Part shown: one piece after another, positions 1-64,000 of the stretch | Layout of the letters: each line of letters opens with the position of its first letter | Position numbering within the stretch: the stretch's first letter is position 1 | Assembly: GCF_001886695.1 (NCBI RefSeq) | Contig: NZ_CP018097.1 | Coordinates: forward strand, 1,054,001 to 1,118,000 | Origin: Aurantiacibacter gangjinensis | GTDB taxonomy: Bacteria > Pseudomonadota > Alphaproteobacteria > Sphingomonadales > Sphingomonadaceae | Reading direction: 5' to 3' | Length of the DNA: 64,000 nt | Made by a program: the position numbers and the translations under genes | Notes under the pieces: generated by a model | The model's database searches: none | Seen by the model: only the letters and a program-made list of their open reading frames with translations | Told to the model about the DNA's origin: nothing

Positions 1-1399
1 CTTCCAGCGCGCGGCGGAAGATCTCGGAGATATAGCCGCCCGCTTTCTCGCCATCGGCGACCAGGCTCAGCGTATCCTCGTCCGAACTGAACACGCCCAT
101 GCGGTTGATGCGATCGTCGATCACATTGTTGAAGCCGCCTGCGAAACAGGCATCGATCACCAGCAGCACGCGGGCATCGACATCGTCGAGCATCCCGGCC
201 AGTTCGTAATCGTAGAGCGCCGCATCGAACAGCTCGATGGTTTCCGCGCTACCATCGCTCTCGGTGGTCATGTTCTCCACCTTTTCGCCGTGTCCGGAGA
301 AGAAGATCATCAGCGTATCGTCCGGGCCCATTGCCTCGGTCATGGTCGTCAGGTGACGCTGGAAATTGGCGCGCGTGGCGTCGCCATCGATCAGCGTCAC
401 GCTTTCGGGTGCCAGCATGCCGTTTTCACGCAGCGCTGCGTTGACGCGCATGGCGTCTTCATCGGTGCGTGTCAGCGGGCTGATCCGCTCATATTCCGAA
501 ACGCCCACGCTCAGCGCATAGACCTGCGCCGCGCCGCTGCTGGGCATCACCGTGCGGGTGCCCGTATCCGCTGCACGCACGATGACATTGTAGTCGCCAG
601 TCATGCCCGGCGCGAAGCTGCCTGCGCCGATCGTGTACACGCCATCCACCGGAAGGGTGACGGAAAGTTGGCTGTTGAGATCGTCCAGCCCGCCGCGGTC
701 GTCATTCTCTTCGGTACGGCCATCGGGCAGATAGAGCGTCAGATACGGATCGATGCTGTCGGACTCGATGGCGACGGTTACCCGGTCGCCCGCGCGCCCC
801 GAAAACTGCCAGTAATCGGTCGTGCCGCCGGTCAGTGTGGGCGCATCGTCGGTGGAGAGCGATCCGGTGAGCGTCTGGCCGATCATGATGCGGGCAGGCG
901 TGTAGTCGGCGGGCACCGGATTGGCGGCATCCATCGACATCAGCTGGTATGCGCCAGAGCCCTGGTCGCCATAGCTCATCACGCTGATGCTGTATGTGCC
1001 GCTGGACGGAAGCTGCGCATCGATGGCGCTGTTGAGCGTGGAGGCCGCGCCCGAGGCATCGTCATTCTCGACGCTGAAACCATTTGGGCCGGTGACGCGC
1101 AGCACGGTGTCGAAATCGTCGGACGTCAGCACCATGCGCAGGCGCTGGCCTGCTTCGGCTTCCATCGTGTAGGTATGCGTATTGCCGGAGAGCGAGCCGC
1201 GCACATGCTGGCCAAGCTCGATCGGTCCGCCGCGCGATTGCGCAGGCTTGCGGCCCTGCTTGTCGGCAATGCCTGTTTCGGCCTTGGTGAACTCTACTGC
1301 CGCATCGGCTCCGGCATTTTCCGAAGCGCCTGCAAGGCCAGTCGCCGCAGCTGCCAGCGCGATGACACCAGCACCGCCAAGAAGAACGCGTTTCATCAT
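1..1399 (-). CDS. Caspase-like (C14) protein with two PPC-type domains, partial
   Basis: The gene starts at 1399 and runs off the left edge, leaving 466 visible residues and no stop. The N-terminus MMKRVLLGGAGVIALA followed by small residues looks like a signal peptide or membrane anchor. Two beta-rich repeats follow (about residues 60-170 and 180-280), each with G-D/Q-R-V/L and 'ENDD' segments typical of bacterial pre-peptidase C-terminal domains. The C-terminal part is a caspase-like fold: SGHGE carries the likely catalytic His370 and DACFAGG the likely Cys418. Proteins with this pairing are exported metacaspase-like peptidases of mostly unknown substrate. It lies downstream of gcvPB on the same strand, across about 150 bases, and is probably a separate unit. 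The family call is firm; the role is unknown. Confidence 0.85.
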   Translation of the reverse strand, partial: MMKRVLLGGAGVIALAAAATGLAGASENAGADAAVEFTKAETGIADKQGRKPAQSRGGPIELGQHVRGSLSGNTHTYTMEAEAGQRLRMVLTSDDFDTVLRVTGPNGFSVENDDASGAASTLNSAIDAQLPSSGTYSISVMSYGDQGSGAYQLMSMDAANPVPADYTPARIMIGQTLTGSLSTDDAPTLTGGTTDYWQFSGRAGDRVTVAIESDSIDPYLTLYLPDGRTEENDDRGGLDDLNSQLSVTLPVDGVYTIGAGSFAPGMTGDYNVIVRAADTGTRTVMPSSGAAQVYALSVGVSEYERISPLTRTDEDAMRVNAALRENGMLAPESVTLIDGDATRANFQRHLTTMTEAMGPDDTLMIFFSGHGEKVENMTTESDGSAETIELFDAALYDYELAGMLDDVDARVLLVIDACFAGGFNNVIDDRINRMGVFSSDEDTLSLVADGEKAGGYISEIFRRALE

Positions 1400-1530
1400 G
1401 TAAGCCCCCGCTTCAAAGATCGTGTGTTATCACCCTATGGCAGGGCGATCCTGAACGAAATCGAAATTCCATGTCGATAAATGCGCGAAAGGCGCGGCGC
1501 TCCCTTAGATCGGGAGGGCCGCGCCCGACA

Positions 1531-1546
1531 TAGCCCAAACGGGCTA
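1531..1546 (-). terminator. Short hairpin after gcvPB
   Basis: A perfect 6-bp stem with a 4-base loop (TAGCCC-loop-GGGCTA) lies just past the gcvPB stop codon. There is no T-tract after it on the minus strand, so it may be only a weak or non-intrinsic terminator. Confidence 0.3.
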
Positions 1547-1548
1547 TT

Positions 1549-3114
1549 CTATTGCGCAGGCAGCCAGCTGAGCACGGGTTTGCGCGCCGCGTGCGCCTCG
1601 TCCAGCCGGGATCGCGGCGCATGGTGCGGCGCTGTCTTCAGCGTTTCGTCGCCATTTTTCGCCCGCTCTGCCAGCGAGCGCATTGCCATGATGAACTGGT
1701 CGAGCGCGTCCTTGCTCTCCGTTTCGGTCGGCTCCACCAGCATCGCGCCATGCACCACCAGCGGGAAATACATAGTCATGGGGTGGAAGCCCTCGTCGAT
1801 CAGACCCTTGGCAAGATCGAGCGTGGAGATGCCTTCGGCGAACGTCTCGTCGCTGAAAAGCGCCTCGTGCATGCAGGGGCCGGCTTCGCCGAATGGTGCA
1901 TCCAGCACATCATCGAGGCTGCGCAGGATGTAATTGGCGTTGAGCACCGCATCGCCTGCAGCCTGTCGCAAACCGTCGGCCCCGTGGCTGAGTATGTAGG
2001 TCAGCGCGCGGGTGAACATGCCCATCTGCCCGTGGAAGGCAGTCATCCGGCCAAAGCTCTGCGCCAGCTCCTCGCCCGCATTCTCTTCCTCGATCAGGCG
2101 AAGTTCGCCGCTGTCGGCATCCTTCATCACAAAAGGCAGCGGGGCAAAGGGGGCCAGCGCTCTGGACAGCACGACCGGGCCGGAACCCGGCCCACCGCCG
2201 CCATGCGGGGTGGAGAAGGTCTTGTGCAAATTGATGTGCATCGCGTCGACGCCGAGATCGCCAGGGCGCACACGGCCCATGATGGCGTTGAAGTTCGCGC
2301 CGTCGCAATAGACCAGCCCGCCAGCCTCGTGCACCGCATCGGAAATCGCCTTCATGTCGCGTTCGAACAGGCCGCATGTGTTGGGATTGGTGATCATCAC
2401 CGCCGCCACATCGGGGCCGAGACGTGCCTTCAGTGCTTCGAGATCGACTCTGCCATCCTTGTCAGCGGGGATATCCTCGGTCTTGTAGCCGGCAAAGGCG
2501 GCAGTCGCCGGATTGGTGCCATGCGCGCTTTCGGGCACCAGCACGACCTCGCGCGCATCGCCGCGAGCTTCCAGCGCAGCGCGGATGCACAGGATACCGC
2601 ACAATTCGCCATGGGCACCGGCCTTGGGGCTCATCGCGACCGCGTCCATGCCGGTCAGTTCCACCAGCCAGTGCGCCAGCTCGTCGATCACGCCGAGCGC
2701 GCCGGGCACGGTGCTGGTCGGCTGGAGCGGGTGCACATCGGCAAAGCCGGGCATGCGCGCGACTTTCTCGTTGAGGCGCGGATTGTGCTTCATCGTGCAG
2801 CTGCCGAGCGGGAACAGGCCGAGGTCGATGGCATAATTCTGGCGGCTGAGGCGCGTATAATGGCGCACCGTCTGCGGCTCGGAAAGGCCGGGCAGGCCGG
2901 TGCCGTTCTTGCGCGCGAACTTGCCGAGGCGCGGCGATGCCTCGCCCGATGGTTCCGGCAGGTCGACGCCATACGTGTCGGTCGAGCCGATCTCGAAGAT
3001 CAGCGGCTCTTCCAGCATCAGCGCCCTGTTGCCCGTCACGGTGGGATGCCTGGCATCGCTGTCGGAGGGTACGGGCGTTCCGGGCTTCCAGCCACTGGCA
3101 TTCATCTTGTTCAT
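1549..3114 (-). CDS. gcvPB: Glycine dehydrogenase (decarboxylating) subunit 2
   Basis: This 521-residue protein is the catalytic C-terminal half of the P protein of the glycine cleavage system, which decarboxylates glycine and passes aminomethyl to the lipoyl arm of GcvH. The PLP-binding lysine is in [18 protein letters not shown] (Lys298), and the conserved [13 protein letters not shown] segment lies near residue 161. The start codon overlaps the gcvPA stop by four bases (ATGA), which fixes the start and implies translational coupling. The split PA/PB form is common in alphaproteobacteria; gammaproteobacteria usually have one fused chain. It is the last gene of the operon controlled by the glycine riboswitch at 6195-6395. 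Confidence 0.97.
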
Positions 3115-4475
3115 GACAGCTTCTCCTGAAGCGCGGAGGCAAGGGTTTCGATATCTTCCTCGGTCGTCGTCTCTGTGACCGCGACCAGCAATCCATTCTC
3201 CAGCCCTTCGGCATCGGGGAAGAGGCGGGTGAGCGACACGCCTGCGAGCACGCCGTCATCCGCAAGATCGCGCACGATCTGCCGCGCATCGCCATCCAGC
3301 ATCAGCGTGAATTCGTTGAAGAAGTGATCGTTGAGCACGGTAACGCCCGGCACCTTGGCAAGTCGGTCCGCCGCGATGGCGGCGAGGCGGTGGTTTTCCG
3401 CCGCCAGCGCGGTTAGGCCCTTGTCGCCCAGCAGTGTCATGTGGACGGAGAAGGCCAGCGCGCACAGGCCGCTATTGGTGCAGATGTTGCTCGTCGCCTT
3501 TTCGCGGCGGATATGCTGCTCGCGCGTGGAGAGCGTCAGCACGAAACCGCGCTTGCCGTCGGCATCCACTGTCTCGCCGCACAGACGGCCCGGCATCTGG
3601 CGCACATGCTTGGGATTGGTGACCGCAAACAGGCCGAGATACGGCCCGCCGAATTGCAGACCCACGCCAATCGACTGGCCTTCGCCCAACACGATATCCG
3701 CGCCGAGATTGCCCGGCGCCTCGATCGCGCCGAGCGCCACCGGTTCGGTATTCACCACCACCAGCAATGCGCCCGCATCGTGCGCGGCATCGGCGATGCG
3801 CTGCAGGTCGGACAGTCGGCCCAGCACGTCGGGATATTGCACAACGACGCACGATGTCTGGTCATCGATGCGCGCGATCAGGCCGTCATCGTCCGGCATG
3901 GCGGTGAGGCTGGGACGTGCGCCCGCGATCCGGTCTTCGGTGAACTTCGCCATGGTGCGCACCACCTCGGCGTAATGCGGGTGCAGCGCGCCCGAGAGAA
4001 CGACGCGCTTCCGGCGCGTGACGCGGCCAGCCATGGCGACCGCTTCCCAGCATGCGGTCGAGCCATCGTAGAGCGAGGCATTGGCGATTGCGCAGCCATA
4101 GAGGCGCGCGACCTGCGTCTGGAACTCGAACAGCATCTGCAGCGTGCCCTGCGCGATTTCCGGCTGGTAGGGCGTGTAGGCGGTCAGGAATTCGCCGCGC
4201 TGGATGATATGATCGACACTGGCCGGCACATGATGGCGATACGCCCCCGCACCGCAGAAAAACGCCGCGTCTGCCGCCGCGAGGTTCTGCTTGGACAGGC
4301 GACGCATGTGCTTTTCGACCGCCATCTCGCTGGCATGGAGCGGCAGGCCTTCGACCGGGCCCTTCAGGTAAAGGTCGGACGGCACATCGTCGAACAGCGC
4401 ATCGACGCTGGCCGCGCCGATCTTGGCGAGCATCGCATCGCGGTCGGTGTCGGTAAGAGGGAGGTAGCGCATCAT
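3111..4475 (-). CDS. gcvPA: Glycine dehydrogenase (decarboxylating) subunit 1
   Basis: This 454-residue protein is the N-terminal partner subunit of split glycine dehydrogenase. It starts [16 protein letters not shown] and carries the family segments [18 protein letters not shown] and [18 protein letters not shown]. It forms the P protein with GcvPB, which carries the PLP lysine. It ends in a 4-base overlap with gcvPB. Its start is separated from gcvH by a 159-base gap filled by a palindromic repeat, the only large gap in this operon. The length is normal for the family. Confidence 0.97.
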
Positions 4476-4485
4476 CTATCCTTGC

Positions 4486-4630
4486 ACCCCCTCCTCTTTA
4501 GAGGAGGGGCAGTGAGACTTGGCGAACCGCAGGTGAGCCTGGTCGCAGCGGGGTGGTGTCTGCGGTCCGGTGCGACCTTGCGGTCGCAAAACCACCCCTC
4601 GATCCCCTCCTTTGAAAAGGAGGGGAGGGT
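4486..4630. repeat. Composite palindromic intergenic repeat inside gcv operon
   Basis: The gap between gcvPA and gcvH is almost wholly filled by nested inverted repeats. A hairpin CCCTCCTCTTTAGAGGAGGG lies at the left end, a similar one (CCCCTCCTTTGAAAAGGAGGGG, split over two lines) at the right end, and inner arms GGGGTGGT and ACCACCCC flank a third small palindrome around GACCTTGCGGTCGCAA. The outer hairpins are related to each other, so the whole element is roughly symmetrical. It resembles dispersed palindromic elements or a MITE-like unit; copy number cannot be judged from one window. Confidence 0.7.
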
Positions 4631-4634
4631 ACCA

Positions 4635-5006
4635 TCAAAGCCCGTCGCAGAACGCCTTGTAGGCCTTTGCGTCCATCAGGCCGTCAAGCTCGTCCTTGTC
4701 GGCGATGGTCAGCTTGAAGAACCAGCCCTGATCGTCGGCAGAAGTGTTCACCAGCTCAGGCTCGTCTTCCAGCGCGGAATTGCCTTCGGTCACCGTGCCC
4801 GCGATGGGCGCGTAGACATCGCTTGCTGCCTTCACGCTTTCCACCACGGCGGCTTCGGCGCCCTTGGCCAGTTCGGTGCCCGATTGCGGCACTTCCACGA
4901 ACACCACATCGCCCAGCTGTTCCTGCGCGTAGTCGGTAATGCCGACCGTCGCGGTATCGCCGTCGACGTCGATCCATTCATGTTCTTCGGTGAAATAGCG
5001 CGGCAT
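4635..5006 (-). CDS. gcvH: Glycine cleavage system H protein (lipoyl carrier)
   Basis: This 123-residue protein carries the lipoyl group that shuttles aminomethyl between the P, T and L proteins. The lipoylated lysine is Lys59 in [14 protein letters not shown], the canonical ESVKA context. The N-terminus ([11 protein letters not shown]) and the [19 protein letters not shown] segment are family hallmarks. It begins three bases after the gcvT stop with a GGAG-type ribosome-binding site, so the two are in one transcript. Length and motifs are normal. Confidence 0.97.
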
Positions 5007-5009
5007 CTA

Positions 5010-6137
5010 TCAGGCTCCTTTGCGATAATATTTATGCGGCACGAAGGGCAGGGGCGCTACCCGGGCGGGCAGGCGCTTTCCGCGCACGTCGATCTCTAGT
5101 GCAGTATCCACGGCTGCGTGATCGGTTTCCACATAGCCCATGGCGATAGGGTGGCCGAGCGTGGGCGAGAAGCCGCCGCTGGTGACGATGCCGATCTTGG
5201 CATCGCCGTGATAGATTTCCGCCCCTTCGCGAGCCGGCTGGCGCCCTTCGAGGACCAATGCCGCCCATTTGCGGCCCGTTCCCTCGGCGATTTCGCGCTG
5301 GATGCGCTCTGCGCCGGGGAAGCCGCCTTCACCGCGGCGGCGCTTGTTGATGCCGAAGACGAGGCCCGCTTCGATGGGGCTGGTTTCGGGCGAGAGGTCA
5401 TGGCCGTAAAGCGGCAGGCCCGCTTCGAGACGCAGCGAATCGCGCGCGCCGAGGCCGATGGGCTTCACTTCGGGTTCGCCTGCCAGCAGCGCGGCAATCT
5501 CTTCTGCCGCCTCGCCGGGGATGGAAATCTCGAATCCGTCCTCGCCCGTATACCCGGCACGGGCAATCGTCACTTCGTGGCCGGCAATCGTGTATTCGCC
5601 AAAGCGCATGAAGGTAAGATCGTGCAGGTCGGTCTCGCCCTTCGCATGGCGCGCCAGCGCGTCGACCGCCTTTGGCCCCTGCAAGGCCAGCAGCGCGCGA
5701 TCCTCCAGATGGTTCAGGGTGATTTCGTCAGGCAGGTGCTCGCGCATATGGGCGATATCGTCCCACTTGGTCGCGCCATTCACCACCAGATAGAGATGCT
5801 CCGGCCAGCGGGACACCATCAGATCGTCCAGCACGCCGCCATTCTCGTCCAGCAACAGCGAATAGCGCTGGCGACCGACGCTCAGCGGGGAAAGGTCGAT
5901 GGGAAGAAGCGCTTCCACCGCTTCGTCCAGCCCGGGGCCGGAGAGCAGCAGCTGGCCCATATGGCTCACATCGAACAGGCCGGCGCTGGAGCGCGTCCAG
6001 TCATGCTCTGCCTTGATGCCTTCATACTGGATCGGCATCTCGTAGCCGGCAAAAGGCACCATGCGCGCGCCCTGTGCGCGGTGCCAGCCATCCAGCGGCA
6101 GCTTGGCGGGCGGTGTGTTGTCTTCGGTATCGCTCAT
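5010..6137 (-). CDS. gcvT: Aminomethyltransferase (glycine cleavage T protein)
   Basis: This 375-residue T protein releases ammonia and transfers the methylene group from aminomethyl-GcvH to tetrahydrofolate. Typical segments are HRAQGARMVPFAGYEMP, GLFDVSHMGQL and ARAGYTGEDGFEI. The frame stays open upstream to 6281, but that extension lies inside the riboswitch, is Arg-rich and has no family similarity. The start at 6137 (MSDTEDNTPPAK) gives the usual length. It is the first gene of gcvT-gcvH-gcvPA-gcvPB and lies directly below the tandem glycine riboswitch, so glycine most likely turns the operon on. Confidence 0.96.
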   Translation of the reverse strand: MSDTEDNTPPAKLPLDGWHRAQGARMVPFAGYEMPIQYEGIKAEHDWTRSSAGLFDVSHMGQLLLSGPGLDEAVEALLPIDLSPLSVGRQRYSLLLDENGGVLDDLMVSRWPEHLYLVVNGATKWDDIAHMREHLPDEITLNHLEDRALLALQGPKAVDALARHAKGETDLHDLTFMRFGEYTIAGHEVTIARAGYTGEDGFEISIPGEAAEEIAALLAGEPEVKPIGLGARDSLRLEAGLPLYGHDLSPETSPIEAGLVFGINKRRRGEGGFPGAERIQREIAEGTGRKWAALVLEGRQPAREGAEIYHGDAKIGIVTSGGFSPTLGHPIAMGYVETDHAAVDTALEIDVRGKRLPARVAPLPFVPHKYYRKGA

Positions 6138-6194
6138 CGCAAGGTCTCGGCACAGCTTGGCAGCGCGCGGATCGGCCCGCGCCCTTTCGCCATG

Positions 6195-6395
6195 CCCCCT
6201 CTGTCGGGAAACCTGAGAGCCTTGACGCCGCCCTTGCGAAAGGCAACGCTTACCCCTTCGGTGGCCCGGATTTGCATCCAAGGCGCTTTCCAGAGTGCCT
6301 GGCCCGGTCGCGCGGTCCGGTTGCCTGAGAGTTTCCGGGGCGGTTGCTCCTTCGGCGGATCGGGCCAGCGATGGCCGTCACACTCTCCCGCGCGC
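6195..6395 (-). promoter_or_regulatory. Tandem glycine riboswitch upstream of gcvT
   Basis: Read on the minus strand, two glycine aptamers lie head to tail. The first begins with GGGAGAGTG near 6389, has CCGAAGGAGCAA in its core and CTCTGGA at its 3' end near 6290. The second has ACCGAAGGGGTAAG and ends with GGCTCTCAGG and CGACAGAGGGG near 6196. The repeated CTCTCAGG and CGAAGG..(G/C)AA elements are the conserved core of the glycine (gcvT) riboswitch class. The class is known to act cooperatively and usually activates gcv operons. The expression platform should lie between 6195 and the gcvT start at 6137. Confidence 0.92.
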
Positions 6396-6617
6396 CCGGC
6401 CGGACCGCTTTTTGCAAGGCGATTCGACAGGCATGTGTCTCTTGCTGCCAAGGCGGAGCAGCGTCAATCGCTTAAAAGGCGGTAGAGCGCGTTTTCCGCC
6501 GAAACCCGCAGTGTGTGACGGACTGCGGGCGGCCACCGGTTTTCGCTCGGGGGTTTCGCTTGCCGCGGTGCGCGGATATAGGGGAGGCGAAGCAAACATT
6601 TACGACGGGACGAGACC
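6396..6617. other. Divergent intergenic region between gcv riboswitch and polysaccharide export gene
   Basis: These 222 bases separate two divergent units and must hold both promoters. On the minus strand a TTGACG box at 6467-6462 is followed after 17 bases by CAAGAG (6444-6439), a poor -10, and would start a transcript ahead of the riboswitch; this is a weak guess. An 8-bp inverted repeat CCCGCAGT/ACTGCGGG with a 9-base loop lies at 6505-6529 and could be an operator or a chance hairpin. No gene is seen. Confidence 0.4.
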
Positions 6618-7322
6618 TTGAAGATCACCCACGCCCTCACCTGCGCCGCGATGGCCGCCAGCCTCGCCGCTTGCGCCTCGACAGAGCAGCCCTACGGACA
6701 GGCCAGCACGGTCGCCATCACCGAACTGACCGAGCTTCCCGCTCCGGCAAATGCCTTCAGCCAGATCGGCCCGTCCACCCCGCTGCAGATCACGGTCACG
6801 GGCGATGAAGGGCTCAGCGGCACCTACATCGTCGACGAGGAAGGCATGCTGCTCTTCCCTTATATCGGACGCATCGCCGCTCAGGGCCTTTCGCCAACGC
6901 AGCTTGCCGCCGTGTTGCGCGCCCGGCTGTCGGGCGACTTTATCCTCGATCCGGCCGTCACCGTTTCCATGGTCGATGCGATTGCGCCGACCGTATCGAT
7001 CGGCGGCGAGATCGAGACGCCGGGAAATTATCCGATTTCGCAATCCTACACCCTGCTGCGCGCCATCAATACGGCGGGTGGCCTGGCAGAATATGCCGAT
7101 AGCGAGGATGTGCTGGTCTTCCGCACCGTGGACGGGCAGCGCTTCATCGGTCTATACAATGCAGGCGCGATTGCGCGTGGCAATTATCCCGATCCGAACA
7201 TCTTTGCGGGCGATATCGTGATGGTGGGCGAGAATGCGGCCCGTCGCCGCTTCGAATCCATCCTCGGCATCCTGCCCGCGATCACCAGCAGTATCGTGCT
7301 GCTCGACCGGGTGGCCAACTGA
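6618..7322 (+). CDS. Outer-membrane polysaccharide export lipoprotein (Wza/GumB family)
   Basis: This 234-residue protein starts at a TTG after GGGACGAG. The N-terminus MKITHALTCAAMAASLAAC is a lipoprotein signal with Cys19 as the likely lipidated residue. A Poly_export domain (about 55-120; PLQITVTGDEGLSGTYIVD) is followed by an SLBB-like domain (about 125-200; VSIGGEIETPGNYPIS and LLRAINTAGGLAEYA). It should form the outer-membrane channel for capsule or exopolysaccharide and work with the tyrosine autokinase at 9632-11764. At 234 residues it is short compared with E. coli Wza (about 380), closer to GumB/EpsE-type exporters with one SLBB. It opens the polysaccharide locus. Confidence 0.9.
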   Translation: MKITHALTCAAMAASLAACASTEQPYGQASTVAITELTELPAPANAFSQIGPSTPLQITVTGDEGLSGTYIVDEEGMLLFPYIGRIAAQGLSPTQLAAVLRARLSGDFILDPAVTVSMVDAIAPTVSIGGEIETPGNYPISQSYTLLRAINTAGGLAEYADSEDVLVFRTVDGQRFIGLYNAGAIARGNYPDPNIFAGDIVMVGENAARRRFESILGILPAITSSIVLLDRVAN

Positions 7323-7381
7323 CACGATTTTCGGTCCCGGCTTTTGGCCGGGATGCGCCCTCGAATTGAAACGGATTTTCC

Positions 7382-8455
7382 ATGATGCCAGAACGCTCTG
7401 CCATGCGCTGGTTCGAGCAGGATGGGCAGCGCGAGCTGGCCGATCTTGTTCGCCACGACCAACGCCGATGGCTGGTAACCGGGGCTGCCGGTTTCATCGG
7501 CTCCAACCTCGTCGAAAGCCTGTTGCTGCTGGGGCAGGAGGTGGTCGGGCTGGACAATTTCGCGACGGGCCACCGGCATAATCTCGCCCATGTCGAAAGC
7601 GTCGTCGGCGATGCTTTCGCCCGCTTCACGCTGATCGAGGGCGATATCCGCGATGCCGAAACCTGCGCGCGCGCTCTGGAAGCCGTCGATATCGTGCTGC
7701 ACCAGGCGGCGCTAGGATCCGTTCCGCGCTCGCTGGAAGACCCCGTCACCAGCCATGACGTGAATGTGAGCGGCTTCCTTACCATGCTCGATGCCGCCCG
7801 GCTCGCCGGGGTGTCGGCCTTCGTCTATGCCGCGTCCAGTTCTACCTATGGCGACGAGCCCAACCTTCCCAAGCAGGAAGACCGCATCGGCCGTCCGCTT
7901 TCGCCCTATGCCGCGACCAAGCTGTTCGACGAGATCTACGCCGAAATCTACTGGCGCAGCTACGATTTCGCGACGACCGGCCTGCGCTATTTCAACGTGT
8001 TCGGCCAGCGGCAGGACCCGGACGGGGCCTATGCCGCCGTTATCCCGAAATGGACCGACCGGATGATTGCGGGCGAGGACATCACCATCAATGGCGACGG
8101 GGAAACCAGCCGCGATTTCTGCTTCGTCGACAACGCCGTGCAGGCGAACCTGCGTGCCGCCCTCATCGACGCGGGCGAGGGCGCGCGGGTGATGAATGTC
8201 GCTGTGGGAGAGCGGACCACGCTTAACGAGCTGTTCGGCCTGATCAAAAGCGAACTCGCCGAATACCAGATCCATTACGACCGCTCGCCGGTCCATGGGC
8301 CGGAACGCAAGGGCGATGTGCGCCATTCGCTCGCCAGTATCGAGCGGGCGCGCGAAGCCGTGAATTACGCGCCGACGCACACGATCGGCGCAGGGCTGGT
8401 GCAGGCCATGCCGTGGTATGTCGAGGAAAGAGCGCGGCTGCTGGCGGGCGAATAG
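7382..8455 (+). CDS. UDP-N-acetylglucosamine 4-epimerase-like SDR (WbpP/TviC type)
   Basis: This 357-residue extended short-chain dehydrogenase has the NAD-binding motif TGAAGFIG (Gly34, 37, 40), the catalytic pair Tyr176/Lys180 in YAATK and the upstream Ser run ASSSTYG. The segment [11 protein letters not shown] (107-117) is characteristic of WbpP/TviC-type epimerases that interconvert UDP-GlcNAc and UDP-GalNAc. A WbpO/TviB-like dehydrogenase is encoded at 14694-15968, so the two can form the route UDP-GlcNAc to UDP-GalNAc to UDP-GalNAcA. It follows the export gene by 59 bases, a gap that contains a small hairpin near 7335-7353. Two ATG codons start the frame and neither has a strong ribosome-binding site. 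Confidence 0.85.
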
Positions 8456-8463
8456 ACCGCGCG

Positions 8464-9615
8464 CTAATCGGCGGTAAAACGCAAGCCTGTCACTTCGCCG
8501 CGGATCGGCCTTTGCCCGCTCAGCGCGCGGCCGCTGATGACGATGCGCGCGACGCTGCAATCGCCTGCCGGCAGGGCAAGCCGGGTCGACCCGTCGCCGC
8601 GCATTTCGGCTTGCGCCGCCTCGGCACTGTCGGCGCAGGATGCTTGCAGCACCAGCGGCGCCGCGCGATCGGTATTGTCCAACTCGTGAGTGATAAGCAG
8701 ACTGCTAGCACCCTCGGGCACGGCGACGAGGCGCTCTGCAATCGTGCCACCGCGCCCGCTATCGATACGCACGCGCAATCCGTCGCGACCGGTGGAGGTC
8801 CGCGCATGGAAATCGCGCTCGGTCTGCAAGTCCCAGTCGAAAGGCGGCACGGCATCCTGCCAGTCGATTGACAACGGATCGGCCGTCTGTCCGCTATCAT
8901 CCGAAATTAAAGCGTAGACGCCAGCAGCTTCGCTGAGGAATCCCTGAGCTGCCAAGCGCGCGACAAGCCGACGGTCGATCAGCTCACTCGTTCCTGCGTA
9001 TCGGCCCATCTCCAGCCGGAGCTGGCCCAGACGCTTTTGGGCAATCGGCTCGATATCGCGGAGTCCGAACAACCCATTCACCCAACTCGGATCACGCGAT
9101 AACAAATCGCGAAAGATAGCTATCGCACCATCTCGTGCGAGAAAACTGCCGAGCACCGGAAACAGCTGCTCGCGCGCCGACGGATAAAGTGTCAGCAATC
9201 GATCGACCGCGCGCAGGCCAGTCTCGAGGTCATTCGCGGTGGCAGCTCTTTGCAATTGAGCGAAATTCAGGAGGCGCCCGCGCTGTTGCAAGCGCGTCGT
9301 CGCATCGAGCGCGGCGTTGCGCTCGATGCTGTCTTCCATGCCGAGCGCAAGAATTGCTGCCGCCTCCGTCCGCAAAGGACTGATGGCAAAAGCGGATTGC
9401 GCTTCGTCCAGAGCCGGCGCGACATTGCTGATGCCGGTCTCATCGGTCTCGACGGCGGCGATGGCCCGCCGTTCCTGCGCGCGGGCGGGAAATACGCCGA
9501 TCTGCGCCGCAAGCTGTGAATTGCCGCGAACGGCGACCAGGCTTGCCGACTGGCTGGCGAAGAACAGGCCGGCAAGGCCGACTGCCACACCGGCGATGAT
9601 CGAGACAGCGCGCAT
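8464..9615 (-). CDS. Hypothetical membrane-anchored protein downstream of Wzc-type kinase
   Basis: The protein (383 residues from the ATG at 9615) is not recognised. The frame is open further upstream, but that part overlaps the end of the kinase gene; the ATG at 9615 has GAAGG about 14 bases before it and leads directly into the hydrophobic stretch IIAGVAVGLAGLFFAS. After this single N-terminal membrane segment comes an Ala/Leu-rich helical region (about 30-210) resembling tetratricopeptide-type helices. A beta-rich C-terminal part (about 230-383) contains two Cys residues, in QASCADS and AGDCSVA. It is probably periplasmic. It starts 16 bases after the kinase stop, so the two are co-transcribed and likely share a role in polysaccharide export or assembly. 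Confidence 0.7.
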   Translation of the reverse strand: MRAVSIIAGVAVGLAGLFFASQSASLVAVRGNSQLAAQIGVFPARAQERRAIAAVETDETGISNVAPALDEAQSAFAISPLRTEAAAILALGMEDSIERNAALDATTRLQQRGRLLNFAQLQRAATANDLETGLRAVDRLLTLYPSAREQLFPVLGSFLARDGAIAIFRDLLSRDPSWVNGLFGLRDIEPIAQKRLGQLRLEMGRYAGTSELIDRRLVARLAAQGFLSEAAGVYALISDDSGQTADPLSIDWQDAVPPFDWDLQTERDFHARTSTGRDGLRVRIDSGRGGTIAERLVAVPEGASSLLITHELDNTDRAAPLVLQASCADSAEAAQAEMRGDGSTRLALPAGDCSVARIVISGRALSGQRPIRGEVTGLRFTAD

Positions 9616-9631
9616 CGTTTCTGTGACGCCT

Positions 9632-11764
9632 TCAGCTCTGCGAGTAGCTGTAGCCGTAGCCGTAATCGCCGCCATAGCCATATAGCGCATTGCGCTGATC
9701 CAGCTTGGTCACGAAGCTGCCAAGCAGCGGCGCATTGGCATCGCGCAGGCGGCTCAGCGCACGGCGCACGGCGTTCGCGGAGCCGACATTGGCTTCGATA
9801 ACGAACACCACGCCATCCACACTCTGCGCCAGTTCCACGGAATCGGCCAGGCCGAGTACCGGCGGCGCATCTATGACGATGCGATCGTACCGGCTTTGCA
9901 GCAGGTTCATCAGCGCACCGATGCGCGGACGCGTGAGCAGCGAAACCGGCTCCCGCTCGATGTCGCTCGTGCCGACGAAATCCACGCCGTAATCGGTCAG
10001 CGAATGGAAAGTCGGCTCCGGCGTGCTGCCTTTGAGGAAGCCCAGCATGCCGCGATCGCTAGCCGCCGGGCCGAGCAGCCGACTGACGCCGCGGCGGCGC
10101 AGGTCGAAATCGACCAGCACCACCTTTTCGCCCATGTCGGCGAAGCTCTTGGCCAATGCCAGAGAGCTGGAAGTCTTCCCTTCGCCGGGCCGCGCGCTGG
10201 TTAGCATAAGCGTGCGCAGCTGATCCGCATTGTCGAGATGCTGAAGGGCGAAACGTGCCGAGGCGTAGGCCTCGCCAGTCGAGGAGCTGCGCTCCAGAAC
10301 TTCCTCGTGAACCTCGCCATCGGTCGATTTCGGGATAAGGCCCAGCAGCGGCAGGCCGAATTGGCGCTGCACGTCTTCCGGGTCGCGGATGCTCTGGTCG
10401 AGCAGTTCGACGGCGTAGACCACACCCGCGCCGATCAGCAGCGACGCCAACACCGCAATGGCGATATTCAGCGGCATATTCGGACTGTACGGACCGGGAG
10501 CGGGGCGCGCATTTTCGATGAGCGTCATGTTGTTCGAACCCGAACCGGCGACGCCAAGCTGGTTGTAACGCTGCAGCAGCGCCGCGTAGATCTGGCGGTT
10601 CGTGTCTACCTCACGTTCTAGAATGCCATATTGGGCACCCTGGCCCTGCTGGGAGAGATATTGCGAACGCAGCGAATTGAAACGGTCTTGCAGCCGGCGT
10701 TCTTCCAGCACGGCCTGTTGCAGCGCATTGGCAAGCTGTGTCGACGCCTCTCCATCTGCACCGTTGAGTGCCCGCCGCAGGGTTTCCTGCTGGGCTTCGA
10801 GAGCGCGAACCTGCGGGTGCTGCGGGCCGAGCGTGGTGCGCGCGCTGGCCAGCTGGCTCTCCACATCGGCGAGACGACCGCGCAACGCGCTCTGACCATT
10901 CGTGGTCGGGGTGTTGCTCGACTGCACGGCACTGGCGGCGGCAATGCGGTTGACCGTCGCCGCTGCCAGCGCTTCGTTCACTGCCGAAAGCTGGCGCGCG
11001 AGGATCGTGCTTTGCGTGGTGTTGCCGTCCTCTCCGGTCGACTCGACCACGAGGATTTCGTTGGCAGAAGCGTAGGCGCTCAGCCGTTCTTCCGCTTCCT
11101 CAAGCTGCACGCGCATTTCGGCAAGCTGGTCTTCCACTAATTCGCGCGCGAGGATGTTGTCGCCGAACCGCTTCTCGTAATTCAATTCGAGGAATTGCTC
11201 CGCCCATGCATTGGCGAGCCGCGCACTCAGATCGGCGCTGGGCGAGGAGACGGCAATGTCGACGAGGTTCGATTGCGGAATCGGGAGGATTTCAACCGAA
11301 CCGAGGATCAGGCTTGCCGCCCGTTCCGGACTGATCTGCCCGGGATCGGCGCTGTAGGCGCTGGCGAATTGCTCGTCTTCCGAAAGGTCGAGCGCATCGA
11401 CCACGCGGGTCGCAACGGCGCGGGAGCGCAGCAGCTCGTACTGCGTGTTGAAATATTGCTGATCGCGATTTTCCTGACCTGCGGCAGCCAGGTCGCCGCT
11501 ATCGCCGGCGCTGATTTCCACGCGGCTGATCTCGATCTGCGCGGTTGAGCGAAACAGCGGTGTTTGCAGCGTGGTGAAAATGATCGCGATGACGATGGCG
11601 GCTGCAAACAAGCCGGCCAGCCAGTAGCGCAACTGCACCGCGCGCGCTGCGAGGCGCGACAGGTCCAGCGCCTGGAACTGGGTGTTCGCCGTGTAATAGG
11701 GGCCTTCGCCGGCGGTCGTGACTGCCGTATCGGTCATAGTCCCATTCTGCGGATTTACGTTCAT
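9632..11764 (-). CDS. Polysaccharide co-polymerase / tyrosine autokinase (Wzc/ExoP type)
   Basis: This 710-residue inner-membrane protein has a Wzz domain (about 30-130) between membrane segments near 48-66 and 431-451, a long periplasmic coiled-coil part (about 205-400) and a cytoplasmic BY-kinase domain. The kinase shows Walker A SARPGEGKTSS (523-533), Walker A' VVLVDFDLRR (548-557) and Walker B IVIDAPP (629-635). The C-terminus is a tyrosine cluster with six Tyr between 695 and 707, the usual autophosphorylation tail. It should control chain length and export together with the lipoprotein at 6618. No Wzb-type phosphatase gene is in the window. An alternative start is the ATG at 11737. Confidence 0.93.
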   Translation of the reverse strand: MNVNPQNGTMTDTAVTTAGEGPYYTANTQFQALDLSRLAARAVQLRYWLAGLFAAAIVIAIIFTTLQTPLFRSTAQIEISRVEISAGDSGDLAAAGQENRDQQYFNTQYELLRSRAVATRVVDALDLSEDEQFASAYSADPGQISPERAASLILGSVEILPIPQSNLVDIAVSSPSADLSARLANAWAEQFLELNYEKRFGDNILARELVEDQLAEMRVQLEEAEERLSAYASANEILVVESTGEDGNTTQSTILARQLSAVNEALAAATVNRIAAASAVQSSNTPTTNGQSALRGRLADVESQLASARTTLGPQHPQVRALEAQQETLRRALNGADGEASTQLANALQQAVLEERRLQDRFNSLRSQYLSQQGQGAQYGILEREVDTNRQIYAALLQRYNQLGVAGSGSNNMTLIENARPAPGPYSPNMPLNIAIAVLASLLIGAGVVYAVELLDQSIRDPEDVQRQFGLPLLGLIPKSTDGEVHEEVLERSSSTGEAYASARFALQHLDNADQLRTLMLTSARPGEGKTSSSLALAKSFADMGEKVVLVDFDLRRRGVSRLLGPAASDRGMLGFLKGSTPEPTFHSLTDYGVDFVGTSDIEREPVSLLTRPRIGALMNLLQSRYDRIVIDAPPVLGLADSVELAQSVDGVVFVIEANVGSANAVRRALSRLRDANAPLLGSFVTKLDQRNALYGYGGDYGYGYSYSQS

Positions 11765-11937
11765 TCTATCCCATTCCAGTCATGGCGGAGAGTGCTGCGT
11801 GGCGACGCGGCTTATCGCGATCACGCGCGGTCCGGTGGAACCGAGCAAATGTTGCAGGGGTTCGTCCCCTCCACCTCCAAACAATTGCCGCGTTTGGTAA
11901 AGAAGCCGCCGCGCGAGGGCAATGTATTATTGGCCTC

Positions 11938-13305
11938 TCATCGCAAATGCCGGGGGCGGGGCAGCGGGGGCATCCAGAGCAATGTCAGCAGCATGGTGGC
12001 CGACAATTGGTGGATGGCGGTGCGCAGCGGGTAATCGAAGGCGCTGGCCACCACGAGAATGGCGAGGATCGCTGTCGCAAGCCCGATAAAGCCGCTATCC
12101 TGTGTGTTGGCATCTTCAGCCCCGAGGCGCGCCCGCGCCCGGCGTATCGCCAGAACAATGACGGCGATCACGAAGCCAGCCATCACGATACCACCTTCGG
12201 CCAGCAGCTGGGCAATGTCGTTATGCGCCATGTTCACATATTCCGGACGCAGGTTCTGCGGCAATTCGTAGGCGTAATACACATCCTCGAATGCGCCGAT
12301 ACCGACGCCAAAAGGCAGGAAATCGCGCGCCATCGCAAGCGTATGCGGCAGGATTTCAAACCGCCTGTCCTGTAGCGGATCGGCGCCGACGATCCGGTCT
12401 ATCGCCGGCACGCTGGAGAGCAGCGGCAGCAACAGGGCGACTGCGATAGCGCCGCCACCCGCGGCGACCAGGGCGAGCCGACGCGGCGTGAGGCCCAACC
12501 GCTGGCGGCGCTCTTCGCCCAGCACCCTGCGCGGGGCCAGCCATGCGATGAAGGCAAGCGCCACCAGCAGGCAGAGGAAGCCGCCACGCGACGTGGAAGT
12601 GAGGGCGGATAGAAAGAGCAAGACGGCGGCGAAACCGGAAAAGCCCTTCGGCCAGAGCTTGAGCGTGTCGAACAGCCATGCCGCGATGGCCAGTCCGATG
12701 ACGACGAAAACGGCATGGTGGTTGGTGTTGGCGAAGATGCCCACCGGCTTGCCGTCATTGGTGATGGCATAGAGATAAAGCTGGCCGGTCGCCTGCTGGA
12801 TGAAAGCGAGCGTTGCAGACAGCACGGCGAGCGCCACGCAAGCGGTCAGCACGGTGATGACCGCGCGCTCGCCAAGCCGCGAGACGGCGAGGATGCCGGC
12901 GAGCGGTATGGCCATCAAACCCAGGGCATTGAGCGTGCGCTGCGGATCGAGGCTGAGCGGGCGGGCAAAGCTGAGGCCGAGCGCTTCCTCCAGCTGCGCA
13001 ATATCTTCGCGGCCCGGCAACATCGTCCACACACCGTGCGGCAGTGGGATGAGCGTCAGTGCCAGCCATCCGCAATAGGCAAGGGCGAGAAAGAGGAGCG
13101 GCTTTGCGGCCAAAGGTCGCGCCGCGGTCGCGACCAGCACGCCGAGAATGATCCACGCGCCCAGCTGCAGTGGCGGCCCCTGCACCATGTCGAAACGCGA
13201 ACTGCCGCCAAGTGCGGCCACCACCAGCACCAGGATGATGAAAATCGCCATATCGAGCGTACGCACCTCGCCCGGCGCGCTTCGCGTGCTTTTCCGACCC
13301 GTCAC
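11938..13305 (-). CDS. O-antigen ligase/polymerase-like membrane protein (Wzy/WaaL family)
   Basis: This 455-residue protein has about ten hydrophobic segments from residue 18 onward, a long periplasmic loop around 310-370 and the family-type segment FGVGIGAFEDVYYAYELP, followed by AHNDIAQLLAEGGI, as in O-antigen ligase (PF04932) proteins. Such proteins either polymerise repeat units (Wzy) or ligate glycan to an acceptor (WaaL), and sequence alone does not separate these. A second polymerase-like protein, EpsG type, lies at 28093. It ends 173 bases before the tyrosine autokinase gene on the same strand. The polar N-terminus (MTGRKSTRSAPGEVRT) may mean a start slightly downstream. Confidence 0.85.
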   Translation of the reverse strand: MTGRKSTRSAPGEVRTLDMAIFIILVLVVAALGGSSRFDMVQGPPLQLGAWIILGVLVATAARPLAAKPLLFLALAYCGWLALTLIPLPHGVWTMLPGREDIAQLEEALGLSFARPLSLDPQRTLNALGLMAIPLAGILAVSRLGERAVITVLTACVALAVLSATLAFIQQATGQLYLYAITNDGKPVGIFANTNHHAVFVVIGLAIAAWLFDTLKLWPKGFSGFAAVLLFLSALTSTSRGGFLCLLVALAFIAWLAPRRVLGEERRQRLGLTPRRLALVAAGGGAIAVALLLPLLSSVPAIDRIVGADPLQDRRFEILPHTLAMARDFLPFGVGIGAFEDVYYAYELPQNLRPEYVNMAHNDIAQLLAEGGIVMAGFVIAVIVLAIRRARARLGAEDANTQDSGFIGLATAILAILVVASAFDYPLRTAIHQLSATMLLTLLWMPPLPRPRHLR

Positions 13306-13449
13306 CCAAACCTCCCGAAGCGCTGCGGCAATGCGCGCCTATAGAGCGGCTTGGACCTGCGCTTCAACCGAAACCGCGAAGGATGAAGCCGCGCTTGCCA
13401 AGCTGCGTGTTTGCGTCCACCGACGCCGGGCGCAATGGTTGGAAGGGTC

Positions 13450-14589
13450 ATGGGAAAGTCCGGTCTGCATATCGTCGTCACCGTCAATGCCGCGTGGAAT
13501 ATCTGGAATTTCCGCCGCGACCTGATGGCGGCGCTGATCGCGGACGGACACCGTGTGACGATCCTCGCCCCGTCGGATGAGCATGTCGCGAAGCTGCAAG
13601 AGATCGGCTGCGAATTCCGGCCGCTGGAGATGGATCGCAAAGGCTTCAACCCGCTGGCCGAAATCGCGCTCTTCCGCCGGTTTCACAGCGCATTCGGGGA
13701 GCTGAAGCCCGATGTGGTGCTGGGCTACACCATCAAGAACAACATTTTCGGATCGCTTGCCGCGCGGCTGCGAGGCATCCCGTTCATCCCGAACGTGACC
13801 GGCCTAGGCACCGCCTTTCTCTCCAGCCCGATGGTGGCGAGGATTGCGCGGACGCTTTACCGAGCGGCTTTTGCCAAGGCCGATACGGTGTTTTTCCAGA
13901 ACGAGGACGATGCCGCCATGTTCGTGGAACAGGGTATGGTGCGGCGGGAGCAGGTGCAGGTCCTGCCCGGCTCCGGCATCAACCTCGATGAATTTGCTCC
14001 CGCGCCTTCGCCGCGCGCCGATGATCTGCCGGTCGTCCTGATGATTGCGCGGCTGTTGCGCGACAAGGGGGTGATGGAATTCGTCGAAGCCGCGCCGATC
14101 GTGCGCGAACGGCACCCCAATGCCATCCTGCGGCTGGTAGGCGCGGCGGGGAGCGACAATCGCACCTCCTTATCATTGGAGGATATTCACGCGCTGGAGG
14201 CATCGCATGGCGTCCACTATGCCGGACCGACCGACGATGTGCGCGGCGCGATTGCGGAAGCGACCATGGTTGTCCTCCCGTCCTATCGCGAAGGCGCGCC
14301 GCGCACATTGATCGAAGCGGCCGCCATGGCGCGGCCGCTGGTGGCGACCGATGTTCCGGGCTGCCGCGCTGTCGTCGATGACGGGGGGACCGGCTTCCTC
14401 TGCGACGTTCGCAACAGTGCGTCGCTGGCCGATGCCATCATTCGCATGCTGGACCTGCCTGCCAGCGAACGCGAAGCCATCGGAGCGGCAGGCCGAGCAA
14501 AGATGGAGCGCGAATACAGCGTTGCCATCATCGCGGCGCACTATCGTGAGGCCATCGCGCGCGCCACGGGCAAATCGGCGCACGCCTAG
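13450..14589 (+). CDS. Glycosyltransferase family 4
   Basis: This 379-residue GT-B enzyme has an N-terminal acceptor domain with GYTIKNNIFGSLAARL and IPNVTGLGTAF, as in PglA-like enzymes that add HexNAc-type sugars to undecaprenyl-linked glycans. The C-terminal nucleotide-sugar domain has RLLRDKGVMEFVEAA and the acidic pair in PSYREGAPRTLIEAAAMARP (E..E), typical of retaining GT4 enzymes. The start at 13450 (MGKSGLHIVVTVN) follows GGAAGG; longer versions from 13411 or 13435 add only Pro/Gly residues. It probably forms an operon with the nucleotide-sugar dehydrogenase 105 bases downstream. Donor and acceptor are unknown; GalNAc-type sugar is a reasonable guess from context. Confidence 0.9.
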   Translation: MGKSGLHIVVTVNAAWNIWNFRRDLMAALIADGHRVTILAPSDEHVAKLQEIGCEFRPLEMDRKGFNPLAEIALFRRFHSAFGELKPDVVLGYTIKNNIFGSLAARLRGIPFIPNVTGLGTAFLSSPMVARIARTLYRAAFAKADTVFFQNEDDAAMFVEQGMVRREQVQVLPGSGINLDEFAPAPSPRADDLPVVLMIARLLRDKGVMEFVEAAPIVRERHPNAILRLVGAAGSDNRTSLSLEDIHALEASHGVHYAGPTDDVRGAIAEATMVVLPSYREGAPRTLIEAAAMARPLVATDVPGCRAVVDDGGTGFLCDVRNSASLADAIIRMLDLPASEREAIGAAGRAKMEREYSVAIIAAHYREAIARATGKSAHA

Positions 14590-14693
14590 CGGAAAAACTG
14601 GCAATGGACTGCGCTGGCGCAAGCGACTAAGCGGCCATGCCATTGGCGCTTTTCCATTGGCGCAGGCATCAAATCCAAGCGGGACCAAGTCAC

Positions 14694-15968
14694 ATGAATC
14701 TCGACAATGCGCGCATCGCGATCATCGGTATGGGCTATGTCGGCCTGCCGCTGGCAAGCGAGTTCGGCAAGAAACGCGATGTCGTGGGATTCGATATCGA
14801 CGCCGGCCGCATCGCGCAGTTGCAGGACGGGCATGACCGCACCGGCGAAGTCGATGCCGCAGAACTGGCTGAAGCAAAAGGCTTGCAACTGTCGGCGGAC
14901 AAGCGGGATCTAGCCGATTGCACCGTGTTTATCGTAACCGTGCCTACGCCCATCGACGATCACAATCGCCCGGACCTGACTCCGCTGGTCAAGGCCTCGC
15001 AGATGATCGGTGACGCGCTGAAAAAGGGCGACATCGTCATCTATGAAAGCACTGTCTATCCGGGCGCGACCGAGGAAGTGTGCGTGCCCGAGCTGGAAGC
15101 GGTATCGGGGCTCAAATTCAACGAAGATTTCTTCTGCGGCTATTCGCCAGAACGCATCAATCCCGGCGACAAGGAGCGCCGCCTGCCCAGCATCCGCAAG
15201 GTGACATCGGGCTCGACGCCGGAAGTGGCCGATGCCGTGGATGCGCTCTACGCCTCGATCATTGCCGCAGGCACATACAAGGCCGAGAGCATCCGCGTGG
15301 CCGAGGCTGCGAAGGTTATCGAAAACACGCAGCGCGACCTCAACATCGCGCTGGTCAACGAGCTTTCGATCATCTTCAACCGGCTGGGCATCGATACCCT
15401 CGCCGTGCTCGAAGCCGCGGGCACGAAATGGAACTTCCTGCCGTTCCGCCCCGGCCTTGTCGGCGGCCACTGCATCGGCGTCGATCCGTATTACCTGACC
15501 TACAAGGCCGAGGCGATCGGCTATCACCCGCAGGTGATCCTGGCCGGTCGGCGCATCAATGATGGCATGGGCGCCTATGTCAGCGGCGAACTGGTCAAGA
15601 CCATGTTGCGCCGCCGGATCCATGTGAACAATGCGCGCATCCTGGTGCTGGGCCTCACCTTCAAGGAAAACTGCCCGGACCTGCGCAATTCGCGCGTGAT
15701 CGACGTGATCCGCGAATTGCAGGATTACAACGCGCAGGTCGACGTGCACGATCCGCTGGCCGACGCCGAAGAGGCGAAGCGCGAATATGACGTGAAACTG
15801 GTGTCGAGCCTCGACGACAACACCTACGATGCCGTGGTGCTGGCCGTCGCGCATGAGGATTACAAGGCGATGGGCGCCAGCGGCATTCGCGCGCTGGGCA
15901 AGGAAGAGCATGTATTCCTCGACCTCAAGTCCATTTTCAACGCCGATGAAAGCGACCTGCGCCTCTGA
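14694..15968 (+). CDS. UDP-N-acetyl-D-galactosamine (or GlcNAc) 6-dehydrogenase, WbpO/TviB type
   Basis: This 424-residue nucleotide-sugar dehydrogenase oxidises C6 of a UDP-HexNAc to the uronic acid with two NAD+. The N-terminal NAD motif is [12 protein letters not shown], the catalytic cysteine is Cys260 in [13 protein letters not shown], and [19 protein letters not shown] is typical of the WbpO/TviB group rather than UDP-glucose dehydrogenases. The start at 14694 ([11 protein letters not shown]) is chosen because it leads straight into the Rossmann strand; a longer frame from 14637 adds 19 unrelated residues. With the WbpP-like epimerase at 7382 it should supply UDP-GalNAcA. Confidence 0.88.
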
Positions 15969-16009
15969 CCCGGGGGTCAGACGCGCGAATCAGCAGCGCC
16001 AATACGAAA

Positions 16010-16864
16010 TCAGCTAAAGGCGTTTTCCGCGAAATCGCCCGATTTCACTGTGTCGTCGATGCGCTTCAGCGTCGAGAGCAGGCCTTCCATCATGTCGAGC
16101 GGCCAGGCATTGGGGCCGTCCGACTTGGCATTGGCGGGATCGGGGTGCGTTTCCATGAACACGCCTGAGATACCCGCTGCAATGGCTGCACGTGCCAGCA
16201 CCGGCACGAATTCGCGCTGCCCGCCCGAAGATGTGCCCTTGCCGCCGGGAAGCTGGACCGAATGGGTCGCATCGAACACGACCGGGCAACCGGTCTCGCG
16301 CATGATGGCGAGGCCGCGCATGTCGGAAACGAGGTTCTGGTAGCCGAAAGACGCGCCGCGTTCGCAAACCATGATATTCTCGCCCGTGCCGCCCGCCGCT
16401 TTCGCCGCGTCGCGCGCTTTTTCGACCACATTGGCCATGTCGCCCGGTGCCATGAACTGCGCTTTCTTGATGTTTACCGCGGTGTCGCGTTCGGCCACGG
16501 CGCAGATGAAATCGGTCTGGCGGGCGAGGAAGGCGGGCGTCTGCATCACGTCGACGACTTCGGAAACGGGGCCGACCTGCTCCTTCTCGTGCACGTCGGT
16601 CAGCACCGGAACGCCGACTTCGCTTTTCACCTTGGCAAGAATTTTCAGGCCTTCATCGAGGCCCGGGCCGCGAAAGCTCTTGCCCGATGTGCGGTTCGCC
16701 TTGTCGAAAGAGCTCTTGTAGATGAAGGGGATGCCGAGCCGATCCGTGATTTCCTTCATCGCGGTCGAGGTGCGCATGGCCATGTCTTCCGATTCGATGA
16801 CGCAAGGGCCGGCGATCAGGAAGAACGGTTTGTCGATGCCGATATCGTGTCCGCACAGTTTCAT
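16010..16864 (-). CDS. kdsA: 3-deoxy-8-phosphooctulonate synthase (Kdo8P synthase)
   Basis: This 284-residue aldolase-type enzyme condenses arabinose 5-phosphate with PEP to form Kdo 8-phosphate. Family segments are [36 protein letters not shown] and [10 protein letters not shown], and the length is normal. It is the last gene of the operon kdsD-kdsB-HAD-kdsA and follows the HAD gene by 20 bases. Because Sphingomonas is known to carry glycosphingolipids in place of lipopolysaccharide, a complete Kdo operon inside a polysaccharide locus suggests Kdo is used in the capsule here; that is inference. Confidence 0.97.
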
Positions 16865-16884
16865 GGAATATCTCCGAAAATTCC

Positions 16885-17727
16885 TCAGCCGAGCGCTGCC
16901 AGCGCGTCGACCGTTGCAACAAGGTTCAGTGTGTCGGTGCCGGGTGAGGGGGCAGCTGTGCTGCCGCTGCCATTTCGGCTCCGTGTGTCCAGGCCAGCCC
17001 CTACCCCGCTCGTTACGTAAACGAAAGCGATTCCGTATTCGTCCGCGCCGCGCAGGTCTGTCTTGGCGTTGTCGCCGATGGCGAGAACACGGCGGCGATC
17101 GATATCGCTGCCCGTGATTTGCCGCGCAACAGCCAGCGCACGGTCATAGATCGGGGCATAGGGCTTGCCGAAATAGACGACCTCGCCGCCAAGCCGCTCA
17201 TATTCTTGTGCAATTGCGCCTGCGCATAGTTCCCGCACGCCGTCGCGCTCCACCTCGATATCGGGATTGAGGCAGATCATGGTCGCGCCGCTTTCGGCGC
17301 CTGCGCGCACTTCATCCGCGTGATGGGCAAGATCGTTCGCATGACCGTCAGCGAAACCGCAACAGACGATGATGTCGCTATCCGCCGCTGTGCCCGAAAA
17401 TTCCAGACCCTCGCTCGCCAGCGCCTCCCGGTCGCGCTGCGAACCGATGAAACCGGCACTCTGTCCCTCATGCTCGCGCAAATAGGCCAGCGCTGCATCG
17501 CCGGAGCTGACGATCCCGTCATAGCAATCGGGCGCGATGCCGAGGCCGTCGAGCTGGATCTTTACCGCAGGCGCCGGGCGCGGGGCATTGGTAAGGAAGA
17601 CGATGGTGCGCCCTTCGCCCTTCCATGCCCGCAACAGGTCCAGCGCGCCGGGGAAGGGGCGCGCGCCATTGTGCACGCAGCCCCACAGGTCGCACAGAAT
17701 GACGTCGTAGGACGGGTCCAGCGTCAT
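16885..17727 (-). CDS. HAD-superfamily (class IIA, TIGR01459-like) protein in the Kdo operon
   Basis: This 280-residue protein starts at 17727 in a 4-base ATGA overlap with the kdsB stop; a longer frame to 17802 is rejected for that reason. Motif I is [10 protein letters not shown] (nucleophile Asp13), a threonine motif occurs in VFLTNAPRP, and motif IV is [13 protein letters not shown], as in the NagD-like class IIA group. The general acid Asp usually found two residues after the nucleophile is Trp15, which is usual for the DxWG subgroup. It sits exactly where a Kdo8P phosphatase is needed, and no KdsC of the normal small HAD-III type is in the window. Whether it replaces KdsC is open; the Trp argues for caution. 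Confidence 0.85.
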
Positions 17728-18527
17728 GAAACGCCCATGATCCGCAGGCTGTTTTCGACATGCTCGACATCGCTGGGATTGTTGAGCTCCCAGATGTCCC
17801 ATTCGGGCGGCGCGACTTCGACCACGGTGATGGGCGCGCCCATATCGAGGAAGCGCAGCTGTTCGAGACCTTCCAGCTGTTCAAGCGCGGTGGGCGAATG
17901 CTCGACATAGGCGCGCAGGGCGGCAGGGCGATAGGCGTAGAGGCCGATATGCAGCAGCAGCGGCAGCTTGTCGTCGTCTACCTCATCGCGGGCGAAATGC
18001 GGGATCATCCGCTTGGAGAAATAGTGTGCGTGGCCCTTGCCGGACGTCGCGGCGAACGTCCCGCCGACAATGCCCTTGCGCTCATCGGCGGCCAGCGTTT
18101 CGTACAGACTGGCCGACACGCGCACGACAGGCGTTGCAACGGCCGCGGACTCGTCTGCCGCCATGCGTTCGATCAGGCTTTCGACGAAATAGGCTGGCGT
18201 CAGCGGCGCATCGCCCTGCAGGTTTACGATAAGGTCGGGCTCGGCATCCAGCTTACCCAGCACCTCGGCGCAGCGTTCGGTGCCATTGCGGCATTCAGGC
18301 AAGGTCCAGATCGCTTCGCCGCCAAAGCCTTCGACCGCATCGACGATTTCCTGGCTGTCGGTCGCCACGGCGACGCGCGACACGCCCTCGACCCGCATGG
18401 CCGCTTCCCAGCTACGATGGATCAGCGACTTTGCCTCGCCATCCTTGCCGCGCAGCGGGGCGAGCGGCTTGCCCGGATAACGCTGCGAAGCGAAGCGTGC
18501 GGGGATGACGATCATCACATCGGCCAT
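17724..18527 (-). CDS. kdsB: 3-deoxy-manno-octulosonate cytidylyltransferase (CMP-Kdo synthetase)
   Basis: This 267-residue enzyme activates Kdo with CTP to CMP-Kdo, the donor for Kdo transferases. Family segments are VIPARFASQRYPGKPLAP at the N-terminus, VATDSQEI and VNLQGDAPLTP. The gene overlaps the HAD gene by four bases and follows kdsD by 30 bases. CMP-Kdo made here is the natural donor candidate for the GT29-type transferase at 21323-22522, since GT29 enzymes are known to use CMP-activated ulosonic acids. Confidence 0.97.
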   Translation of the reverse strand: MADVMIVIPARFASQRYPGKPLAPLRGKDGEAKSLIHRSWEAAMRVEGVSRVAVATDSQEIVDAVEGFGGEAIWTLPECRNGTERCAEVLGKLDAEPDLIVNLQGDAPLTPAYFVESLIERMAADESAAVATPVVRVSASLYETLAADERKGIVGGTFAATSGKGHAHYFSKRMIPHFARDEVDDDKLPLLLHIGLYAYRPAALRAYVEHSPTALEQLEGLEQLRFLDMGAPITVVEVAPPEWDIWELNNPSDVEHVENSLRIMGVS

Positions 18528-18557
18528 GGTCGATCCTTTTCGTATCGGGAGAGCGGC

Positions 18558-19523
18558 CTAGCGCGCGCCGGCGCGCAGGCAATCATGCACATGCACCACG
18601 CCTGCCAGCGTGCCGTCCTCATCGACCACGGGCAGCGCGCTTACCTTGTTGCCGCTCATCAGCGCCATGGCCTCTTCCACAAGGCAGGACGGTGCGATGG
18701 TCATCGGCTTCTTGGTGGCAGTAGAACCGGCATCGCGGTCCAGCAGGCCATCCATATTGCGGCGCAGATCGCCATCGGTGATGACGCCCAGCAGCTTGCC
18801 GTCCTCCAGCACGGCAGCAACGCCGAGCCCCTTGGCCGACATTTCGACCAGCACATCGCCCATGGAATCGCCCGCGCGCACCGCGGGCACGGCATCGCCC
18901 GTATGCATGATGTCGCCCACGCGCAGGAATTGCGCGCCCAGCTTGCCGCCGGGATGGAAGACGTGGAAATCTTCCTTGCGGAAACCGCGCATCCGCATCA
19001 CCGCAACCGCCAGCGCATCGCCCAGCGCCAGCGTGCAGGTGGTAGACGTGGTGGGCGCCATGCCGACGCTGCACGCTTCCTCCGCCTGCGGCAGCAGCAG
19101 CGCGACCTCTGCCTGGCGCGCCAGCGTGCTGTCGGCCTTCTTGGTGATGGCGATCATCGGAATGTCGAAGCGTGCGACATAGGCCAGCAATGCATGCAGT
19201 TCCGCCGTTTCGCCCGAATTGGAGAGCACCAGGCACACATCGTCGCGGGTGATCATGCCTAGGTCGCCATGGCTGGCCTCGGACGGATGGACGAAGAAGG
19301 AGGGCGTGCCGGTAGAGGCCAGCGTGGCGGCAATCTTGTTACCGATATGGCCGGACTTGCCCATGCCCGAGACCACCACGCGGCCCTTGCAATCGCGCAG
19401 CAGCGTGGCGGCCGCGTCGAACTCGTCGCCGAGCGCATCGGCCATCTGGGCGAGGGCCGCGCTTTCGATGCGAATAACGTTGGCGCCATGGTGCGCCGGG
19501 GAAATCGAGGATGTATCGTTCAT
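18558..19523 (-). CDS. kdsD: Arabinose-5-phosphate isomerase (SIS + two CBS domains)
   Basis: This 321-residue protein converts ribulose 5-phosphate to arabinose 5-phosphate, the first Kdo precursor. An N-terminal SIS domain (about 30-175; SGMGKSGHIGNKIAATLAST, then HPSEASHGDLGMI) is followed by two CBS domains (about 205-320) with MHTGDAVPAV and PMTIAPSCLVEEAMALM. Length and architecture match KdsD/KpsF/GutQ. It is the first gene of the Kdo operon; the promoter should lie in the 386-base region 19524-19909. Confidence 0.96.
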   Translation of the reverse strand: MNDTSSISPAHHGANVIRIESAALAQMADALGDEFDAAATLLRDCKGRVVVSGMGKSGHIGNKIAATLASTGTPSFFVHPSEASHGDLGMITRDDVCLVLSNSGETAELHALLAYVARFDIPMIAITKKADSTLARQAEVALLLPQAEEACSVGMAPTTSTTCTLALGDALAVAVMRMRGFRKEDFHVFHPGGKLGAQFLRVGDIMHTGDAVPAVRAGDSMGDVLVEMSAKGLGVAAVLEDGKLLGVITDGDLRRNMDGLLDRDAGSTATKKPMTIAPSCLVEEAMALMSGNKVSALPVVDEDGTLAGVVHVHDCLRAGAR

Positions 19524-19909
19524 TATTAGCTACTGATGTGTTCGAGACATTGCGAGACGTGTGGCGATGCCGCGTATCGCCGTATGCGCAGGCCCTATGG
19601 CGGCAAAGCGTCGCTTTTGCCACCCCGTGATTCATGCTCGACCAAACCATTGCTTGGCGTTTTCGCCAATTTCAGAGTTCGCTAAATTAGAAAATCACGG
19701 GTGAGCGAACTCGAGGGAGCGACAATCATCGTCGCCTCATTCCTTGAAATTCGAATCAAGAGTAACCTTTTTGCATCGTATATTGCGAAGCGCTGATCAC
19801 TACATACGCCAACTGCCGGATGGAAAAAAGTATTTTACTCACCTAATCCGGCAGCTAAATAGTATAGGTTTTTGTGGCGACACATAGAATTCCTCTTAAG
19901 GCGCTTAAG
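19524..19909. other. AT-rich intergenic region ahead of the Kdo operon
   Basis: These 386 bases separate the wzx stop from the kdsD start, both on the minus strand, and should contain the kdsD promoter. They are clearly more AT-rich than the surroundings. The only structure noted is a perfect 9-bp inverted repeat, CTGCCGGAT/ATCCGGCAG, at 19813-19821 and 19846-19854. It lies downstream of wzx and could be a terminator-like or operator element, although no T-tract follows it. No gene or RNA was recognised. Confidence 0.45.
19813..19854. repeat. 9-bp perfect inverted repeat
   Basis: The arms CTGCCGGAT and ATCCGGCAG are separated by 24 AT-rich bases, between wzx and kdsD. It could fold as a hairpin at the end of the wzx transcript or act as a protein-binding site. 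Confidence 0.45.
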
Positions 19910-21253
19910 TTAAACCGCGCCAGAAGAGCGCCTCCACTTTCGCAAGTCGGCTATCAAAACTCGGGGATAAAAAGATCGGAGTTTTGCCATGCCATGATGA
20001 CGAGTCTTGCGCCCCAGAAAATCTACCAACCAACCGGCTACAATTTCTCCTGCGAGCGCTCCGATGGCCATGCCCATGGCTCCGTATTTTATCGTCAAGG
20101 GTATACCAAACAGAGCGGTGATTAAAAGGCCAACAAGTTGGCGACGGAAAGCCAACCAAAGTGACTCTTCTGCAACATACCACGTGCCGGAAATCTTTCG
20201 CCACCCGGCAAACAGCGCGGCCCATATGTGGATTGTCATTAAGATGGCGACACCTTGAAACTGATCGCCATAAAGTATCTGCTCCAGCGCAGGCGCAACG
20301 ATTGCCATTCCCACCGCAGCCACGAGTGACAAAATGGTAGCAGTTTCGATTACGCGCATCAATCTTAGCGAGACTTCCCCCTTGGCGCCTCTCTCAACCG
20401 TAGCCTCTTCCATAATTAGAGGTGCGGCTGCAGCAACGATAGCAGCTTGAACGACGACCCAGGCAGTGGTGATGCGAAGCGCTGCCGTAAATATTCCCAA
20501 TTGCTCGTCATCCGAAAAAATCTTCAAAACGATGACGCCCACCGCCGCAAAAGCAGCGCCAGCAACAGCGGCTGGCAAAAGGGGGATGCTTTCGGAAAGG
20601 CGCGATAACGCAGTCTGAAGGTTGCCGGGTGACCAATTCGGTCGGGGACGTTGCAGGAAATAGAAGATACAAAGACTTATGCCTTGGGCGAAATATTCGA
20701 CAAGATAAGTAAGCGCGAAAAAGAACACGTTGGGGTCATAGAGGGCAAAATATACCCGTAGCGAACCGGCGGTAAGGAGAGCCGCGATTGAACTAGCAAG
20801 GATCAATTCGCCTTTACGCGTCGCAAGAAAAAAACGATCAAGTGTTGAAGTGCACTGCGGAATGAGCCCGATCAACATGATCAGCACGTATTGTGCCTGC
20901 TCACCGACGCCGATGGCGAGCACAGCAAGCATTGCGACTGCACAGACGAGTGAGGCCATCGTTACGCGCGTGAGCAGGTTTTGCGTCACGATCCGGTCGC
21001 GATCCTCCGGCTCCCGGACGATCCATTTCACTAGCGACGCATCGAGCCCTAGCACCGCGAAGGGTGTGGCGAGGGCCAGCATTTGCAGTGCAAAGCCGAG
21101 TTCCCCGAACTCGGCAGGTCCTAGAGACCGTGCAACAAGCGCCCCGATCAAAATGCCGGAAATGAGGCGGACAACACGCTCGCAGATTATCGATACGGTA
21201 TGAAGCCGTGCCGAACGTGGCCGTTCCGACGGGGAGGGCGGTTCAATTGGCAT
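19910..21253 (-). CDS. Polysaccharide flippase (Wzx / MATE-like oligosaccharide transporter)
   Basis: This 447-residue integral membrane protein has about twelve to fourteen hydrophobic segments. The N-terminal pattern ERVVRLISGILIGALVARSLGPAEFGELGFALQM (described by position 25-58) is the usual Polysacc_synt fold, with the conserved LGP..FG feature. It should flip undecaprenyl-linked repeat units across the inner membrane. Base composition is visibly lower in GC than the genes around it, as is common for wzx genes and consistent with horizontal exchange. It lies 69 bases downstream of the methyltransferase-GT29 fusion and is probably co-transcribed with it. Confidence 0.9.
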   Translation of the reverse strand: MPIEPPSPSERPRSARLHTVSIICERVVRLISGILIGALVARSLGPAEFGELGFALQMLALATPFAVLGLDASLVKWIVREPEDRDRIVTQNLLTRVTMASLVCAVAMLAVLAIGVGEQAQYVLIMLIGLIPQCTSTLDRFFLATRKGELILASSIAALLTAGSLRVYFALYDPNVFFFALTYLVEYFAQGISLCIFYFLQRPRPNWSPGNLQTALSRLSESIPLLPAAVAGAAFAAVGVIVLKIFSDDEQLGIFTAALRITTAWVVVQAAIVAAAAPLIMEEATVERGAKGEVSLRLMRVIETATILSLVAAVGMAIVAPALEQILYGDQFQGVAILMTIHIWAALFAGWRKISGTWYVAEESLWLAFRRQLVGLLITALFGIPLTIKYGAMGMAIGALAGEIVAGWLVDFLGRKTRHHGMAKLRSFYPRVLIADLRKWRRSSGAV

Positions 21254-21322
21254 GAGATGATTGCAGCTGTAGGACCGCGGAGAGGAAAACGAGTGACAAC
21301 GGACAGTTCACGCCATTTGTCA

Positions 21323-22522
21323 TTAAGTTCGTACTTTGGTCGCTTTAAACAGTTCGACGTCATCGCTTTCCGACGCGAGCTTTTCGAGGTAGCGAGCTTC
21401 GGCAGCGAAATCGTGTGGATGCGATTGCGAGGGGTCGATATTGGATAGCGAGCCGGTAGAGAAACCGTCGAAACCATAGAGGCTTAGCTTGTACGGGCCG
21501 AGATTTAGCACCAGATCGACTATCATCATGCCGGTCGACGGACGCGCACCGAGCTTCTCCCGAAGTTTTTTATGCATCGATTTAGGATAGCGGGCGATAT
21601 CTCTCTTTGGTGACAACATCCAAAGCGGCAGCTGCATCGTTTTCGGTGTCATCCAGAGGATGAGTGAAACATCTCGGCCGTCTGGCAAGCCGGACGACAC
21701 GTACGTGCTAGTCGCAAGCCAGTCCGTTTTCGTGCCATGGCTTTGCGCCGTCAGGATCGGTCCGCGATTCATGCGGACGACAATATCGTGCCGGTCAATA
21801 TCCGATCCGTGGGATTTGTCCGCCAAGCCGCTGGCGTTGCCGACGATGGCTACCGACTTTCCGGCAACGCGGCTGCGCATCTCCTTGACGCCGACCCAAT
21901 TCCTGAGTCTGCTACCGAGGAGCTTTCCCGGATAGAGGACAAGGTCCTGCGCTCGTTTCTTGGCCCTTTCCTTCCGGCGAAGGCGTCGTACTTTATCTAG
22001 CGCTTCATCTGCGACGGACCATGTCGTAAAGGCAGCAGCCGTATCCTGTTTCGTCGGCACGGGACATGCCTTTCCGAAGACCTTCTCGATCTTCGCTTGC
22101 CACCATTCAGCGCTACGGACAGTGCAATGCGCGTTGTCGCCATTAGCCAGGATGTGATCGGCAAATGTCAGTGAAATGACGAATAAGGCGTCATCCGCAT
22201 AGCTGCGAACCTGCGCCAGAACATCGTCAACCTGCTCTTCCGGGACGTGCTCCATAACGTCGGTGCAGAGCGCCAATCCAAGCTTTCGCGTTGGCGGGTT
22301 CGAAAATTCCGGAACGTAGGGATCGAAAAGTTCGATGTCATGCCCGGCCTCGCGCAAGGCCTTGCCAAGCATTCCTTTGCCACATCCGAAGTCGAGAAGG
22401 CTTTCCGGCGTACGGTCCGCGATGATCGGCTCGATAAAAGGCACCAGCCGAGCGCTGGTTCGGCCGAAGGAGTCCGATACCTTATGCAGGCTCGTATACA
22501 GATTCTGGTTCTCTTCCGCCAC
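21323..22522 (-). CDS. Fusion: SAM methyltransferase + family 29 (sialyltransferase-like) glycosyltransferase
   Basis: This 399-residue protein joins two enzymes. Residues 1-170 form a class I methyltransferase with the SAM motif LLDFGCGKGMLG (DFGCGKG at 44-50) and a DVMEHVPEE segment. A basic linker (about 175-210; RRLRRKERAKKR) leads to a GT29 domain. That domain has a sialylmotif-L-like stretch (222-266) with SVAIVGNASGL, DRHDIVVRMNRG and GTKTDWLATS, a motif-S-like RPSTGMMIVDL with LSLYGFDG (327-353), and a VS-like H-x4-E as His370/Glu375. GT29 enzymes are known to use CMP-sialic acid, and plant members are implicated in Kdo/Dha transfer. With the Kdo operon next door, CMP-Kdo is the likely donor here. 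The methyltransferase target, perhaps the added sugar, is unknown. Confidence 0.82.
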   Translation of the reverse strand: MAEENQNLYTSLHKVSDSFGRTSARLVPFIEPIIADRTPESLLDFGCGKGMLGKALREAGHDIELFDPYVPEFSNPPTRKLGLALCTDVMEHVPEEQVDDVLAQVRSYADDALFVISLTFADHILANGDNAHCTVRSAEWWQAKIEKVFGKACPVPTKQDTAAAFTTWSVADEALDKVRRLRRKERAKKRAQDLVLYPGKLLGSRLRNWVGVKEMRSRVAGKSVAIVGNASGLADKSHGSDIDRHDIVVRMNRGPILTAQSHGTKTDWLATSTYVSSGLPDGRDVSLILWMTPKTMQLPLWMLSPKRDIARYPKSMHKKLREKLGARPSTGMMIVDLVLNLGPYKLSLYGFDGFSTGSLSNIDPSQSHPHDFAAEARYLEKLASESDDVELFKATKVRT

Positions 22523-22719
22523 GGAACAGCCTTCTCAATAGAAATGAACGGTAGGACAGGATCCCGACCCTGCCCATAGCCACTTGTTTCCTGCCCATCT
22601 TCGATCCGGCGCAAGCCGGAAAAGCGCGGTCATATTAGTGACTGAAGGGCCGGAACTGCAAGCGCGGCTTGGTAGGCGCAAGCACACGCATGTCAACGCA
22701 TAATGTCGCGGCGCGGGTA

Positions 22720-24666
22720 TCAAGGTCGCCTGCGTCTCCACGCCTGGAACATCAGCACGTTCCACAGCAGGGCCTCGTGGTCTTGCCTGCCCGAAAGGTG
22801 CTCTTCCCAGCGGCGGCGGATCGTGTCCACATCCAACAGGCCGCTCTTTGCCAACGCATCGCGCGACAATTCGCTTTCCGCCCAGTCGCGAAGGCCCGTG
22901 CGCAGCCAGCGACCCACGGGGATTGCGAAGCCTGCCTTGGGCCGGTCGACCAGTGCGCGCGGCACATGGGTGTAAAGCATTTCTCGCAGCAGGCGCTTGC
23001 CGATGCCGGCGCCCGCGCGCATGTCGGCGGGCAGGCTCCATGCGAAGCGGTAGAGGTCGCGCTCCAGATAGGGTGTGCGCGTTTCCAGCGAGACAGCCAT
23101 GGCGGCCCGGTCCACTTTCACCAGCACATCGTCGGGCATGTAATTGGCGGTATCCACCAGCATGGCGCGGTGCGCGAAGTCCAGCGCAGCGGCGCGGGCA
23201 TCCTGCCGCGCGGGCAGGCGCGACATGCGCGCATCGACGGCCAGCAGGCTGGCCGGGTCGTCCGACGTCGCCAGCAAACGGTCATGGAAGGCCGCCTCGT
23301 CTGCGACGCCGATAACGCGGGCGAGCTTGCGCACCTTTTCTTGGGCGCGGCCGGATGCGAGTTCACCCGGAAGGATAGGCCCGGCGATCCGATAGGTTGC
23401 GGCCGGCACGGCGCGCAGCGCAGCACCGAGCATCCGGCGCGCCGGAGCGGGCAGGCGCGCCATACGGTTCCAGACTTTGGGGCCGGTAAAATAGCGATTG
23501 TAGCCGCCGAAGATTTCGTCTCCTCCATCGCCGGAAAGCGCGACGGTCACATGCTGGCGCGCCATGCGGGAGACGAGAAAGGTCGGCACTTGGCTGGAAT
23601 CGGCGAAGGGCTCGTCATGGATGGCGCCGACTTCGGGGATGACGTCCTGCACCTCGGCGGGTGAGAGGACCAACTCGGTATGATCGGTGCCCAGATGGGT
23701 GGCGACCGCCTTGGCAGCGGGAGACTCGTCATAGCCATCTTCCGCCATGCCGATGGAAAAGGTGCGTACCGGCGCGCTCGCGGCGCGCTGCATCTGCGCG
23801 ACGACCATGGAGCTGTCGATGCCGCCCGACAGGAAAGCGCCGAGCGGCACGTCGGACACCATGCGGCGCGCTGTCGCCGCCTGTAGCAGGGCATCGCCGC
23901 GTTTGCGCGCCTCGTCCAGCGAGCCTGCGAACATCTCCTGCCGCGCTGCCAGCGCATCGCCGACATGGTCCCACCACCGTTCTGGTTGCGGCAGGGCACC
24001 TGCCTGCACATTGTCCAGCGACACCGTAAGCCGGTGCGCGGGTTGCAGCTTGGAAATGCCCTGCCAGATCGATTGCGGCCCGGGCACGTAGGAATATTTG
24101 AAGAAATCGCCCAGCGCATCCAGGTCCATCGCAGCATCGAAGCCGGGCAGGGCGGCGATGGCTTTCAGTTCCGATGCGAACAGCAGCGAGCCTTTGTGCA
24201 GGCCATAATACAACGGCTTCTCGCCAAAGGCATCGCGGATCAGCGTTAACTCGCGTTGGGCGTGGTCGAACAGGGCGATGGCGAACATGCCGTCCACCCG
24301 GTCCAGCGTATCGGCGATGCCGTCACGCGCGAAGCATTCGAGCAGCACCTCGCTGTCGGAATGGCCGCGCCACGCGATTGCACCGTGCCGCGCTTCGAGC
24401 TGGCTTCGCAGATCCGGGAAATTGTAGATTTCGCCGTTAAACGCCATCGTCATGCGCCCGTCATGCGAATGCATGGGCTGCGCGCCGGCTGGCGACAGGT
24501 CGATGATGGAGAGGCGGCGATGGCCGAAGGCGATCTGGCTGCCAGCCTCGATCCAGTGACCGTCCGCATCAGGCCCGCGGTGGACGATGGCCGCCGTCAT
24601 CGCGGCGAGCGCGACGCGTGGATCGCCTGGAGCGCCGAAGCCGAAAAAGCCTGCTATTCCGCACAT
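22720..24666 (-). CDS. AsnB-like glutamine-dependent amidotransferase of a polysaccharide locus
   Basis: This 648-residue protein has the N-terminal class II glutaminase with catalytic Cys2 (MCGIAGFFGFG), RGPDADG and FNGEIYNF, then the synthetase domain with the ATP pyrophosphatase loop FLSGGIDSSMV. True asparagine synthetases are about 550 residues; this longer form resembles amidotransferases of exopolysaccharide and O-antigen clusters. WbpS-type proteins are known to amidate uronic acids in such clusters. With UDP-GalNAcA enzymes at 7382 and 14694, amidation of GalNAcA is a good guess. It follows the GT4 gene by seven bases, so it belongs to the operon that begins at 27952. Confidence 0.88.
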   Translation of the reverse strand: MCGIAGFFGFGAPGDPRVALAAMTAAIVHRGPDADGHWIEAGSQIAFGHRRLSIIDLSPAGAQPMHSHDGRMTMAFNGEIYNFPDLRSQLEARHGAIAWRGHSDSEVLLECFARDGIADTLDRVDGMFAIALFDHAQRELTLIRDAFGEKPLYYGLHKGSLLFASELKAIAALPGFDAAMDLDALGDFFKYSYVPGPQSIWQGISKLQPAHRLTVSLDNVQAGALPQPERWWDHVGDALAARQEMFAGSLDEARKRGDALLQAATARRMVSDVPLGAFLSGGIDSSMVVAQMQRAASAPVRTFSIGMAEDGYDESPAAKAVATHLGTDHTELVLSPAEVQDVIPEVGAIHDEPFADSSQVPTFLVSRMARQHVTVALSGDGGDEIFGGYNRYFTGPKVWNRMARLPAPARRMLGAALRAVPAATYRIAGPILPGELASGRAQEKVRKLARVIGVADEAAFHDRLLATSDDPASLLAVDARMSRLPARQDARAAALDFAHRAMLVDTANYMPDDVLVKVDRAAMAVSLETRTPYLERDLYRFAWSLPADMRAGAGIGKRLLREMLYTHVPRALVDRPKAGFAIPVGRWLRTGLRDWAESELSRDALAKSGLLDVDTIRRRWEEHLSGRQDHEALLWNVLMFQAWRRRRP

Positions 24667-24673
24667 TGCCCTG

Positions 24674-25780
24674 TCAGCCCCGGCTTTTGCTTGCGCTATG
24701 CAGCAGGTCTTCCCACGCCGAAATCACATTCTCCGCAGAGAATTGTGCGACCGTCGCCGGAGCGACGCGGCCCATGCGTTGTCTCCTGTCTTCGTCGCGG
24801 ATCATCGCATCCATCGCCCCGGCGAGCGCCGCCGTGCGGTCGGAGCCGGGATCGACCAGCACTCCGTTTTCGCCATCGTCGATCAAGGCTGCCGGACCTG
24901 CGCAATCGGCGAAGCCGATGACAGGCCTTCCACTCGCCATGGATTCTACCGCGACAAGCGATAGCGACTCGTTGCGCGACGGTACTACGGTGAAAGCGGC
25001 CTGCCCGTATTCGGGCATGACATCGCGGATAATGCCGGCAAGCTCGATCCTGTCCGCATGAATTGTCGTGGAGAGCAGCGCTTCGATTTTCGGGCGGGTC
25101 GCACCGTCGCCGACGATGCGCAGGTGCCAGTCCGGGTGATCGGCAGCAATTGCATCGAAGGCCGCGATCAGCGTGTCGTGGCCTTTCTCTTCCCGCAGCC
25201 CGCCAACGCACAATATTCGTGCCTGCGGTGTTGCTCGGATATTGGCGGAAAACTGACCTATCGCCACCGGGTTCGGCAGCACAACGACCCTAGCTTGCCG
25301 TTCAGCGGGATGTTCCCGCCGGATCGCCTCGGATACAACTGTTTTCGCATAACTCTGCCGGTGAACCAGATTTACCAAGGCGCGCTGAAGCGGCTTGTCC
25401 GCGAAATATGCGAGGCTGGCATGCTCGCTCAGCACGAGCGGAATGCCGGTGCCGAGTAGGCTGAAGGTCATCGGGACGTACGTCGAATGCATGAAACCGA
25501 TTGCAACATCAGGGTGGAGCGATGCCGCCAGTTTTCGCAGCCGCGCCATGGTCACGGCCACACTGCGCCGGGGTGTCGGCAGGCCCGGCTTCCCGGTGCC
25601 AAGCCTATGCACTGAGACGTCTTCTTCCACATCGTAGAAGAGAGCGCCTTCGGGTCGATCGAAGGTCGCGATAACGACGTCATGCCCCTTTCGCGCCATG
25701 GCATTTGCCACATCGACGAAGACACGCTCCGCACCGCCGCCCTCGATAACCAGGCCCTTGATGACGAAGAGAAGTTTCAC
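24674..25780 (-). CDS. Glycosyltransferase family 4
   Basis: This 368-residue GT-B enzyme has an N-terminal domain with KGLVIEGGGAERVFVDVANA, typical of GT4 acceptor domains, and a C-terminal domain with ILCVGGLREEKGHDTLIAAF and an EX7E-type acidic pair around RNESLSLVAVESMASGRPV. It is cytoplasmic and should add one sugar to the lipid-linked repeat. It lies three bases from the acetyltransferase gene upstream and seven bases from the amidotransferase gene downstream, in one operon. The sugar donor cannot be read from sequence. Confidence 0.92.
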   Translation of the reverse strand: MKLLFVIKGLVIEGGGAERVFVDVANAMARKGHDVVIATFDRPEGALFYDVEEDVSVHRLGTGKPGLPTPRRSVAVTMARLRKLAASLHPDVAIGFMHSTYVPMTFSLLGTGIPLVLSEHASLAYFADKPLQRALVNLVHRQSYAKTVVSEAIRREHPAERQARVVVLPNPVAIGQFSANIRATPQARILCVGGLREEKGHDTLIAAFDAIAADHPDWHLRIVGDGATRPKIEALLSTTIHADRIELAGIIRDVMPEYGQAAFTVVPSRNESLSLVAVESMASGRPVIGFADCAGPAALIDDGENGVLVDPGSDRTAALAGAMDAMIRDEDRRQRMGRVAPATVAQFSAENVISAWEDLLHSASKSRG

Positions 25781-25783
25781 TGC

Positions 25784-26524
25784 TTACCCGGACGCTTCGA
25801 TCGTCGGCCGTGTCACCAGCACTTTGGCATCGTCATCCAGCGGCTTGATAATTTTGGCCGGATTGCCGCCCAGCAAAACTTCGCTTTCGCTGAAGGCTTT
25901 CGTGACGACGCTGCCGATGCCCACGATGCAGGACGGGCCAATCGCGGCGCCCGGTGCCATCTGGATGCCGGAGCCGAGATAGGTGTTATCGCCAATGGTG
26001 ATAGGGCCATCGAGATGGCGATTATGCGTCCACAGGCTGGATAGCCTGCCACCCAAAATCACGCTGTCACCCAATGTCACGCCGCCGGTGAAGTCGATCT
26101 TGTGCTGCGCCGTGATGACCGACGCCTTGCCCAGCGAAAAATGGCCCGCAGTCTCGCTGGCCTGCTCGCTGCCGGTATCGCGCGCTGCATTGATGATGCC
26201 GTTGACCTCGTTGAAGCGGTAGATTTGCGCCTGTTCGCCAAAACTGGCGGTGCGTCCGCCGCGCACGACATTGCCGATACCGAAAAACGCATCCGTGCCG
26301 ATCTTCAATCGCTCACAGTGCAGGAAGATATTGCCGTGCCCGATGCGCACCCCATCGTCGATCGCGCAGCGACCGACGACGATCAGGCTCAGCCCGATGC
26401 TTACGCCGCGCCCGATGCGATAGCCGAAGATATGGCGGTAAATCGGGATTTTCAGGAAAGATGGCAGCACCGCAATGGCCGCGGCCATTAGAAGCCAGAG
26501 CTTGCCCGTCCTGCGATAGGTCAT
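25784..26524 (-). CDS. Left-handed beta-helix acyltransferase (WbbJ/colanic acid type)
   Basis: This 246-residue protein has a short hydrophobic N-terminus (LLMAAAIAVLPSFL) and then hexapeptide-repeat segments of the [LIV]-G-x4 type, such as GVRIGHGNIFLHCERLKIG and TIGDNTYLGSGIQMAPGAAIG. These form the left-handed beta-helix of acetyltransferases that use acetyl-CoA. In this context O-acetylation of the polysaccharide or of a precursor is likely. A lower-than-usual number of perfect hexapeptides is visible in the middle part, which is common in the family. It is inside the 27952-22720 operon. Confidence 0.87.
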   Translation of the reverse strand: MTYRRTGKLWLLMAAAIAVLPSFLKIPIYRHIFGYRIGRGVSIGLSLIVVGRCAIDDGVRIGHGNIFLHCERLKIGTDAFFGIGNVVRGGRTASFGEQAQIYRFNEVNGIINAARDTGSEQASETAGHFSLGKASVITAQHKIDFTGGVTLGDSVILGGRLSSLWTHNRHLDGPITIGDNTYLGSGIQMAPGAAIGPSCIVGIGSVVTKAFSESEVLLGGNPAKIIKPLDDDAKVLVTRPTIEASG

Positions 26525-26536
26525 GGCAGCGGCCCG

Positions 26537-27952
26537 CTAGAGCCCTTGTCCGGCCGACATATAGCCGGGCCGCTCGACGTTGAAGGCCTGCAGGATCGAA
26601 GGCGCGATTTCGCGCGTGGAGATACCGTGGCTCTCGAAGTCGGGGCGGGTGGCGCGATCCTGCGGGTCGTAGATCAGCATCAGGCCCTGCGGAATGTGGT
26701 AGGCATTGGCGCCGGCTGCATCCTGCAAGTGCATGTTCGTAATGCCGATGCTTTCCGCATCGACGGCATCGCCCTGCAATTGGACATCGAGCGTTTCTAG
26801 GTTCTCGGCCTTCAGCTCCAGCCGCAGGATATTGTTGCCCAGATCCTGCACATCGATGTGGTGCCCACTGATATCGAGGCCGCCCAGCCGCTGGATCAAT
26901 TGTTGCTTGGCGCCATCTTTGACGTGCACATTATATTGCGGGGCCATGGACGGGCGCCGCTCCCAGTCCTCGCGCGAAAGGCCAAGGCCATCCATAAGCC
27001 GTGCCATGTTGGAAATGGTGACGGCGGAGGTGACCGGTGCCCGCTCTTCAACCGCTTCCTGTCCCATGCTGGTGGTGACCACCAGCTGGAACTCGCCGGT
27101 CCGGTCGCACAAATCCAGCAGGCGGGCGATCTGGTCGTTCGCTTCCTTCATCGCGAAGGGAATCTCGCCGCCCCACTGCTTCGTCCATTCCTCGGGGAAT
27201 CGGCCTGCCTCATAATCGGCGGGGAAGAGCGATGGCCAATAGCGGTGCATGGAGGATGCAACATGGTTGGTGAAGAAGAAGGATGCGTCGGGTTTTTCCT
27301 GCTTCAGCGCCTTGAAGAAGAAATCGAAGGCCAGCTGCGCCTGGCTGCTGCGGCGGCGCACGACGCGGTCCTTGTTCACACGTTCGGATGCAAGCTGGCC
27401 TGCCAGCTTCGCCACCGTGCGCGGTGCGAGCCCCAGGCCCGGAGCATTACGCAGGAAAGTAGCTGCATCGCGTAGCGGCAGGCCGCGCTTCACGTTCATG
27501 GCGTTCTGTTCGACCATGGCGATGTTGAAACGCTGGAAGGATTCGAATTTCTTGGGAAAGGTTTCCGGTCCGGCGGCAAATGTATCGGGCACGTAAAAGG
27601 CGTAATCCGATGCATCGGCCGGCATGGGATAGGAATGTAGCGAACCGAACAGACCGACTTTCCGGCCGGCTTTCTGCAGTAACGACCAGACGGGGGGCAC
27701 CTCGCGGTTCACGGCAGACAGGTCCATTCCGAAATCGGAGATTTCGTGCATCTCGTTGGTGACGCCGCGATGCAGGGTGGGCCAGGTGATCCAGGGGGAC
27801 AGGTGCCCCGTATCTTCGGCCATCGTCTCGTATTTGCGGGCGTGCTTTGCCAGCCGCGCGAACGCACCATAGCCGGGCTGGGCGGCGAAATGTTCGAAGA
27901 CGCGGCGGGGGACTTCGTTCAGTTCGTAGAAAATGGTCTTGGTCGAGCGCAT
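26537..27952 (-). CDS. Alkaline phosphatase/phosphodiesterase-superfamily protein with altered metal site
   Basis: This 471-residue protein starts at 27952 (MRSTKTIFYELNEVPRRV); a longer frame to 28084 runs into the divergent promoter region. The opening FYELNE and the segment WITWPTLHRG (54-63) fit the type I phosphodiesterase/sulfatase-like superfamily, where the first acidic residues bind metal and the Thr is the nucleophile. The later metal motifs look degenerate: where D-H-G is expected the sequence has TSMGQE (294-299), and FFTNHVASS (226-234) replaces the D/H-rich segment. Related proteins occur in O-antigen and capsule loci without known function. It may have lost hydrolase activity or transfer a phospho-group. 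It is the first gene of a four-gene operon. Confidence 0.68.
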   Translation of the reverse strand: MRSTKTIFYELNEVPRRVFEHFAAQPGYGAFARLAKHARKYETMAEDTGHLSPWITWPTLHRGVTNEMHEISDFGMDLSAVNREVPPVWSLLQKAGRKVGLFGSLHSYPMPADASDYAFYVPDTFAAGPETFPKKFESFQRFNIAMVEQNAMNVKRGLPLRDAATFLRNAPGLGLAPRTVAKLAGQLASERVNKDRVVRRRSSQAQLAFDFFFKALKQEKPDASFFFTNHVASSMHRYWPSLFPADYEAGRFPEEWTKQWGGEIPFAMKEANDQIARLLDLCDRTGEFQLVVTTSMGQEAVEERAPVTSAVTISNMARLMDGLGLSREDWERRPSMAPQYNVHVKDGAKQQLIQRLGGLDISGHHIDVQDLGNNILRLELKAENLETLDVQLQGDAVDAESIGITNMHLQDAAGANAYHIPQGLMLIYDPQDRATRPDFESHGISTREIAPSILQAFNVERPGYMSAGQGL

Positions 27953-28092
27953 TGCCTGAATAGCGACAGCCGCGAGAAACGCGCCTGCTCCAGATAGTTC
28001 GGGTTGCCGAGGCCATAGTGGAGCGGCTATCGGATGCAAAGTTTTATGTGGCACCCAGCCACCTGTGCGCACACGGACGGCCAACTTCTCCC

Positions 28093-29163
28093 ATGTTCCC
28101 TTATCTCGGATTTATCTCGCTTTTCGCGATGTTGGTGCTCTTCGGAAGGCGTGAGCGTATGTCGGTTATGGCGGCAGCGCTGGCCGTCGTAGCCATCACG
28201 ATATTTGTCGGATTACGCCATAATGTCGGTATGGACTGGAACAATTATCTTTGGATGACGAACCGCGTCGACGTGGCATCGACTATCGGCGGAAAGCTCG
28301 GAGTGACGGAGCCGGGCTACGCGTTTTTACTTTGGATTTCGACATGGACGGGGCTTGGGATTTATTTCACGAACTTCGTTGCCGCACTGCTTTTCGCATT
28401 AGGATTGGTGCGATTTGCGCGCACCTGTCCGTCGCCGACATTGGCGTTGCTTTCAGCAATACCTTTTCTCGTTCTTGTGATTGCCATGTCAGCGAACCGT
28501 CAGGCGGTAGCGCTCTCGGTCATGCTGCTTGCGCTGGCACGATGGCCAGCAATGAGCCTCAAAGGCAGGCTAGTCGCCGTGGGTATCGCGGCCACATTCC
28601 ACTATAGCGCCATCATCTACGTGATATTCGCTGCCTGGGATGTGCGGGTGCGCCAGGAATTTCGTCTGGTGGGTGCCGCCGTCATATCTTTGGCAGCAAT
28701 TTTTCTGCTCGATAGTCTCGGCCGGGTGGATTACGCGACTGAAGCATACATGTCCGGAGATGAATACGCCCAAACTTCAGGTTCGATCTTGCAGATGGCG
28801 CTCACTGTAGGACCGGCGCTCCTCCTCCTTCTGTTCTGGAGAAAGCGCGACCTTCTCTTTCCGCAAGGTGTCGTTCGGCAACTCGCTCTCTTCGCTTTCG
28901 CACTCCTGCCGGTCGGCCTGCTCTATCCCGTGCTTACCGCGCGCGTGCTGATCTATACTTTTCCGATGGCGATGTACGTCTGGTCTTCCTTGCCGCAAAT
29001 CGTCATGCCTCGAAGCCGGGTATTCGTTTCGCTTGCCACGGTAGCGGTGATGTTCGCGCAAATGCTTTTGTGGTTAAATTTCTCCCCGAATGCGCGCGCT
29101 CATTTTCCGTACCAGAACTTTCTCGGGATCGAAGCGTGGGAATGGGAGACCGGCCTTAGCTGA
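28093..29163 (+). CDS. EpsG-family polysaccharide polymerase-like membrane protein
   Basis: This 356-residue protein has about ten membrane segments. The segments [15 protein letters not shown] and [10 protein letters not shown] are typical of the EpsG family (PF14897), which is related to Wzy polymerases of exopolysaccharide loci. The start at 28093 ([14 protein letters not shown]) leads straight into the first membrane helix; an upstream frame from 28018 adds a polar tail over the divergent promoter. GC content is lower than its neighbours. It is the only plus-strand gene in this part of the locus, and its 3' end overlaps the convergent gene at 29156 by eight bases. This is the better candidate for the repeat-unit polymerase. 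Confidence 0.82.
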
Positions 29164-30604
29164 GCGTTGCGGCAACTTTCTCAATCGCTTCCAGATTTGC
29201 CGGGGCTCCCGGCCCGATGGCATCCCACGCCGCGATAAAAAGGTCTTTCCGCTTTGCAGGGTCGCGCACCGCGCCGACCAGCGCGAAAAGTTCTGCCTCG
29301 TCATTCGCCAGTAGCGGGTAATCGGCATATTGCAGGTCCGACTGCAGCGGCGCCGCATTGGCGACGATCGCCGGCTGGCCCAAACGCAGCGCATCGGTCA
29401 TCACGGTCGAAGGCGAGGTAATCACGATTTCCATCTCACCCAGCGCCTCATAGGGCAGGTCGTCCGGCCAGCGCGTAAATCCAACATCGGCGATCTTTTT
29501 TTCCAACAGCGCGCGATGTGTTTCATCAACTAGCCGGATATGCGGATGCGGCCGCCACACAATGTCCCCCGGCGATCGCCCGACCTCTTTCGCTACCGCT
29601 GCCGTCCAGGTGACAAGCCTCCGATCCGCCTCGCTGCCGTGGGCGTGGTAATCGTCATGATCCAGATGGCTGTACGACGTCAGCAGCGCCCATCGTTTAG
29701 ATGGTGCAGCCAAAGCGGGTCGTGGACAAGGGACGTGCGTCACCCGTCCATAGCCCGGCAGACTGGCCGCGAGCCTGGCATCGGCGGCGGTCTGGAAGAT
29801 CGCCAGATCGGAAAAACCTGCAAAGGACCAGCCGATATTCGTACCATGCACCACATGGACGGTGCGCATTCCCGTTGCCTGCATCGCCCGTTCCAGAAGG
29901 CTGGTGTCTGCCGTGCCGGTATGGGCGAAGAGCGCATGCGGAGGCGGCGATGACGGCGAGGCCCGGTGCCACCACTCGGCCATGCCCAATCCGAGCGCGA
30001 TGCGAAACAGGATCGCCACTGTTTCCCGCGCCGGAACGCGGCGTGGAAAATTGCTGTAGTCGTGGGCGGTATCCCAGACGAAGCGAATGTAGCTGGGTAA
30101 AGCCCACAAGGCAGTGCCGAAAGTCACCGGCCGCAGAAATCGAGGATCTCGTAATACGGACATCGGATCGGAACGCGCCGCGATGTGGGAAACGGAGGTG
30201 GAGGGTCGTCCTAGCGACAGTACGATTGGCCTGTCGATATCGGCCCTTGCGATCGCTGCTCGCAAATCGCGAACGCGCGTCGTGTCCTCGCCATGCATGG
30301 CGAAAAGGCGCGGTGCGCCATCCATGATTGCGCGCGATGCCGCGGGTGCGCTGCCACCCCATCGCAAAATCACCCAGAGCAGAGAGATCGCGCCGGCTAC
30401 TGCCGCGGCAAGATACAGCGCGTAACCAGCGATGAGGCTCCGCCGACGCGCAGGGTTCGGCCCGGCAATGGCAAGCCAATTACCCAACTCCATCTGCAGA
30501 AGCGGGTCGCGAACATTTCCGACGCCGTTGAGCACCCGTCCCGTCCGGTCGTCACGCAAATGGCCACGGCCTGCTCCCTGTGCAGCGGACGAACCCGCTG
30601 TCAT
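29156..30604 (-). CDS. Unrecognised polysaccharide-locus protein, GT-B-like C-terminus
   Basis: This 482-residue protein starts at 30604 in a 4-base ATGA overlap with the pyruvyltransferase stop; the Arg-rich extension up to 30709 is rejected. A hydrophobic segment near 60-80 ([23 protein letters not shown], by position) suggests membrane attachment. The C-terminal half has [24 protein letters not shown] and [20 protein letters not shown], which resemble the donor-binding half of GT-B enzymes such as KpsS- or TagF-like surface-glycan transferases. No specific family is claimed. Position in an operon with a pyruvyltransferase and sulfate-activating enzymes supports a role in making or modifying the polysaccharide. 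Confidence 0.65.
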
Positions 30605-31623
30605 ACCGGCGCTGCGGCCTTGGCGGCGATGTCGGCGAATAGCTGTTCCATATTTGCGCGGCCGGAAGCGAGGTATGCGTCCAACGCCTTTTCCTCGCCC
30701 GATTCCCAATATTTTGCCCGCTCGAGCAGTGCAGCATCGATCGCTTCCGCGCTATCGACGACCCGCCAATCTGCCAGTCCTGCATCCGCCATCGTGGCCT
30801 CGATCTTGTGCGTGTTGGAGCGCAATGCGAGCAGCGGCGTCTTCGAGGAAAGAGCGAAAATCATGGCGTGGAAGCGACCCGTTACCAGCAATTCGCTGGC
30901 TGCCACTTCGCGCGTGTAAGTATCGCGGTCGGCGAACTGGCGGGTCAGGTCCGTTATTGTCGCGCGAAGAGCGGCAAAAAGATGAGGCGGCTTCGCCAGC
31001 GCCAACACACTGGGGTCGTAGCGCTTCAGCCATCGCAACGCTGTGAGCGGATCATAGGGCAATCGCATGATGGGAATGGCTCGGCCACCGTGCGTCCACA
31101 TCTGCCGATAGAGCGCCAGCGCCTTTGTGCCCTCGACGCTCTCGGCAAAGCCGACGTCTTTGCGGACCCGGGATTTATCGGGCGCATGGTACAGGGCCAG
31201 GTCCGGGATGCGTCGGGCGATTACGCCGTGCGCGGCTAGTTCAGCCTCGCTTGCGCTCTCGCGCAAGCTGATCAAGTCGAAGCGCGAAAGCTGTTCCAGC
31301 GCCTTTTCGCCATTGGCTTGCCACGTGCTGTTGAGCAGCGCTGTTATTTTGCCACGCTCTTTCGCATAGGGTCCGACTTCCAGCAGGCGCAGTCCGGCTG
31401 GCCGGTCATGGTGGATAGTCCCTTCACCATTGACGAGGACCACATCCGCTTCTTCCAAATGAGCGCGAAAAGCGTCGTTGTCGCGCCAGTCGGCATGCGC
31501 TGGCGCGGTTGCTGTCAGCGTCATGCCGTTGGCGGCGCACAGTGTGGTGATTGTCTCCACCACGGTGGTGCAACCATGGTGCCGGTCGACGCGTGTGTCG
31601 TTAAGAAGGACGGCCTTTATCAT
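30601..31623 (-). CDS. Polysaccharide pyruvyl transferase family protein (WcaK/CsaB-like)
   Basis: This 340-residue protein matches the PS_pyruv_trans family. It has an N-terminal VLLNDTRVDRHHGCTTVVE, VLVNGEGTIHHD near residue 83 and the C-terminal TGRFHAMIFALSSKTPLLA. Members transfer pyruvate from PEP to a sugar as a ketal, adding a negative charge to exopolysaccharides, although some are not proven pyruvyltransferases. It lies 52 bases downstream of cysQ on the same strand and overlaps the next gene by four bases, which ties glycan decoration to the sulfate-activating genes in one likely transcript. Confidence 0.82.
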   Translation of the reverse strand: MIKAVLLNDTRVDRHHGCTTVVETITTLCAANGMTLTATAPAHADWRDNDAFRAHLEEADVVLVNGEGTIHHDRPAGLRLLEVGPYAKERGKITALLNSTWQANGEKALEQLSRFDLISLRESASEAELAAHGVIARRIPDLALYHAPDKSRVRKDVGFAESVEGTKALALYRQMWTHGGRAIPIMRLPYDPLTALRWLKRYDPSVLALAKPPHLFAALRATITDLTRQFADRDTYTREVAASELLVTGRFHAMIFALSSKTPLLALRSNTHKIEATMADAGLADWRVVDSAEAIDAALLERAKYWESGEEKALDAYLASGRANMEQLFADIAAKAAAPV

Positions 31624-31675
31624 TGCGGCACCGCTAGAGCATCGCTGCGATCAGCGGAACCGCAATTTTAGTGGC

Positions 31676-32428
31676 TCAGGTGCTCACCAGTTTCGCCACT
31701 TCCGTCAGAACGCGCTCAGCCCATTCTTTGCGACAGATGAGAAGGTCGGGGAGGTATGTGTCGCGCTGGTTGTAGACCAGCGGCTCGCCGTCGATGCGGC
31801 TGCAATGCAGGCCGTGAGCAAGCGCGACGGCGACCGGCGCGCAGCTATCCCATTCGTACTGGCCGCCCGAATGGAGGTAAATCTCCGCTTCGCCGCGCAC
31901 CACCGCCATGGCTTTTGCCCCGGCGCTGCCCATCGGAAGCAGCTCGCCGCCGATCGCCTCGGCCACCGCGACAGCTTCGCGCGCCGGACGGCTGCGGCTG
32001 ACCACCAGGCGAGGCGTTGAAGGCAATTCCGGTAGTGGCGTCACGGTGTCGCTATCGAGGACGATCCCGCCGTCCAGTCCCGGCAGGGCCACCGCTCCGG
32101 CAACCGGTTTGCCGCCCTCGCAATAGCCGATATGCACGGCCCAGTCGGAACGGCCTTCTCCGTATTCGCGCGTCCCGTCGACCGGATCGATGATCCAAAC
32201 GCCGCTTTTGTCGAGCCGCTCCAGCGTATCCTTGCTTTCCTCCGACAAAAGCCCGTCATCGGGGCGGTGTGCGCGCAGAGAATGGCAGATGAACTGGTTC
32301 GCGGTCTTGTCCCCTGCGTCGCCCAATGCCCGGCCTTCCAGCATGCCGCTTTCGCGCATGACAAGCAGCATGCGTCCGGCCTCGTCGGCAATCCGCGCTG
32401 CGAGTTTGGCGTTCGACAGCTCAGCCAT
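31676..32428 (-). CDS. cysQ: 3'(2'),5'-bisphosphate nucleotidase CysQ
   Basis: This 250-residue enzyme of the inositol monophosphatase superfamily hydrolyses 3'-phosphoadenosine 5'-phosphate (PAP), the by-product of PAPS use, to AMP. Metal-binding motifs are [20 protein letters not shown] and [16 protein letters not shown]. The ATG at 32428 overlaps the end of cysNC by eight bases; a GTG one codon earlier is less likely. PAP is released both by PAPS reductase and by sulfotransferases, so CysQ fits either assimilation or glycan sulfation. Confidence 0.93.
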
Positions 32429-34328
32429 CACCCAGCAGCACGTCCACGATTTTGTCGGCAGCTTCCTGCGGCGTCATTGCCGTGGTGTCGATGCGGATCT
32501 CTGCATTCTGCGGCGTCTCGTAAGGGCTGTCGATCCCAGTAAAGTTCTTGAGCTCGCCCGACCGCGCTTTCTTGTAAAGGCCCTTCACATCGCGCTCTTC
32601 GGCGACCTCGATGGGCGTATCCACGAACACTTCTATGAATTCGCCATCGAGCAGCATGGATCGCACCATCTGGCGCTCGGCCCGGAAGGGGCTGATGAAA
32701 GCGGTGATGACGATCAGGCCTGCGTCGGACATCAGTTTGGCGACTTCGCCCACGCGGCGGATATTCTCGATCCGGTCTGCTTCGGTGAAGCCCAAGTCCT
32801 TGTTGAGGCCATGGCGCACATTGTCGCCATCGAGGAGGAAGGTGTGCCGGTTCATCCGGTGCAGCTTCTTCTCGACCAGATTGGCGATAGTCGATTTGCC
32901 TGAGCCGGACAGACCCGTGAACCACACCACACGCGCGCGTTGGTTCTTCATGGCGGCATGCTGGTCGCGCGTGATGTCGACCGCCTGCCAATGCACGTTC
33001 TGCGCGCGGCGCAGGCTGAAATGCAGCATCCCCGCAGCCACGGTGCGGTTGGTGAGCTTGTCGATCAGCACGAACCCGCCCAGCGTGCGGTTCTCGGTGT
33101 AGGGCTCAAATACGATGCTGCGGTCAGTCGTCACTTCGGCGACGCCGATGCTGTTCAGCGAGAGCGTTTTTGCCGCCAGCTGGTCCATCGTATTGACGTT
33201 GATCTCGTATTTGGGAGCCTGCACCGTTGCGGCGACGGTTTGCGTGCCCAGCTGCAGCCAATAGGCGCGGCCCGGGATCATGTCCTCGTCGTCCATCCAG
33301 ACGATGGTGGCCTCGAACTGGTCGGCGGCCTCTGGAGGATTGTCGGCCCCGGCGATCACATCGCCGCGCGAGCAATCGATCTCGTCATCGAAACAGATCG
33401 TGACGGATTGGCCCGCGATGGCTTGGTCAAGTTCGCCATCCAGCGTAACCACACTTTTCACCGTGCTCGTTTTGCCCGAAGGCAGCACGCGCACACTATC
33501 GCCTTTGCGCACCACGCCCGTCGCGATCTGGCCGGAGAAGCCGCGGAAATCGAGGTTGGGCCGGTTCACCCATTGCACTGCCATGCGGAACGGCTTGGCC
33601 TGGTTGATTTCGCTGCGCACCTCCACGCCCTCAAGGTGCTGCATCAGATGCTCGCCCGCATACCAAGAGGTGTTTGCCGAAGCAGAAGTGATGTTGTCGC
33701 CGGCGAGTCCAGAAATGGGGATCGCTGTGAAATCGGAGATACCGATGCTTTGCGCGAAATCGCGATACTCGTCGACAATGGCATCGAAGGTGGCCTGATC
33801 ATAATCGACCAAGTCCATCTTGTTTACCGCCAGCAGGATATTGCTGATGCCCAGCTGATGGCACAGGAAGGAATGCCGCCGCGTCTGCGTCAGCACGCCT
33901 TTGCGCGCATCGATCAGGATCACGGCGAGATCGGCGGTCGAAGCACCGGTGACCATGTTGCGAGTGTACTGCTCGTGCCCCGGGCAATCGGCGACGATGA
34001 ACTTGCGGTTCTCGGTCGAGAAGAAGCGATAGGCGACATCAATGGTAATGCCTTGCTCGCGCTCGGCCGCGAGGCCATCCACCAGCAGGGCGAAATCGAT
34101 ATCCTGCCCCTGTGTGCCGACCTTTTTGGAATCGCTTTCGAGGCTGGCAAGCTGGTCCTCGAAGATCATCTTGCTGTCGTAGAGCAGCCGCCCGATTAGT
34201 GTCGATTTGCCATCGTCCACACTGCCGCAGGTGATGAAGCGCAGCATCGTCTTGTGGCGATGCTTCTCCAGATAGGCCTCGATATCCTCGGCGATGAGAG
34301 CATCGGTGCGGTAGACAGGATCGGTCAT
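32421..34328 (-). CDS. cysNC: Bifunctional sulfate adenylyltransferase large subunit / APS kinase
   Basis: This 635-residue fusion has an N-terminal CysN GTPase (about 1-430; P-loop GSVDDGKS at 35-42, [12 protein letters not shown] and NKMDLVDY) and a C-terminal CysC APS kinase (about 450-635; [17 protein letters not shown] and [11 protein letters not shown]). With CysD it makes APS from ATP and sulfate and then phosphorylates it to PAPS. The true start at 34328 shares one base with the cysD stop (TGATG). A frame reaching 34490 only overlaps cysD. The CysNC fusion is known in many proteobacteria, including rhizobial NodQ, where it serves sulfation of a signal glycan. Confidence 0.96.
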
Positions 34329-35242
34329 CAGAAATAGCCTTCCTGCTTCTTCTTCTCCATCCCGGCGCCGCCTGCATCCTTGTCGATGACGCGGCCTTGC
34401 CTTTCGGACGTCGTTGTTAGCAGCGTTTCCTGTATGACTTCGGGCAGGGTGGCCGCCGTGCTTTCGACAGCGCCTGTCAGCGGAAAACATCCCAGCGTGC
34501 GGAAACGCACGGACCGCATGGTGATCTCGGGCTTTTTGCCCATCACCCGCTCCAGTCGCTCCTCGTCATCGGCCATGAACAGGCCGCCATCCCATTCGAA
34601 AGTGGGGCGCTGCGCGGCGAAATAGAGGGGGACGATCTCGATGTTTTCCAGATGGATGTATTGCCAGATGTCCAGTTCAGTCCAGTTGGAAAGCGGGAAG
34701 ACGCGGATGCTCTCGCCCTTTGCCTTCCTCGCATTGTAGAGGTTCCACAATTCCGGGCGCTGGTTCTTGGGGTCCCACCCATGGCTGGCCGAGCGGAAAG
34801 AGAAGACGCGCTCTTTCGCGCGGCTCTTTTCCTCATCGCGTCGTGCGCCGCCAAAGGCTGCATCGAAACCGTAATTGTCGAGTGCCTGCTTCAGCCCCTG
34901 TGTCTTCCACATGTCGGTATGAACCGGCCCGTGGTCGAAAGGATTAATGCCGCGCTCTTTCGCTTCTGAGTTCTGGTGGACAAGCAATTCCATGCCTGCA
35001 TCATCAGCCGCTTGCTGGCGCAGATCGTACATCGCCCTGAACTTCCACGTCGTGTCCACATGCAACAGCGGAAAGGGCGGCGGCGAGGGATAGAATGCTT
35101 TCTTCGCGACATGCAGCATCACCGCGCTGTCCTTGCCGACGGAATACAGCATCACCGGCTTGTCCGCCTGCGCAACGACTTCGCGCATGATATGGATGCT
35201 CTCGGCCTCGAGCCGTTGCAGGTGAGTAAGTTTGCTGGTCAT
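34328..35242 (-). CDS. cysD: Sulfate adenylyltransferase small subunit
   Basis: This 304-residue ATP-sulfurylase subunit has the PP-loop [17 protein letters not shown] near residue 35, [10 protein letters not shown] and the family segment [20 protein letters not shown]. It catalyses adenylation of sulfate with the CysN GTPase. It is the first gene of cysD-cysNC-cysQ, directly followed by polysaccharide genes. The promoter must lie in the 204-base region 35243-35446, which it shares with the divergent E1 gene; no regulator site was recognised there. Confidence 0.97.
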
Positions 35243-35446
35243 TTTGCTGCGCGATGTAAAAGTCGTTCAAGATGCGAGCCGCATGTGAGGCATTGGGCGC
35301 ACCCCTGCAACGCAAGACTTTCTTTGCATATCGCAAGCGAGGCCAAGCGTAACGCTGGATGCGCGAGCATCTTCCATTCCGTGTCTGGTATCATCTGCAA
35401 CTTCTGATATTCGCCGGGCCAGCATTGACGAAGGGAAGGATCGGCA

Positions 35447-37621
35447 TTGGCCGGAGCTATCGCACAATCGGCAGACGGTTTCGCCGCGCGGCTGGGAGAG
35501 GCGCTTATTCCCGATGCCCTGACCACGCTGTCTGCCGCCGATGTCGGCCTTTCGCGCACCGACCTGTTCGCGCTGCTAGAAACGCAGATGAGGAGCCGCC
35601 GGCTGGATCTGGAAAGCCGCAAGCTCGCTGGCGCAGGCAAGACTTTCTATTCCATCGGCAGTTCCGGTCACGAGGGCAATGCGGCAGTGGCGCGCGTCTT
35701 CCGCCGCGACGATATCGCTTTCTTGCATTATCGCAGCGGCGCATTCCTGATCGAGCGAGCGGGCAAGCTGCCGGGCACAACCCCGCTTTGGGATATGGCG
35801 CTGTCTTTCGCGGCATCGTCGGAGGACCCCGTGTCGGGCGGGCGGCACAAGGTCATCGGTTCTGCCCCGCTATGCATCCCGCCGCAGACCAGCACTATTG
35901 CCTCTCACCTCCCAAAAGCGGTGGGTGCGGCATGGTCTATCGGCCTGTCGAAGCACCAGAAGCGCGACGGCCTCTTGCCGCCTGACAGCGTCGCCATTTG
36001 CTCGTTCGGCGATGCGTCCAGCAATCACTCCACCGCGCAGGGTGCGTTCAACGCCGCTGCCTGGACTGCTTATCGCGGTCTGCCGCTACCGCTGGTCTTC
36101 GTATGTGAGGATAACGGGATCGGCATTTCCGTGCCCACACCCGAAAGCTGGGTGCGCGCCAATTTCTCGCAGCGTCCAGGGCTGCATTATATCGGCGGCG
36201 ATGCGCGCGATATTGCCGATGCGATGCGCGCTGCGAGCGAGGCGGAGCGGTTCGCACGCCTCCGGCGTCGCCCGGTTTTCCTGCACCTTCGCACGGTGCG
36301 GCTGATGGGGCACGCCGGGTCGGACGTGGAAATGCAATATCGCAGCCGGGAGGAGATCGAGCGCGAGGCCGACCAAGACCCTCTGTTGCATACCGCGCGG
36401 CATGCACTGGAGGCGGGCGCAACGCTCGACGATATTCGCACGCTCTATTCGCGCATTTCCGGCCAAGTCGCGGCAGTGATGGAGCAGGCGGCGCAGCGAC
36501 CGCGACTTACGACCTCGCAACAGGTCAGCGCCCCCCTTGCGCCCAGACCTGCCAAGCGCAGCCCGGAGCGGCCCGCATCGCCTCCTCCGACCGCCAAACC
36601 GCAGCATATGTCGCGCGCAATTTCGGCAACCTTGGCGCAGGAAATGGAGCGTGACGCGGACATCATCGTGTTCGGCGAGGATGTCGGGCGCAAGGGCGGC
36701 GTCTACGGCGCGACGACGGGCTTGCAGAAGCAGTTCGGCATCTCCCGCGTGTTCGACACCCTGCTGGACGAGCAGACCATTCTCGGCCTGGCCATCGGTG
36801 CAGCGCATAACGGTCACCTGCCAATCCCCGAAATCCAGTTTCTTGCCTATGTCCACAACGCAGAGGACCAGATCCGCGGCGAAGCGGCGACGCTCAGCTT
36901 CTTCTCGGATGCGCAATATGCCAATCCGATGGTTATCCGGATTGCCGGGCTCGCTTACCAGAAGGGCTTTGGTGGGCATTTCCACAATGACAACGCGATC
37001 GGTGTCTTCCGTGACATTCCCGGCATAGTGCTGGCGTGCCCATCCAGCGCAGCCGAAGCCGTATTGCTGCTTCGCGAAGCCATCCGGTTGGCGCGCGAGG
37101 AGAAGCGCGTGGTGATCTTCCTTGAGCCGATTGCGCTCTACAATGTGAAGGATCTGTATCAAGAGGGTGATGGCAAGATGCTGGCCGATCTTTCGGGCGA
37201 CGAAGAGCCGGCCCGTTTCGGAGAGGTCGTGGTTCACCCGGCTGCGCGCGAGCGCGACCTGACCATCCTCACCTATGGCAACGGCACCTATTTCGCGCGG
37301 CGCTGCCAAAAGCGGCTTGCCGAAAATGACGTGGCCGTTGACGTCATCGACCTGCGCTGGCTGGTGCCGCTGCCAGTCGAAGACATGCTGGCCAGGCTGG
37401 ACAGGAGCAAGCCGATCCTGATCGTCGACGAATGCCGCAAAAGCGGCTCGCCCAGCGAGGAGATTATCACGCACCTTGTTGAAGCGGGCATCGATGCGCC
37501 GATCCGGCGCATTACAGGTGACGACTGTTTCATTCCGCTCGGTCCGGCGGCCAATGCCGTGCTGTTGCAGGAGGGCGACATCATGGCCGCTGCGCTCGAC
37601 CTTGCAGGGAAGGGGCGCTGA
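35447..37621 (+). CDS. Fused alpha/beta 2-oxoacid dehydrogenase E1 (thiamine-dependent)
   Basis: This 724-residue protein joins both E1 subunits of a branched-chain or pyruvate-type dehydrogenase. The alpha part (about 40-345) has the ThDP motif FGDASSNHS...CEDNG (188-224) and FLHLRTVRLMGHAGSD. A Pro-rich linker (351-390) leads to the beta part (about 390-724) with IVFGEDVGRKGGVYGAT, LDEQTILGLAIGAA and LRWLVPLP. It starts at TTG after AAGGGAAGGA. No E2 or E3 gene is near, so it either works with components encoded elsewhere or alone. The next gene, a FabD-like acyltransferase, starts two bases after its stop, which suggests that an acyl product is handed on. Confidence 0.88.
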   Translation: MAGAIAQSADGFAARLGEALIPDALTTLSAADVGLSRTDLFALLETQMRSRRLDLESRKLAGAGKTFYSIGSSGHEGNAAVARVFRRDDIAFLHYRSGAFLIERAGKLPGTTPLWDMALSFAASSEDPVSGGRHKVIGSAPLCIPPQTSTIASHLPKAVGAAWSIGLSKHQKRDGLLPPDSVAICSFGDASSNHSTAQGAFNAAAWTAYRGLPLPLVFVCEDNGIGISVPTPESWVRANFSQRPGLHYIGGDARDIADAMRAASEAERFARLRRRPVFLHLRTVRLMGHAGSDVEMQYRSREEIEREADQDPLLHTARHALEAGATLDDIRTLYSRISGQVAAVMEQAAQRPRLTTSQQVSAPLAPRPAKRSPERPASPPPTAKPQHMSRAISATLAQEMERDADIIVFGEDVGRKGGVYGATTGLQKQFGISRVFDTLLDEQTILGLAIGAAHNGHLPIPEIQFLAYVHNAEDQIRGEAATLSFFSDAQYANPMVIRIAGLAYQKGFGGHFHNDNAIGVFRDIPGIVLACPSSAAEAVLLLREAIRLAREEKRVVIFLEPIALYNVKDLYQEGDGKMLADLSGDEEPARFGEVVVHPAARERDLTILTYGNGTYFARRCQKRLAENDVAVDVIDLRWLVPLPVEDMLARLDRSKPILIVDECRKSGSPSEEIITHLVEAGIDAPIRRITGDDCFIPLGPAANAVLLQEGDIMAAALDLAGKGR

Positions 37622-37623
37622 CC

Positions 37624-38655
37624 TTGGCAAAACGGGAACGCATCGTCGTCATCTTTCCCGGGCGCGGCTCCTACGCTGCCAAGGAACTGGGCTATTTGTC
37701 GCGGCATCACGGTGACAGGCTGGAAATGGTTCGCCGCCTCGACGCGATGCGCGTCGAGGCAGGGGCCACACCGACGCTGGAGCTGGACGGACAGGACCGC
37801 TTCTCGCCCTCGCAGCATCTGCCAGGGCGAAACGCCTCCAACCTCATCTATACGGCCGCACTCTCCGATTTCGCTGCCATCGATCGCGAGCGCTACGAGG
37901 TCGTGGCGGTATGCGGCAATTCGCTAGGCTGGTATCTCTCGCTGGCAGGCGCAGGCGCGCTCTCACTGGAAGACGGCGCGCATCTGGTCGACACGATGGG
38001 CGCGCTGATGGAGGCCGAAGCTGTCGGCGGCCAGCTGCTCTACCCTGTGTCGCACGACGACTGGACGGTCGACGCTGAAGCGCGCGCTGCGACGCTGGCC
38101 ACAGTGGCCGACACGGCGAACGCTTTCCTTTCGATCGACCTCGCCGGGACGCTGGTGCTGGCTGGGGACAAGGCCGCGGTCACCCATCTGCAATCCGCCC
38201 TGCCGCCGGTCGATGGCAATCCGCCAATCCAGCTTCCGAAACACGGCGCGTTCCACACGCCGCTGCTGGAAGATGTCACCAAGATGGCGCAAGATGCGTT
38301 GCCAGCCGCCATGTTTGCCGTGCCGAAGGTGCCGATGGTCGATGGGCGCGGCGTGATCTGGTCGCCCGACAGCACCGATGTGGAAGCGCTATACGACTAC
38401 ACCCTGTTTACCCAGATCGTGGAGACTTACGACTTCGCCAGGTCGGTCGAAGTCGCCTGCAAGGAATTCGCGCCCGACCGCCTGATGCTGATGGGCCCCG
38501 GATCCTCGCTCGGTGCACCCATTGCACAGACGCTGATCCGGCATCGCTGGAACGGCTTGACCTCGCGTGAGGATTTCATGTCGGCGCAGGCTGATGATCC
38601 GTTCCTGATCGCGCTCGGGCGGGGCGAGCAGCGCAGCCTAGGTGTAGGCGATTAG
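37624..38655 (+). CDS. FabD-like acyltransferase (ACP S-malonyltransferase family)
   Basis: This 343-residue protein has the acyltransferase opening IVVIFPGRGSYAAKELGY, the nucleophile elbow CGNSLGWYLSL (Ser100, in place of the usual GHSxG) and a conserved His in HGAFHTPLLEDV (His211). It starts with TTG two bases after the E1 stop, behind GGAAGGGG, so the pair is tightly coupled. It is probably not the housekeeping FabD, which normally sits with fabG and acpP. A role in moving an acyl group between CoA and a carrier, or in making a special acyl donor with the E1 enzyme, is inferred. Confidence 0.78.
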   Translation: MAKRERIVVIFPGRGSYAAKELGYLSRHHGDRLEMVRRLDAMRVEAGATPTLELDGQDRFSPSQHLPGRNASNLIYTAALSDFAAIDRERYEVVAVCGNSLGWYLSLAGAGALSLEDGAHLVDTMGALMEAEAVGGQLLYPVSHDDWTVDAEARAATLATVADTANAFLSIDLAGTLVLAGDKAAVTHLQSALPPVDGNPPIQLPKHGAFHTPLLEDVTKMAQDALPAAMFAVPKVPMVDGRGVIWSPDSTDVEALYDYTLFTQIVETYDFARSVEVACKEFAPDRLMLMGPGSSLGAPIAQTLIRHRWNGLTSREDFMSAQADDPFLIALGRGEQRSLGVGD

Positions 38656-38814
38656 GGACACGTATTACTGTAGGACAGAGCGTTTTGGTGGGGAGGGATC
38701 GGCCTTCGCTGCGCTCCGGCCCTCTTCGCCGCTTTGCGGCTGCGACGCCGAACCTTGAGGGTTCTATGCTCCTCGCATGTCCGCCATCGACCGGACCCTG
38801 AAGGGTCGGGCCGC

Positions 38815-38906
38815 TGGCGGAGACGGAGGGATTCGAACCCTCGATACCCCGATAGAGGTATGGTTCCTTAGCAGGGAACTGGTTTCAGCCACTCACCCAC
38901 GTCTCC
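38815..38906 (-). tRNA. tRNA-Ser (anticodon GCU)
   Basis: On the minus strand the acceptor arm GGAGACG (38906-38900) pairs with CGTCTCC (38825-38819), followed by G and an encoded CCA (38817-38815). The anticodon loop reads CTGCTAA, giving GCU, within the stem GTTCC/GGAAC. A long variable arm (about ATACCTCTATCGGGGTAT) and the T loop GGGTTCGAATCCC fit a class II serine tRNA. Confidence 0.95.
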
Positions 38907-39124
38907 GGACCCAGCGGCAGGAAGCGCGCTATAACGGGGGCGATGCGCCGCTTCAAGGGGCGGTTTCGCCTTTGCCGAGAAAGTGCTTTCCCGCTGCCTT
39001 CCAGAGGGTACCCGGATTCGGTTCGCCGCATTATCGATTCGCCCTGCCGCCTATTCATTGCCGCTTCAGGCGCACAGGACTCTTCTGCGCGCGAAGTCGT
39101 GTGAAATTCGAGGAGGGTGTGGCG

Positions 39125-39952
39125 ATGGCCACTATATCGCTGCGTTCGATCCGGACCGCTGTCTGTGCTGCCGCGTTGCAGGTGCTTGCCATGCTGGCCG
39201 CGCCTGTCGCCGCGCAGGAGATGGAGACGGTCGATCCCGATACGATGATCGATGCCGACTTGCTCGCGCCGCAGGACGAGGACGCTGCGTCGACCACCAT
39301 GCAGGATGCGGACTCCGGAATGGAGCCTAGCTTCGAGGGCGCTTACGATATCGCCGAGCCGGACTCGCGCTACGAGCAGGCGACACCCGTGCTCGACCTG
39401 CCGCCGGAGGGCGAATATACCGACGCGACGGTCGACACCGTGCCAGCCGTTCCGGTGGAACAGGCGCAGACCACCTATCGCGAGGACGATCTCATCGGCG
39501 CTGCCGAAGGCCTGTTCGGCGAAGGCGCGGAGGGGCTGGCGCGTCTGATCCAGGATTTGCTGGAAGACCAGGGCGAACCCAATGGCTACATCGTGGGCCG
39601 CGAGGGTGGAGGCGCTTTCGTGCTGGGCGTGCGTTACGGGTCGGGCACGCTGCACCACGCGGTGGAAGGCAACATGCCCGTCTACTGGACCGGCCCTTCC
39701 ATCGGGCTGGATGCGGGTGCCAATGCCGGAAACACCTTCGTGCTGGTTTACAACCTCTTCGATACCGAAGATTTGTACAGGCGTTTCCCGGCGGGCGAGG
39801 GACAGGCCTATTTCGTGGGCGGCTTCACTGCCAGCTATGTGCGCAGGGGCGATATCGTGCTGATCCCCATCCGCGTGGGCGCGGGCCTGCGCCTTGGCGT
39901 GAATGCCGGTTATATGCGCTTCTCGCGCGAGCAGCGCTGGCTCCCATTCTGA
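39125..39952 (+). CDS. DUF1134 / EipA-like periplasmic protein
   Basis: This 275-residue protein starts at 39125 behind GAGGAGGG, which fits better than longer versions that would run through the tRNA. A signal peptide (about 1-31) ends AAPVAAQE. An acidic low-complexity stretch (about 32-120) is followed by a compact domain of 150 residues with YIVGREGGGAFVLGVRYG and GASVGLDAG-like glycines near IGLDAGANAGNTF, matching DUF1134. EipA of Brucella is known as a periplasmic beta-barrel protein needed for envelope integrity. Role here is inferred by family. Confidence 0.85.
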   Translation: MATISLRSIRTAVCAAALQVLAMLAAPVAAQEMETVDPDTMIDADLLAPQDEDAASTTMQDADSGMEPSFEGAYDIAEPDSRYEQATPVLDLPPEGEYTDATVDTVPAVPVEQAQTTYREDDLIGAAEGLFGEGAEGLARLIQDLLEDQGEPNGYIVGREGGGAFVLGVRYGSGTLHHAVEGNMPVYWTGPSIGLDAGANAGNTFVLVYNLFDTEDLYRRFPAGEGQAYFVGGFTASYVRRGDIVLIPIRVGAGLRLGVNAGYMRFSREQRWLPF

Positions 39953-40018
39953 CCGCTTGCGATCCGCTGGCCGCAAGTCCCACTTGAACGCGGTTCGCCG
40001 CGCGGGCATGGAGCGGCC

Positions 40019-41194
40019 ATGCTCGACCAACTCACACAGCAGCCCGCCGACGCGCTTCTTGCGATCATCAAGCTTTTCAATGCCGATGCGCGCCAGGACA
40101 AGATCGACCTCGGTGTTGGCGTGTATCGCACTGCCGATGGCGCCACACCGGTCTTCCGCGCGATAAAGGCTGCCGAAAAGCGCCTGTGGGAGACGCAGGA
40201 CAGCAAAGGCTATCTTGGCCTCGTCGGCGATGAAGGCTTCGTCACGAGGCTGATGCCCTACGTCTTCGGCGCAGACCATCCTGCCGATGGCCGTATCGCC
40301 GGGATGCAGACGCCCGGAGGAACAGGCGCGGTGCGCCTCGGCGCGGCCATCGCCAAAGCGGCGGGCGCGACGCGGATGCTGATCGGCACGCCAAGCTGGC
40401 CCAACCATGCGCAGATCCTGGGCGATCTCGACCTTGAGATGGTCGGTTTCAACCATGCCAATACCGATGGCAGCGCGGATATGGACGCTATCCGCTCTGC
40501 GCTGCGCAGCGCAAACGCGGGCGATGCGATCCTGCTGCATGGCTGCTGCCACAACCCTACGGGCGTGGATTACACACCAGCCGAGTGGGACGAGATCGCT
40601 GCCCTGATCGCACAACGCGGTGTGCTGCCGCTGGTCGATGTCGCCTATCAGGGTCTTGGCAATGGCATGGCCGAAGACCGCCTCGGCTTGAAAGCGGTGA
40701 TGGCGCATTGCGACGAGGTGCTGGTCGCCTATAGCTGCGACAAGAACTTCGGCGTCTATCGCGACCGCGTTGGTGCCTTCTATGTGGTCGGCAAGAACGC
40801 CGATGACACGAACCGCGCCATGTCCAACGCCTTCGCGCTCGCTCGCGCCAGCTGGTCCATGCCGCCCGACCATGGCGGCGCGGCCATCCGCATCATCCTG
40901 GAGGACGAGGCGCTGACGGCAGACTGGCTCGCCGAGGTCGAGGAGATGCGCGACCGCATCAATGCCGTGCGCGCGAAATTGGCCGAAGCCGTCAAAGCAG
41001 GCAGCGTCGACCTGACGCCGCTTGCCCGTCAGAACGGGATGTTCGCCACGCTGCCAGTGTCGCCCGAACAGGTAAAACAGCTGCGCGAAGAGCATGGCGT
41101 TTATATGGCGGGGTCGGGCCGCATCAACGTGGCTGGCCTCACCACGAACAATATCCCCAAATTCATCCATGCGCTTGCCGATGTGACTGGCTGA
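40019..41194 (+). CDS. Aromatic amino acid / aspartate aminotransferase (class I, TyrB/AspC type)
   Basis: This 391-residue PLP enzyme has the AspC/TyrB-type opening PADALLAIIKLFNADARQDKIDLGVGVY, HGCCHNPTGVDYTPAEW and the Schiff-base Lys242 in SCDKNFGVYRDRVGA. The Arg pair expected for the substrate carboxylate is present in GSGRINVAGL. It exchanges amino groups between aspartate, glutamate and aromatic amino acids. It is a single gene between eipA-like and a convergent hypothetical gene. Confidence 0.93.
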   Translation: MLDQLTQQPADALLAIIKLFNADARQDKIDLGVGVYRTADGATPVFRAIKAAEKRLWETQDSKGYLGLVGDEGFVTRLMPYVFGADHPADGRIAGMQTPGGTGAVRLGAAIAKAAGATRMLIGTPSWPNHAQILGDLDLEMVGFNHANTDGSADMDAIRSALRSANAGDAILLHGCCHNPTGVDYTPAEWDEIAALIAQRGVLPLVDVAYQGLGNGMAEDRLGLKAVMAHCDEVLVAYSCDKNFGVYRDRVGAFYVVGKNADDTNRAMSNAFALARASWSMPPDHGGAAIRIILEDEALTADWLAEVEEMRDRINAVRAKLAEAVKAGSVDLTPLARQNGMFATLPVSPEQVKQLREEHGVYMAGSGRINVAGLTTNNIPKFIHALADVTG

Positions 41195-41244
41195 TTGCGG
41201 CCCAACCTGGAGCGCCAAAGCGGCGTTTTGAAAAAAGGCGCCGC

Positions 41245-41706
41245 TCATGCCGGGTGGCCCTCCTCGGGTCGTCTGCTCGCATATCTGTCGATCCGCGAAA
41301 GCAGCTGCAAGAGCGCGGAATTGTCGGCTTTTCGGCGGATGGCGCACACCTTCCCGCGAAAGATAAGTGGGGCTACGAAGCCACTATCGACGCGGCTGGC
41401 GAGCTGCCGATCCGTAACCTTCCATCCAGAGTAGGGCGGATGCTCCGGCGCAGGCAGGTGGCTCGGCGTCAGCACGACATCCCACGCCCACGCAAAGCCT
41501 GACGCACGCGGATCGCGCCGTAGGCGATAGGCCGCCATCCGGCTCATCCCCACTGCCCGCGCTGCTGCGGCAGCGCATCCTGTCAGGTAAAGATGGCCGA
41601 GAAACGCCGCCTGCCGCGCCGCCGTCCATCCGTCACGGCGTGCACGCAGCACGGCAGGATGGAAGAAGGGCGGACGGCGACGTTTGGCGGCGCGGTGCTG
41701 GGGCAT
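41245..41706 (-). CDS. Small basic protein with HTH-like segment
   Basis: This 153-residue protein has an Arg-rich N-terminus and a helix-turn-helix-like stretch YLTGCAAAAARAVGMSRMAA followed by YRLRRDPRASGFAWAW. The segment WTAARQAAFLGHL before it is reminiscent of small DNA-binding proteins and terminase small-subunit-like proteins, but no phage gene is nearby. It converges with the aminotransferase gene, leaving a 50-base gap. Function unknown. Confidence 0.6.
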   Translation of the reverse strand: MPQHRAAKRRRPPFFHPAVLRARRDGWTAARQAAFLGHLYLTGCAAAAARAVGMSRMAAYRLRRDPRASGFAWAWDVVLTPSHLPAPEHPPYSGWKVTDRQLASRVDSGFVAPLIFRGKVCAIRRKADNSALLQLLSRIDRYASRRPEEGHPA

Positions 41707-41816
41707 GGCGCACCGCTATGCACAGGCGCTTCCTGTAGGACAGATGCATGCCGAGATGATCGATGCGGTTCACGGGTGTAAGGCCCCATTCGCTCGAGTC
41801 CTGAGCCGATCAGACG

Positions 41817-43130
41817 CTAAAGCTGACGCTCGAACCAGCTTGCCACTTCGCTGCCTTCGCGGGCGCTAAGTGTCGCCATGAAGGTGGCGAGCTCGCTGAC
41901 GTCTTCGGCATGCGCTTCAATAAGCAGAGCATCCATCGCCTCAGTCCCGATGCGGCGCTGGAGCGCCCACAGGACGAGAGGCCCGCGAAAATAGAGCAGC
42001 GTCTCGCGACCCTCGAAATCTCCTTCGTCGAGGATGGAGCCATCGATCGATTCGGAAATCCGCGACGCGCGATCCAGCTTGGCCGTCAGCCAGTCGTCTC
42101 CCCAAACAGTCTGACCATATCGCAGCGCCACAAATTCGGCGATGGATTCGGTCATGAACTCGTCAGGCGTTCCAGCCGCGCCGGAAATCCACCAGAAATG
42201 CGCGACTTCATGCGCGATCAGAAAGGCCTGCTCTTCGGCTGAGCCTGTGCCGATCGTGAAATAATCGCCCCCTGTCGCATAGGCCATTTGCGGTCTGGTG
42301 ACTCCCACCTCTTCATTGGCGTGCAGCATCGTCAGTGTGCTTGGCGAGACACGCGGTTCGCCGAGAAGGGCAGTATAGTAACGATATGTGTCACTTGCGC
42401 GGTCCAGCAAGGCTCCCGCCCGCGGTTCGTCGCCCAAGGTATAGAGATCGGCGCGCATGGCGTCAGTGACTTGCCGGGACGTGACCGTGTACGCAGGCGA
42501 GGCAGCGAACGTGATACGACCAAGGATCGGCTTGCCAGGATCGACGATCCACCGCCCTTCGCCATCGCGTTCAACCTGTCCCGGGCCGATCACGCGAAAA
42601 TCGTCAGGCACCCGAACAGCAATACGGGATCGCAGCTCGCTTTCATCCCGCCAGAATGGATACCACAAGGTGCCAAGGCTCAGCTCCACCCAGTCTTCGC
42701 TGATCAGGCCGCGGCCCCATTCGATGCTTTCGTCTCGAATGTAACCGGCATAAACAACGTCGATGCTCACGCGCTGCCCAGCCTCGAGCGGCTCGACAAA
42801 GCGTAAGGTGATGCGCTGCGTGTTCGGCATTTCGTACGTGCCGAGCATAATTCCACTTTCCTGCTCGATGCTCGCGGGCACATTCGGCTCGAAGCGTTCT
42901 ATGAGCACACCGTCATTCAGCATGAAGGCTGCTTCGGCGGCCGGAGCGTCGGCCACAATCTCTATCGTGCCGCGAACCGCGATGTGCTTTGATGCAGGAG
43001 TGACGTCGACTTCGAGGTTGTAGATGTTGGCCGTTTCACCGGGCTGGGGGGCAAGCCGGGGTGTGTCGGTCTGCGTTGCCGAACACGCCGCGAGCGTTAC
43101 AAGAGCGAGCGCGCCGAAAAGCGATTTCAT
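41817..43130 (-). CDS. M1-like metallopeptidase lipoprotein
   Basis: This 437-residue protein starts with a lipoprotein signal (MKSLFGALALVTLAAC, Cys16). A beta-sandwich N-terminal domain (about 35-215) with LEVDVTPASKHIAVRGTIEI resembles the M1 aminopeptidase N-domain, and the zinc site is LIAHEVAHFWW (HEVAH at 307-311) with Glu328 in MTESIAEF. The spacing from HExxH to the third ligand is two residues shorter than the classical M1 spacing, and a clear GAMEN motif is missing, so substrate and even peptidase activity are unsure. It is probably periplasmic. Confidence 0.78.
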   Translation of the reverse strand: MKSLFGALALVTLAACSATQTDTPRLAPQPGETANIYNLEVDVTPASKHIAVRGTIEIVADAPAAEAAFMLNDGVLIERFEPNVPASIEQESGIMLGTYEMPNTQRITLRFVEPLEAGQRVSIDVVYAGYIRDESIEWGRGLISEDWVELSLGTLWYPFWRDESELRSRIAVRVPDDFRVIGPGQVERDGEGRWIVDPGKPILGRITFAASPAYTVTSRQVTDAMRADLYTLGDEPRAGALLDRASDTYRYYTALLGEPRVSPSTLTMLHANEEVGVTRPQMAYATGGDYFTIGTGSAEEQAFLIAHEVAHFWWISGAAGTPDEFMTESIAEFVALRYGQTVWGDDWLTAKLDRASRISESIDGSILDEGDFEGRETLLYFRGPLVLWALQRRIGTEAMDALLIEAHAEDVSELATFMATLSAREGSEVASWFERQL

Positions 43131-43258
43131 GATCGTCTCCTACATTGGCTCGGCAGCCAAACCTCGTCGACGCAAAGCCTATCGCTGCGCCGCGCACGCG
43201 CAACCGCCAGCTTCACCGTATCGACGAAAATGCCGTATCAATCGATAAACGCCGCCTG

Positions 43259-43879
43259 TTAGCTGGCGCGCAGAGCCTGCATCCGGTGCAAATACCGCGC
43301 GATGGTGTCGACTTCGAGATTGAGCTCGTCGCCTTCGCCGAGCTGGCCCAAGGTCGTTACCTGCGCCGTGTGAGGAATGATGTTGAGGCCGAAAAGCACC
43401 TCCCCATCAGGCTGGTCTTCAACCGAATTCACCGTCAGCGACACGCCATTGACCGTGATGGATCCCTTGGCGGCGATAAAGGGGGCGAGCTCTGCTGGCG
43501 CGGCGATGGTGAGGCGGGTGGAATCGCCCTCCGCTTCGCTCTTGGCGATGGTGCCGACGGCATCGACATGGCCGGTCACGATATGACCGCCGAGCTCGTC
43601 TCCCAGCCGCAGCGATGGTTCGAGATTGAGGTGCGCGCCTTCTTCCCACATCCGCGCGGCGGTGCGCGATGTTGTTTCGGCGGAGACATCGACGGTGAAA
43701 TGCGCCTCGCCCTTGCTGCCGCCGCGATCCACTACGGTAAGGCATACGCCCGAACAGGCGATGGATGCCCCGATATCGATGGTCGCGGGGTCGAGCGGCC
43801 CGGTGATGGTCAGCCGCAAATCGCCGCGCTGCTCAACCCTGGCGACGGAGCCGATGGCGGTGACGATGCCTGTGAACAT
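43259..43879 (-). CDS. ribE: Riboflavin synthase, alpha chain
   Basis: This 206-residue enzyme dismutates two lumazines to riboflavin. It shows the internal duplication of the family: MFTGIVTAIGSVARVE opens the first barrel and HIVTGHVDAVGTIAK the second, with SIACSGVCLTVVD and GSITVNGVSLTVN as matching sites. The start immediately follows the ribD stop with no gap, so the genes are co-translated. Confidence 0.96.
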   Translation of the reverse strand: MFTGIVTAIGSVARVEQRGDLRLTITGPLDPATIDIGASIACSGVCLTVVDRGGSKGEAHFTVDVSAETTSRTAARMWEEGAHLNLEPSLRLGDELGGHIVTGHVDAVGTIAKSEAEGDSTRLTIAAPAELAPFIAAKGSITVNGVSLTVNSVEDQPDGEVLFGLNIIPHTAQVTTLGQLGEGDELNLEVDTIARYLHRMQALRAS

Positions 43880-44890
43880 TCAACTGTCTCCCATGCCCGG
43901 CCGTTCGAGCGCAGCGGGGCGATAGACTTCCAGCGTGTCGCTGCCAAGCATGCGGCGGTCTTCAAGCGCGAAGCCGCCGGCGAAGGCGGCATCCAGCGTA
44001 TGGCGACCGGCATCGCCTATGGCGCGCAAGCCATCGCCCAGAAGGATCGGCGCGCGGTAGATGAGCATGCGGTCCACCAGTCCGGCGGCGAGAAAGGCGG
44101 ATGCGGTTTGCTCGCCGCCTTCCACCATCAGGTAGCGCACGCCCTCCAGCGCGGCGATCTCCTGCGGGGAGCGGATCGCCGTCCAGCCTTCGGGCACGTC
44201 GCCGGACGTGAGTGCTACGCGGCGGGGAGACCGCTCTTCGAGGCCGTCCAAGCGCACGTCGAGGCGCGGATTGTCGGCACGCAGCGTGCCGCCGCCAACG
44301 AGGATCGCATCGGCGCGCGCACGTTCGCGGTGGGTATGTGCCCGGGCAGCCGGACCGGTGATCCACTGGCTCTCGCCCGATGCGGCGGCGATGCAGCCAT
44401 CGAGCGACATGGCGAGTTTCAGCGTGACATGCGGGCGGCCTTGCGAAAGGTGCACCTCGTGTCCGGCAAGCCCCAGCATGTGCGCCGGCCAGCCGAGGAT
44501 ACGGGTGTCGATCCCGGCATCGCGCAGCTTGCCCGCGCCGAGCGTGGCGGTGCGCGGGTCGGGATCGCACATGCCGATGACCGCGCGGGCCAATCCGGCC
44601 CCGGCAGTCAGATCGGCACAGGCAGGCCCGCGCTGCGACCGGTGCGCGCAGGGTTCGAGCGTGACATAGAGCGTAGCCCCGCACGCGGCCTCGCCGGCCT
44701 GCGCAAGCGCAACGGCTTCCGCATGCGGACGACCGCCCGCCTGCGTCCAGCCGCGACCAATGACCACGCCGTTTTTCACGATGATCGCGCCGACACCGGG
44801 GTTGGGACTGGCAAGCGGACGCGCTCTCTCCGACAGCGCGGCGGCGGCGGCCATCCAGCGCGCGTCATCCGGCGCGGAACCGTCAGCCAT
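43880..44890 (-). CDS. ribD: Bifunctional riboflavin deaminase/reductase
   Basis: This 336-residue protein has an N-terminal deaminase domain with the zinc motif HAEAVAL (His56) and EPCAHRSQRGPAC (Cys81, Cys91; one residue longer between the cysteines than in E. coli). The C-terminal reductase domain has LKLAMSLDGCIAAASGESQWITG (by position 155-177) and VEGGEQTASAFL. It catalyses two early steps of riboflavin synthesis. The ATG at 44890 is preferred to 44917 because the latter overlaps the previous gene. At 336 residues it is slightly short for the family. Confidence 0.94.
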   Translation of the reverse strand: MADGSAPDDARWMAAAAALSERARPLASPNPGVGAIIVKNGVVIGRGWTQAGGRPHAEAVALAQAGEAACGATLYVTLEPCAHRSQRGPACADLTAGAGLARAVIGMCDPDPRTATLGAGKLRDAGIDTRILGWPAHMLGLAGHEVHLSQGRPHVTLKLAMSLDGCIAAASGESQWITGPAARAHTHRERARADAILVGGGTLRADNPRLDVRLDGLEERSPRRVALTSGDVPEGWTAIRSPQEIAALEGVRYLMVEGGEQTASAFLAAGLVDRMLIYRAPILLGDGLRAIGDAGRHTLDAAFAGGFALEDRRMLGSDTLEVYRPAALERPGMGDS

Positions 44891-44895
44891 GCCGA

Positions 44896-45360
44896 TCAGC
44901 TCGTGGCACGCGCGCAATATTGCTCGACGCTAAGAGCCAGTTCCTCTTCGCTCGGCCCTTCAGTCTCAGCTTCCGCAGCTTCGCGTTCGGCGTCGATCTC
45001 CGCCTGCATTGCATCGACATCGATAAAGGTGGCACGGCCAAGCGCCGCATAGGCCTCGCGCTGGCGCGCCGCGCTTTCATCGAGACGGGCCTGCAGCGCG
45101 TCCTTCAATTCCTGGTTCGCGCAGTTGGCGGCGATGATCTGCTCTTCGCTCAAACTGTCATCGAGCGTGGAGATGTACTGGATTTCCGGCCGCGCGGGCG
45201 GGGCGCGCTGGCTGTCGGGGACAAACAGCATAAAGATGCAAAAGGTCGCCGCCATGGCGACGCCGAGGATTTGCCAGCGATGCGGTGTCGGCTGCTGCCA
45301 GTGATCGCGGAAATCCACGACCGCGCGCTTGGGAGAAATCCTGCTGAAGAATCCTTTCAT
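44896..45360 (-). CDS. Hypothetical single-pass membrane protein
   Basis: This 154-residue protein has a basic N-terminus, one membrane segment (about 30-48; ILGVAMAATFCIFMLFV) and a charged helical tail (about 70-150) rich in Glu and Ala that looks like a coiled coil. It lies five bases before ribD on the same strand and is probably co-transcribed. No family is recognised. Confidence 0.65.
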   Translation of the reverse strand: MKGFFSRISPKRAVVDFRDHWQQPTPHRWQILGVAMAATFCIFMLFVPDSQRAPPARPEIQYISTLDDSLSEEQIIAANCANQELKDALQARLDESAARQREAYAALGRATFIDVDAMQAEIDAEREAAEAETEGPSEEELALSVEQYCARATS

Positions 45361-45418
45361 AGGCGGCTAGATAGGGCGGTCCGGGGCGTAGCGCCAGAGC
45401 GGGTGTTGCGCGGTGCGG

Positions 45419-46153
45419 CTAGCCGAATGCGGCGTAGAGGCCGCGGCCCTCTCGTTTCAGCCAGCCATCGGCCTCGCCGATCACGCCTTCGAACAGGTCG
45501 CCGAGCAGGCGATGGAAGGCGGGCGAATGGTCGAAATGGACAAGGTGCGCGACCTCGTGCGCGACGACCGAGCGGCGCACATGGTCGGGCGCCATCACCA
45601 GCCGCCAATTGATGCGGATGCAGCGCCCGGTCCTGTTGTTGCCCGAGCATGATCCCCAGCGCCGCTGCGCGCGCGACAGGCGAAGCTGCGGGGCAGGCAG
45701 TCCGGCGCGCTCGCAATAGAAGGCGAGGTCTTCGCCCGCGAGGCGTAGTGCCTCACCTTCCAGCCAGCGCTGTACGCGGGCTTGCAATCGGTCGCGCGGT
45801 CCGCCGACGGTCAGGACACTATCGGCCAGCTGCGGCGTGCGGCCCAAGGCCTTGTTCCAGACGATGCGCAGCGACGTTCCGAGGAAAGGGATGGTGGAGC
45901 CGTCCGTAAGGGCCAGCCGCTCGGGCACCTTTGTCACTTGCCGAGCGATCCAGTCGGTGCGGGCCTGCGCAAAGGCCAGCGCGTCGCGGGTGCGACCCCA
46001 GGTGGGCAGCGTAATGCGAAGTTCGCTGCCATCGGGCGCGAGCCGCATGGTCAGCCGCTTGGCGCGCGCATGGCGGCGGATGGCGATGGGGAGGTTGCGG
46101 CCGTCCACTTCGACGGCAGGGTTCTGGTGATCGTCGCGCAGCCAGTCGATCAT
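45419..46153 (-). CDS. YgjP-like (DUF45/WLM) metallopeptidase
   Basis: This 244-residue protein ends with VVAHEVAHLVHFDHSPAFH, where HExxH plus a downstream His form a zinc site, and has the family segment RRWGSCSGNNRTGRCIRINWRLVMAP (by position 169-194). These YgjP/UPF0227-type proteins are cytoplasmic, and their substrates are poorly known. It overlaps the end of the YcgN gene by four bases (ATGA). Confidence 0.9.
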   Translation of the reverse strand: MIDWLRDDHQNPAVEVDGRNLPIAIRRHARAKRLTMRLAPDGSELRITLPTWGRTRDALAFAQARTDWIARQVTKVPERLALTDGSTIPFLGTSLRIVWNKALGRTPQLADSVLTVGGPRDRLQARVQRWLEGEALRLAGEDLAFYCERAGLPAPQLRLSRAQRRWGSCSGNNRTGRCIRINWRLVMAPDHVRRSVVAHEVAHLVHFDHSPAFHRLLGDLFEGVIGEADGWLKREGRGLYAAFG

Positions 46154-46620
46154 GGGGCGTCACTCGCAAAACCGTCTTGGTCATCGTCCCAATCGACAAT
46201 GTGATGTTCCAGTGGCCCTGCCTGCGCTTCGCTCACCACCCGGCCTGCCACGCTCACGCCTGCCGCCACCATGGCATCACGGCTGCCGGTGTGAAGGTGG
46301 TGCCAATCCGGTATCGGTTTGCCCTCGGCCCGCAAGCGGTAGGTGCAGCTAGAGGGCAGCCACGGCACTTCGCGCACCAGCTTGGGCGTCAGGCGCAGGC
46401 AGTCGGGCACGAACGCCTTGCGATGGCGATAATCGCGGCATTGTGCCGTGCCGGTGTCGAGCAGCTTGCAGGCAACATTCGTCTCCGCGATTTCGCCGGT
46501 ATCGGCATCTTCCAGCTTGTGCAGGCAGCATCTGCCGCAGCCATCGCACAGCGCCTCCCACTCGGCGCGGCTGAGATCACCGAGATCGAGCTCCCAGAAG
46601 CGATCCCTCAACGCACCCAC
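46150..46620 (-). CDS. YcgN family cysteine-cluster protein (UPF0260)
   Basis: This 156-residue protein has the conserved Cys-rich patterns LCDGCGRCCLHKL, then CKLLDTGTAQCRDYRHRK and VPDCLRL, matching YcgN, which is thought to bind a metal or cluster. It overlaps the SCO gene by 13 bases and the metallopeptidase gene by four, making a compact three-gene unit. Function is not established. Confidence 0.92.
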   Translation of the reverse strand: MGALRDRFWELDLGDLSRAEWEALCDGCGRCCLHKLEDADTGEIAETNVACKLLDTGTAQCRDYRHRKAFVPDCLRLTPKLVREVPWLPSSCTYRLRAEGKPIPDWHHLHTGSRDAMVAAGVSVAGRVVSEAQAGPLEHHIVDWDDDQDGFASDAP

Positions 46621-47213
46621 TTTTCCAGTTCCGCTGCCACGGCTTCCGCCGATTGTTCCACCGGGATGGGCGCCATGGGCTCTCCCTCACGGTCCACCAG
46701 ATACCCGATGCTGGGATGGTTGATGTCGTATTCGCCGCCCTCATTCAGCGCTTCGATCCGCTGGTAGGAGAAGAAGAAATTGGCAGCCGCTGTCTCGATC
46801 TGTTCGGGCGTGCCGGTCAGGCCGATCACGTCTTCGGAGAAAGCGGCGGCAAACTGGCCGACCCGTTCGGGCGTGTCGCGCTCCGGATCGACGGTGATGA
46901 AAATGGGCTGCACTGCATCGGCGAGGTCAGGATTGGCTTCTACGAACTGGTCGTAGCCGCGCATCATGCGCTGCATGTCGAACGGGCAGACATTGGGGCA
47001 ATAGGCATAGCCGAAATAGATCAGTTGGTAGCGCCCTGCAAAATCGGTGTTGCGCACCGGTTCGCCGTCCGAATTGATCAGCTCGTACTCGCCGGTCAGC
47101 GCGCTATTGTAGAATGGCGCATCCTCTATCGGCGCGCGACTAGCGGACGCATCGCAGCCTGCCAGCGCAAGCGCGGCGGCGACGGTTGAAACTACGGCTA
47201 AACGTGCAGACAT
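46608..47213 (-). CDS. SCO1/SenC family copper chaperone lipoprotein
   Basis: This 201-residue lipoprotein starts at 47213 (MSARLAVVST) and has a lipobox LAGC (Cys20). The thioredoxin-like domain has the copper-binding CPNVC (Cys72, Cys76) and the distal His in DINHPSIGYL. It is known to help deliver copper to the CuA site of cytochrome c oxidase or to act in redox defence. A longer frame to 47315 is rejected because it lacks a signal and crosses the divergent promoter. Confidence 0.94.
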   Translation of the reverse strand: MSARLAVVSTVAAALALAGCDASASRAPIEDAPFYNSALTGEYELINSDGEPVRNTDFAGRYQLIYFGYAYCPNVCPFDMQRMMRGYDQFVEANPDLADAVQPIFITVDPERDTPERVGQFAAAFSEDVIGLTGTPEQIETAAANFFFSYQRIEALNEGGEYDINHPSIGYLVDREGEPMAPIPVEQSAEAVAAELEKWVR

Positions 47214-47316
47214 GACGCATCGTTCATGGTCTGCTAACGGCAGAGTCGCAAGCATAGTTCGCACTGCCCGGGGGGCTTTCGCGGCATTTTTTGGATTTTT
47301 CGGGAGAACCAGCAAA

Positions 47317-47928
47317 GTGGTTCGCGCTTCGTTTCGTTCAGTTGTTTTCGCGTCTCTGGCGCTGGCCTTCGCTGCCCCTGCATCGGCGCAGTTCTATTCC
47401 GAAGGCTTCGAGTTCCTGGAAGCGGTGAAAGACCGCAACGGCACCGACGCGACCGAGATGCTCAATCGCCCGGGCACGCAGATCGTCAATGCGCGCGATA
47501 TCACTTCGGGCGAGACGGGCCTGCACATCGTCACCGCGCGGCGAGACCTGCAATGGGTGCGCTTCCTGCTGCAGGAAGGGGCCAATCCCAACATCGCAGA
47601 CAATGCCGGGCGCACGCCGCTGATCCTCGCTGCCGAGCTGGGTTTCATCGAAGCGGTTGAGGCCCTGATCCGCGGGGGGGCGCGGGTGGATGTGGCCAAT
47701 TCCACCGGCGAGACGCCGCTGATTTCCGCGGTGCATGCCCGCAATGTCGACCTGATCGAAGTGCTGGTGGAGAACGGCGCGGACCCCGATGTCACGGACA
47801 ATACGGGCCGTTCCGCGCGCGATTATGCCAGCATGGGCAATGTTTCGCGCCGTGTGCTGACCGCGATCGAATCCGGCGATAACGACGGTGACGACGGCGA
47901 AGGCCGCACTTACGGGCCGGTTTTCTGA
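47317..47928 (+). CDS. Exported ankyrin-repeat protein
   Basis: This 203-residue protein starts at GTG 47317, ten bases after GGGAGA; an ATG at 47212 overlaps the divergent SCO start and is unlikely. A signal peptide ends AAPASAQF. Four ankyrin repeats follow (about 60-190) with the typical TPLILAAELGFIEAVEALI and GADPDVTD patterns. The tail is acidic. It is translationally coupled with COQ9, sharing one base of stop and start (TGATG). Likely periplasmic; binding partner unknown. Confidence 0.88.
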   Translation: MVRASFRSVVFASLALAFAAPASAQFYSEGFEFLEAVKDRNGTDATEMLNRPGTQIVNARDITSGETGLHIVTARRDLQWVRFLLQEGANPNIADNAGRTPLILAAELGFIEAVEALIRGGARVDVANSTGETPLISAVHARNVDLIEVLVENGADPDVTDNTGRSARDYASMGNVSRRVLTAIESGDNDGDDGEGRTYGPVF

Positions 47929-48620
47929 TGGCTGAGACCGCCGATCTCTCAAATGCGACGCTGGACGAACTGCGCGTCGCACTCGCGCCGGAGATTGCAG
48001 TGTCCGCCATGTTCGATGGCTGGACCGAAGCGGCGCTGCTTTCGGCGGCGGAAATGGCCGATGTGGAACCGGCCGTGGCGAAACTGGCGTTCAAAGATAG
48101 CGGCGGCATCAGCGGGCGCGTCAGCGCGATGGCGATGATCGATGCGTGGATCGCCTCGGTCGACCAGAAGATGGAAGCCGAATTCGCCGACGGTCGCCTC
48201 GACAATATGCCTATCCGCGAGCGTATCCGCTCCCTCGTGCAGTTCCGCCTGGACGCGATCGAGGGCCTGGAAGAGGCGCTGCGCCGGGCAACGGCCGTCC
48301 AGGCCATGCCGCAAAACGTCGCCCGCGCACTGCGCCAAGGCTGGTCCAGCGCGGACAAGATTTGGCGCTTGGCGGGCGATACGGCCGCCGACTACAACCA
48401 CTACACGAAGCGCGCGATCCTCGCCTCCATCTATGCCGCCACGCTGGCAGTATTCGTGGAGGACGATAGCGAGGACAAGGCCGATACCCGCGCCTTTCTC
48501 GACCGCCGTATCGAAGGCGTGATGAAGTTCGAAAAGGCCAAGGCGCAATTGCTGGGCAAGGACCGCGAGAGCTTCGATTTCGCGCGTTTCCTCGGCCGGT
48601 TGCGGTATCCGCAGGACTGA
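47928..48620 (+). CDS. COQ9 family ubiquinone biosynthesis protein
   Basis: This 230-residue protein matches the alphaproteobacterial COQ9 family: DELRVALAPEIAVSAMFDGW, RERIRSLVQFRLDA, SADKIWRLAGDTAADYNHYTKR (by position 142-163) and the closing FLGRLRYP. In mitochondria COQ9 is known as a lipid-binding TetR-fold protein that helps COQ7 hydroxylate ubiquinone precursors. Its C-terminal signature WRLAGD..D.N.Y is well conserved here. Confidence 0.93.
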   Translation: MAETADLSNATLDELRVALAPEIAVSAMFDGWTEAALLSAAEMADVEPAVAKLAFKDSGGISGRVSAMAMIDAWIASVDQKMEAEFADGRLDNMPIRERIRSLVQFRLDAIEGLEEALRRATAVQAMPQNVARALRQGWSSADKIWRLAGDTAADYNHYTKRAILASIYAATLAVFVEDDSEDKADTRAFLDRRIEGVMKFEKAKAQLLGKDRESFDFARFLGRLRYPQD

Positions 48621-48719
48621 GTTTGCGTTCCGGTCCGGCATCCGCCGGACCATCCTCGCCGCTATTCGCTTCGGACTGCGCGCCCAGACAGGCAAGCTCT
48701 GGCTCCTTCTCTCTCTCTA

Positions 48720-48736
48720 TTGATAATCAGTTGCAA
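48720..48736. promoter_or_regulatory. Possible Fur box upstream of feoA
   Basis: TTGATAATCAGTTGCAA at 48720-48736 is a partial palindrome: 10 of 17 positions match its reverse complement. It lies 30 bases before the chosen feoA start. Iron-transport genes are usually repressed by a Fur-type regulator binding such AT-rich dyads. The match is by eye only. Confidence 0.4.
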
Positions 48737-48766
48737 TACGCAGCGCGGTCTGGCACGCCGCCGCGC

Positions 48767-49018
48767 GTGATTAGCGACCTGACCCTCGACATGCTCGAGC
48801 CCCTCGACCGGGCGGAGATTACTTCCGTCAATTGGGATTCTCTGGCCCCCGAAGAGGCCAAGCGCCTGCGCGCGCTGGGCATCGACGAAGGCGCACGTAT
48901 CGCCATCGCCCATCGCGGCGTCTTCATCGGCAAAGACCCGATCGCGCTAATGGTGGGCCGTATGAATGTCGCGATCCGCCGCGTCCACGCCCGCGCCATG
49001 TCGGTGAAGCTGGTATGA
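48767..49018 (+). CDS. feoA: FeoA family ferrous iron transport protein
   Basis: This 83-residue SH3-like protein has the FeoA pattern LEPLDRAEITSVNW, RLRALGIDEGARI and MVGRMNVAIRRVHARAM. The start is not certain: GTG at 48767 keeps the typical length and leaves room for the possible Fur box, ATG at 48791 is the alternative, and longer forms from 48623 are unlikely. It overlaps feoB by four bases (ATGA). FeoA is known to assist FeoB in Fe2+ import. Confidence 0.85.
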   Translation: MISDLTLDMLEPLDRAEITSVNWDSLAPEEAKRLRALGIDEGARIAIAHRGVFIGKDPIALMVGRMNVAIRRVHARAMSVKLV

Positions 49019-50868
49019 GCGATACGCAGCTGCGCAAGGTGGCGCTGGTCGGCAATCCCAATGCCGGCAAGAGTGCGCTGTTCAATGCGCTGACGGGCGC
49101 GCGGCAGAAGATCGCCAATTATCCGGGCGTCACGGTGGAGCGAAAGGCGGGCCGCATGGCGTTGCCGGGCGGCGGGGCTGTCGAATTGGTCGACCTGCCC
49201 GGCTCCTATTCGCTCGATCCGTCCAGCCCGGATGAGGAAGTTACCCGGCAAGTGGTGCAGGGCGAGTTTCCCGGTGAGGATGCACCCGACGCGCTCGTTG
49301 TGGTGGTGGATGCCGCCAATCTCGAACAGCACCTCGTTTTCGCGCAGGAACTGGTGGCACTGGGCCGACCGACCGTGGTGGCCCTCAACATGATCGACCT
49401 CGCAGAGCGCGATGGCCTCATGATCGATGCAGGCGCGCTATCCGATGCGCTGGGCGTGCCGGTGGTCCCCACCGTCGCCGTGCGCCGCCGCGGGCTGGAC
49501 GAGCTGACAAAAGCTATCGAAGGTGCTGGCTCGCAGGATTTCGGCCAGCGCCACGCTGTGGCCGAACTTACCATGACGGAGCGGCGGCTCGCGGCGCGCA
49601 ATATCGCCAAGGGCGCGATCATCTCCGAAAGCGGCGAGCATCGCCTGCATGCCAGCCTCGACAAGGTGCTGCTGCATCCGTGGCTCGGCCCCGTCATCCT
49701 GTTCGGCCTGCTGTTCGTGGTCTTCCAGGCGGTGTTCGCCTGGGCCGACCCTTTCATCGGCCTGATCGAAGGCGCGATAGAAGGTGTGAGCGCGGGCGTA
49801 GAAGCCAGCCTTGCAGAAGGCTTCGTGCGCGAGTTTCTGGTGCAGGGCGTGCTGGCGGGCGTGGGCAGCGTGGTCGTGTTCTTGCCGCAGATTATCATCC
49901 TGTTCGCCTTCATTCTCGCTATGGAGCAATCGGGTTATATGGCGCGTGCCGCCTTCCTCATGGACCGGATGATGGCCAGCGTCGGCCTGTCGGGCCGCAG
50001 CTTCATTCCGCTGCTTTCCAGTTTCGCCTGCGCCATTCCCGGCATCATGGCGACCCGCTCCATCGCCGACCCGAAGGACCGGCTGACCACCATCCTCATT
50101 GCGCCGCTGATGACCTGTTCGGCGCGTCTCCCCGTTTATGCCATCATCATCGCGGCCTTCATCCCCAACACCATGGTCGCGCCGTTCGTGGGCCTTCAGG
50201 GGCTGGTGCTTTTCGGCCTCTACGTCTTCGGCATTATCGGCGCGATGATCGTGGCGCTGGTGCTGCGGCGTACGGTAACCAAGGGTGCGGCGAGCGGCTT
50301 CATCATGGAGCTGCCGCGCTACCAGTTGCCGCCCATCCGCGACCTGCTGATCGGCCTGTGGCAGCGCGCCTGGGTCTTCCTGCGGCGCGCCGGCACGATC
50401 ATCTTTGCCGCCACCATCGCACTTTGGGTGCTGCTGAGCTTTCCCGAGGCGGAGCCTGGCGAGAGCCAGCTCGATGCCAGTATCGCCGGTCAGGTTGCGG
50501 ATGGCATGCATGTTGTGCTGGCGCCCATCGGCTTTAACCGCGAGATCAGCCTTGCGATCATCCCGGCCATGGCCGCGCGCGAAGTGGCGGTATCCGCGCT
50601 GGCGACCACCTACGCCGTGGAGGCCGAGGACGAAGAGGCCGAGGCGGAGGGCCTGACCGAACGCTTGCAGGCGGGCTGGAGCCTGCCCACGGCGCTCGCC
50701 TTCCTCGCCTGGTTCGTGTTCGCGCCGCAATGCATCAGCACCATTGCCGTGGCGCGGCGCGAGACCAATGGCTGGAAGTGGCCCATCGTGATGGTCGTCT
50801 ACCTTTTCGCGCTGGCCTATGTGGCGGCAGGCGCGACCTATTGGGGCGCGACGGCGCTGGGGTTGTAG
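49015..50868 (+). CDS. feoB: Ferrous iron transporter FeoB
   Basis: This 617-residue inner-membrane protein has an N-terminal G domain with G1 GNPNAGKSAL, G3 DLPGSYSLD and G4 NMIDLAE, and then about nine to ten membrane segments from residue 220. The gate motifs LLSSFACAIPGIMATR and APQCISTIAV contain the conserved Cys residues. It imports Fe2+. At 617 residues it is shorter than E. coli FeoB (about 770), typical of the shorter alphaproteobacterial form. The start at 49015 overlaps feoA. Confidence 0.95.
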   Translation: MSDTQLRKVALVGNPNAGKSALFNALTGARQKIANYPGVTVERKAGRMALPGGGAVELVDLPGSYSLDPSSPDEEVTRQVVQGEFPGEDAPDALVVVVDAANLEQHLVFAQELVALGRPTVVALNMIDLAERDGLMIDAGALSDALGVPVVPTVAVRRRGLDELTKAIEGAGSQDFGQRHAVAELTMTERRLAARNIAKGAIISESGEHRLHASLDKVLLHPWLGPVILFGLLFVVFQAVFAWADPFIGLIEGAIEGVSAGVEASLAEGFVREFLVQGVLAGVGSVVVFLPQIIILFAFILAMEQSGYMARAAFLMDRMMASVGLSGRSFIPLLSSFACAIPGIMATRSIADPKDRLTTILIAPLMTCSARLPVYAIIIAAFIPNTMVAPFVGLQGLVLFGLYVFGIIGAMIVALVLRRTVTKGAASGFIMELPRYQLPPIRDLLIGLWQRAWVFLRRAGTIIFAATIALWVLLSFPEAEPGESQLDASIAGQVADGMHVVLAPIGFNREISLAIIPAMAAREVAVSALATTYAVEAEDEEAEAEGLTERLQAGWSLPTALAFLAWFVFAPQCISTIAVARRETNGWKWPIVMVVYLFALAYVAAGATYWGATALGL

Positions 50869-50967
50869 CCGTTTCCCCAGAAGTCTGGTCCATTTCCGGT
50901 GAAGCACCTAGCGACTCGCAAGGCGGCTCGCTAAGCCAAGCGGGAATCGGAACAAGAGGATGAAATC

Positions 50968-51510
50968 ATGGCGGGCTCTCTCAACAAGGTCATGCTGATC
51001 GGCAATCTGGGCGCGGACCCGGAAGTGCGCAGCTTCCAGAATGGCGGCAAGGTCGCCAACCTTCGCATCGCCACCAGCGAGACGTGGAAGGATCGCGAGG
51101 GCCAGCGGCAGGAACGCACCGAGTGGCACACCGTCGCCATCTTCTCCGAAGGGCTGGTGCGGGTCGCCGAAAGCTATCTGAAAAAGGGCAGCAAGGTCTT
51201 CGTAGAGGGCCAGTTGCAGACCCGCAAATGGCAGGACCAGAACGGCCAAGATCGCTATTCCACCGAAGTGGTGCTGCGCGGTTTCAACGGCACGCTCACC
51301 ATGCTGGACGGTCGCGGTGAAGGCGGCGGCGGCGGTGGCAGTAGCGGCGGTTTTGGCGGGGGCGGTGCCGGCTATGGCGATCGCGGCCAAAGCGGCGGCG
51401 GATCGGGCGGCGGCTTCGGCGGTAACGATTCTAATGGCAATGGCGGCGGCAATGGCGGCTCGGGCGGCGCCTCGAACTACGACGATCTGGACGACGATAT
51501 TCCGTTCTGA
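50968..51510 (+). CDS. ssb: Single-stranded DNA-binding protein
   Basis: This 180-residue protein has the OB-fold opening [20 protein letters not shown], a Gly-rich linker (about 118-170) and the acidic tip DDDIPF that recruits replication and repair partners. It has an AGAGGATG-type ribosome-binding site. It appears to be a single-gene unit ended by the terminator at 51544-51569. Confidence 0.97.
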
Positions 51511-51543
51511 TTGCTTGACAAAGTTGACATCGTGACGATGGCG

Positions 51544-51569
51544 AAAAGGCGGGTTTTGTCCCGCCTTTT
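51544..51569 (+). terminator. Intrinsic terminator of ssb
   Basis: AAAAGGCGGG and CCCGCCTTTT form a 10-bp stem around TTTTGT, ending in a T-run. Because the stem is symmetrical it may also serve the convergent esterase gene. Confidence 0.85.
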
Positions 51570-51701
51570 CAGTGCCTTGCACCGATTTGGCGAAGTTGAC
51601 ACTTGGCCGGAAATGGCGAGGAAAACGAAGACGCTTACGATGTGAAAGAGCGAGGCGTCGCCCTGCCTGCTCGTCGCGCCTGTAGGAAAGTCGCTTTCCA
51701 G

Positions 51702-52625
51702 TCAGGCCAGCAGCCAGCCGAGCAGATCGTCCATCTGGTAGGCCGTCTGCGCGAAGGCGTGGCCCGCATGGTAGACCTCGGTGCGCAAATGCTCTCCGCG
51801 CTCCCAGCCGAGCTGCGCAAGCCGACCCGCTATGGCGAACTGGTAGGGCGCCATGCCGGCATCCATCATCTGCGTGCCGTGGTCGAGCCATAGCCGCCTG
51901 CCACCGGGCGCGCCGATTTGTGCGAAATAGTCTGCCCATTGCTCCGCCAGCCCGGCATGGTCGATCATGCGCTCGTCATAGATCGGCCAGTTGGGCGACA
52001 TGCACGCGCCGCGACCGAAGCTGCCTTGCGCCTCGACGAAGATCGCGCCAGCCATCACACCTGCCACGCTGGCGCCGAATATGGCCGTGTCGAGTCTGCC
52101 CGGCCGGGTGCGATAGCGCGTATCGACATACGGTTTCAGCTCGCCTTCCAGCCACGCGATGAAAGATGCCGAGCGCAAACGGTCGGCACCGACGCGGGCG
52201 AGGTCACGTTCGACGACCGCGCGCACGGTATCGCTTGCGCCATCATAAATCGCCTGCGGCATATATTGCACGAAGCGCTCGTCACCGAGATTATCGATCG
52301 CGACGATCAGGTGCGGCTCGACCCGCCCCGCATCGGCAAGCTGCGCCATCCGCGTATCGACGGCGAAATTGGCACCTTCTGCGTCATCGGCGAAGGCCCA
52401 TTGACCGTCCAGCACATACAGCACCGGATAACGCCGCATGTCCATATCGTAGCCCGGCGGCAACCAGATGCGGATGCGCGGGCTCTGGTTTGGCCAGCGA
52501 TCGTCCAGCGTTTCGATCCGCGCGAAGAGGAGGGATCGGGGCAGGGGCGCATTTGCGACGAGCGCTGTTCCAACGGTCGCCAGCCCGCTGGCCAGCACCG
52601 TTCGGCGGTCGAGAATGAGAGGCAT
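51702..52625 (-). CDS. Alpha/beta hydrolase of the esterase D family, exported
   Basis: This 307-residue protein starts at 52625 (MPLILDRRTVLASGL); the twin Arg followed by a hydrophobic run suggests a Tat-type signal. The esterase fold has LPPGYDMDMRRYPVLYVLDG at the N-terminus, the nucleophile elbow IFGASVAGVM, an Asp in LWLDHGTQ and a His in YHAGHAFAQ. Such PF00756 enzymes hydrolyse acyl esters of sugars, siderophores or S-formylglutathione. Iron genes lie about 900 bases away, but no direct link is visible. Confidence 0.83.
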   Translation of the reverse strand: MPLILDRRTVLASGLATVGTALVANAPLPRSLLFARIETLDDRWPNQSPRIRIWLPPGYDMDMRRYPVLYVLDGQWAFADDAEGANFAVDTRMAQLADAGRVEPHLIVAIDNLGDERFVQYMPQAIYDGASDTVRAVVERDLARVGADRLRSASFIAWLEGELKPYVDTRYRTRPGRLDTAIFGASVAGVMAGAIFVEAQGSFGRGACMSPNWPIYDERMIDHAGLAEQWADYFAQIGAPGGRRLWLDHGTQMMDAGMAPYQFAIAGRLAQLGWERGEHLRTEVYHAGHAFAQTAYQMDDLLGWLLA

Positions 52626-52871
52626 CGCAGTATCCTTTTCGCGATCAATCGGCCTCGCCGCTGCCTGCCGGAGCGGCTGTCCTGGCAACGTCCACGCAAC
52701 TAACCATTCGCACAGGTTTGTCGATTCCCGTGCAGGCATTCCACATGGCGGGACGATTGGCAAAATCTTCGTCTAGCATCCGACCGTGGGGACATTCTGC
52801 ACGCGAGCCGGCTTTACGCGCTCGCCAAAATTGGTCAGACAGATTCGGAAGAGCTGGAAAGGATTATTGAG

Positions 52872-54032
52872 ATGGCGGGTTGCGCAACAAGAGTGCCTCT
52901 GATCGGCTTGCGCCGTGCAATCGGCTTGCTTTCGGCTGCTATGCTCCTCGCCATGGCCCTGCCGGCTGCGGCGCAATGGTACGGACCCTTGCCAAACCCG
53001 CCGCAGGGCGCCTTGCAACTCACACCGATCTGGACGCGCATCGCGGATCGCAATGGCGAAGCGGGCGGAACCGAAGTGGCCGTGATGACGCGTTACGGGC
53101 ACTATGTCGTCACCGGCTCCAAATATGATAACCAGATCATTCTCTGGCGGATGGATGATGCCTCCATCGTCTGGCGGCGGACAGTCGATCAGGAGGTTGA
53201 GGCCATCGCCTTTTCGCCCGACGGATCGCACTTCGTCGCCGTGGGCGAGGATGCCGTCATCCGCCTGATGCGCACCAGCGATGGCGAAACCGTGCAGGCC
53301 TTGCCGACCGATTTTGCGCTGGACAGCGTCGCGTGGTCGCATGGCGGCCAGACGGTGATCGCGGGCGAGGAGGATTCGGGCAACCTGCACATGTTCTCCG
53401 CCGATGCAGGGTTCGCGCGTCTCACGCCTTTGCGTGTTCTGGATGCCGGTCGCACGATCAACTCCATCGATTTTACATCAGACGATTCCCGCTTCGTGGC
53501 GGGCGGCGACGAAGGCGTGGTCCGGCTGTACGATACGGCAAGCGGCGAATCGCTGCGCCGTATGGAGCGGCATGACAGGTCCATCAAATCAGTGCGCTTT
53601 TCGCCCGATGACAGCCTGATTCTGTCCGGCGGTGCGGAAGGCACCACCAAGCTGTGGAATGCCGAGACGGGAGAACTCATCAAGAGCATGAACCAGCCCG
53701 GCTATATCGAGGCGGTGGAATTCGCGCCCGATGGCCGGCATTTCTTCGTGGGCGGCATGCCCATGCAGATCCGCGTGTTCAGGACCGCCGATTTCCTCAC
53801 CGGCATGCCGCGCCGCGACATGGACGACATTGCCGATCTCGGTCTGGTCCTCTCGATCCCGAGCTATTCGACGGAATACATCCACTTCCATGAAAGCGGT
53901 GCGATGGTGTCCGCCCATGAGGACGGGCTCGTGCGCACATGGCTGTGGACGTCCGACCCGACGATCAACCGCCGCAGCCATCTGGAGCTGCGTCGCCAGC
54001 AGGATGAGGCTGCCTCGCAGCGCGCGGATTAA
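52872..54032 (+). CDS. Exported WD40-repeat protein
   Basis: This 386-residue protein has a signal peptide (hydrophobic run to ALPAAAQW, about 35) and six to seven WD40 blades from about 65 to 345, with typical ends such as IILWRMDD, VVRLYDTASGE and TKLWNAETGE. It should form a periplasmic beta-propeller used for binding. It is a single-gene unit that converges with the CapA-like gene, with a 12-base gap. Partner unknown. Confidence 0.86.
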   Translation: MAGCATRVPLIGLRRAIGLLSAAMLLAMALPAAAQWYGPLPNPPQGALQLTPIWTRIADRNGEAGGTEVAVMTRYGHYVVTGSKYDNQIILWRMDDASIVWRRTVDQEVEAIAFSPDGSHFVAVGEDAVIRLMRTSDGETVQALPTDFALDSVAWSHGGQTVIAGEEDSGNLHMFSADAGFARLTPLRVLDAGRTINSIDFTSDDSRFVAGGDEGVVRLYDTASGESLRRMERHDRSIKSVRFSPDDSLILSGGAEGTTKLWNAETGELIKSMNQPGYIEAVEFAPDGRHFFVGGMPMQIRVFRTADFLTGMPRRDMDDIADLGLVLSIPSYSTEYIHFHESGAMVSAHEDGLVRTWLWTSDPTINRRSHLELRRQQDEAASQRAD

Positions 54033-54044
54033 TGGGCGGGGCCG

Positions 54045-55322
54045 CTAGTCGCTGGCGGACGGGTCGATACCTTCAAGACGCACCCATTCCGGCTCGATCA
54101 TGAAGGGCTCGCGCATATAGGCCATGCGCATACGCACGCGCAGTTCTTCGATCACCTGGCGACCGACATCGCTATCCGTCCGGTAAAGGCGCAGCAGATC
54201 GTCGCCGAAGGTGTCGCGCCAAAGCGGCACGAATTCCGCGCCCGTCACGCCGGTGCGATCGGCGCGCAGGCGCACCATCAGCCCTTCCGGATATCGCTGC
54301 GAGCGCGTGCCGCCCTTGATTGCGTCAAAATTGCGCCGGTCGTCGAACAGGCCTTGTCCGATATCGTAGAAAATCGGTCGGCCGGCATAGACCTCCACCG
54401 GTTTGAAGCGGTGTGTGCCGTGGCCGATCACGGCATCGGCTCCTGCATCGATGGAGAGGCGGGCCAACTCCTCCTCATAGCCGACATTGGTGGCGGCGTC
54501 CGACAGGCCCCAGTGGAAGCTGACGATCTGAATGTCGGTCACCGCGCTCAGCGCGGCGATGTCGCTGCGCCATTGCGCGACGGCTTGCGGATCGAGGCGT
54601 GTTTCAACGCGCATCGGGCGACCCGGTTTGTTGCCGCGCAGATCGGGGCGATACAGTGTGTCTACCGCAAATCCGGCAATGCCGGGCTGATCTGCTGTCG
54701 CCAGATGATCGTCCTGCTCGAACAGGGTGGAGCGTTGCAGGATGCCGATCCGCAGGCCGCCGCGTTCCAGTATGACCGGCGCGCGGGCCGCTTCGATATT
54801 CGCGCCACTGCCCGTCTGCGCTATGCCCGCGCCCTGCAAGACAGCGAGACTGCGCATCGCCGCATCGCGGGGCAAGGTAACATTGTTGGCGGTGCCGACC
54901 GCATCGAAGCCGGCCGCCGTCAGGGCGGCGACCTGATCGGGATTGGAATGGCGCCAGTCCTTGCCGGGAGCATCGCTGGCCTCAGGATCGTCCGTACCGC
55001 CCGCGAAAGGGCCTTCGAGATTGGCGTAGAGCACATCGGCCGTCAGCAGGGTTGCGGCAATTTCGGAAAAGGCGCTGTCCGGATCCTCGCGGTAGGAGAT
55101 GTTAGTATCACCCATGAAGATGAGCGAAATCTCACCTTCGGCCAGTGGCGGCAGCGGCCAAGTCTCCCCTGCCGTGCTAGCGCCTTCGAGTGGCCGGTCG
55201 CTGGTAATCGAGACCGGGGTGACATCCTGCGCCACTGTCTGGCTCCATACCGCTAGACTTGCGAAAGGCGTGGAGGCAATCAAGCCGCCGAGTAGCGGAA
55301 AAGCGAGTTTGCGTAGCGACAT
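54045..55322 (-). CDS. CapA-family (PGA_cap) metallophosphatase-like protein
   Basis: This 425-residue protein starts at 55322, seven bases after GAGAGG; longer forms reach 55442. A hydrophobic N-terminus (PLLGGLIASTPFASLAV) suggests export. The CapA-type motifs are ISLIFMGDTNIS, YANLEGPF, ANNVTLPRDAAM and VIGHGTHRFKPVEVYAGRPIFYDIGQGLFD (by position 310-339). CapA proteins of Bacillus are known for poly-gamma-glutamate capsule synthesis, but many homologues have other roles. The GTANNVT segment replaces the usual N-H-x-D pair at one site. Confidence 0.85.
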   Translation of the reverse strand: MSLRKLAFPLLGGLIASTPFASLAVWSQTVAQDVTPVSITSDRPLEGASTAGETWPLPPLAEGEISLIFMGDTNISYREDPDSAFSEIAATLLTADVLYANLEGPFAGGTDDPEASDAPGKDWRHSNPDQVAALTAAGFDAVGTANNVTLPRDAAMRSLAVLQGAGIAQTGSGANIEAARAPVILERGGLRIGILQRSTLFEQDDHLATADQPGIAGFAVDTLYRPDLRGNKPGRPMRVETRLDPQAVAQWRSDIAALSAVTDIQIVSFHWGLSDAATNVGYEEELARLSIDAGADAVIGHGTHRFKPVEVYAGRPIFYDIGQGLFDDRRNFDAIKGGTRSQRYPEGLMVRLRADRTGVTGAEFVPLWRDTFGDDLLRLYRTDSDVGRQVIEELRVRMRMAYMREPFMIEPEWVRLEGIDPSASD

Positions 55323-55497
55323 CACCGAACCTCTCATAAGTGCTTGGTTCCACCGGTCGGTTGCGACTTTTGGTATGACCAGCTTGCCGCGCACGATAGC
55401 GCATGGTCCGGCTGAGACCAGTCGCGTCGCGCATTCTCCCATTTGGCGGAAACCATGCTGGGTACCGCGCGTGGGATGAGGACGGCTACGCCGAGAC

Positions 55498-56037
55498 CTA
55501 ACCCTTCAATCCGCGCAGCATGTCGGCCAGCGGGCCGTCCTCGTCGCCCTCCTCGACAAGGCCGTGCGCGCGGCGGGCGGAGTCCGCGTCGGGGCCTTCG
55601 GCATAGGGATCGATGGCGAGCGCCAATGTCTGCGCCACGGCTTCGCCAAGGTCGAAGGCGGTGCCGGAATAGGGGATCTCGTCGAGCTCGTCCTCTGTCA
55701 GTTCGACTTCCTCGTCCGGACTGTAAGCGGGCAGCGCGCTTTCTGGCACGAAGCGCAGCGTCAGTTCCTCGGAGACGGTCTGCGGCAGGTCGTCGCCCGA
55801 TACGGCGCAGCTTTGCACGATGGCGGCATCGAGCGTGCCTTTCGCATTCACCACCTCGCCATCCGCTTCCAGCGTAACGGTAGCGTGCAAATGCTCGACC
55901 GAAACAATCTCGAACCGGCGGGCCAGCGCAGCGCGCTCCGCCTCGTTCGCTTCCAGCGTCACCGGCTCTGCGGTGATCGAGCGGCGGTCCACCATGCGCG
56001 AGAATTCGGGTGCGGACGGGGTGCCGGTATCGCTCAT
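55498..56037 (-). CDS. DUF177/YceD family protein
   Basis: This 179-residue acidic protein has the family segment VQSCAVSGDDLPQTVSEELTLRF and ends with PLADMLRGLKG, near the usual PFA.L..L. In E. coli YceD is known to affect 23S rRNA and is located before rpmF. It overlaps the bc1 chaperone gene by four bases. This pairing is common in alphaproteobacteria. Confidence 0.92.
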   Translation of the reverse strand: MSDTGTPSAPEFSRMVDRRSITAEPVTLEANEAERAALARRFEIVSVEHLHATVTLEADGEVVNAKGTLDAAIVQSCAVSGDDLPQTVSEELTLRFVPESALPAYSPDEEVELTEDELDEIPYSGTAFDLGEAVAQTLALAIDPYAEGPDADSARRAHGLVEEGDEDGPLADMLRGLKG

Positions 56038-56552
56038 GCGCGCAGCCTTCCGGCAAGGATATCGGCATCGCTCTGTGCCGCCAGATCATTGGCCAGCGCC
56101 CGTGTGCGTGCGGCCAGTGCCATGGGCGGAGCCTCCCCCGAAACGCGCATGTTCCGTTCCAGCACGGCGGCAAGCTCCGCATCCTCATCGCTTGCCAGCG
56201 CGGTGCGCAGCGCGCCCATCTGGCCGCCGACAGCCGCCATGATCTTGCCCATCTTCTTGCCCACCATCAGGTCGCCCACGCCGCTATCGCGCAGCTGGCG
56301 ATCCATGTCTTCCACGAACAATTCGGTCAGCAGGCCGGTGCGCGGGGCAAGGTCTTCGCTCCTTTCCATGCGCAGGGTGACGAGCGAGAGCACCAGCGCG
56401 ATCATGTCGAAGCGACCATCCACCGTGTCTTCTACGTGGCAATCGCGATACCATTCCGGCTCGCGCGATGTGGCGACCACGCTGTGCCATAGCGGGCGCA
56501 ATTCCTCGCGCGGATCGGGTTTCATGCCAAACAGGCGGCTGAGGAAGGACAT
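56034..56552 (-). CDS. Ubiquinol-cytochrome c chaperone (CBP3/UbCP family)
   Basis: This 172-residue protein has the family segments DTVDGRFDMIALVLSLVTLR, LTELFVEDMDRQLRDSGVGD and VGKKMGKIMAAVGGQ. In mitochondria Cbp3 is known to help assemble cytochrome b into complex III. The start is uncertain: MSFLSRLF at 56552 is chosen because it matches the usual family N-terminus, and ATG at 56573 is the alternative. It is divergent from bamE. Confidence 0.9.
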   Translation of the reverse strand: MSFLSRLFGMKPDPREELRPLWHSVVATSREPEWYRDCHVEDTVDGRFDMIALVLSLVTLRMERSEDLAPRTGLLTELFVEDMDRQLRDSGVGDLMVGKKMGKIMAAVGGQMGALRTALASDEDAELAAVLERNMRVSGEAPPMALAARTRALANDLAAQSDADILAGRLRA

Positions 56553-56736
56553 TGGCGTGGCAGCTTTCGTCATTAAGCAGGTGTTCAAAGCCGGGGCGGC
56601 AGGCGAGGCTTGGCGTTGCAAGCCGTGGCCTTCGCGCCTACAGCTTGGCGGCATATAGGTAGGCCGGTCTCGTCACGCAAAGCGTGTCTTTGGCCCGTGC
56701 CCCGATTGACTGTATCTGGATGGAAGGTTGTTTTCG

Positions 56737-57213
56737 ATGGGTTGGATGAAGCGCGCAGGTCTTGTGCTGGCGTCGGCGACGGTGCTGGCGGGCTGTTCCT
56801 CCATCGATGTGCATCGCGGCTATATCAACGATAGCGTGCTGATCGCCTCGGTGCAGCCGGGCCTCGACAATCGCGAATCGGTGCGCGGTACGCTGGGGCA
56901 GCCCTCGCTTACCAGCCAGTTCGGCGATCCGGTGTGGTATTACGTCTCCAGCCGCACGGCCCAGGCGCCTTTCAGCCAGCCGCGGATCGACACGCATTCC
57001 GTGCTGGCCGTGCATTTCGACGAGGCGGGCAATGTCGTCTCCACCGATGTGACCGGGATCGATCAGATCGCCCGGATCGACCCTGAAAGCGATACCACCC
57101 CGACGCTGGGCCGCGAGCGCGGCTTCCTGGAAGACCTGTTCGGCAATATCGGCCGGGTCGGCGCACCGGGCGCGCCTGGTGCAGGCGGCGGCGGGCGTCC
57201 TCCGGGTCAATAA
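56737..57213 (+). CDS. bamE: Outer-membrane assembly lipoprotein BamE (SmpA/OmlA)
   Basis: This 158-residue lipoprotein has a lipobox LAGC and the BamE pattern: [41 protein letters not shown] (positions 50-70) and [10 protein letters not shown] Gly/Pro-rich tail closes it. It is part of the BAM complex for outer-membrane protein insertion. The ATG at 56737 lies nine bases after GGAAGG; a TTG directly after the ribosome-binding site is rejected. Confidence 0.93.
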
Positions 57214-57281
57214 ACCGGCTGCTCGGAAGGCGAGCCAGCGCGTGCTTGAACAGCCGCACCGTCCTGCCCATATCCGCCGCC

Positions 57282-57842
57282 ATGAGTGACGATAGAGCGA
57301 GCCACGGCCTCACCCAGTGGCACGGCACCACCATCATCGGCGTGAAACGCGGCGATAACACCGTCATCGCGGGCGATGGGCAGGTCTCGATGGGCAATAC
57401 CGTGATGAAGCCCAACGCGAAGAAGGTCCGCCGCATCGGCGATGGCGGCAAGGTGGTTGCGGGTTTCGCCGGCGCTACCGCAGACGCCTTTACCCTGTTC
57501 GAGCGGCTGGAGCGCAAGCTGGAACAGCATAGCGGCCAGCTGCTGCGCGCCGCCGTTGAACTCGCCAAGGACTGGCGCACCGACAAGTATCTCCGCAATC
57601 TCGAAGCGCTGATGATCGTAGCCGACAAGGACACGCTGCTGGTCCTCACCGGCAATGGCGATGTGCTGGAGCCCGAAGGCGGGATCGCGGCCATCGGGTC
57701 CGGCGGCAATTACGCGCTCGCCGCCGCACGCGCGCTCTCCGATTACGAGGAAGACGCCGAGAAAATCGCCCGCCGCGCCATGCAGGTGGCGGCGGATGTG
57801 TGCGTCTTCACCAATGGCAATGTGACGGTGGAAACCGTTTAG
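57282..57842 (+). CDS. hslV: ATP-dependent protease HslVU, peptidase subunit
   Basis: This 186-residue protein has a short N-terminal extension before [11 protein letters not shown]. The mature enzyme probably begins at Thr16, the N-terminal nucleophile. Family segments are [16 protein letters not shown] and [17 protein letters not shown]. HslV forms a two-ring dodecamer with the HslU ATPase. The start at 57282 gives a short propeptide; a longer frame to 57246 is possible. It is followed by hslU after a palindromic repeat. Confidence 0.95.
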
Positions 57843-57857
57843 CGGCCCCATAGGGCT

Positions 57858-57926
57858 GTTCGTGGTGAGCCTGTCGAACCACGAAGCTTGCACCATTTCG
57901 CCCCTCGACAGGCTCAGGACGAACGG
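57858..57926. repeat. REP-like palindromic repeat between hslV and hslU
   Basis: The arms GTTCGTGGTGAGCCTGTCGA (57858-57877) and TCGACAGGCTCAGGACGAAC (57905-57924) are inverted copies with two mismatches over 20 bases. The left arm also holds a small hairpin TTCGTGGT...ACCACGAA. Repeats with this GAGCCTGTCGA core are dispersed in many proteobacterial genomes. It occupies most of the 101-base gap in a normally tight operon. Confidence 0.8.
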
Positions 57927-57943
57927 ACATTTTCAAGGCAATC

Positions 57944-59242
57944 ATGGACAACCTCACCCCCAAAGCCATCGTCGCCGCACTCGACGAACACATTATCGGC
58001 CAGAAGGATGCCAAGCGCGCGGTTGCCGTGGCGCTGCGCAATCGCTGGCGGCGACAACGCCTGCGCGATGATCTGCGCGACGAGGTGACGCCCAAGAATA
58101 TCCTGATGATCGGCCCCACCGGCTGCGGCAAGACGGAAATCAGCCGCCGCCTTGCCAAGCTGGCCGAAGCGCCGTTCGTGAAGGTCGAGGCGACCAAGTT
58201 CACCGAGGTCGGCTATGTCGGCCGCGACGTGGAACAGATCGCGCGCGACCTGGTGGAAGATGCGATCCGGCTGGAAAAGGACAAGCGCCGCGAAGCCGTG
58301 CGCGAGGCGGCGAGCGAAGCCGCGATGCAGCGCTTGCTGGATGCGCTGGTCGGCGCAGGGGCCAGCGAGGCGACGCGCGAAAGCTTCCGCCAGCGCATCA
58401 CCGACAATTCGATGAACGACACTGAAGTCGAGATCGAGGTGGCTGAACAGCAGGGCATGCAGATGGACATTCCCGGCATGGGCGGCGGCGCGACCATGAT
58501 CAACCTCGGCGAAATGATGGGCAAGGCCTTCGGCGGCCCGCCCAAGAAGAAGCGCAAGCTGAAAGTGCCCGATGCGTGGGACAAGCTGGTCGATGAAGAA
58601 GCCGAAAAGCGTATGGACCAGGACGATGTCGCGCGCACCGCCCTTCAGAATGCGGAAACGAACGGCATCGTCTTCCTCGACGAGGTAGACAAGATCGCCG
58701 TCAGCGATGTGCGCGGCGGCTCCGTCTCCCGCGAAGGCGTGCAGCGCGATTTGCTGCCACTGATCGAAGGCACGACTGTCAGCACCAAATACGGTCCGAT
58801 GAAGACCGACCACGTGCTATTTATCGCATCGGGCGCGTTCCACGTCGCCAAGCCATCGGACATGCTGCCCGAATTGCAGGGCCGCCTGCCGATCCGCGTC
58901 GAACTGCGCAGCCTTACCGAGGAGGATTTCGTTCGCATCCTCTCCGAAACGCGCGCCAATCTGGTCAGCCAGTACAAGGCGCTACTCGGCACCGAAAAGC
59001 TGGATGTCGAGATGACCGACGATGCCGTGGCGGAAGTCGCCAAGCTGGCCGCGCAGGTCAATGAAGGCGTCGAAAATATCGGCGCCCGCCGCCTGCAAAC
59101 GGTTATGGAAAAGCTGTTCGAGGAACTGAGCTTCGAAGCCGAGGATATGGCCGGTCAGCAAGTGACGGTGGACGCCGATTATGTACGCGGCAAGCTGGCT
59201 GATCTCGCCGGCGACACGGATCTGAGCAAATACGTGCTCTAA
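57944..59242 (+). CDS. hslU: ATP-dependent protease HslVU, ATPase subunit
   Basis: This 432-residue AAA+ unfoldase has Walker [12 protein letters not shown] near residue 51, Walker [12 protein letters not shown] and the C-terminal tip LSKYVL that docks into HslV. The I domain (about 110-240) is between them. It unfolds substrates for HslV. The length is normal. The hairpin at 59262-59296 may end the transcript. Confidence 0.97.
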
Positions 59243-59261
59243 GGCGTCGGCGCGAGATATA

Positions 59262-59296
59262 ACGGGCGGCGACGGTTGTAATCGTCGCCGCCCGTT
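59262..59296 (+). terminator. Hairpin downstream of hslU
   Basis: ACGGGCGGCGACG and CGTCGCCGCCCGT form a perfect 13-bp stem with a short loop (GTTGTAAT), 20 bases past the hslU stop. There is no T-tract, so it may be a stabilising or weak terminator hairpin. Confidence 0.5.
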
Positions 59297-59432
59297 CCCA
59301 CTTAAGATATAGCTACCAGTCGCAATCGACGGGCACCGCTTCCCTACCGGGAAGCTCTCTCCTTCAGTTTCGCCTCTTAGTCGCAGCCGGGTCGATTCTG
59401 GCGCGCTGCAACCTCGCGTGAAGGACATGCAC

Positions 59433-59687
59433 ATGACACATTACGGCAAGATCAAGAGCTACGACAGCAGCAGCGGCACCGGCTCGATCACTCCCGAAAA
59501 GGGCGGCGACGCGCTCCGCTTCAAGAAGGTCGATCTCCAGCAGGAAGGCCAGATGCCCAAGGTCGATGACCGCTACAGCTTCGACACCAGCGAAGTCGAT
59601 GGCGGCAAGAAGCACGCGGTGAACCTGCAGCATCAGCAGGGCGATGCCGACACGCAGAAGGCCCAGGCCGGCAAACAGCAGGGCTGA
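59433..59687 (+). CDS. Small cold-shock-domain-like protein
   Basis: This 84-residue protein starts at ATG 59433 behind AAGGA. The first 60 residues (HYGKIKSYDSSSGTGSITPE, then DALRFKKVDLQ) keep the outline of a cold-shock domain: G-x-I-K-x-Y-D...G-x-I-T-P. The aromatic RNP1/RNP2 residues of CspA (KGFGFI, VFVHF) are largely missing, so nucleic-acid binding is doubtful. The tail is Gln/Lys-rich. Confidence 0.7.
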   Translation: MTHYGKIKSYDSSSGTGSITPEKGGDALRFKKVDLQQEGQMPKVDDRYSFDTSEVDGGKKHAVNLQHQQGDADTQKAQAGKQQG

Positions 59688-59758
59688 TCCGGACAACATG
59701 CGAGGCCGGGCGCATTGCGTGCCCGGCCTACGCGCTTTTTTTCGTCAGGATTTTCACC

Positions 59759-59971
59759 ATGCCGATGAACCAGTTTCTTTTCGATCACCAGATCGCGGCG
59801 ATGAAAGTCGACCGGTCGCTTTCGCCTGAAGAACGGGTCGAGGCTCTGGCACAGCTGAAAAACCGCGCCGCGCGCATCACCCGGTGGCGCAAGGCCAATG
59901 GCTTGTCCGAGCTCGCCTGGCTGAACGATCGAGAAACCGTGAACAGCGGTAAGGGAGGGCAAGATGCCTGA
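59759..59971 (+). CDS. Small hypothetical protein
   Basis: This 70-residue charged protein (MPMNQFLFDHQIAAMKVDRS) is predicted helical, with EERVEALAQLKNRAARITRW as its core. It overlaps the next small gene by eight bases, which supports both as real, coupled genes. No family is recognised. The ribosome-binding site is weak (CAGGATTTT). Confidence 0.55.
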   Translation: MPMNQFLFDHQIAAMKVDRSLSPEERVEALAQLKNRAARITRWRKANGLSELAWLNDRETVNSGKGGQDA

Positions 59972-60188
59972 GAGAAAGAACCCGGCAACGCTAGCGCGAT
60001 CGGCGGATTCCGAGTGGGAGAACGAAGGTGGCTCCGTCGCGGGCGCAGTCCATGACGCGTTGCCCGAAGGCATCACCGCCGAGAAGACGGTGCGTTACCG
60101 CGTGGGAAGCTATACCTACGCCCGGCTGGAAGACGCGAAAGCGCAGCTTGCCCGGCAATCGACGCCTTTCACCGCCTCGATAGGCTGA
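59964..60188 (+). CDS. Small hypothetical protein
   Basis: This 74-residue protein (MPERKNPATLARSADSEWEN) follows the previous small gene with an 8-base overlap behind AGGGAGGGC, a good ribosome-binding site. The second half, KTVRYRVGSYTYARLEDAKA, could form a small beta-alpha unit. Function unknown. It converges with the SulP gene. Confidence 0.55.
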   Translation: MPERKNPATLARSADSEWENEGGSVAGAVHDALPEGITAEKTVRYRVGSYTYARLEDAKAQLARQSTPFTASIG

Positions 60189-60238
60189 TCGGCTCGCCCA
60201 CCCTCACAGATTGAGCCAATGTCGTGCAGCCGCCCCTA

Positions 60239-61744
60239 TCAGGGATGCGGCGCAAGCCCGATTTCCACGCCCGTCCGGTCCACCACGGCGTGCTTGTCGA
60301 TCATGTCGGCGCTGGCTTCATTCAGGCCGATCACCTGCACGCTGCGTCCGTTGCGGCGCATGCGCTCGACTATGGCATCGAGCGCGCCGGCGCTGGAAAT
60401 ATCCCAGAAATGCGCTTTCGATACGTCGATCACCACGTGGTCGGCCGGATCGTCGCGCTGGCTCTCCGGGTACATGGCATCGTTGAACCGCTCGACACTG
60501 GCGAAGAAGATCTGGCCGGTGACGGTGTAGAGCGCCTTTTCGCCGTCGCGGGTGCGCTCCACGCTGAAGAGGTTCATCACCAGAGCGGCGAAGAAGATGC
60601 CCGACAGCAGCACGCCCACCAGCACGCCGAGCGCGAGATTGTGCGTCGTCACCACGGTGATGACGGTCGCCAGCATCACCACGCTCGCCTGCCAGGGATG
60701 GCGGCGAAGATTGGGGATGCTCGTCCAGCTGAATGTGCCGATGCTCACCATGATCATCACCGCGACAAGCGCGGGCATGGGGATCTGGCCCACGACAGGG
60801 CCTAGCAGCCAGAGCAGGACCAGCAGGGTAAGACCGGCCACGAAAGTGGACAGCCGCCCGCGCCCGCCGCTGGTCACGTTGATGACCGACTGCCCGATCA
60901 TCGCGCAGCCGCCCATGCCGCCGACCATCGCCGCGCCGATATTGGCGACGCCCTGGCCCCAGGTCTCGCGCCGCTTGTTGGAGCCGGTATGGGTCATGTC
61001 GTCCACGATCTTGGCGGTCAGCAGGCTCTCGATCAGGCCGACGGCAGCCATGGTGGCCGAATAGGGCGCGATGATGAGGAAGGTTTCCCATGACAGCGGT
61101 ACATCGGGCAGCAACAGCGAAGGGAGGCCTTCGGGGATGTCGCCCATATCGCCTACCGTGTTGATGGGCAGGTCCAGCCAGATGGACAGTCCGCCAAGCA
61201 CGATAATGGCGACCAGCGGGCTGGGCACAGACGTGGTCAGCTTGGGCAGCAGGTAAATGATGGCCAGCGCGCCCGCGACCATGGCATAGGTGATCCAGTT
61301 GACCCCGTCCGCGGTCGGGTCGAGCTGCGGTAGCTGCGCCATGAAAATGAGGATCGCCAGCGCATTGACGAAGCCGATGATGACCGCGCGGCCCACGAAC
61401 TGCATCAGAAGGTCCAGCCGCAGCAATGCGGCAATGCCCTGGAAAATGCCCATCAGGATCGTGGCGGCGAACAGGTAATCCACCCCGTAATCGCGGACCA
61501 GCGGGATGACGACGACGGCCACCGCAGCGGTCGCGGCAGAGATCATGCCGGGCCTGCCACCGGTAAAGGCGATGATCATGGCGATGGCGATAGAGGCATA
61601 GAGCCCCACGCGCGGATCGACGCCTGCAATGATCGAGAAGCCGATGGCTTCCGGGATCAGCGCGAGGGCGACGACGATGCCTGCAAGAATGTCGGCGCGC
61701 GGCTGCGCCAGCCAGTCGCGCTTCAGCGCGGCGGTGTCGATCAT
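60239..61744 (-). CDS. SulP-family anion transporter with STAS domain
   Basis: This 501-residue membrane protein (start at 61744, [20 protein letters not shown]) has the SulP features [21 protein letters not shown], about 10-14 membrane segments and a cytoplasmic STAS domain (about 400-501; [20 protein letters not shown]). The segment [20 protein letters not shown] is the conserved substrate-loop region. SulP proteins move sulfate, bicarbonate or dicarboxylates, and the substrate cannot be told here. A GTG start at 61789 would add 15 residues. Confidence 0.92.
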
Positions 61745-61973
61745 GGTCAGTCCAATATGCTTGATGGCGGCGCCGGCACCCTTGGCCACGCCCGCCAGGA
61801 ACGTTCAAGGCTCCCATACATGGTGCACTGCACAATTCAAGGGTGGAGACTGGTAGCGAGACCCTTGCCGGACCCCGTTGGCCGTTCGTCGAGAGGGCCT
61901 TGCGCGCATCTTGCACTTCGCGGGCGCGTGCGGTCTATTGTGAAAGACATTATTCGAGAGGGGCTTACCAGCA

Positions 61974-64000
61974 ATGACATTTCGTTTTCTCGCCACCAGC
62001 GCGGTGGCACTCGCACTATGCGCCACGCAGCCTGCCTTTGCGCAGGACGCTGCCGATACGGCGCCCGCGCTTACCGCGCCGGAGATCGACTTTACCGAAT
62101 GGACGCTGGATAACGGCCTGCGCGTCATCGCCGTGCAGGACGACACCACGGCCACTGTCACCACCAGCCTGTGGTACGAGATCGGCAGCAAGCTGGACCC
62201 TGAAGGCCGCAGCGGTTTCGCGCATCTGTTCGAGCATATCCTCAGCCGCAAGACGGTGAATATGCCGTACAATATGATCTACGATCTCACCGCCGATGTC
62301 GGCGGCACACGCAATGCGTCCAACGGCACGGACCGCACGAATTATTTCGAGACGGTGCCCGCGCAATATCTCGAAACCATGCTGTGGACGCACCGCGAGC
62401 GCATGGCCTTCCCGGTTGTGGATGACGAGGTGTTCGAGACCGAGCGCAACGTCGTGAAAGAGGAATACCGCACCCGCGTGCTGGCACCGCCTTACGGCCT
62501 GTTCCAGCGCGTGGTGCTGCCCGAAATCACCTTCGACCGCCTGCCGCATCGGCGACCCGGCATCGGCAGTATCGAGGATCTCGATGCCGCCACGCTGGAC
62601 GATGCCCGCGCTTTCCACCAGGCCTATTACGGGCCGGACACCGCCACGCTGATCGTTGCCGGCAATTTCGAGATCGATAATCTGCGCGCGCTGGTCGACG
62701 AGTATTTCGGCGACATCCCGCCGCGCGCCAATCCTGTCGATGTGGCGATCACGATCCGCGAGCAACAGCGAACCCAGCCGCGCATGGTCGAAGCAAGCGC
62801 GCCCAATGTCGCCCTGCCGCTGGTCGGCACGGTGTGGCAGCTGCCCGAAGCGACGCACCCCGATACCGCAGCGATCGAAGTGTTGGATATGATCATGAGC
62901 AGCGGGCAGAACAGCCGCCTCTACCGCGCGCTGATCGAAAGCTCGCTGGCCGTGGGCACGGTGCAATACGCCTATCAGCAGGAGGAGGGCGGCCAGTTCG
63001 TGCAGTATGCGCGCGTTGCGCCCGATGCCGATTTCGGCCCTGTCGCTGCCGCGCTGGCCGCGGAAACCGCGCGCGTGCGCGAGGAGCCGGTGACCGAGGC
63101 CGAGCTGGCAGAGGCGAAGAACGAGATCATCGCCAGCACATTGCGCCGACGCGAGACTGCGCGGGGCCGCGCTTTCGAACTGGGCGAGGCGCTGGTGAGC
63201 ACGGGCAATCCGCGCGCTGCCGACATGCGGCTGGAAGCGATTGCCAATGTGACCATCGCCGATGTGCAGCGCGTGGCGCAGACCTGGCTCGATCCGCAGG
63301 CGCGCACGGATTTTACGCTGACGCGCGGCGAGTTCGACCCGGCGAGCTTCGCCAATCCCGCGCCCATGCCGACATTCCGGACGCTGCCCGCGCCCGTGGG
63401 CGAGCCGCTGGCGGTGCTGCCCGAGGCGGAGCGCGAAGCGCCTCCCGGCCCGGGCGCGGTGCCGGTGGTGGAAACCCCCGACTTCGTGACTCGCACGCTG
63501 GCCAACGGCATCGAGGTGCTTGCCGTGCAGACGGGCGATGTGCCGATTGCCACGATGAGCGTATTGCTGCCCGGCGGCAGCGTGAGCGACAGCCGCGAGA
63601 AGGCCGGCGTCGCCAGTTTCGCTGCCGCGCTGGCAGAGCAGGGCACAACCACCCGCAGCGCGGCCGAAATTGCTGCGCGGCTGGAAAGCCTTGGTGCCAG
63701 CATGGGCGGCGGGGCCAGCACCGATCGCTCCGGCTTCACGCTGACAGCGCCGGTCGCCAACATGGAGGCGGCGGGCGAAATCCTTTCCGATGTGATCCGC
63801 AATCCGGTCTATCCCGAAGACATTCTGGAGCGTGATCGGGCGCGTGCCCTCAACGGCCTGCGCAATGCGATGAACGAGCCGGGCGCATTGGCGCGCATGG
63901 CTCTCAGCCCGGTGCTCTATGGCGACGCGCCCTACGGCAATAATACGGGAGGCACGCTGGAATCCATCGCCAGCATTACGCGGGACGACCTGCTTCGCCA
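61974..64000 (+). CDS. M16 family zinc peptidase, exported, partial
   Basis: The gene starts at ATG 61974 and runs off the right edge, with about 675 residues visible. A signal peptide ends QPAFAQD. The first M16 half has the inverted zinc motif HLFEH (84-88) with the third ligand expected in ETERNVVKEEYR. A second M16 half (from about 500) has no HxxEH, as is usual for the two-repeat pitrilysin form. Such proteins are periplasmic or secreted peptidases. Confidence 0.92.
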   Translation, partial: MTFRFLATSAVALALCATQPAFAQDAADTAPALTAPEIDFTEWTLDNGLRVIAVQDDTTATVTTSLWYEIGSKLDPEGRSGFAHLFEHILSRKTVNMPYNMIYDLTADVGGTRNASNGTDRTNYFETVPAQYLETMLWTHRERMAFPVVDDEVFETERNVVKEEYRTRVLAPPYGLFQRVVLPEITFDRLPHRRPGIGSIEDLDAATLDDARAFHQAYYGPDTATLIVAGNFEIDNLRALVDEYFGDIPPRANPVDVAITIREQQRTQPRMVEASAPNVALPLVGTVWQLPEATHPDTAAIEVLDMIMSSGQNSRLYRALIESSLAVGTVQYAYQQEEGGQFVQYARVAPDADFGPVAAALAAETARVREEPVTEAELAEAKNEIIASTLRRRETARGRAFELGEALVSTGNPRAADMRLEAIANVTIADVQRVAQTWLDPQARTDFTLTRGEFDPASFANPAPMPTFRTLPAPVGEPLAVLPEAEREAPPGPGAVPVVETPDFVTRTLANGIEVLAVQTGDVPIATMSVLLPGGSVSDSREKAGVASFAAALAEQGTTTRSAAEIAARLESLGASMGGGASTDRSGFTLTAPVANMEAAGEILSDVIRNPVYPEDILERDRARALNGLRNAMNEPGALARMALSPVLYGDAPYGNNTGGTLESIASITRDDLLR

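Follow-up and report, generated by a model that had tools for sequence, protein, structure and literature searches.

The window, a stretch of 64,000 nucleotides of the Aurantiacibacter gangjinensis contig NZ_CP018097.1, includes a Wzx/Wzy-type exopolysaccharide cluster at approximately 9.6–32 kb, of which a CMP-Kdo operon is a part (Table 1). Within this cluster lies a single gene encoding a SAM methyltransferase fused to a GT29 domain (MT-GT29), preceded by 'AAGG' a few bases 5' of its start codon. The operon named in the original prediction was recovered, with kdsA, kdsB and kdsD identified by Pfam and NCBIfam models. The HAD-IIA phosphatase occupies the position where a canonical kdsC might be expected and is a possible Kdo-8-P phosphatase.

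Table 1. Features of the fusion gene and the surrounding polysaccharide cluster (positions in the window)
Feature	Position	Strand	Details
Wzz/GNVR/tyrosine-kinase-type chain-length protein	9632..11764	-	
Wzy_C/O-antigen-ligase-type protein	11938..13305	-	
GT4 glycosyltransferase	13411..14589	+	
TviB-type UDP-sugar dehydrogenase	14637..15968	+	
kdsA, Kdo-8-P synthase	16010..16864	-	NCBIfam E 2e-130
HAD-IIA phosphatase, kdsA/kdsB interval	16885..17802	-	TIGR01459 E 1e-44; also in G001
kdsB, CMP-Kdo synthetase	17724..18527	-	Pfam/NCBIfam
kdsD/kpsF, arabinose-5-P isomerase	18558..19523	-	Pfam/NCBIfam
wzx-type flippase	19910..21253	-	Polysacc_synt E 1.7e-20
MT-GT29 fusion gene	21323..22522	-	399 aa, GTG start, single uninterrupted ORF
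GT29 domain (PF00777)	21368..21868	-	~residues 219-385; Pfam E 9.8e-13, AF2 pTM 0.80
Sialylmotif VS, H370-x4-E375	21398..21415	-	invariant H175/E180 in alignment A4, 49 sequences
SAM methyltransferase domain (Methyltransf_23)	22115..22447	-	residues 26-136, Pfam E 2.9e-11
AsnB-type amidotransferase	22720..24666	-	Pfam
GT4 glycosyltransferase	24674..25780	-	Pfam
Hexapeptide acyltransferase	25784..26524	-	Pfam
ORF515, conserved cluster gene without family match	26537..28084	-	
EpsG/Wzy-type polymerase	28018..29163	+	
ORF517, unannotated	29156..30709	-	W[R/K]PHP + TPS motifs
Polysaccharide pyruvyl transferase (PF04230)	30601..31623	-	also beside GT29 in L051, L055, L057

The third-position GC content of wzx (0.55) and of MT-GT29 (0.64) was lower than that of most neighbouring genes, which suggests that the two were acquired together. 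Within the fusion gene it agreed between the halves (0.63 and 0.66), whose composition was alike, and the codon-position bias ran through both. The fusion protein was present in one copy in its own genome, on a 2.5 Mb contig of an assembly that is 100% complete.

Domains and fold of the fusion protein

Both halves matched their Pfam families far beyond chance: Methyltransf_23 with 43.8 bits against a cut-off of 27, and Glyco_transf_29, from residue 223 onward in two stretches, with 48.6 bits against a cut-off of 23. The methyltransferase half, of class I, carries the SAM-binding motif DFGCGKG, while the GT29 half carries sialylmotif L (AIVGNASGL...DIDRHDIVVRMN), sialylmotif S (RPSTG...LYGFDG) and sialylmotif VS, whose H and E were invariant across the 49 aligned homologues. 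The combination of these motifs in one 399-residue chain, as originally predicted, was confirmed. The top PDB match of the fusion in a plain sequence search was pig ST3Gal1.

AlphaFold2 was of no use for the full-length protein without an alignment (pLDDT 34), and the GT29 half was therefore modelled with the 49 sequences (pTM 0.80). The best structural match of this model in the VIA alignment was mammalian ST3Gal1 (2wnb, Z 15.8, rmsd 3.8, 184 aligned); the top 14 rows were all GT29 enzymes (Z 12.8–15.8), with the GT42 enzyme CstII below them at 10.0, and GT29 sialyltransferases were also the top Foldseek matches. Rows outside GT29/GT42 (HPPK, SteA, Maf) were attributed to a common Rossmann-like topology. 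As modelled, the GT29 half has the GT29 variant GT-A fold, in agreement with the family assignment of the original prediction. The fusion is a GT29-fold protein with intact motif residues, joined to a methyltransferase.

Distribution and neighbourhoods of the two halves

GT29 proteins were rare around this organism, occurring in 2 of 385 genomes of the class sample, 3 of 299 of the family and 9 of 398 of the phylum, with the window genome counted in each. Scanning of approximately 85,000 species genomes with a GT29 alignment gave 192 relatives; the alignment used was the narrower of two (the first was too diverse), which biases the matches to Rhodobacteraceae, and the nearest relatives found, 36–46% identical, were mostly from that group. 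Neighbourhoods and architectures were inspected for the best 80 of the 192. None of these 80 had the methyltransferase, the fusion was present in none of 148 relatives, and among the relatives searched with the fusion protein the GT29 half was matched only in the window genome. A literature search returned no relevant paper on a GT29-methyltransferase fusion or on methylated-Kdo enzymes, and the fusion appears new in architecture. Two of the GT29 relatives that were checked proved to be in-frame GT4-GT29 fusions in Rhodobacteraceae-type contigs (L092, 6672–8522; L101, 4419–6158). A GT29 match at 324788–325405 in the 484-kb genome of the uncultured phage LR756508.1 was weak (26% identity, E 1e-4).

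Among the best 80 of the 192 relatives, a GT4 gene lay upstream of GT29 in about half of the loci, and in 11 the Kdo-transferase gene waaA closely preceded GT29, a pyruvyl transferase gene separating the two in 8 of them. In loci such as L051 (7649–10561), this position downstream of waaA points to a possible function in the inner core of LPS. A neuA or neuB gene within 8 kb of GT29 was present in 3–4 of the same 80 loci; GT29 genes near neuA/neuB include those of L058, L103, L110 and L131. The family thus belongs to loci for core or surface glycans, and its donor may differ between clades. The L058 protein (locus 6538–12631), a GT29 from Sphingomonadaceae, is extended by a long stretch at its N-terminus, and it stands beside a NeuB and beside a NeuA-phosphatase fusion similar to Kdn-type enzymes. 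The same fusion near kds genes elsewhere, which the original prediction had proposed as a check, was not found in the other genomes searched, and neither kdsA nor kdsB was present in any of the inspected 80 loci (best 80 of 192).

In the collections searched, the nearest relatives of the methyltransferase were mostly small stand-alone phage proteins with approximately 27–40% identity. Some of the phage proteins related to residues 1–150 of the fusion (window 22073–22522) adjoin glycan genes, for example in phage DSL-LC06 and in L046. Since the closest matches of this domain are stand-alone phage proteins, the fusion partner gives little indication of the target.

CMP-Kdo supply and the candidate transferase ORF517

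KdsB was the only strong CMP-sugar synthetase (PF02348) genome-wide, in line with the predicted lack of sialic-acid genes as judged by such synthetases; two weak PF02348 matches resemble a GlmU-type protein and a further nucleotidyltransferase. CMP-Kdo is accordingly the only CMP-ulosonate that this genome appears able to make. The classical Kdo transferases WaaA and KpsC/KpsS were not detected in the genome with Pfam models whose positive controls match in E. coli. WaaA was also absent from all 21 relatives; sphingomonads are LPS-less by nature, with which its absence is consistent. With KdsB as the sole strong CMP-ulosonate synthetase and none of these transferases detected, the simplest choice of donor for a CMP-using GT29 would be CMP-Kdo.

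KdsB was sought in 22 genomes, the window genome included. It was present at 66–72% identity in G001, G053 and G076 and at 38–42% in G054, G711 and G712, and was absent from the other 15, among them G047, which had a NeuA-type match only. KpsC/KpsS were present in G054, G711 and G712 and absent from G001, G053, G076 and the window genome. The G001, G053 and G076 genomes keep kdsABD, the polysaccharide cluster and ORF517, while GT29 was not seen in their clusters, as screened with the fusion protein as query in G001 and G076 and, in G053, negative with the Pfam model as well. The kds genes and ORF517 are physically linked in G053 and in the window, and lie on different contigs in G001 and G076. 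The view that the kds operon points to GT29 was not supported by this comparison: kds tracks with ORF517 in these three relatives, and the operon is better explained by ORF517 (for ORF517 the comparison covers genomes other than G711 and G712). A GT29-kds correlation among Sphingomonadaceae was likewise rejected, as G711 and G712 have both, but their KpsC/KpsS accounts for kds.

The listed TTG of ORF517 overlaps the next gene, and the true start probably lies further downstream. Searches with the protein gave no match in Pfam or among PDB sequences, and no relatives on plasmids; a homologue in G054 (approximately 30% identity) adjoins neuA and neuB. Its W[R/K]PHP and TPS motifs were kept in 5 of 5 aligned homologues. 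In sialyltransferases and Kdo transferases, CMP is bound by a (K/R)XHP motif (PMC12887879), and ORF517 shares this motif and a downstream serine motif with the retaining Kdo transferases of GT107/GT99 (KpsC/KpsS, WbbB), with an H-to-S spacing of 46 residues as compared to 45 in KpsC and 49 in KpsS. In contrast to GT99/GT107, it lacks the conserved QXXXD nucleophile, with T344/H348 invariant at the equivalent position, and has HG in place of (D/E)(D/E)G. Comparison with KpsC/KpsS profiles was not significant (hhalign E ~0.02, probability ~2, as against 83.7% for the positive control KpsC versus KpsS). Because of this result and the missing QXXXD, ORF517 was not filed as GT99/GT107 and is regarded as a candidate by context and motif. 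It is a better candidate than MT-GT29 for the main Kdo transferase, and the best candidate for a Kdo transferase of a new type, from a putative unnamed family.

In the window, MT-GT29 occupies a slot with the wzx region on one side and kds or asnB genes on the other; in the relatives this slot contained other genes: an FkbM methyltransferase in G053, an FkbM methyltransferase with a gene that reads as sulfotransferase-like, without a family match, in G076, and an acyltransferase-3/SGNH protein adjoining kdsD in G001. With other decorating genes at its position, the fusion has the appearance of a decorating enzyme that varies between genomes. The genes cysQ, cysNC and a PAPS-reductase-domain (CysD-type) gene (31676–35242, minus strand) adjoin the cluster; together with the sulfotransferase-like gene in the G076 slot they indicate that some strains may sulfate the polymer.

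Proposed role of MT-GT29

The reading that we favor, at about even probability, is that the fusion decorates a Wzx/Wzy-type polysaccharide with CMP-Kdo as the donor. MT-GT29 would be a two-domain decorating enzyme of the exopolysaccharide of a sphingomonad without detectable WaaA: its GT29 domain would use a CMP donor, with CMP-Kdo the most likely one, to transfer an ulosonic acid to an acceptor that is probably the lipid-linked repeat unit, and its N-terminal methyltransferase would O-methylate the same glycan, either at the just-added residue or at a neighbour. The conserved CMP-Kdo user of the cluster would more likely be ORF517, so that the kds operon would not be there for MT-GT29, which would be a locally acquired extra in the variable decoration slot.

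Use of Kdo by GT29 enzymes has been proposed before, and the statement of the original prediction that this is not a described system therefore holds for the fusion only (PMC11288761, PMC13171606). The plant GT29 protein RCKT1/MGP2 is a proposed CMP-Kdo transferase of RG-II, and its mutants lack RG-II Kdo (PMC11288761). It resembles the fusion in its GT29 domain, in Kdo as the likely donor sugar and in an organism that has CMP-Kdo, with sialic acid scarce or absent, but it is a Golgi membrane enzyme without methyltransferase and is backed by mutants, while the fusion is known from sequence. The GT29-GT107 protein of E. coli K6, whose capsule is putatively poly-Kdo (PMC13171606), is likewise a bacterial multidomain GT29, and comes from a Kdo capsule locus; its partner is a GT107 Kdo transferase module in an ABC-transporter capsule system, in contrast to the methyltransferase of the fusion. 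The bacterial GT29 group, for which neither a transmembrane anchor nor motif cysteines were reported, shares sialylmotifs L, S and VS with the fusion (PMC5811610), which differs in its methyltransferase from the bacterial relatives inspected here (best 80 of 192).

The predicted CMP-Kdo-using GT29 stands in part: the sole CMP-ulosonate appears to be CMP-Kdo, but kds persists in G001, G053 and G076, where GT29 was not seen. The same persistence agrees with a GT29 that uses another donor, such as a UDP-sugar, all CMP-Kdo going to ORF517, and the cluster makes other nucleotide sugars, for example via the TviB-type dehydrogenase. Arabidopsis GALT29A, a GT29 member described as a galactosyltransferase (PMC4234293) and named in PMC11288761, suggests that CMP donors are not obligatory in the family. 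However, sialylmotifs L, S and VS are retained, the best structural matches are CMP-using enzymes and the nearest bacterial relatives sometimes stand beside waaA or neuA/neuB, so that a donor other than CMP-Kdo is possible but rather unlikely.

The original prediction had the GT29 domain as a Kdo transferase served by the kds operon, with the fused methyltransferase methylating Kdo as a chain cap. The operon adjoins MT-GT29, WaaA and KpsC/KpsS were not detected in the genome, and Kdo caps and methyl caps occur in ABC-transporter O-antigens (PMC11231755). WbdD and Klebsiella ORF6-O7 also join a methyltransferase to a second glycan-modifying domain in surface-polysaccharide loci, but their partner is a kinase and they end chains for ABC-transporter export (PMC3482155, PMC11231755), in contrast to the GT29 partner and the Wzx/Wzy-type locus of the fusion. 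A cap fits chains exported by ABC transporters rather than a locus with Wzx, EpsG/Wzy, Wzz-type and ligase-type genes, and kds tracks with ORF517; this version, the chain cap included, is therefore improbable. Terminal caps are not known from the Wzx/Wzy pathway.

A similarly small probability is given to halves acting independently, the GT29 adding a sugar and the methyltransferase modifying a different residue in place of the stand-alone FkbM methyltransferase of the relatives. The FkbM genes in the G053 and G076 slots and the stand-alone occurrence of the methyltransferase family in phages beside other glycan genes agree with this; fusion into one chain, however, usually favors linked steps. 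Finally, although the fusion was found in a single genome, it is very unlikely to be a pseudogene, inactive as a protein or an artefact of sequencing, in view of the intact ORF, the codon-position bias over both halves, the intact motifs of both domains and the large contig in a complete assembly.

On a broader and rather doubtful proposal, some LPS-less sphingomonads would make a Kdo-containing Wzx/Wzy polysaccharide by means of a new Kdo-transferase family (ORF517, without QXXXD and perhaps inverting), to which MT-GT29 would here add, and methylate, a second Kdo. Bacterial GT29 enzymes are almost uncharacterised, and their main donor may be either Kdo or sialic acid; the present genome appears to combine one CMP-ulosonate with one GT29 and has no detected WaaA or KpsC/KpsS, and ORF517 from this locus would represent a protein family that has no name.
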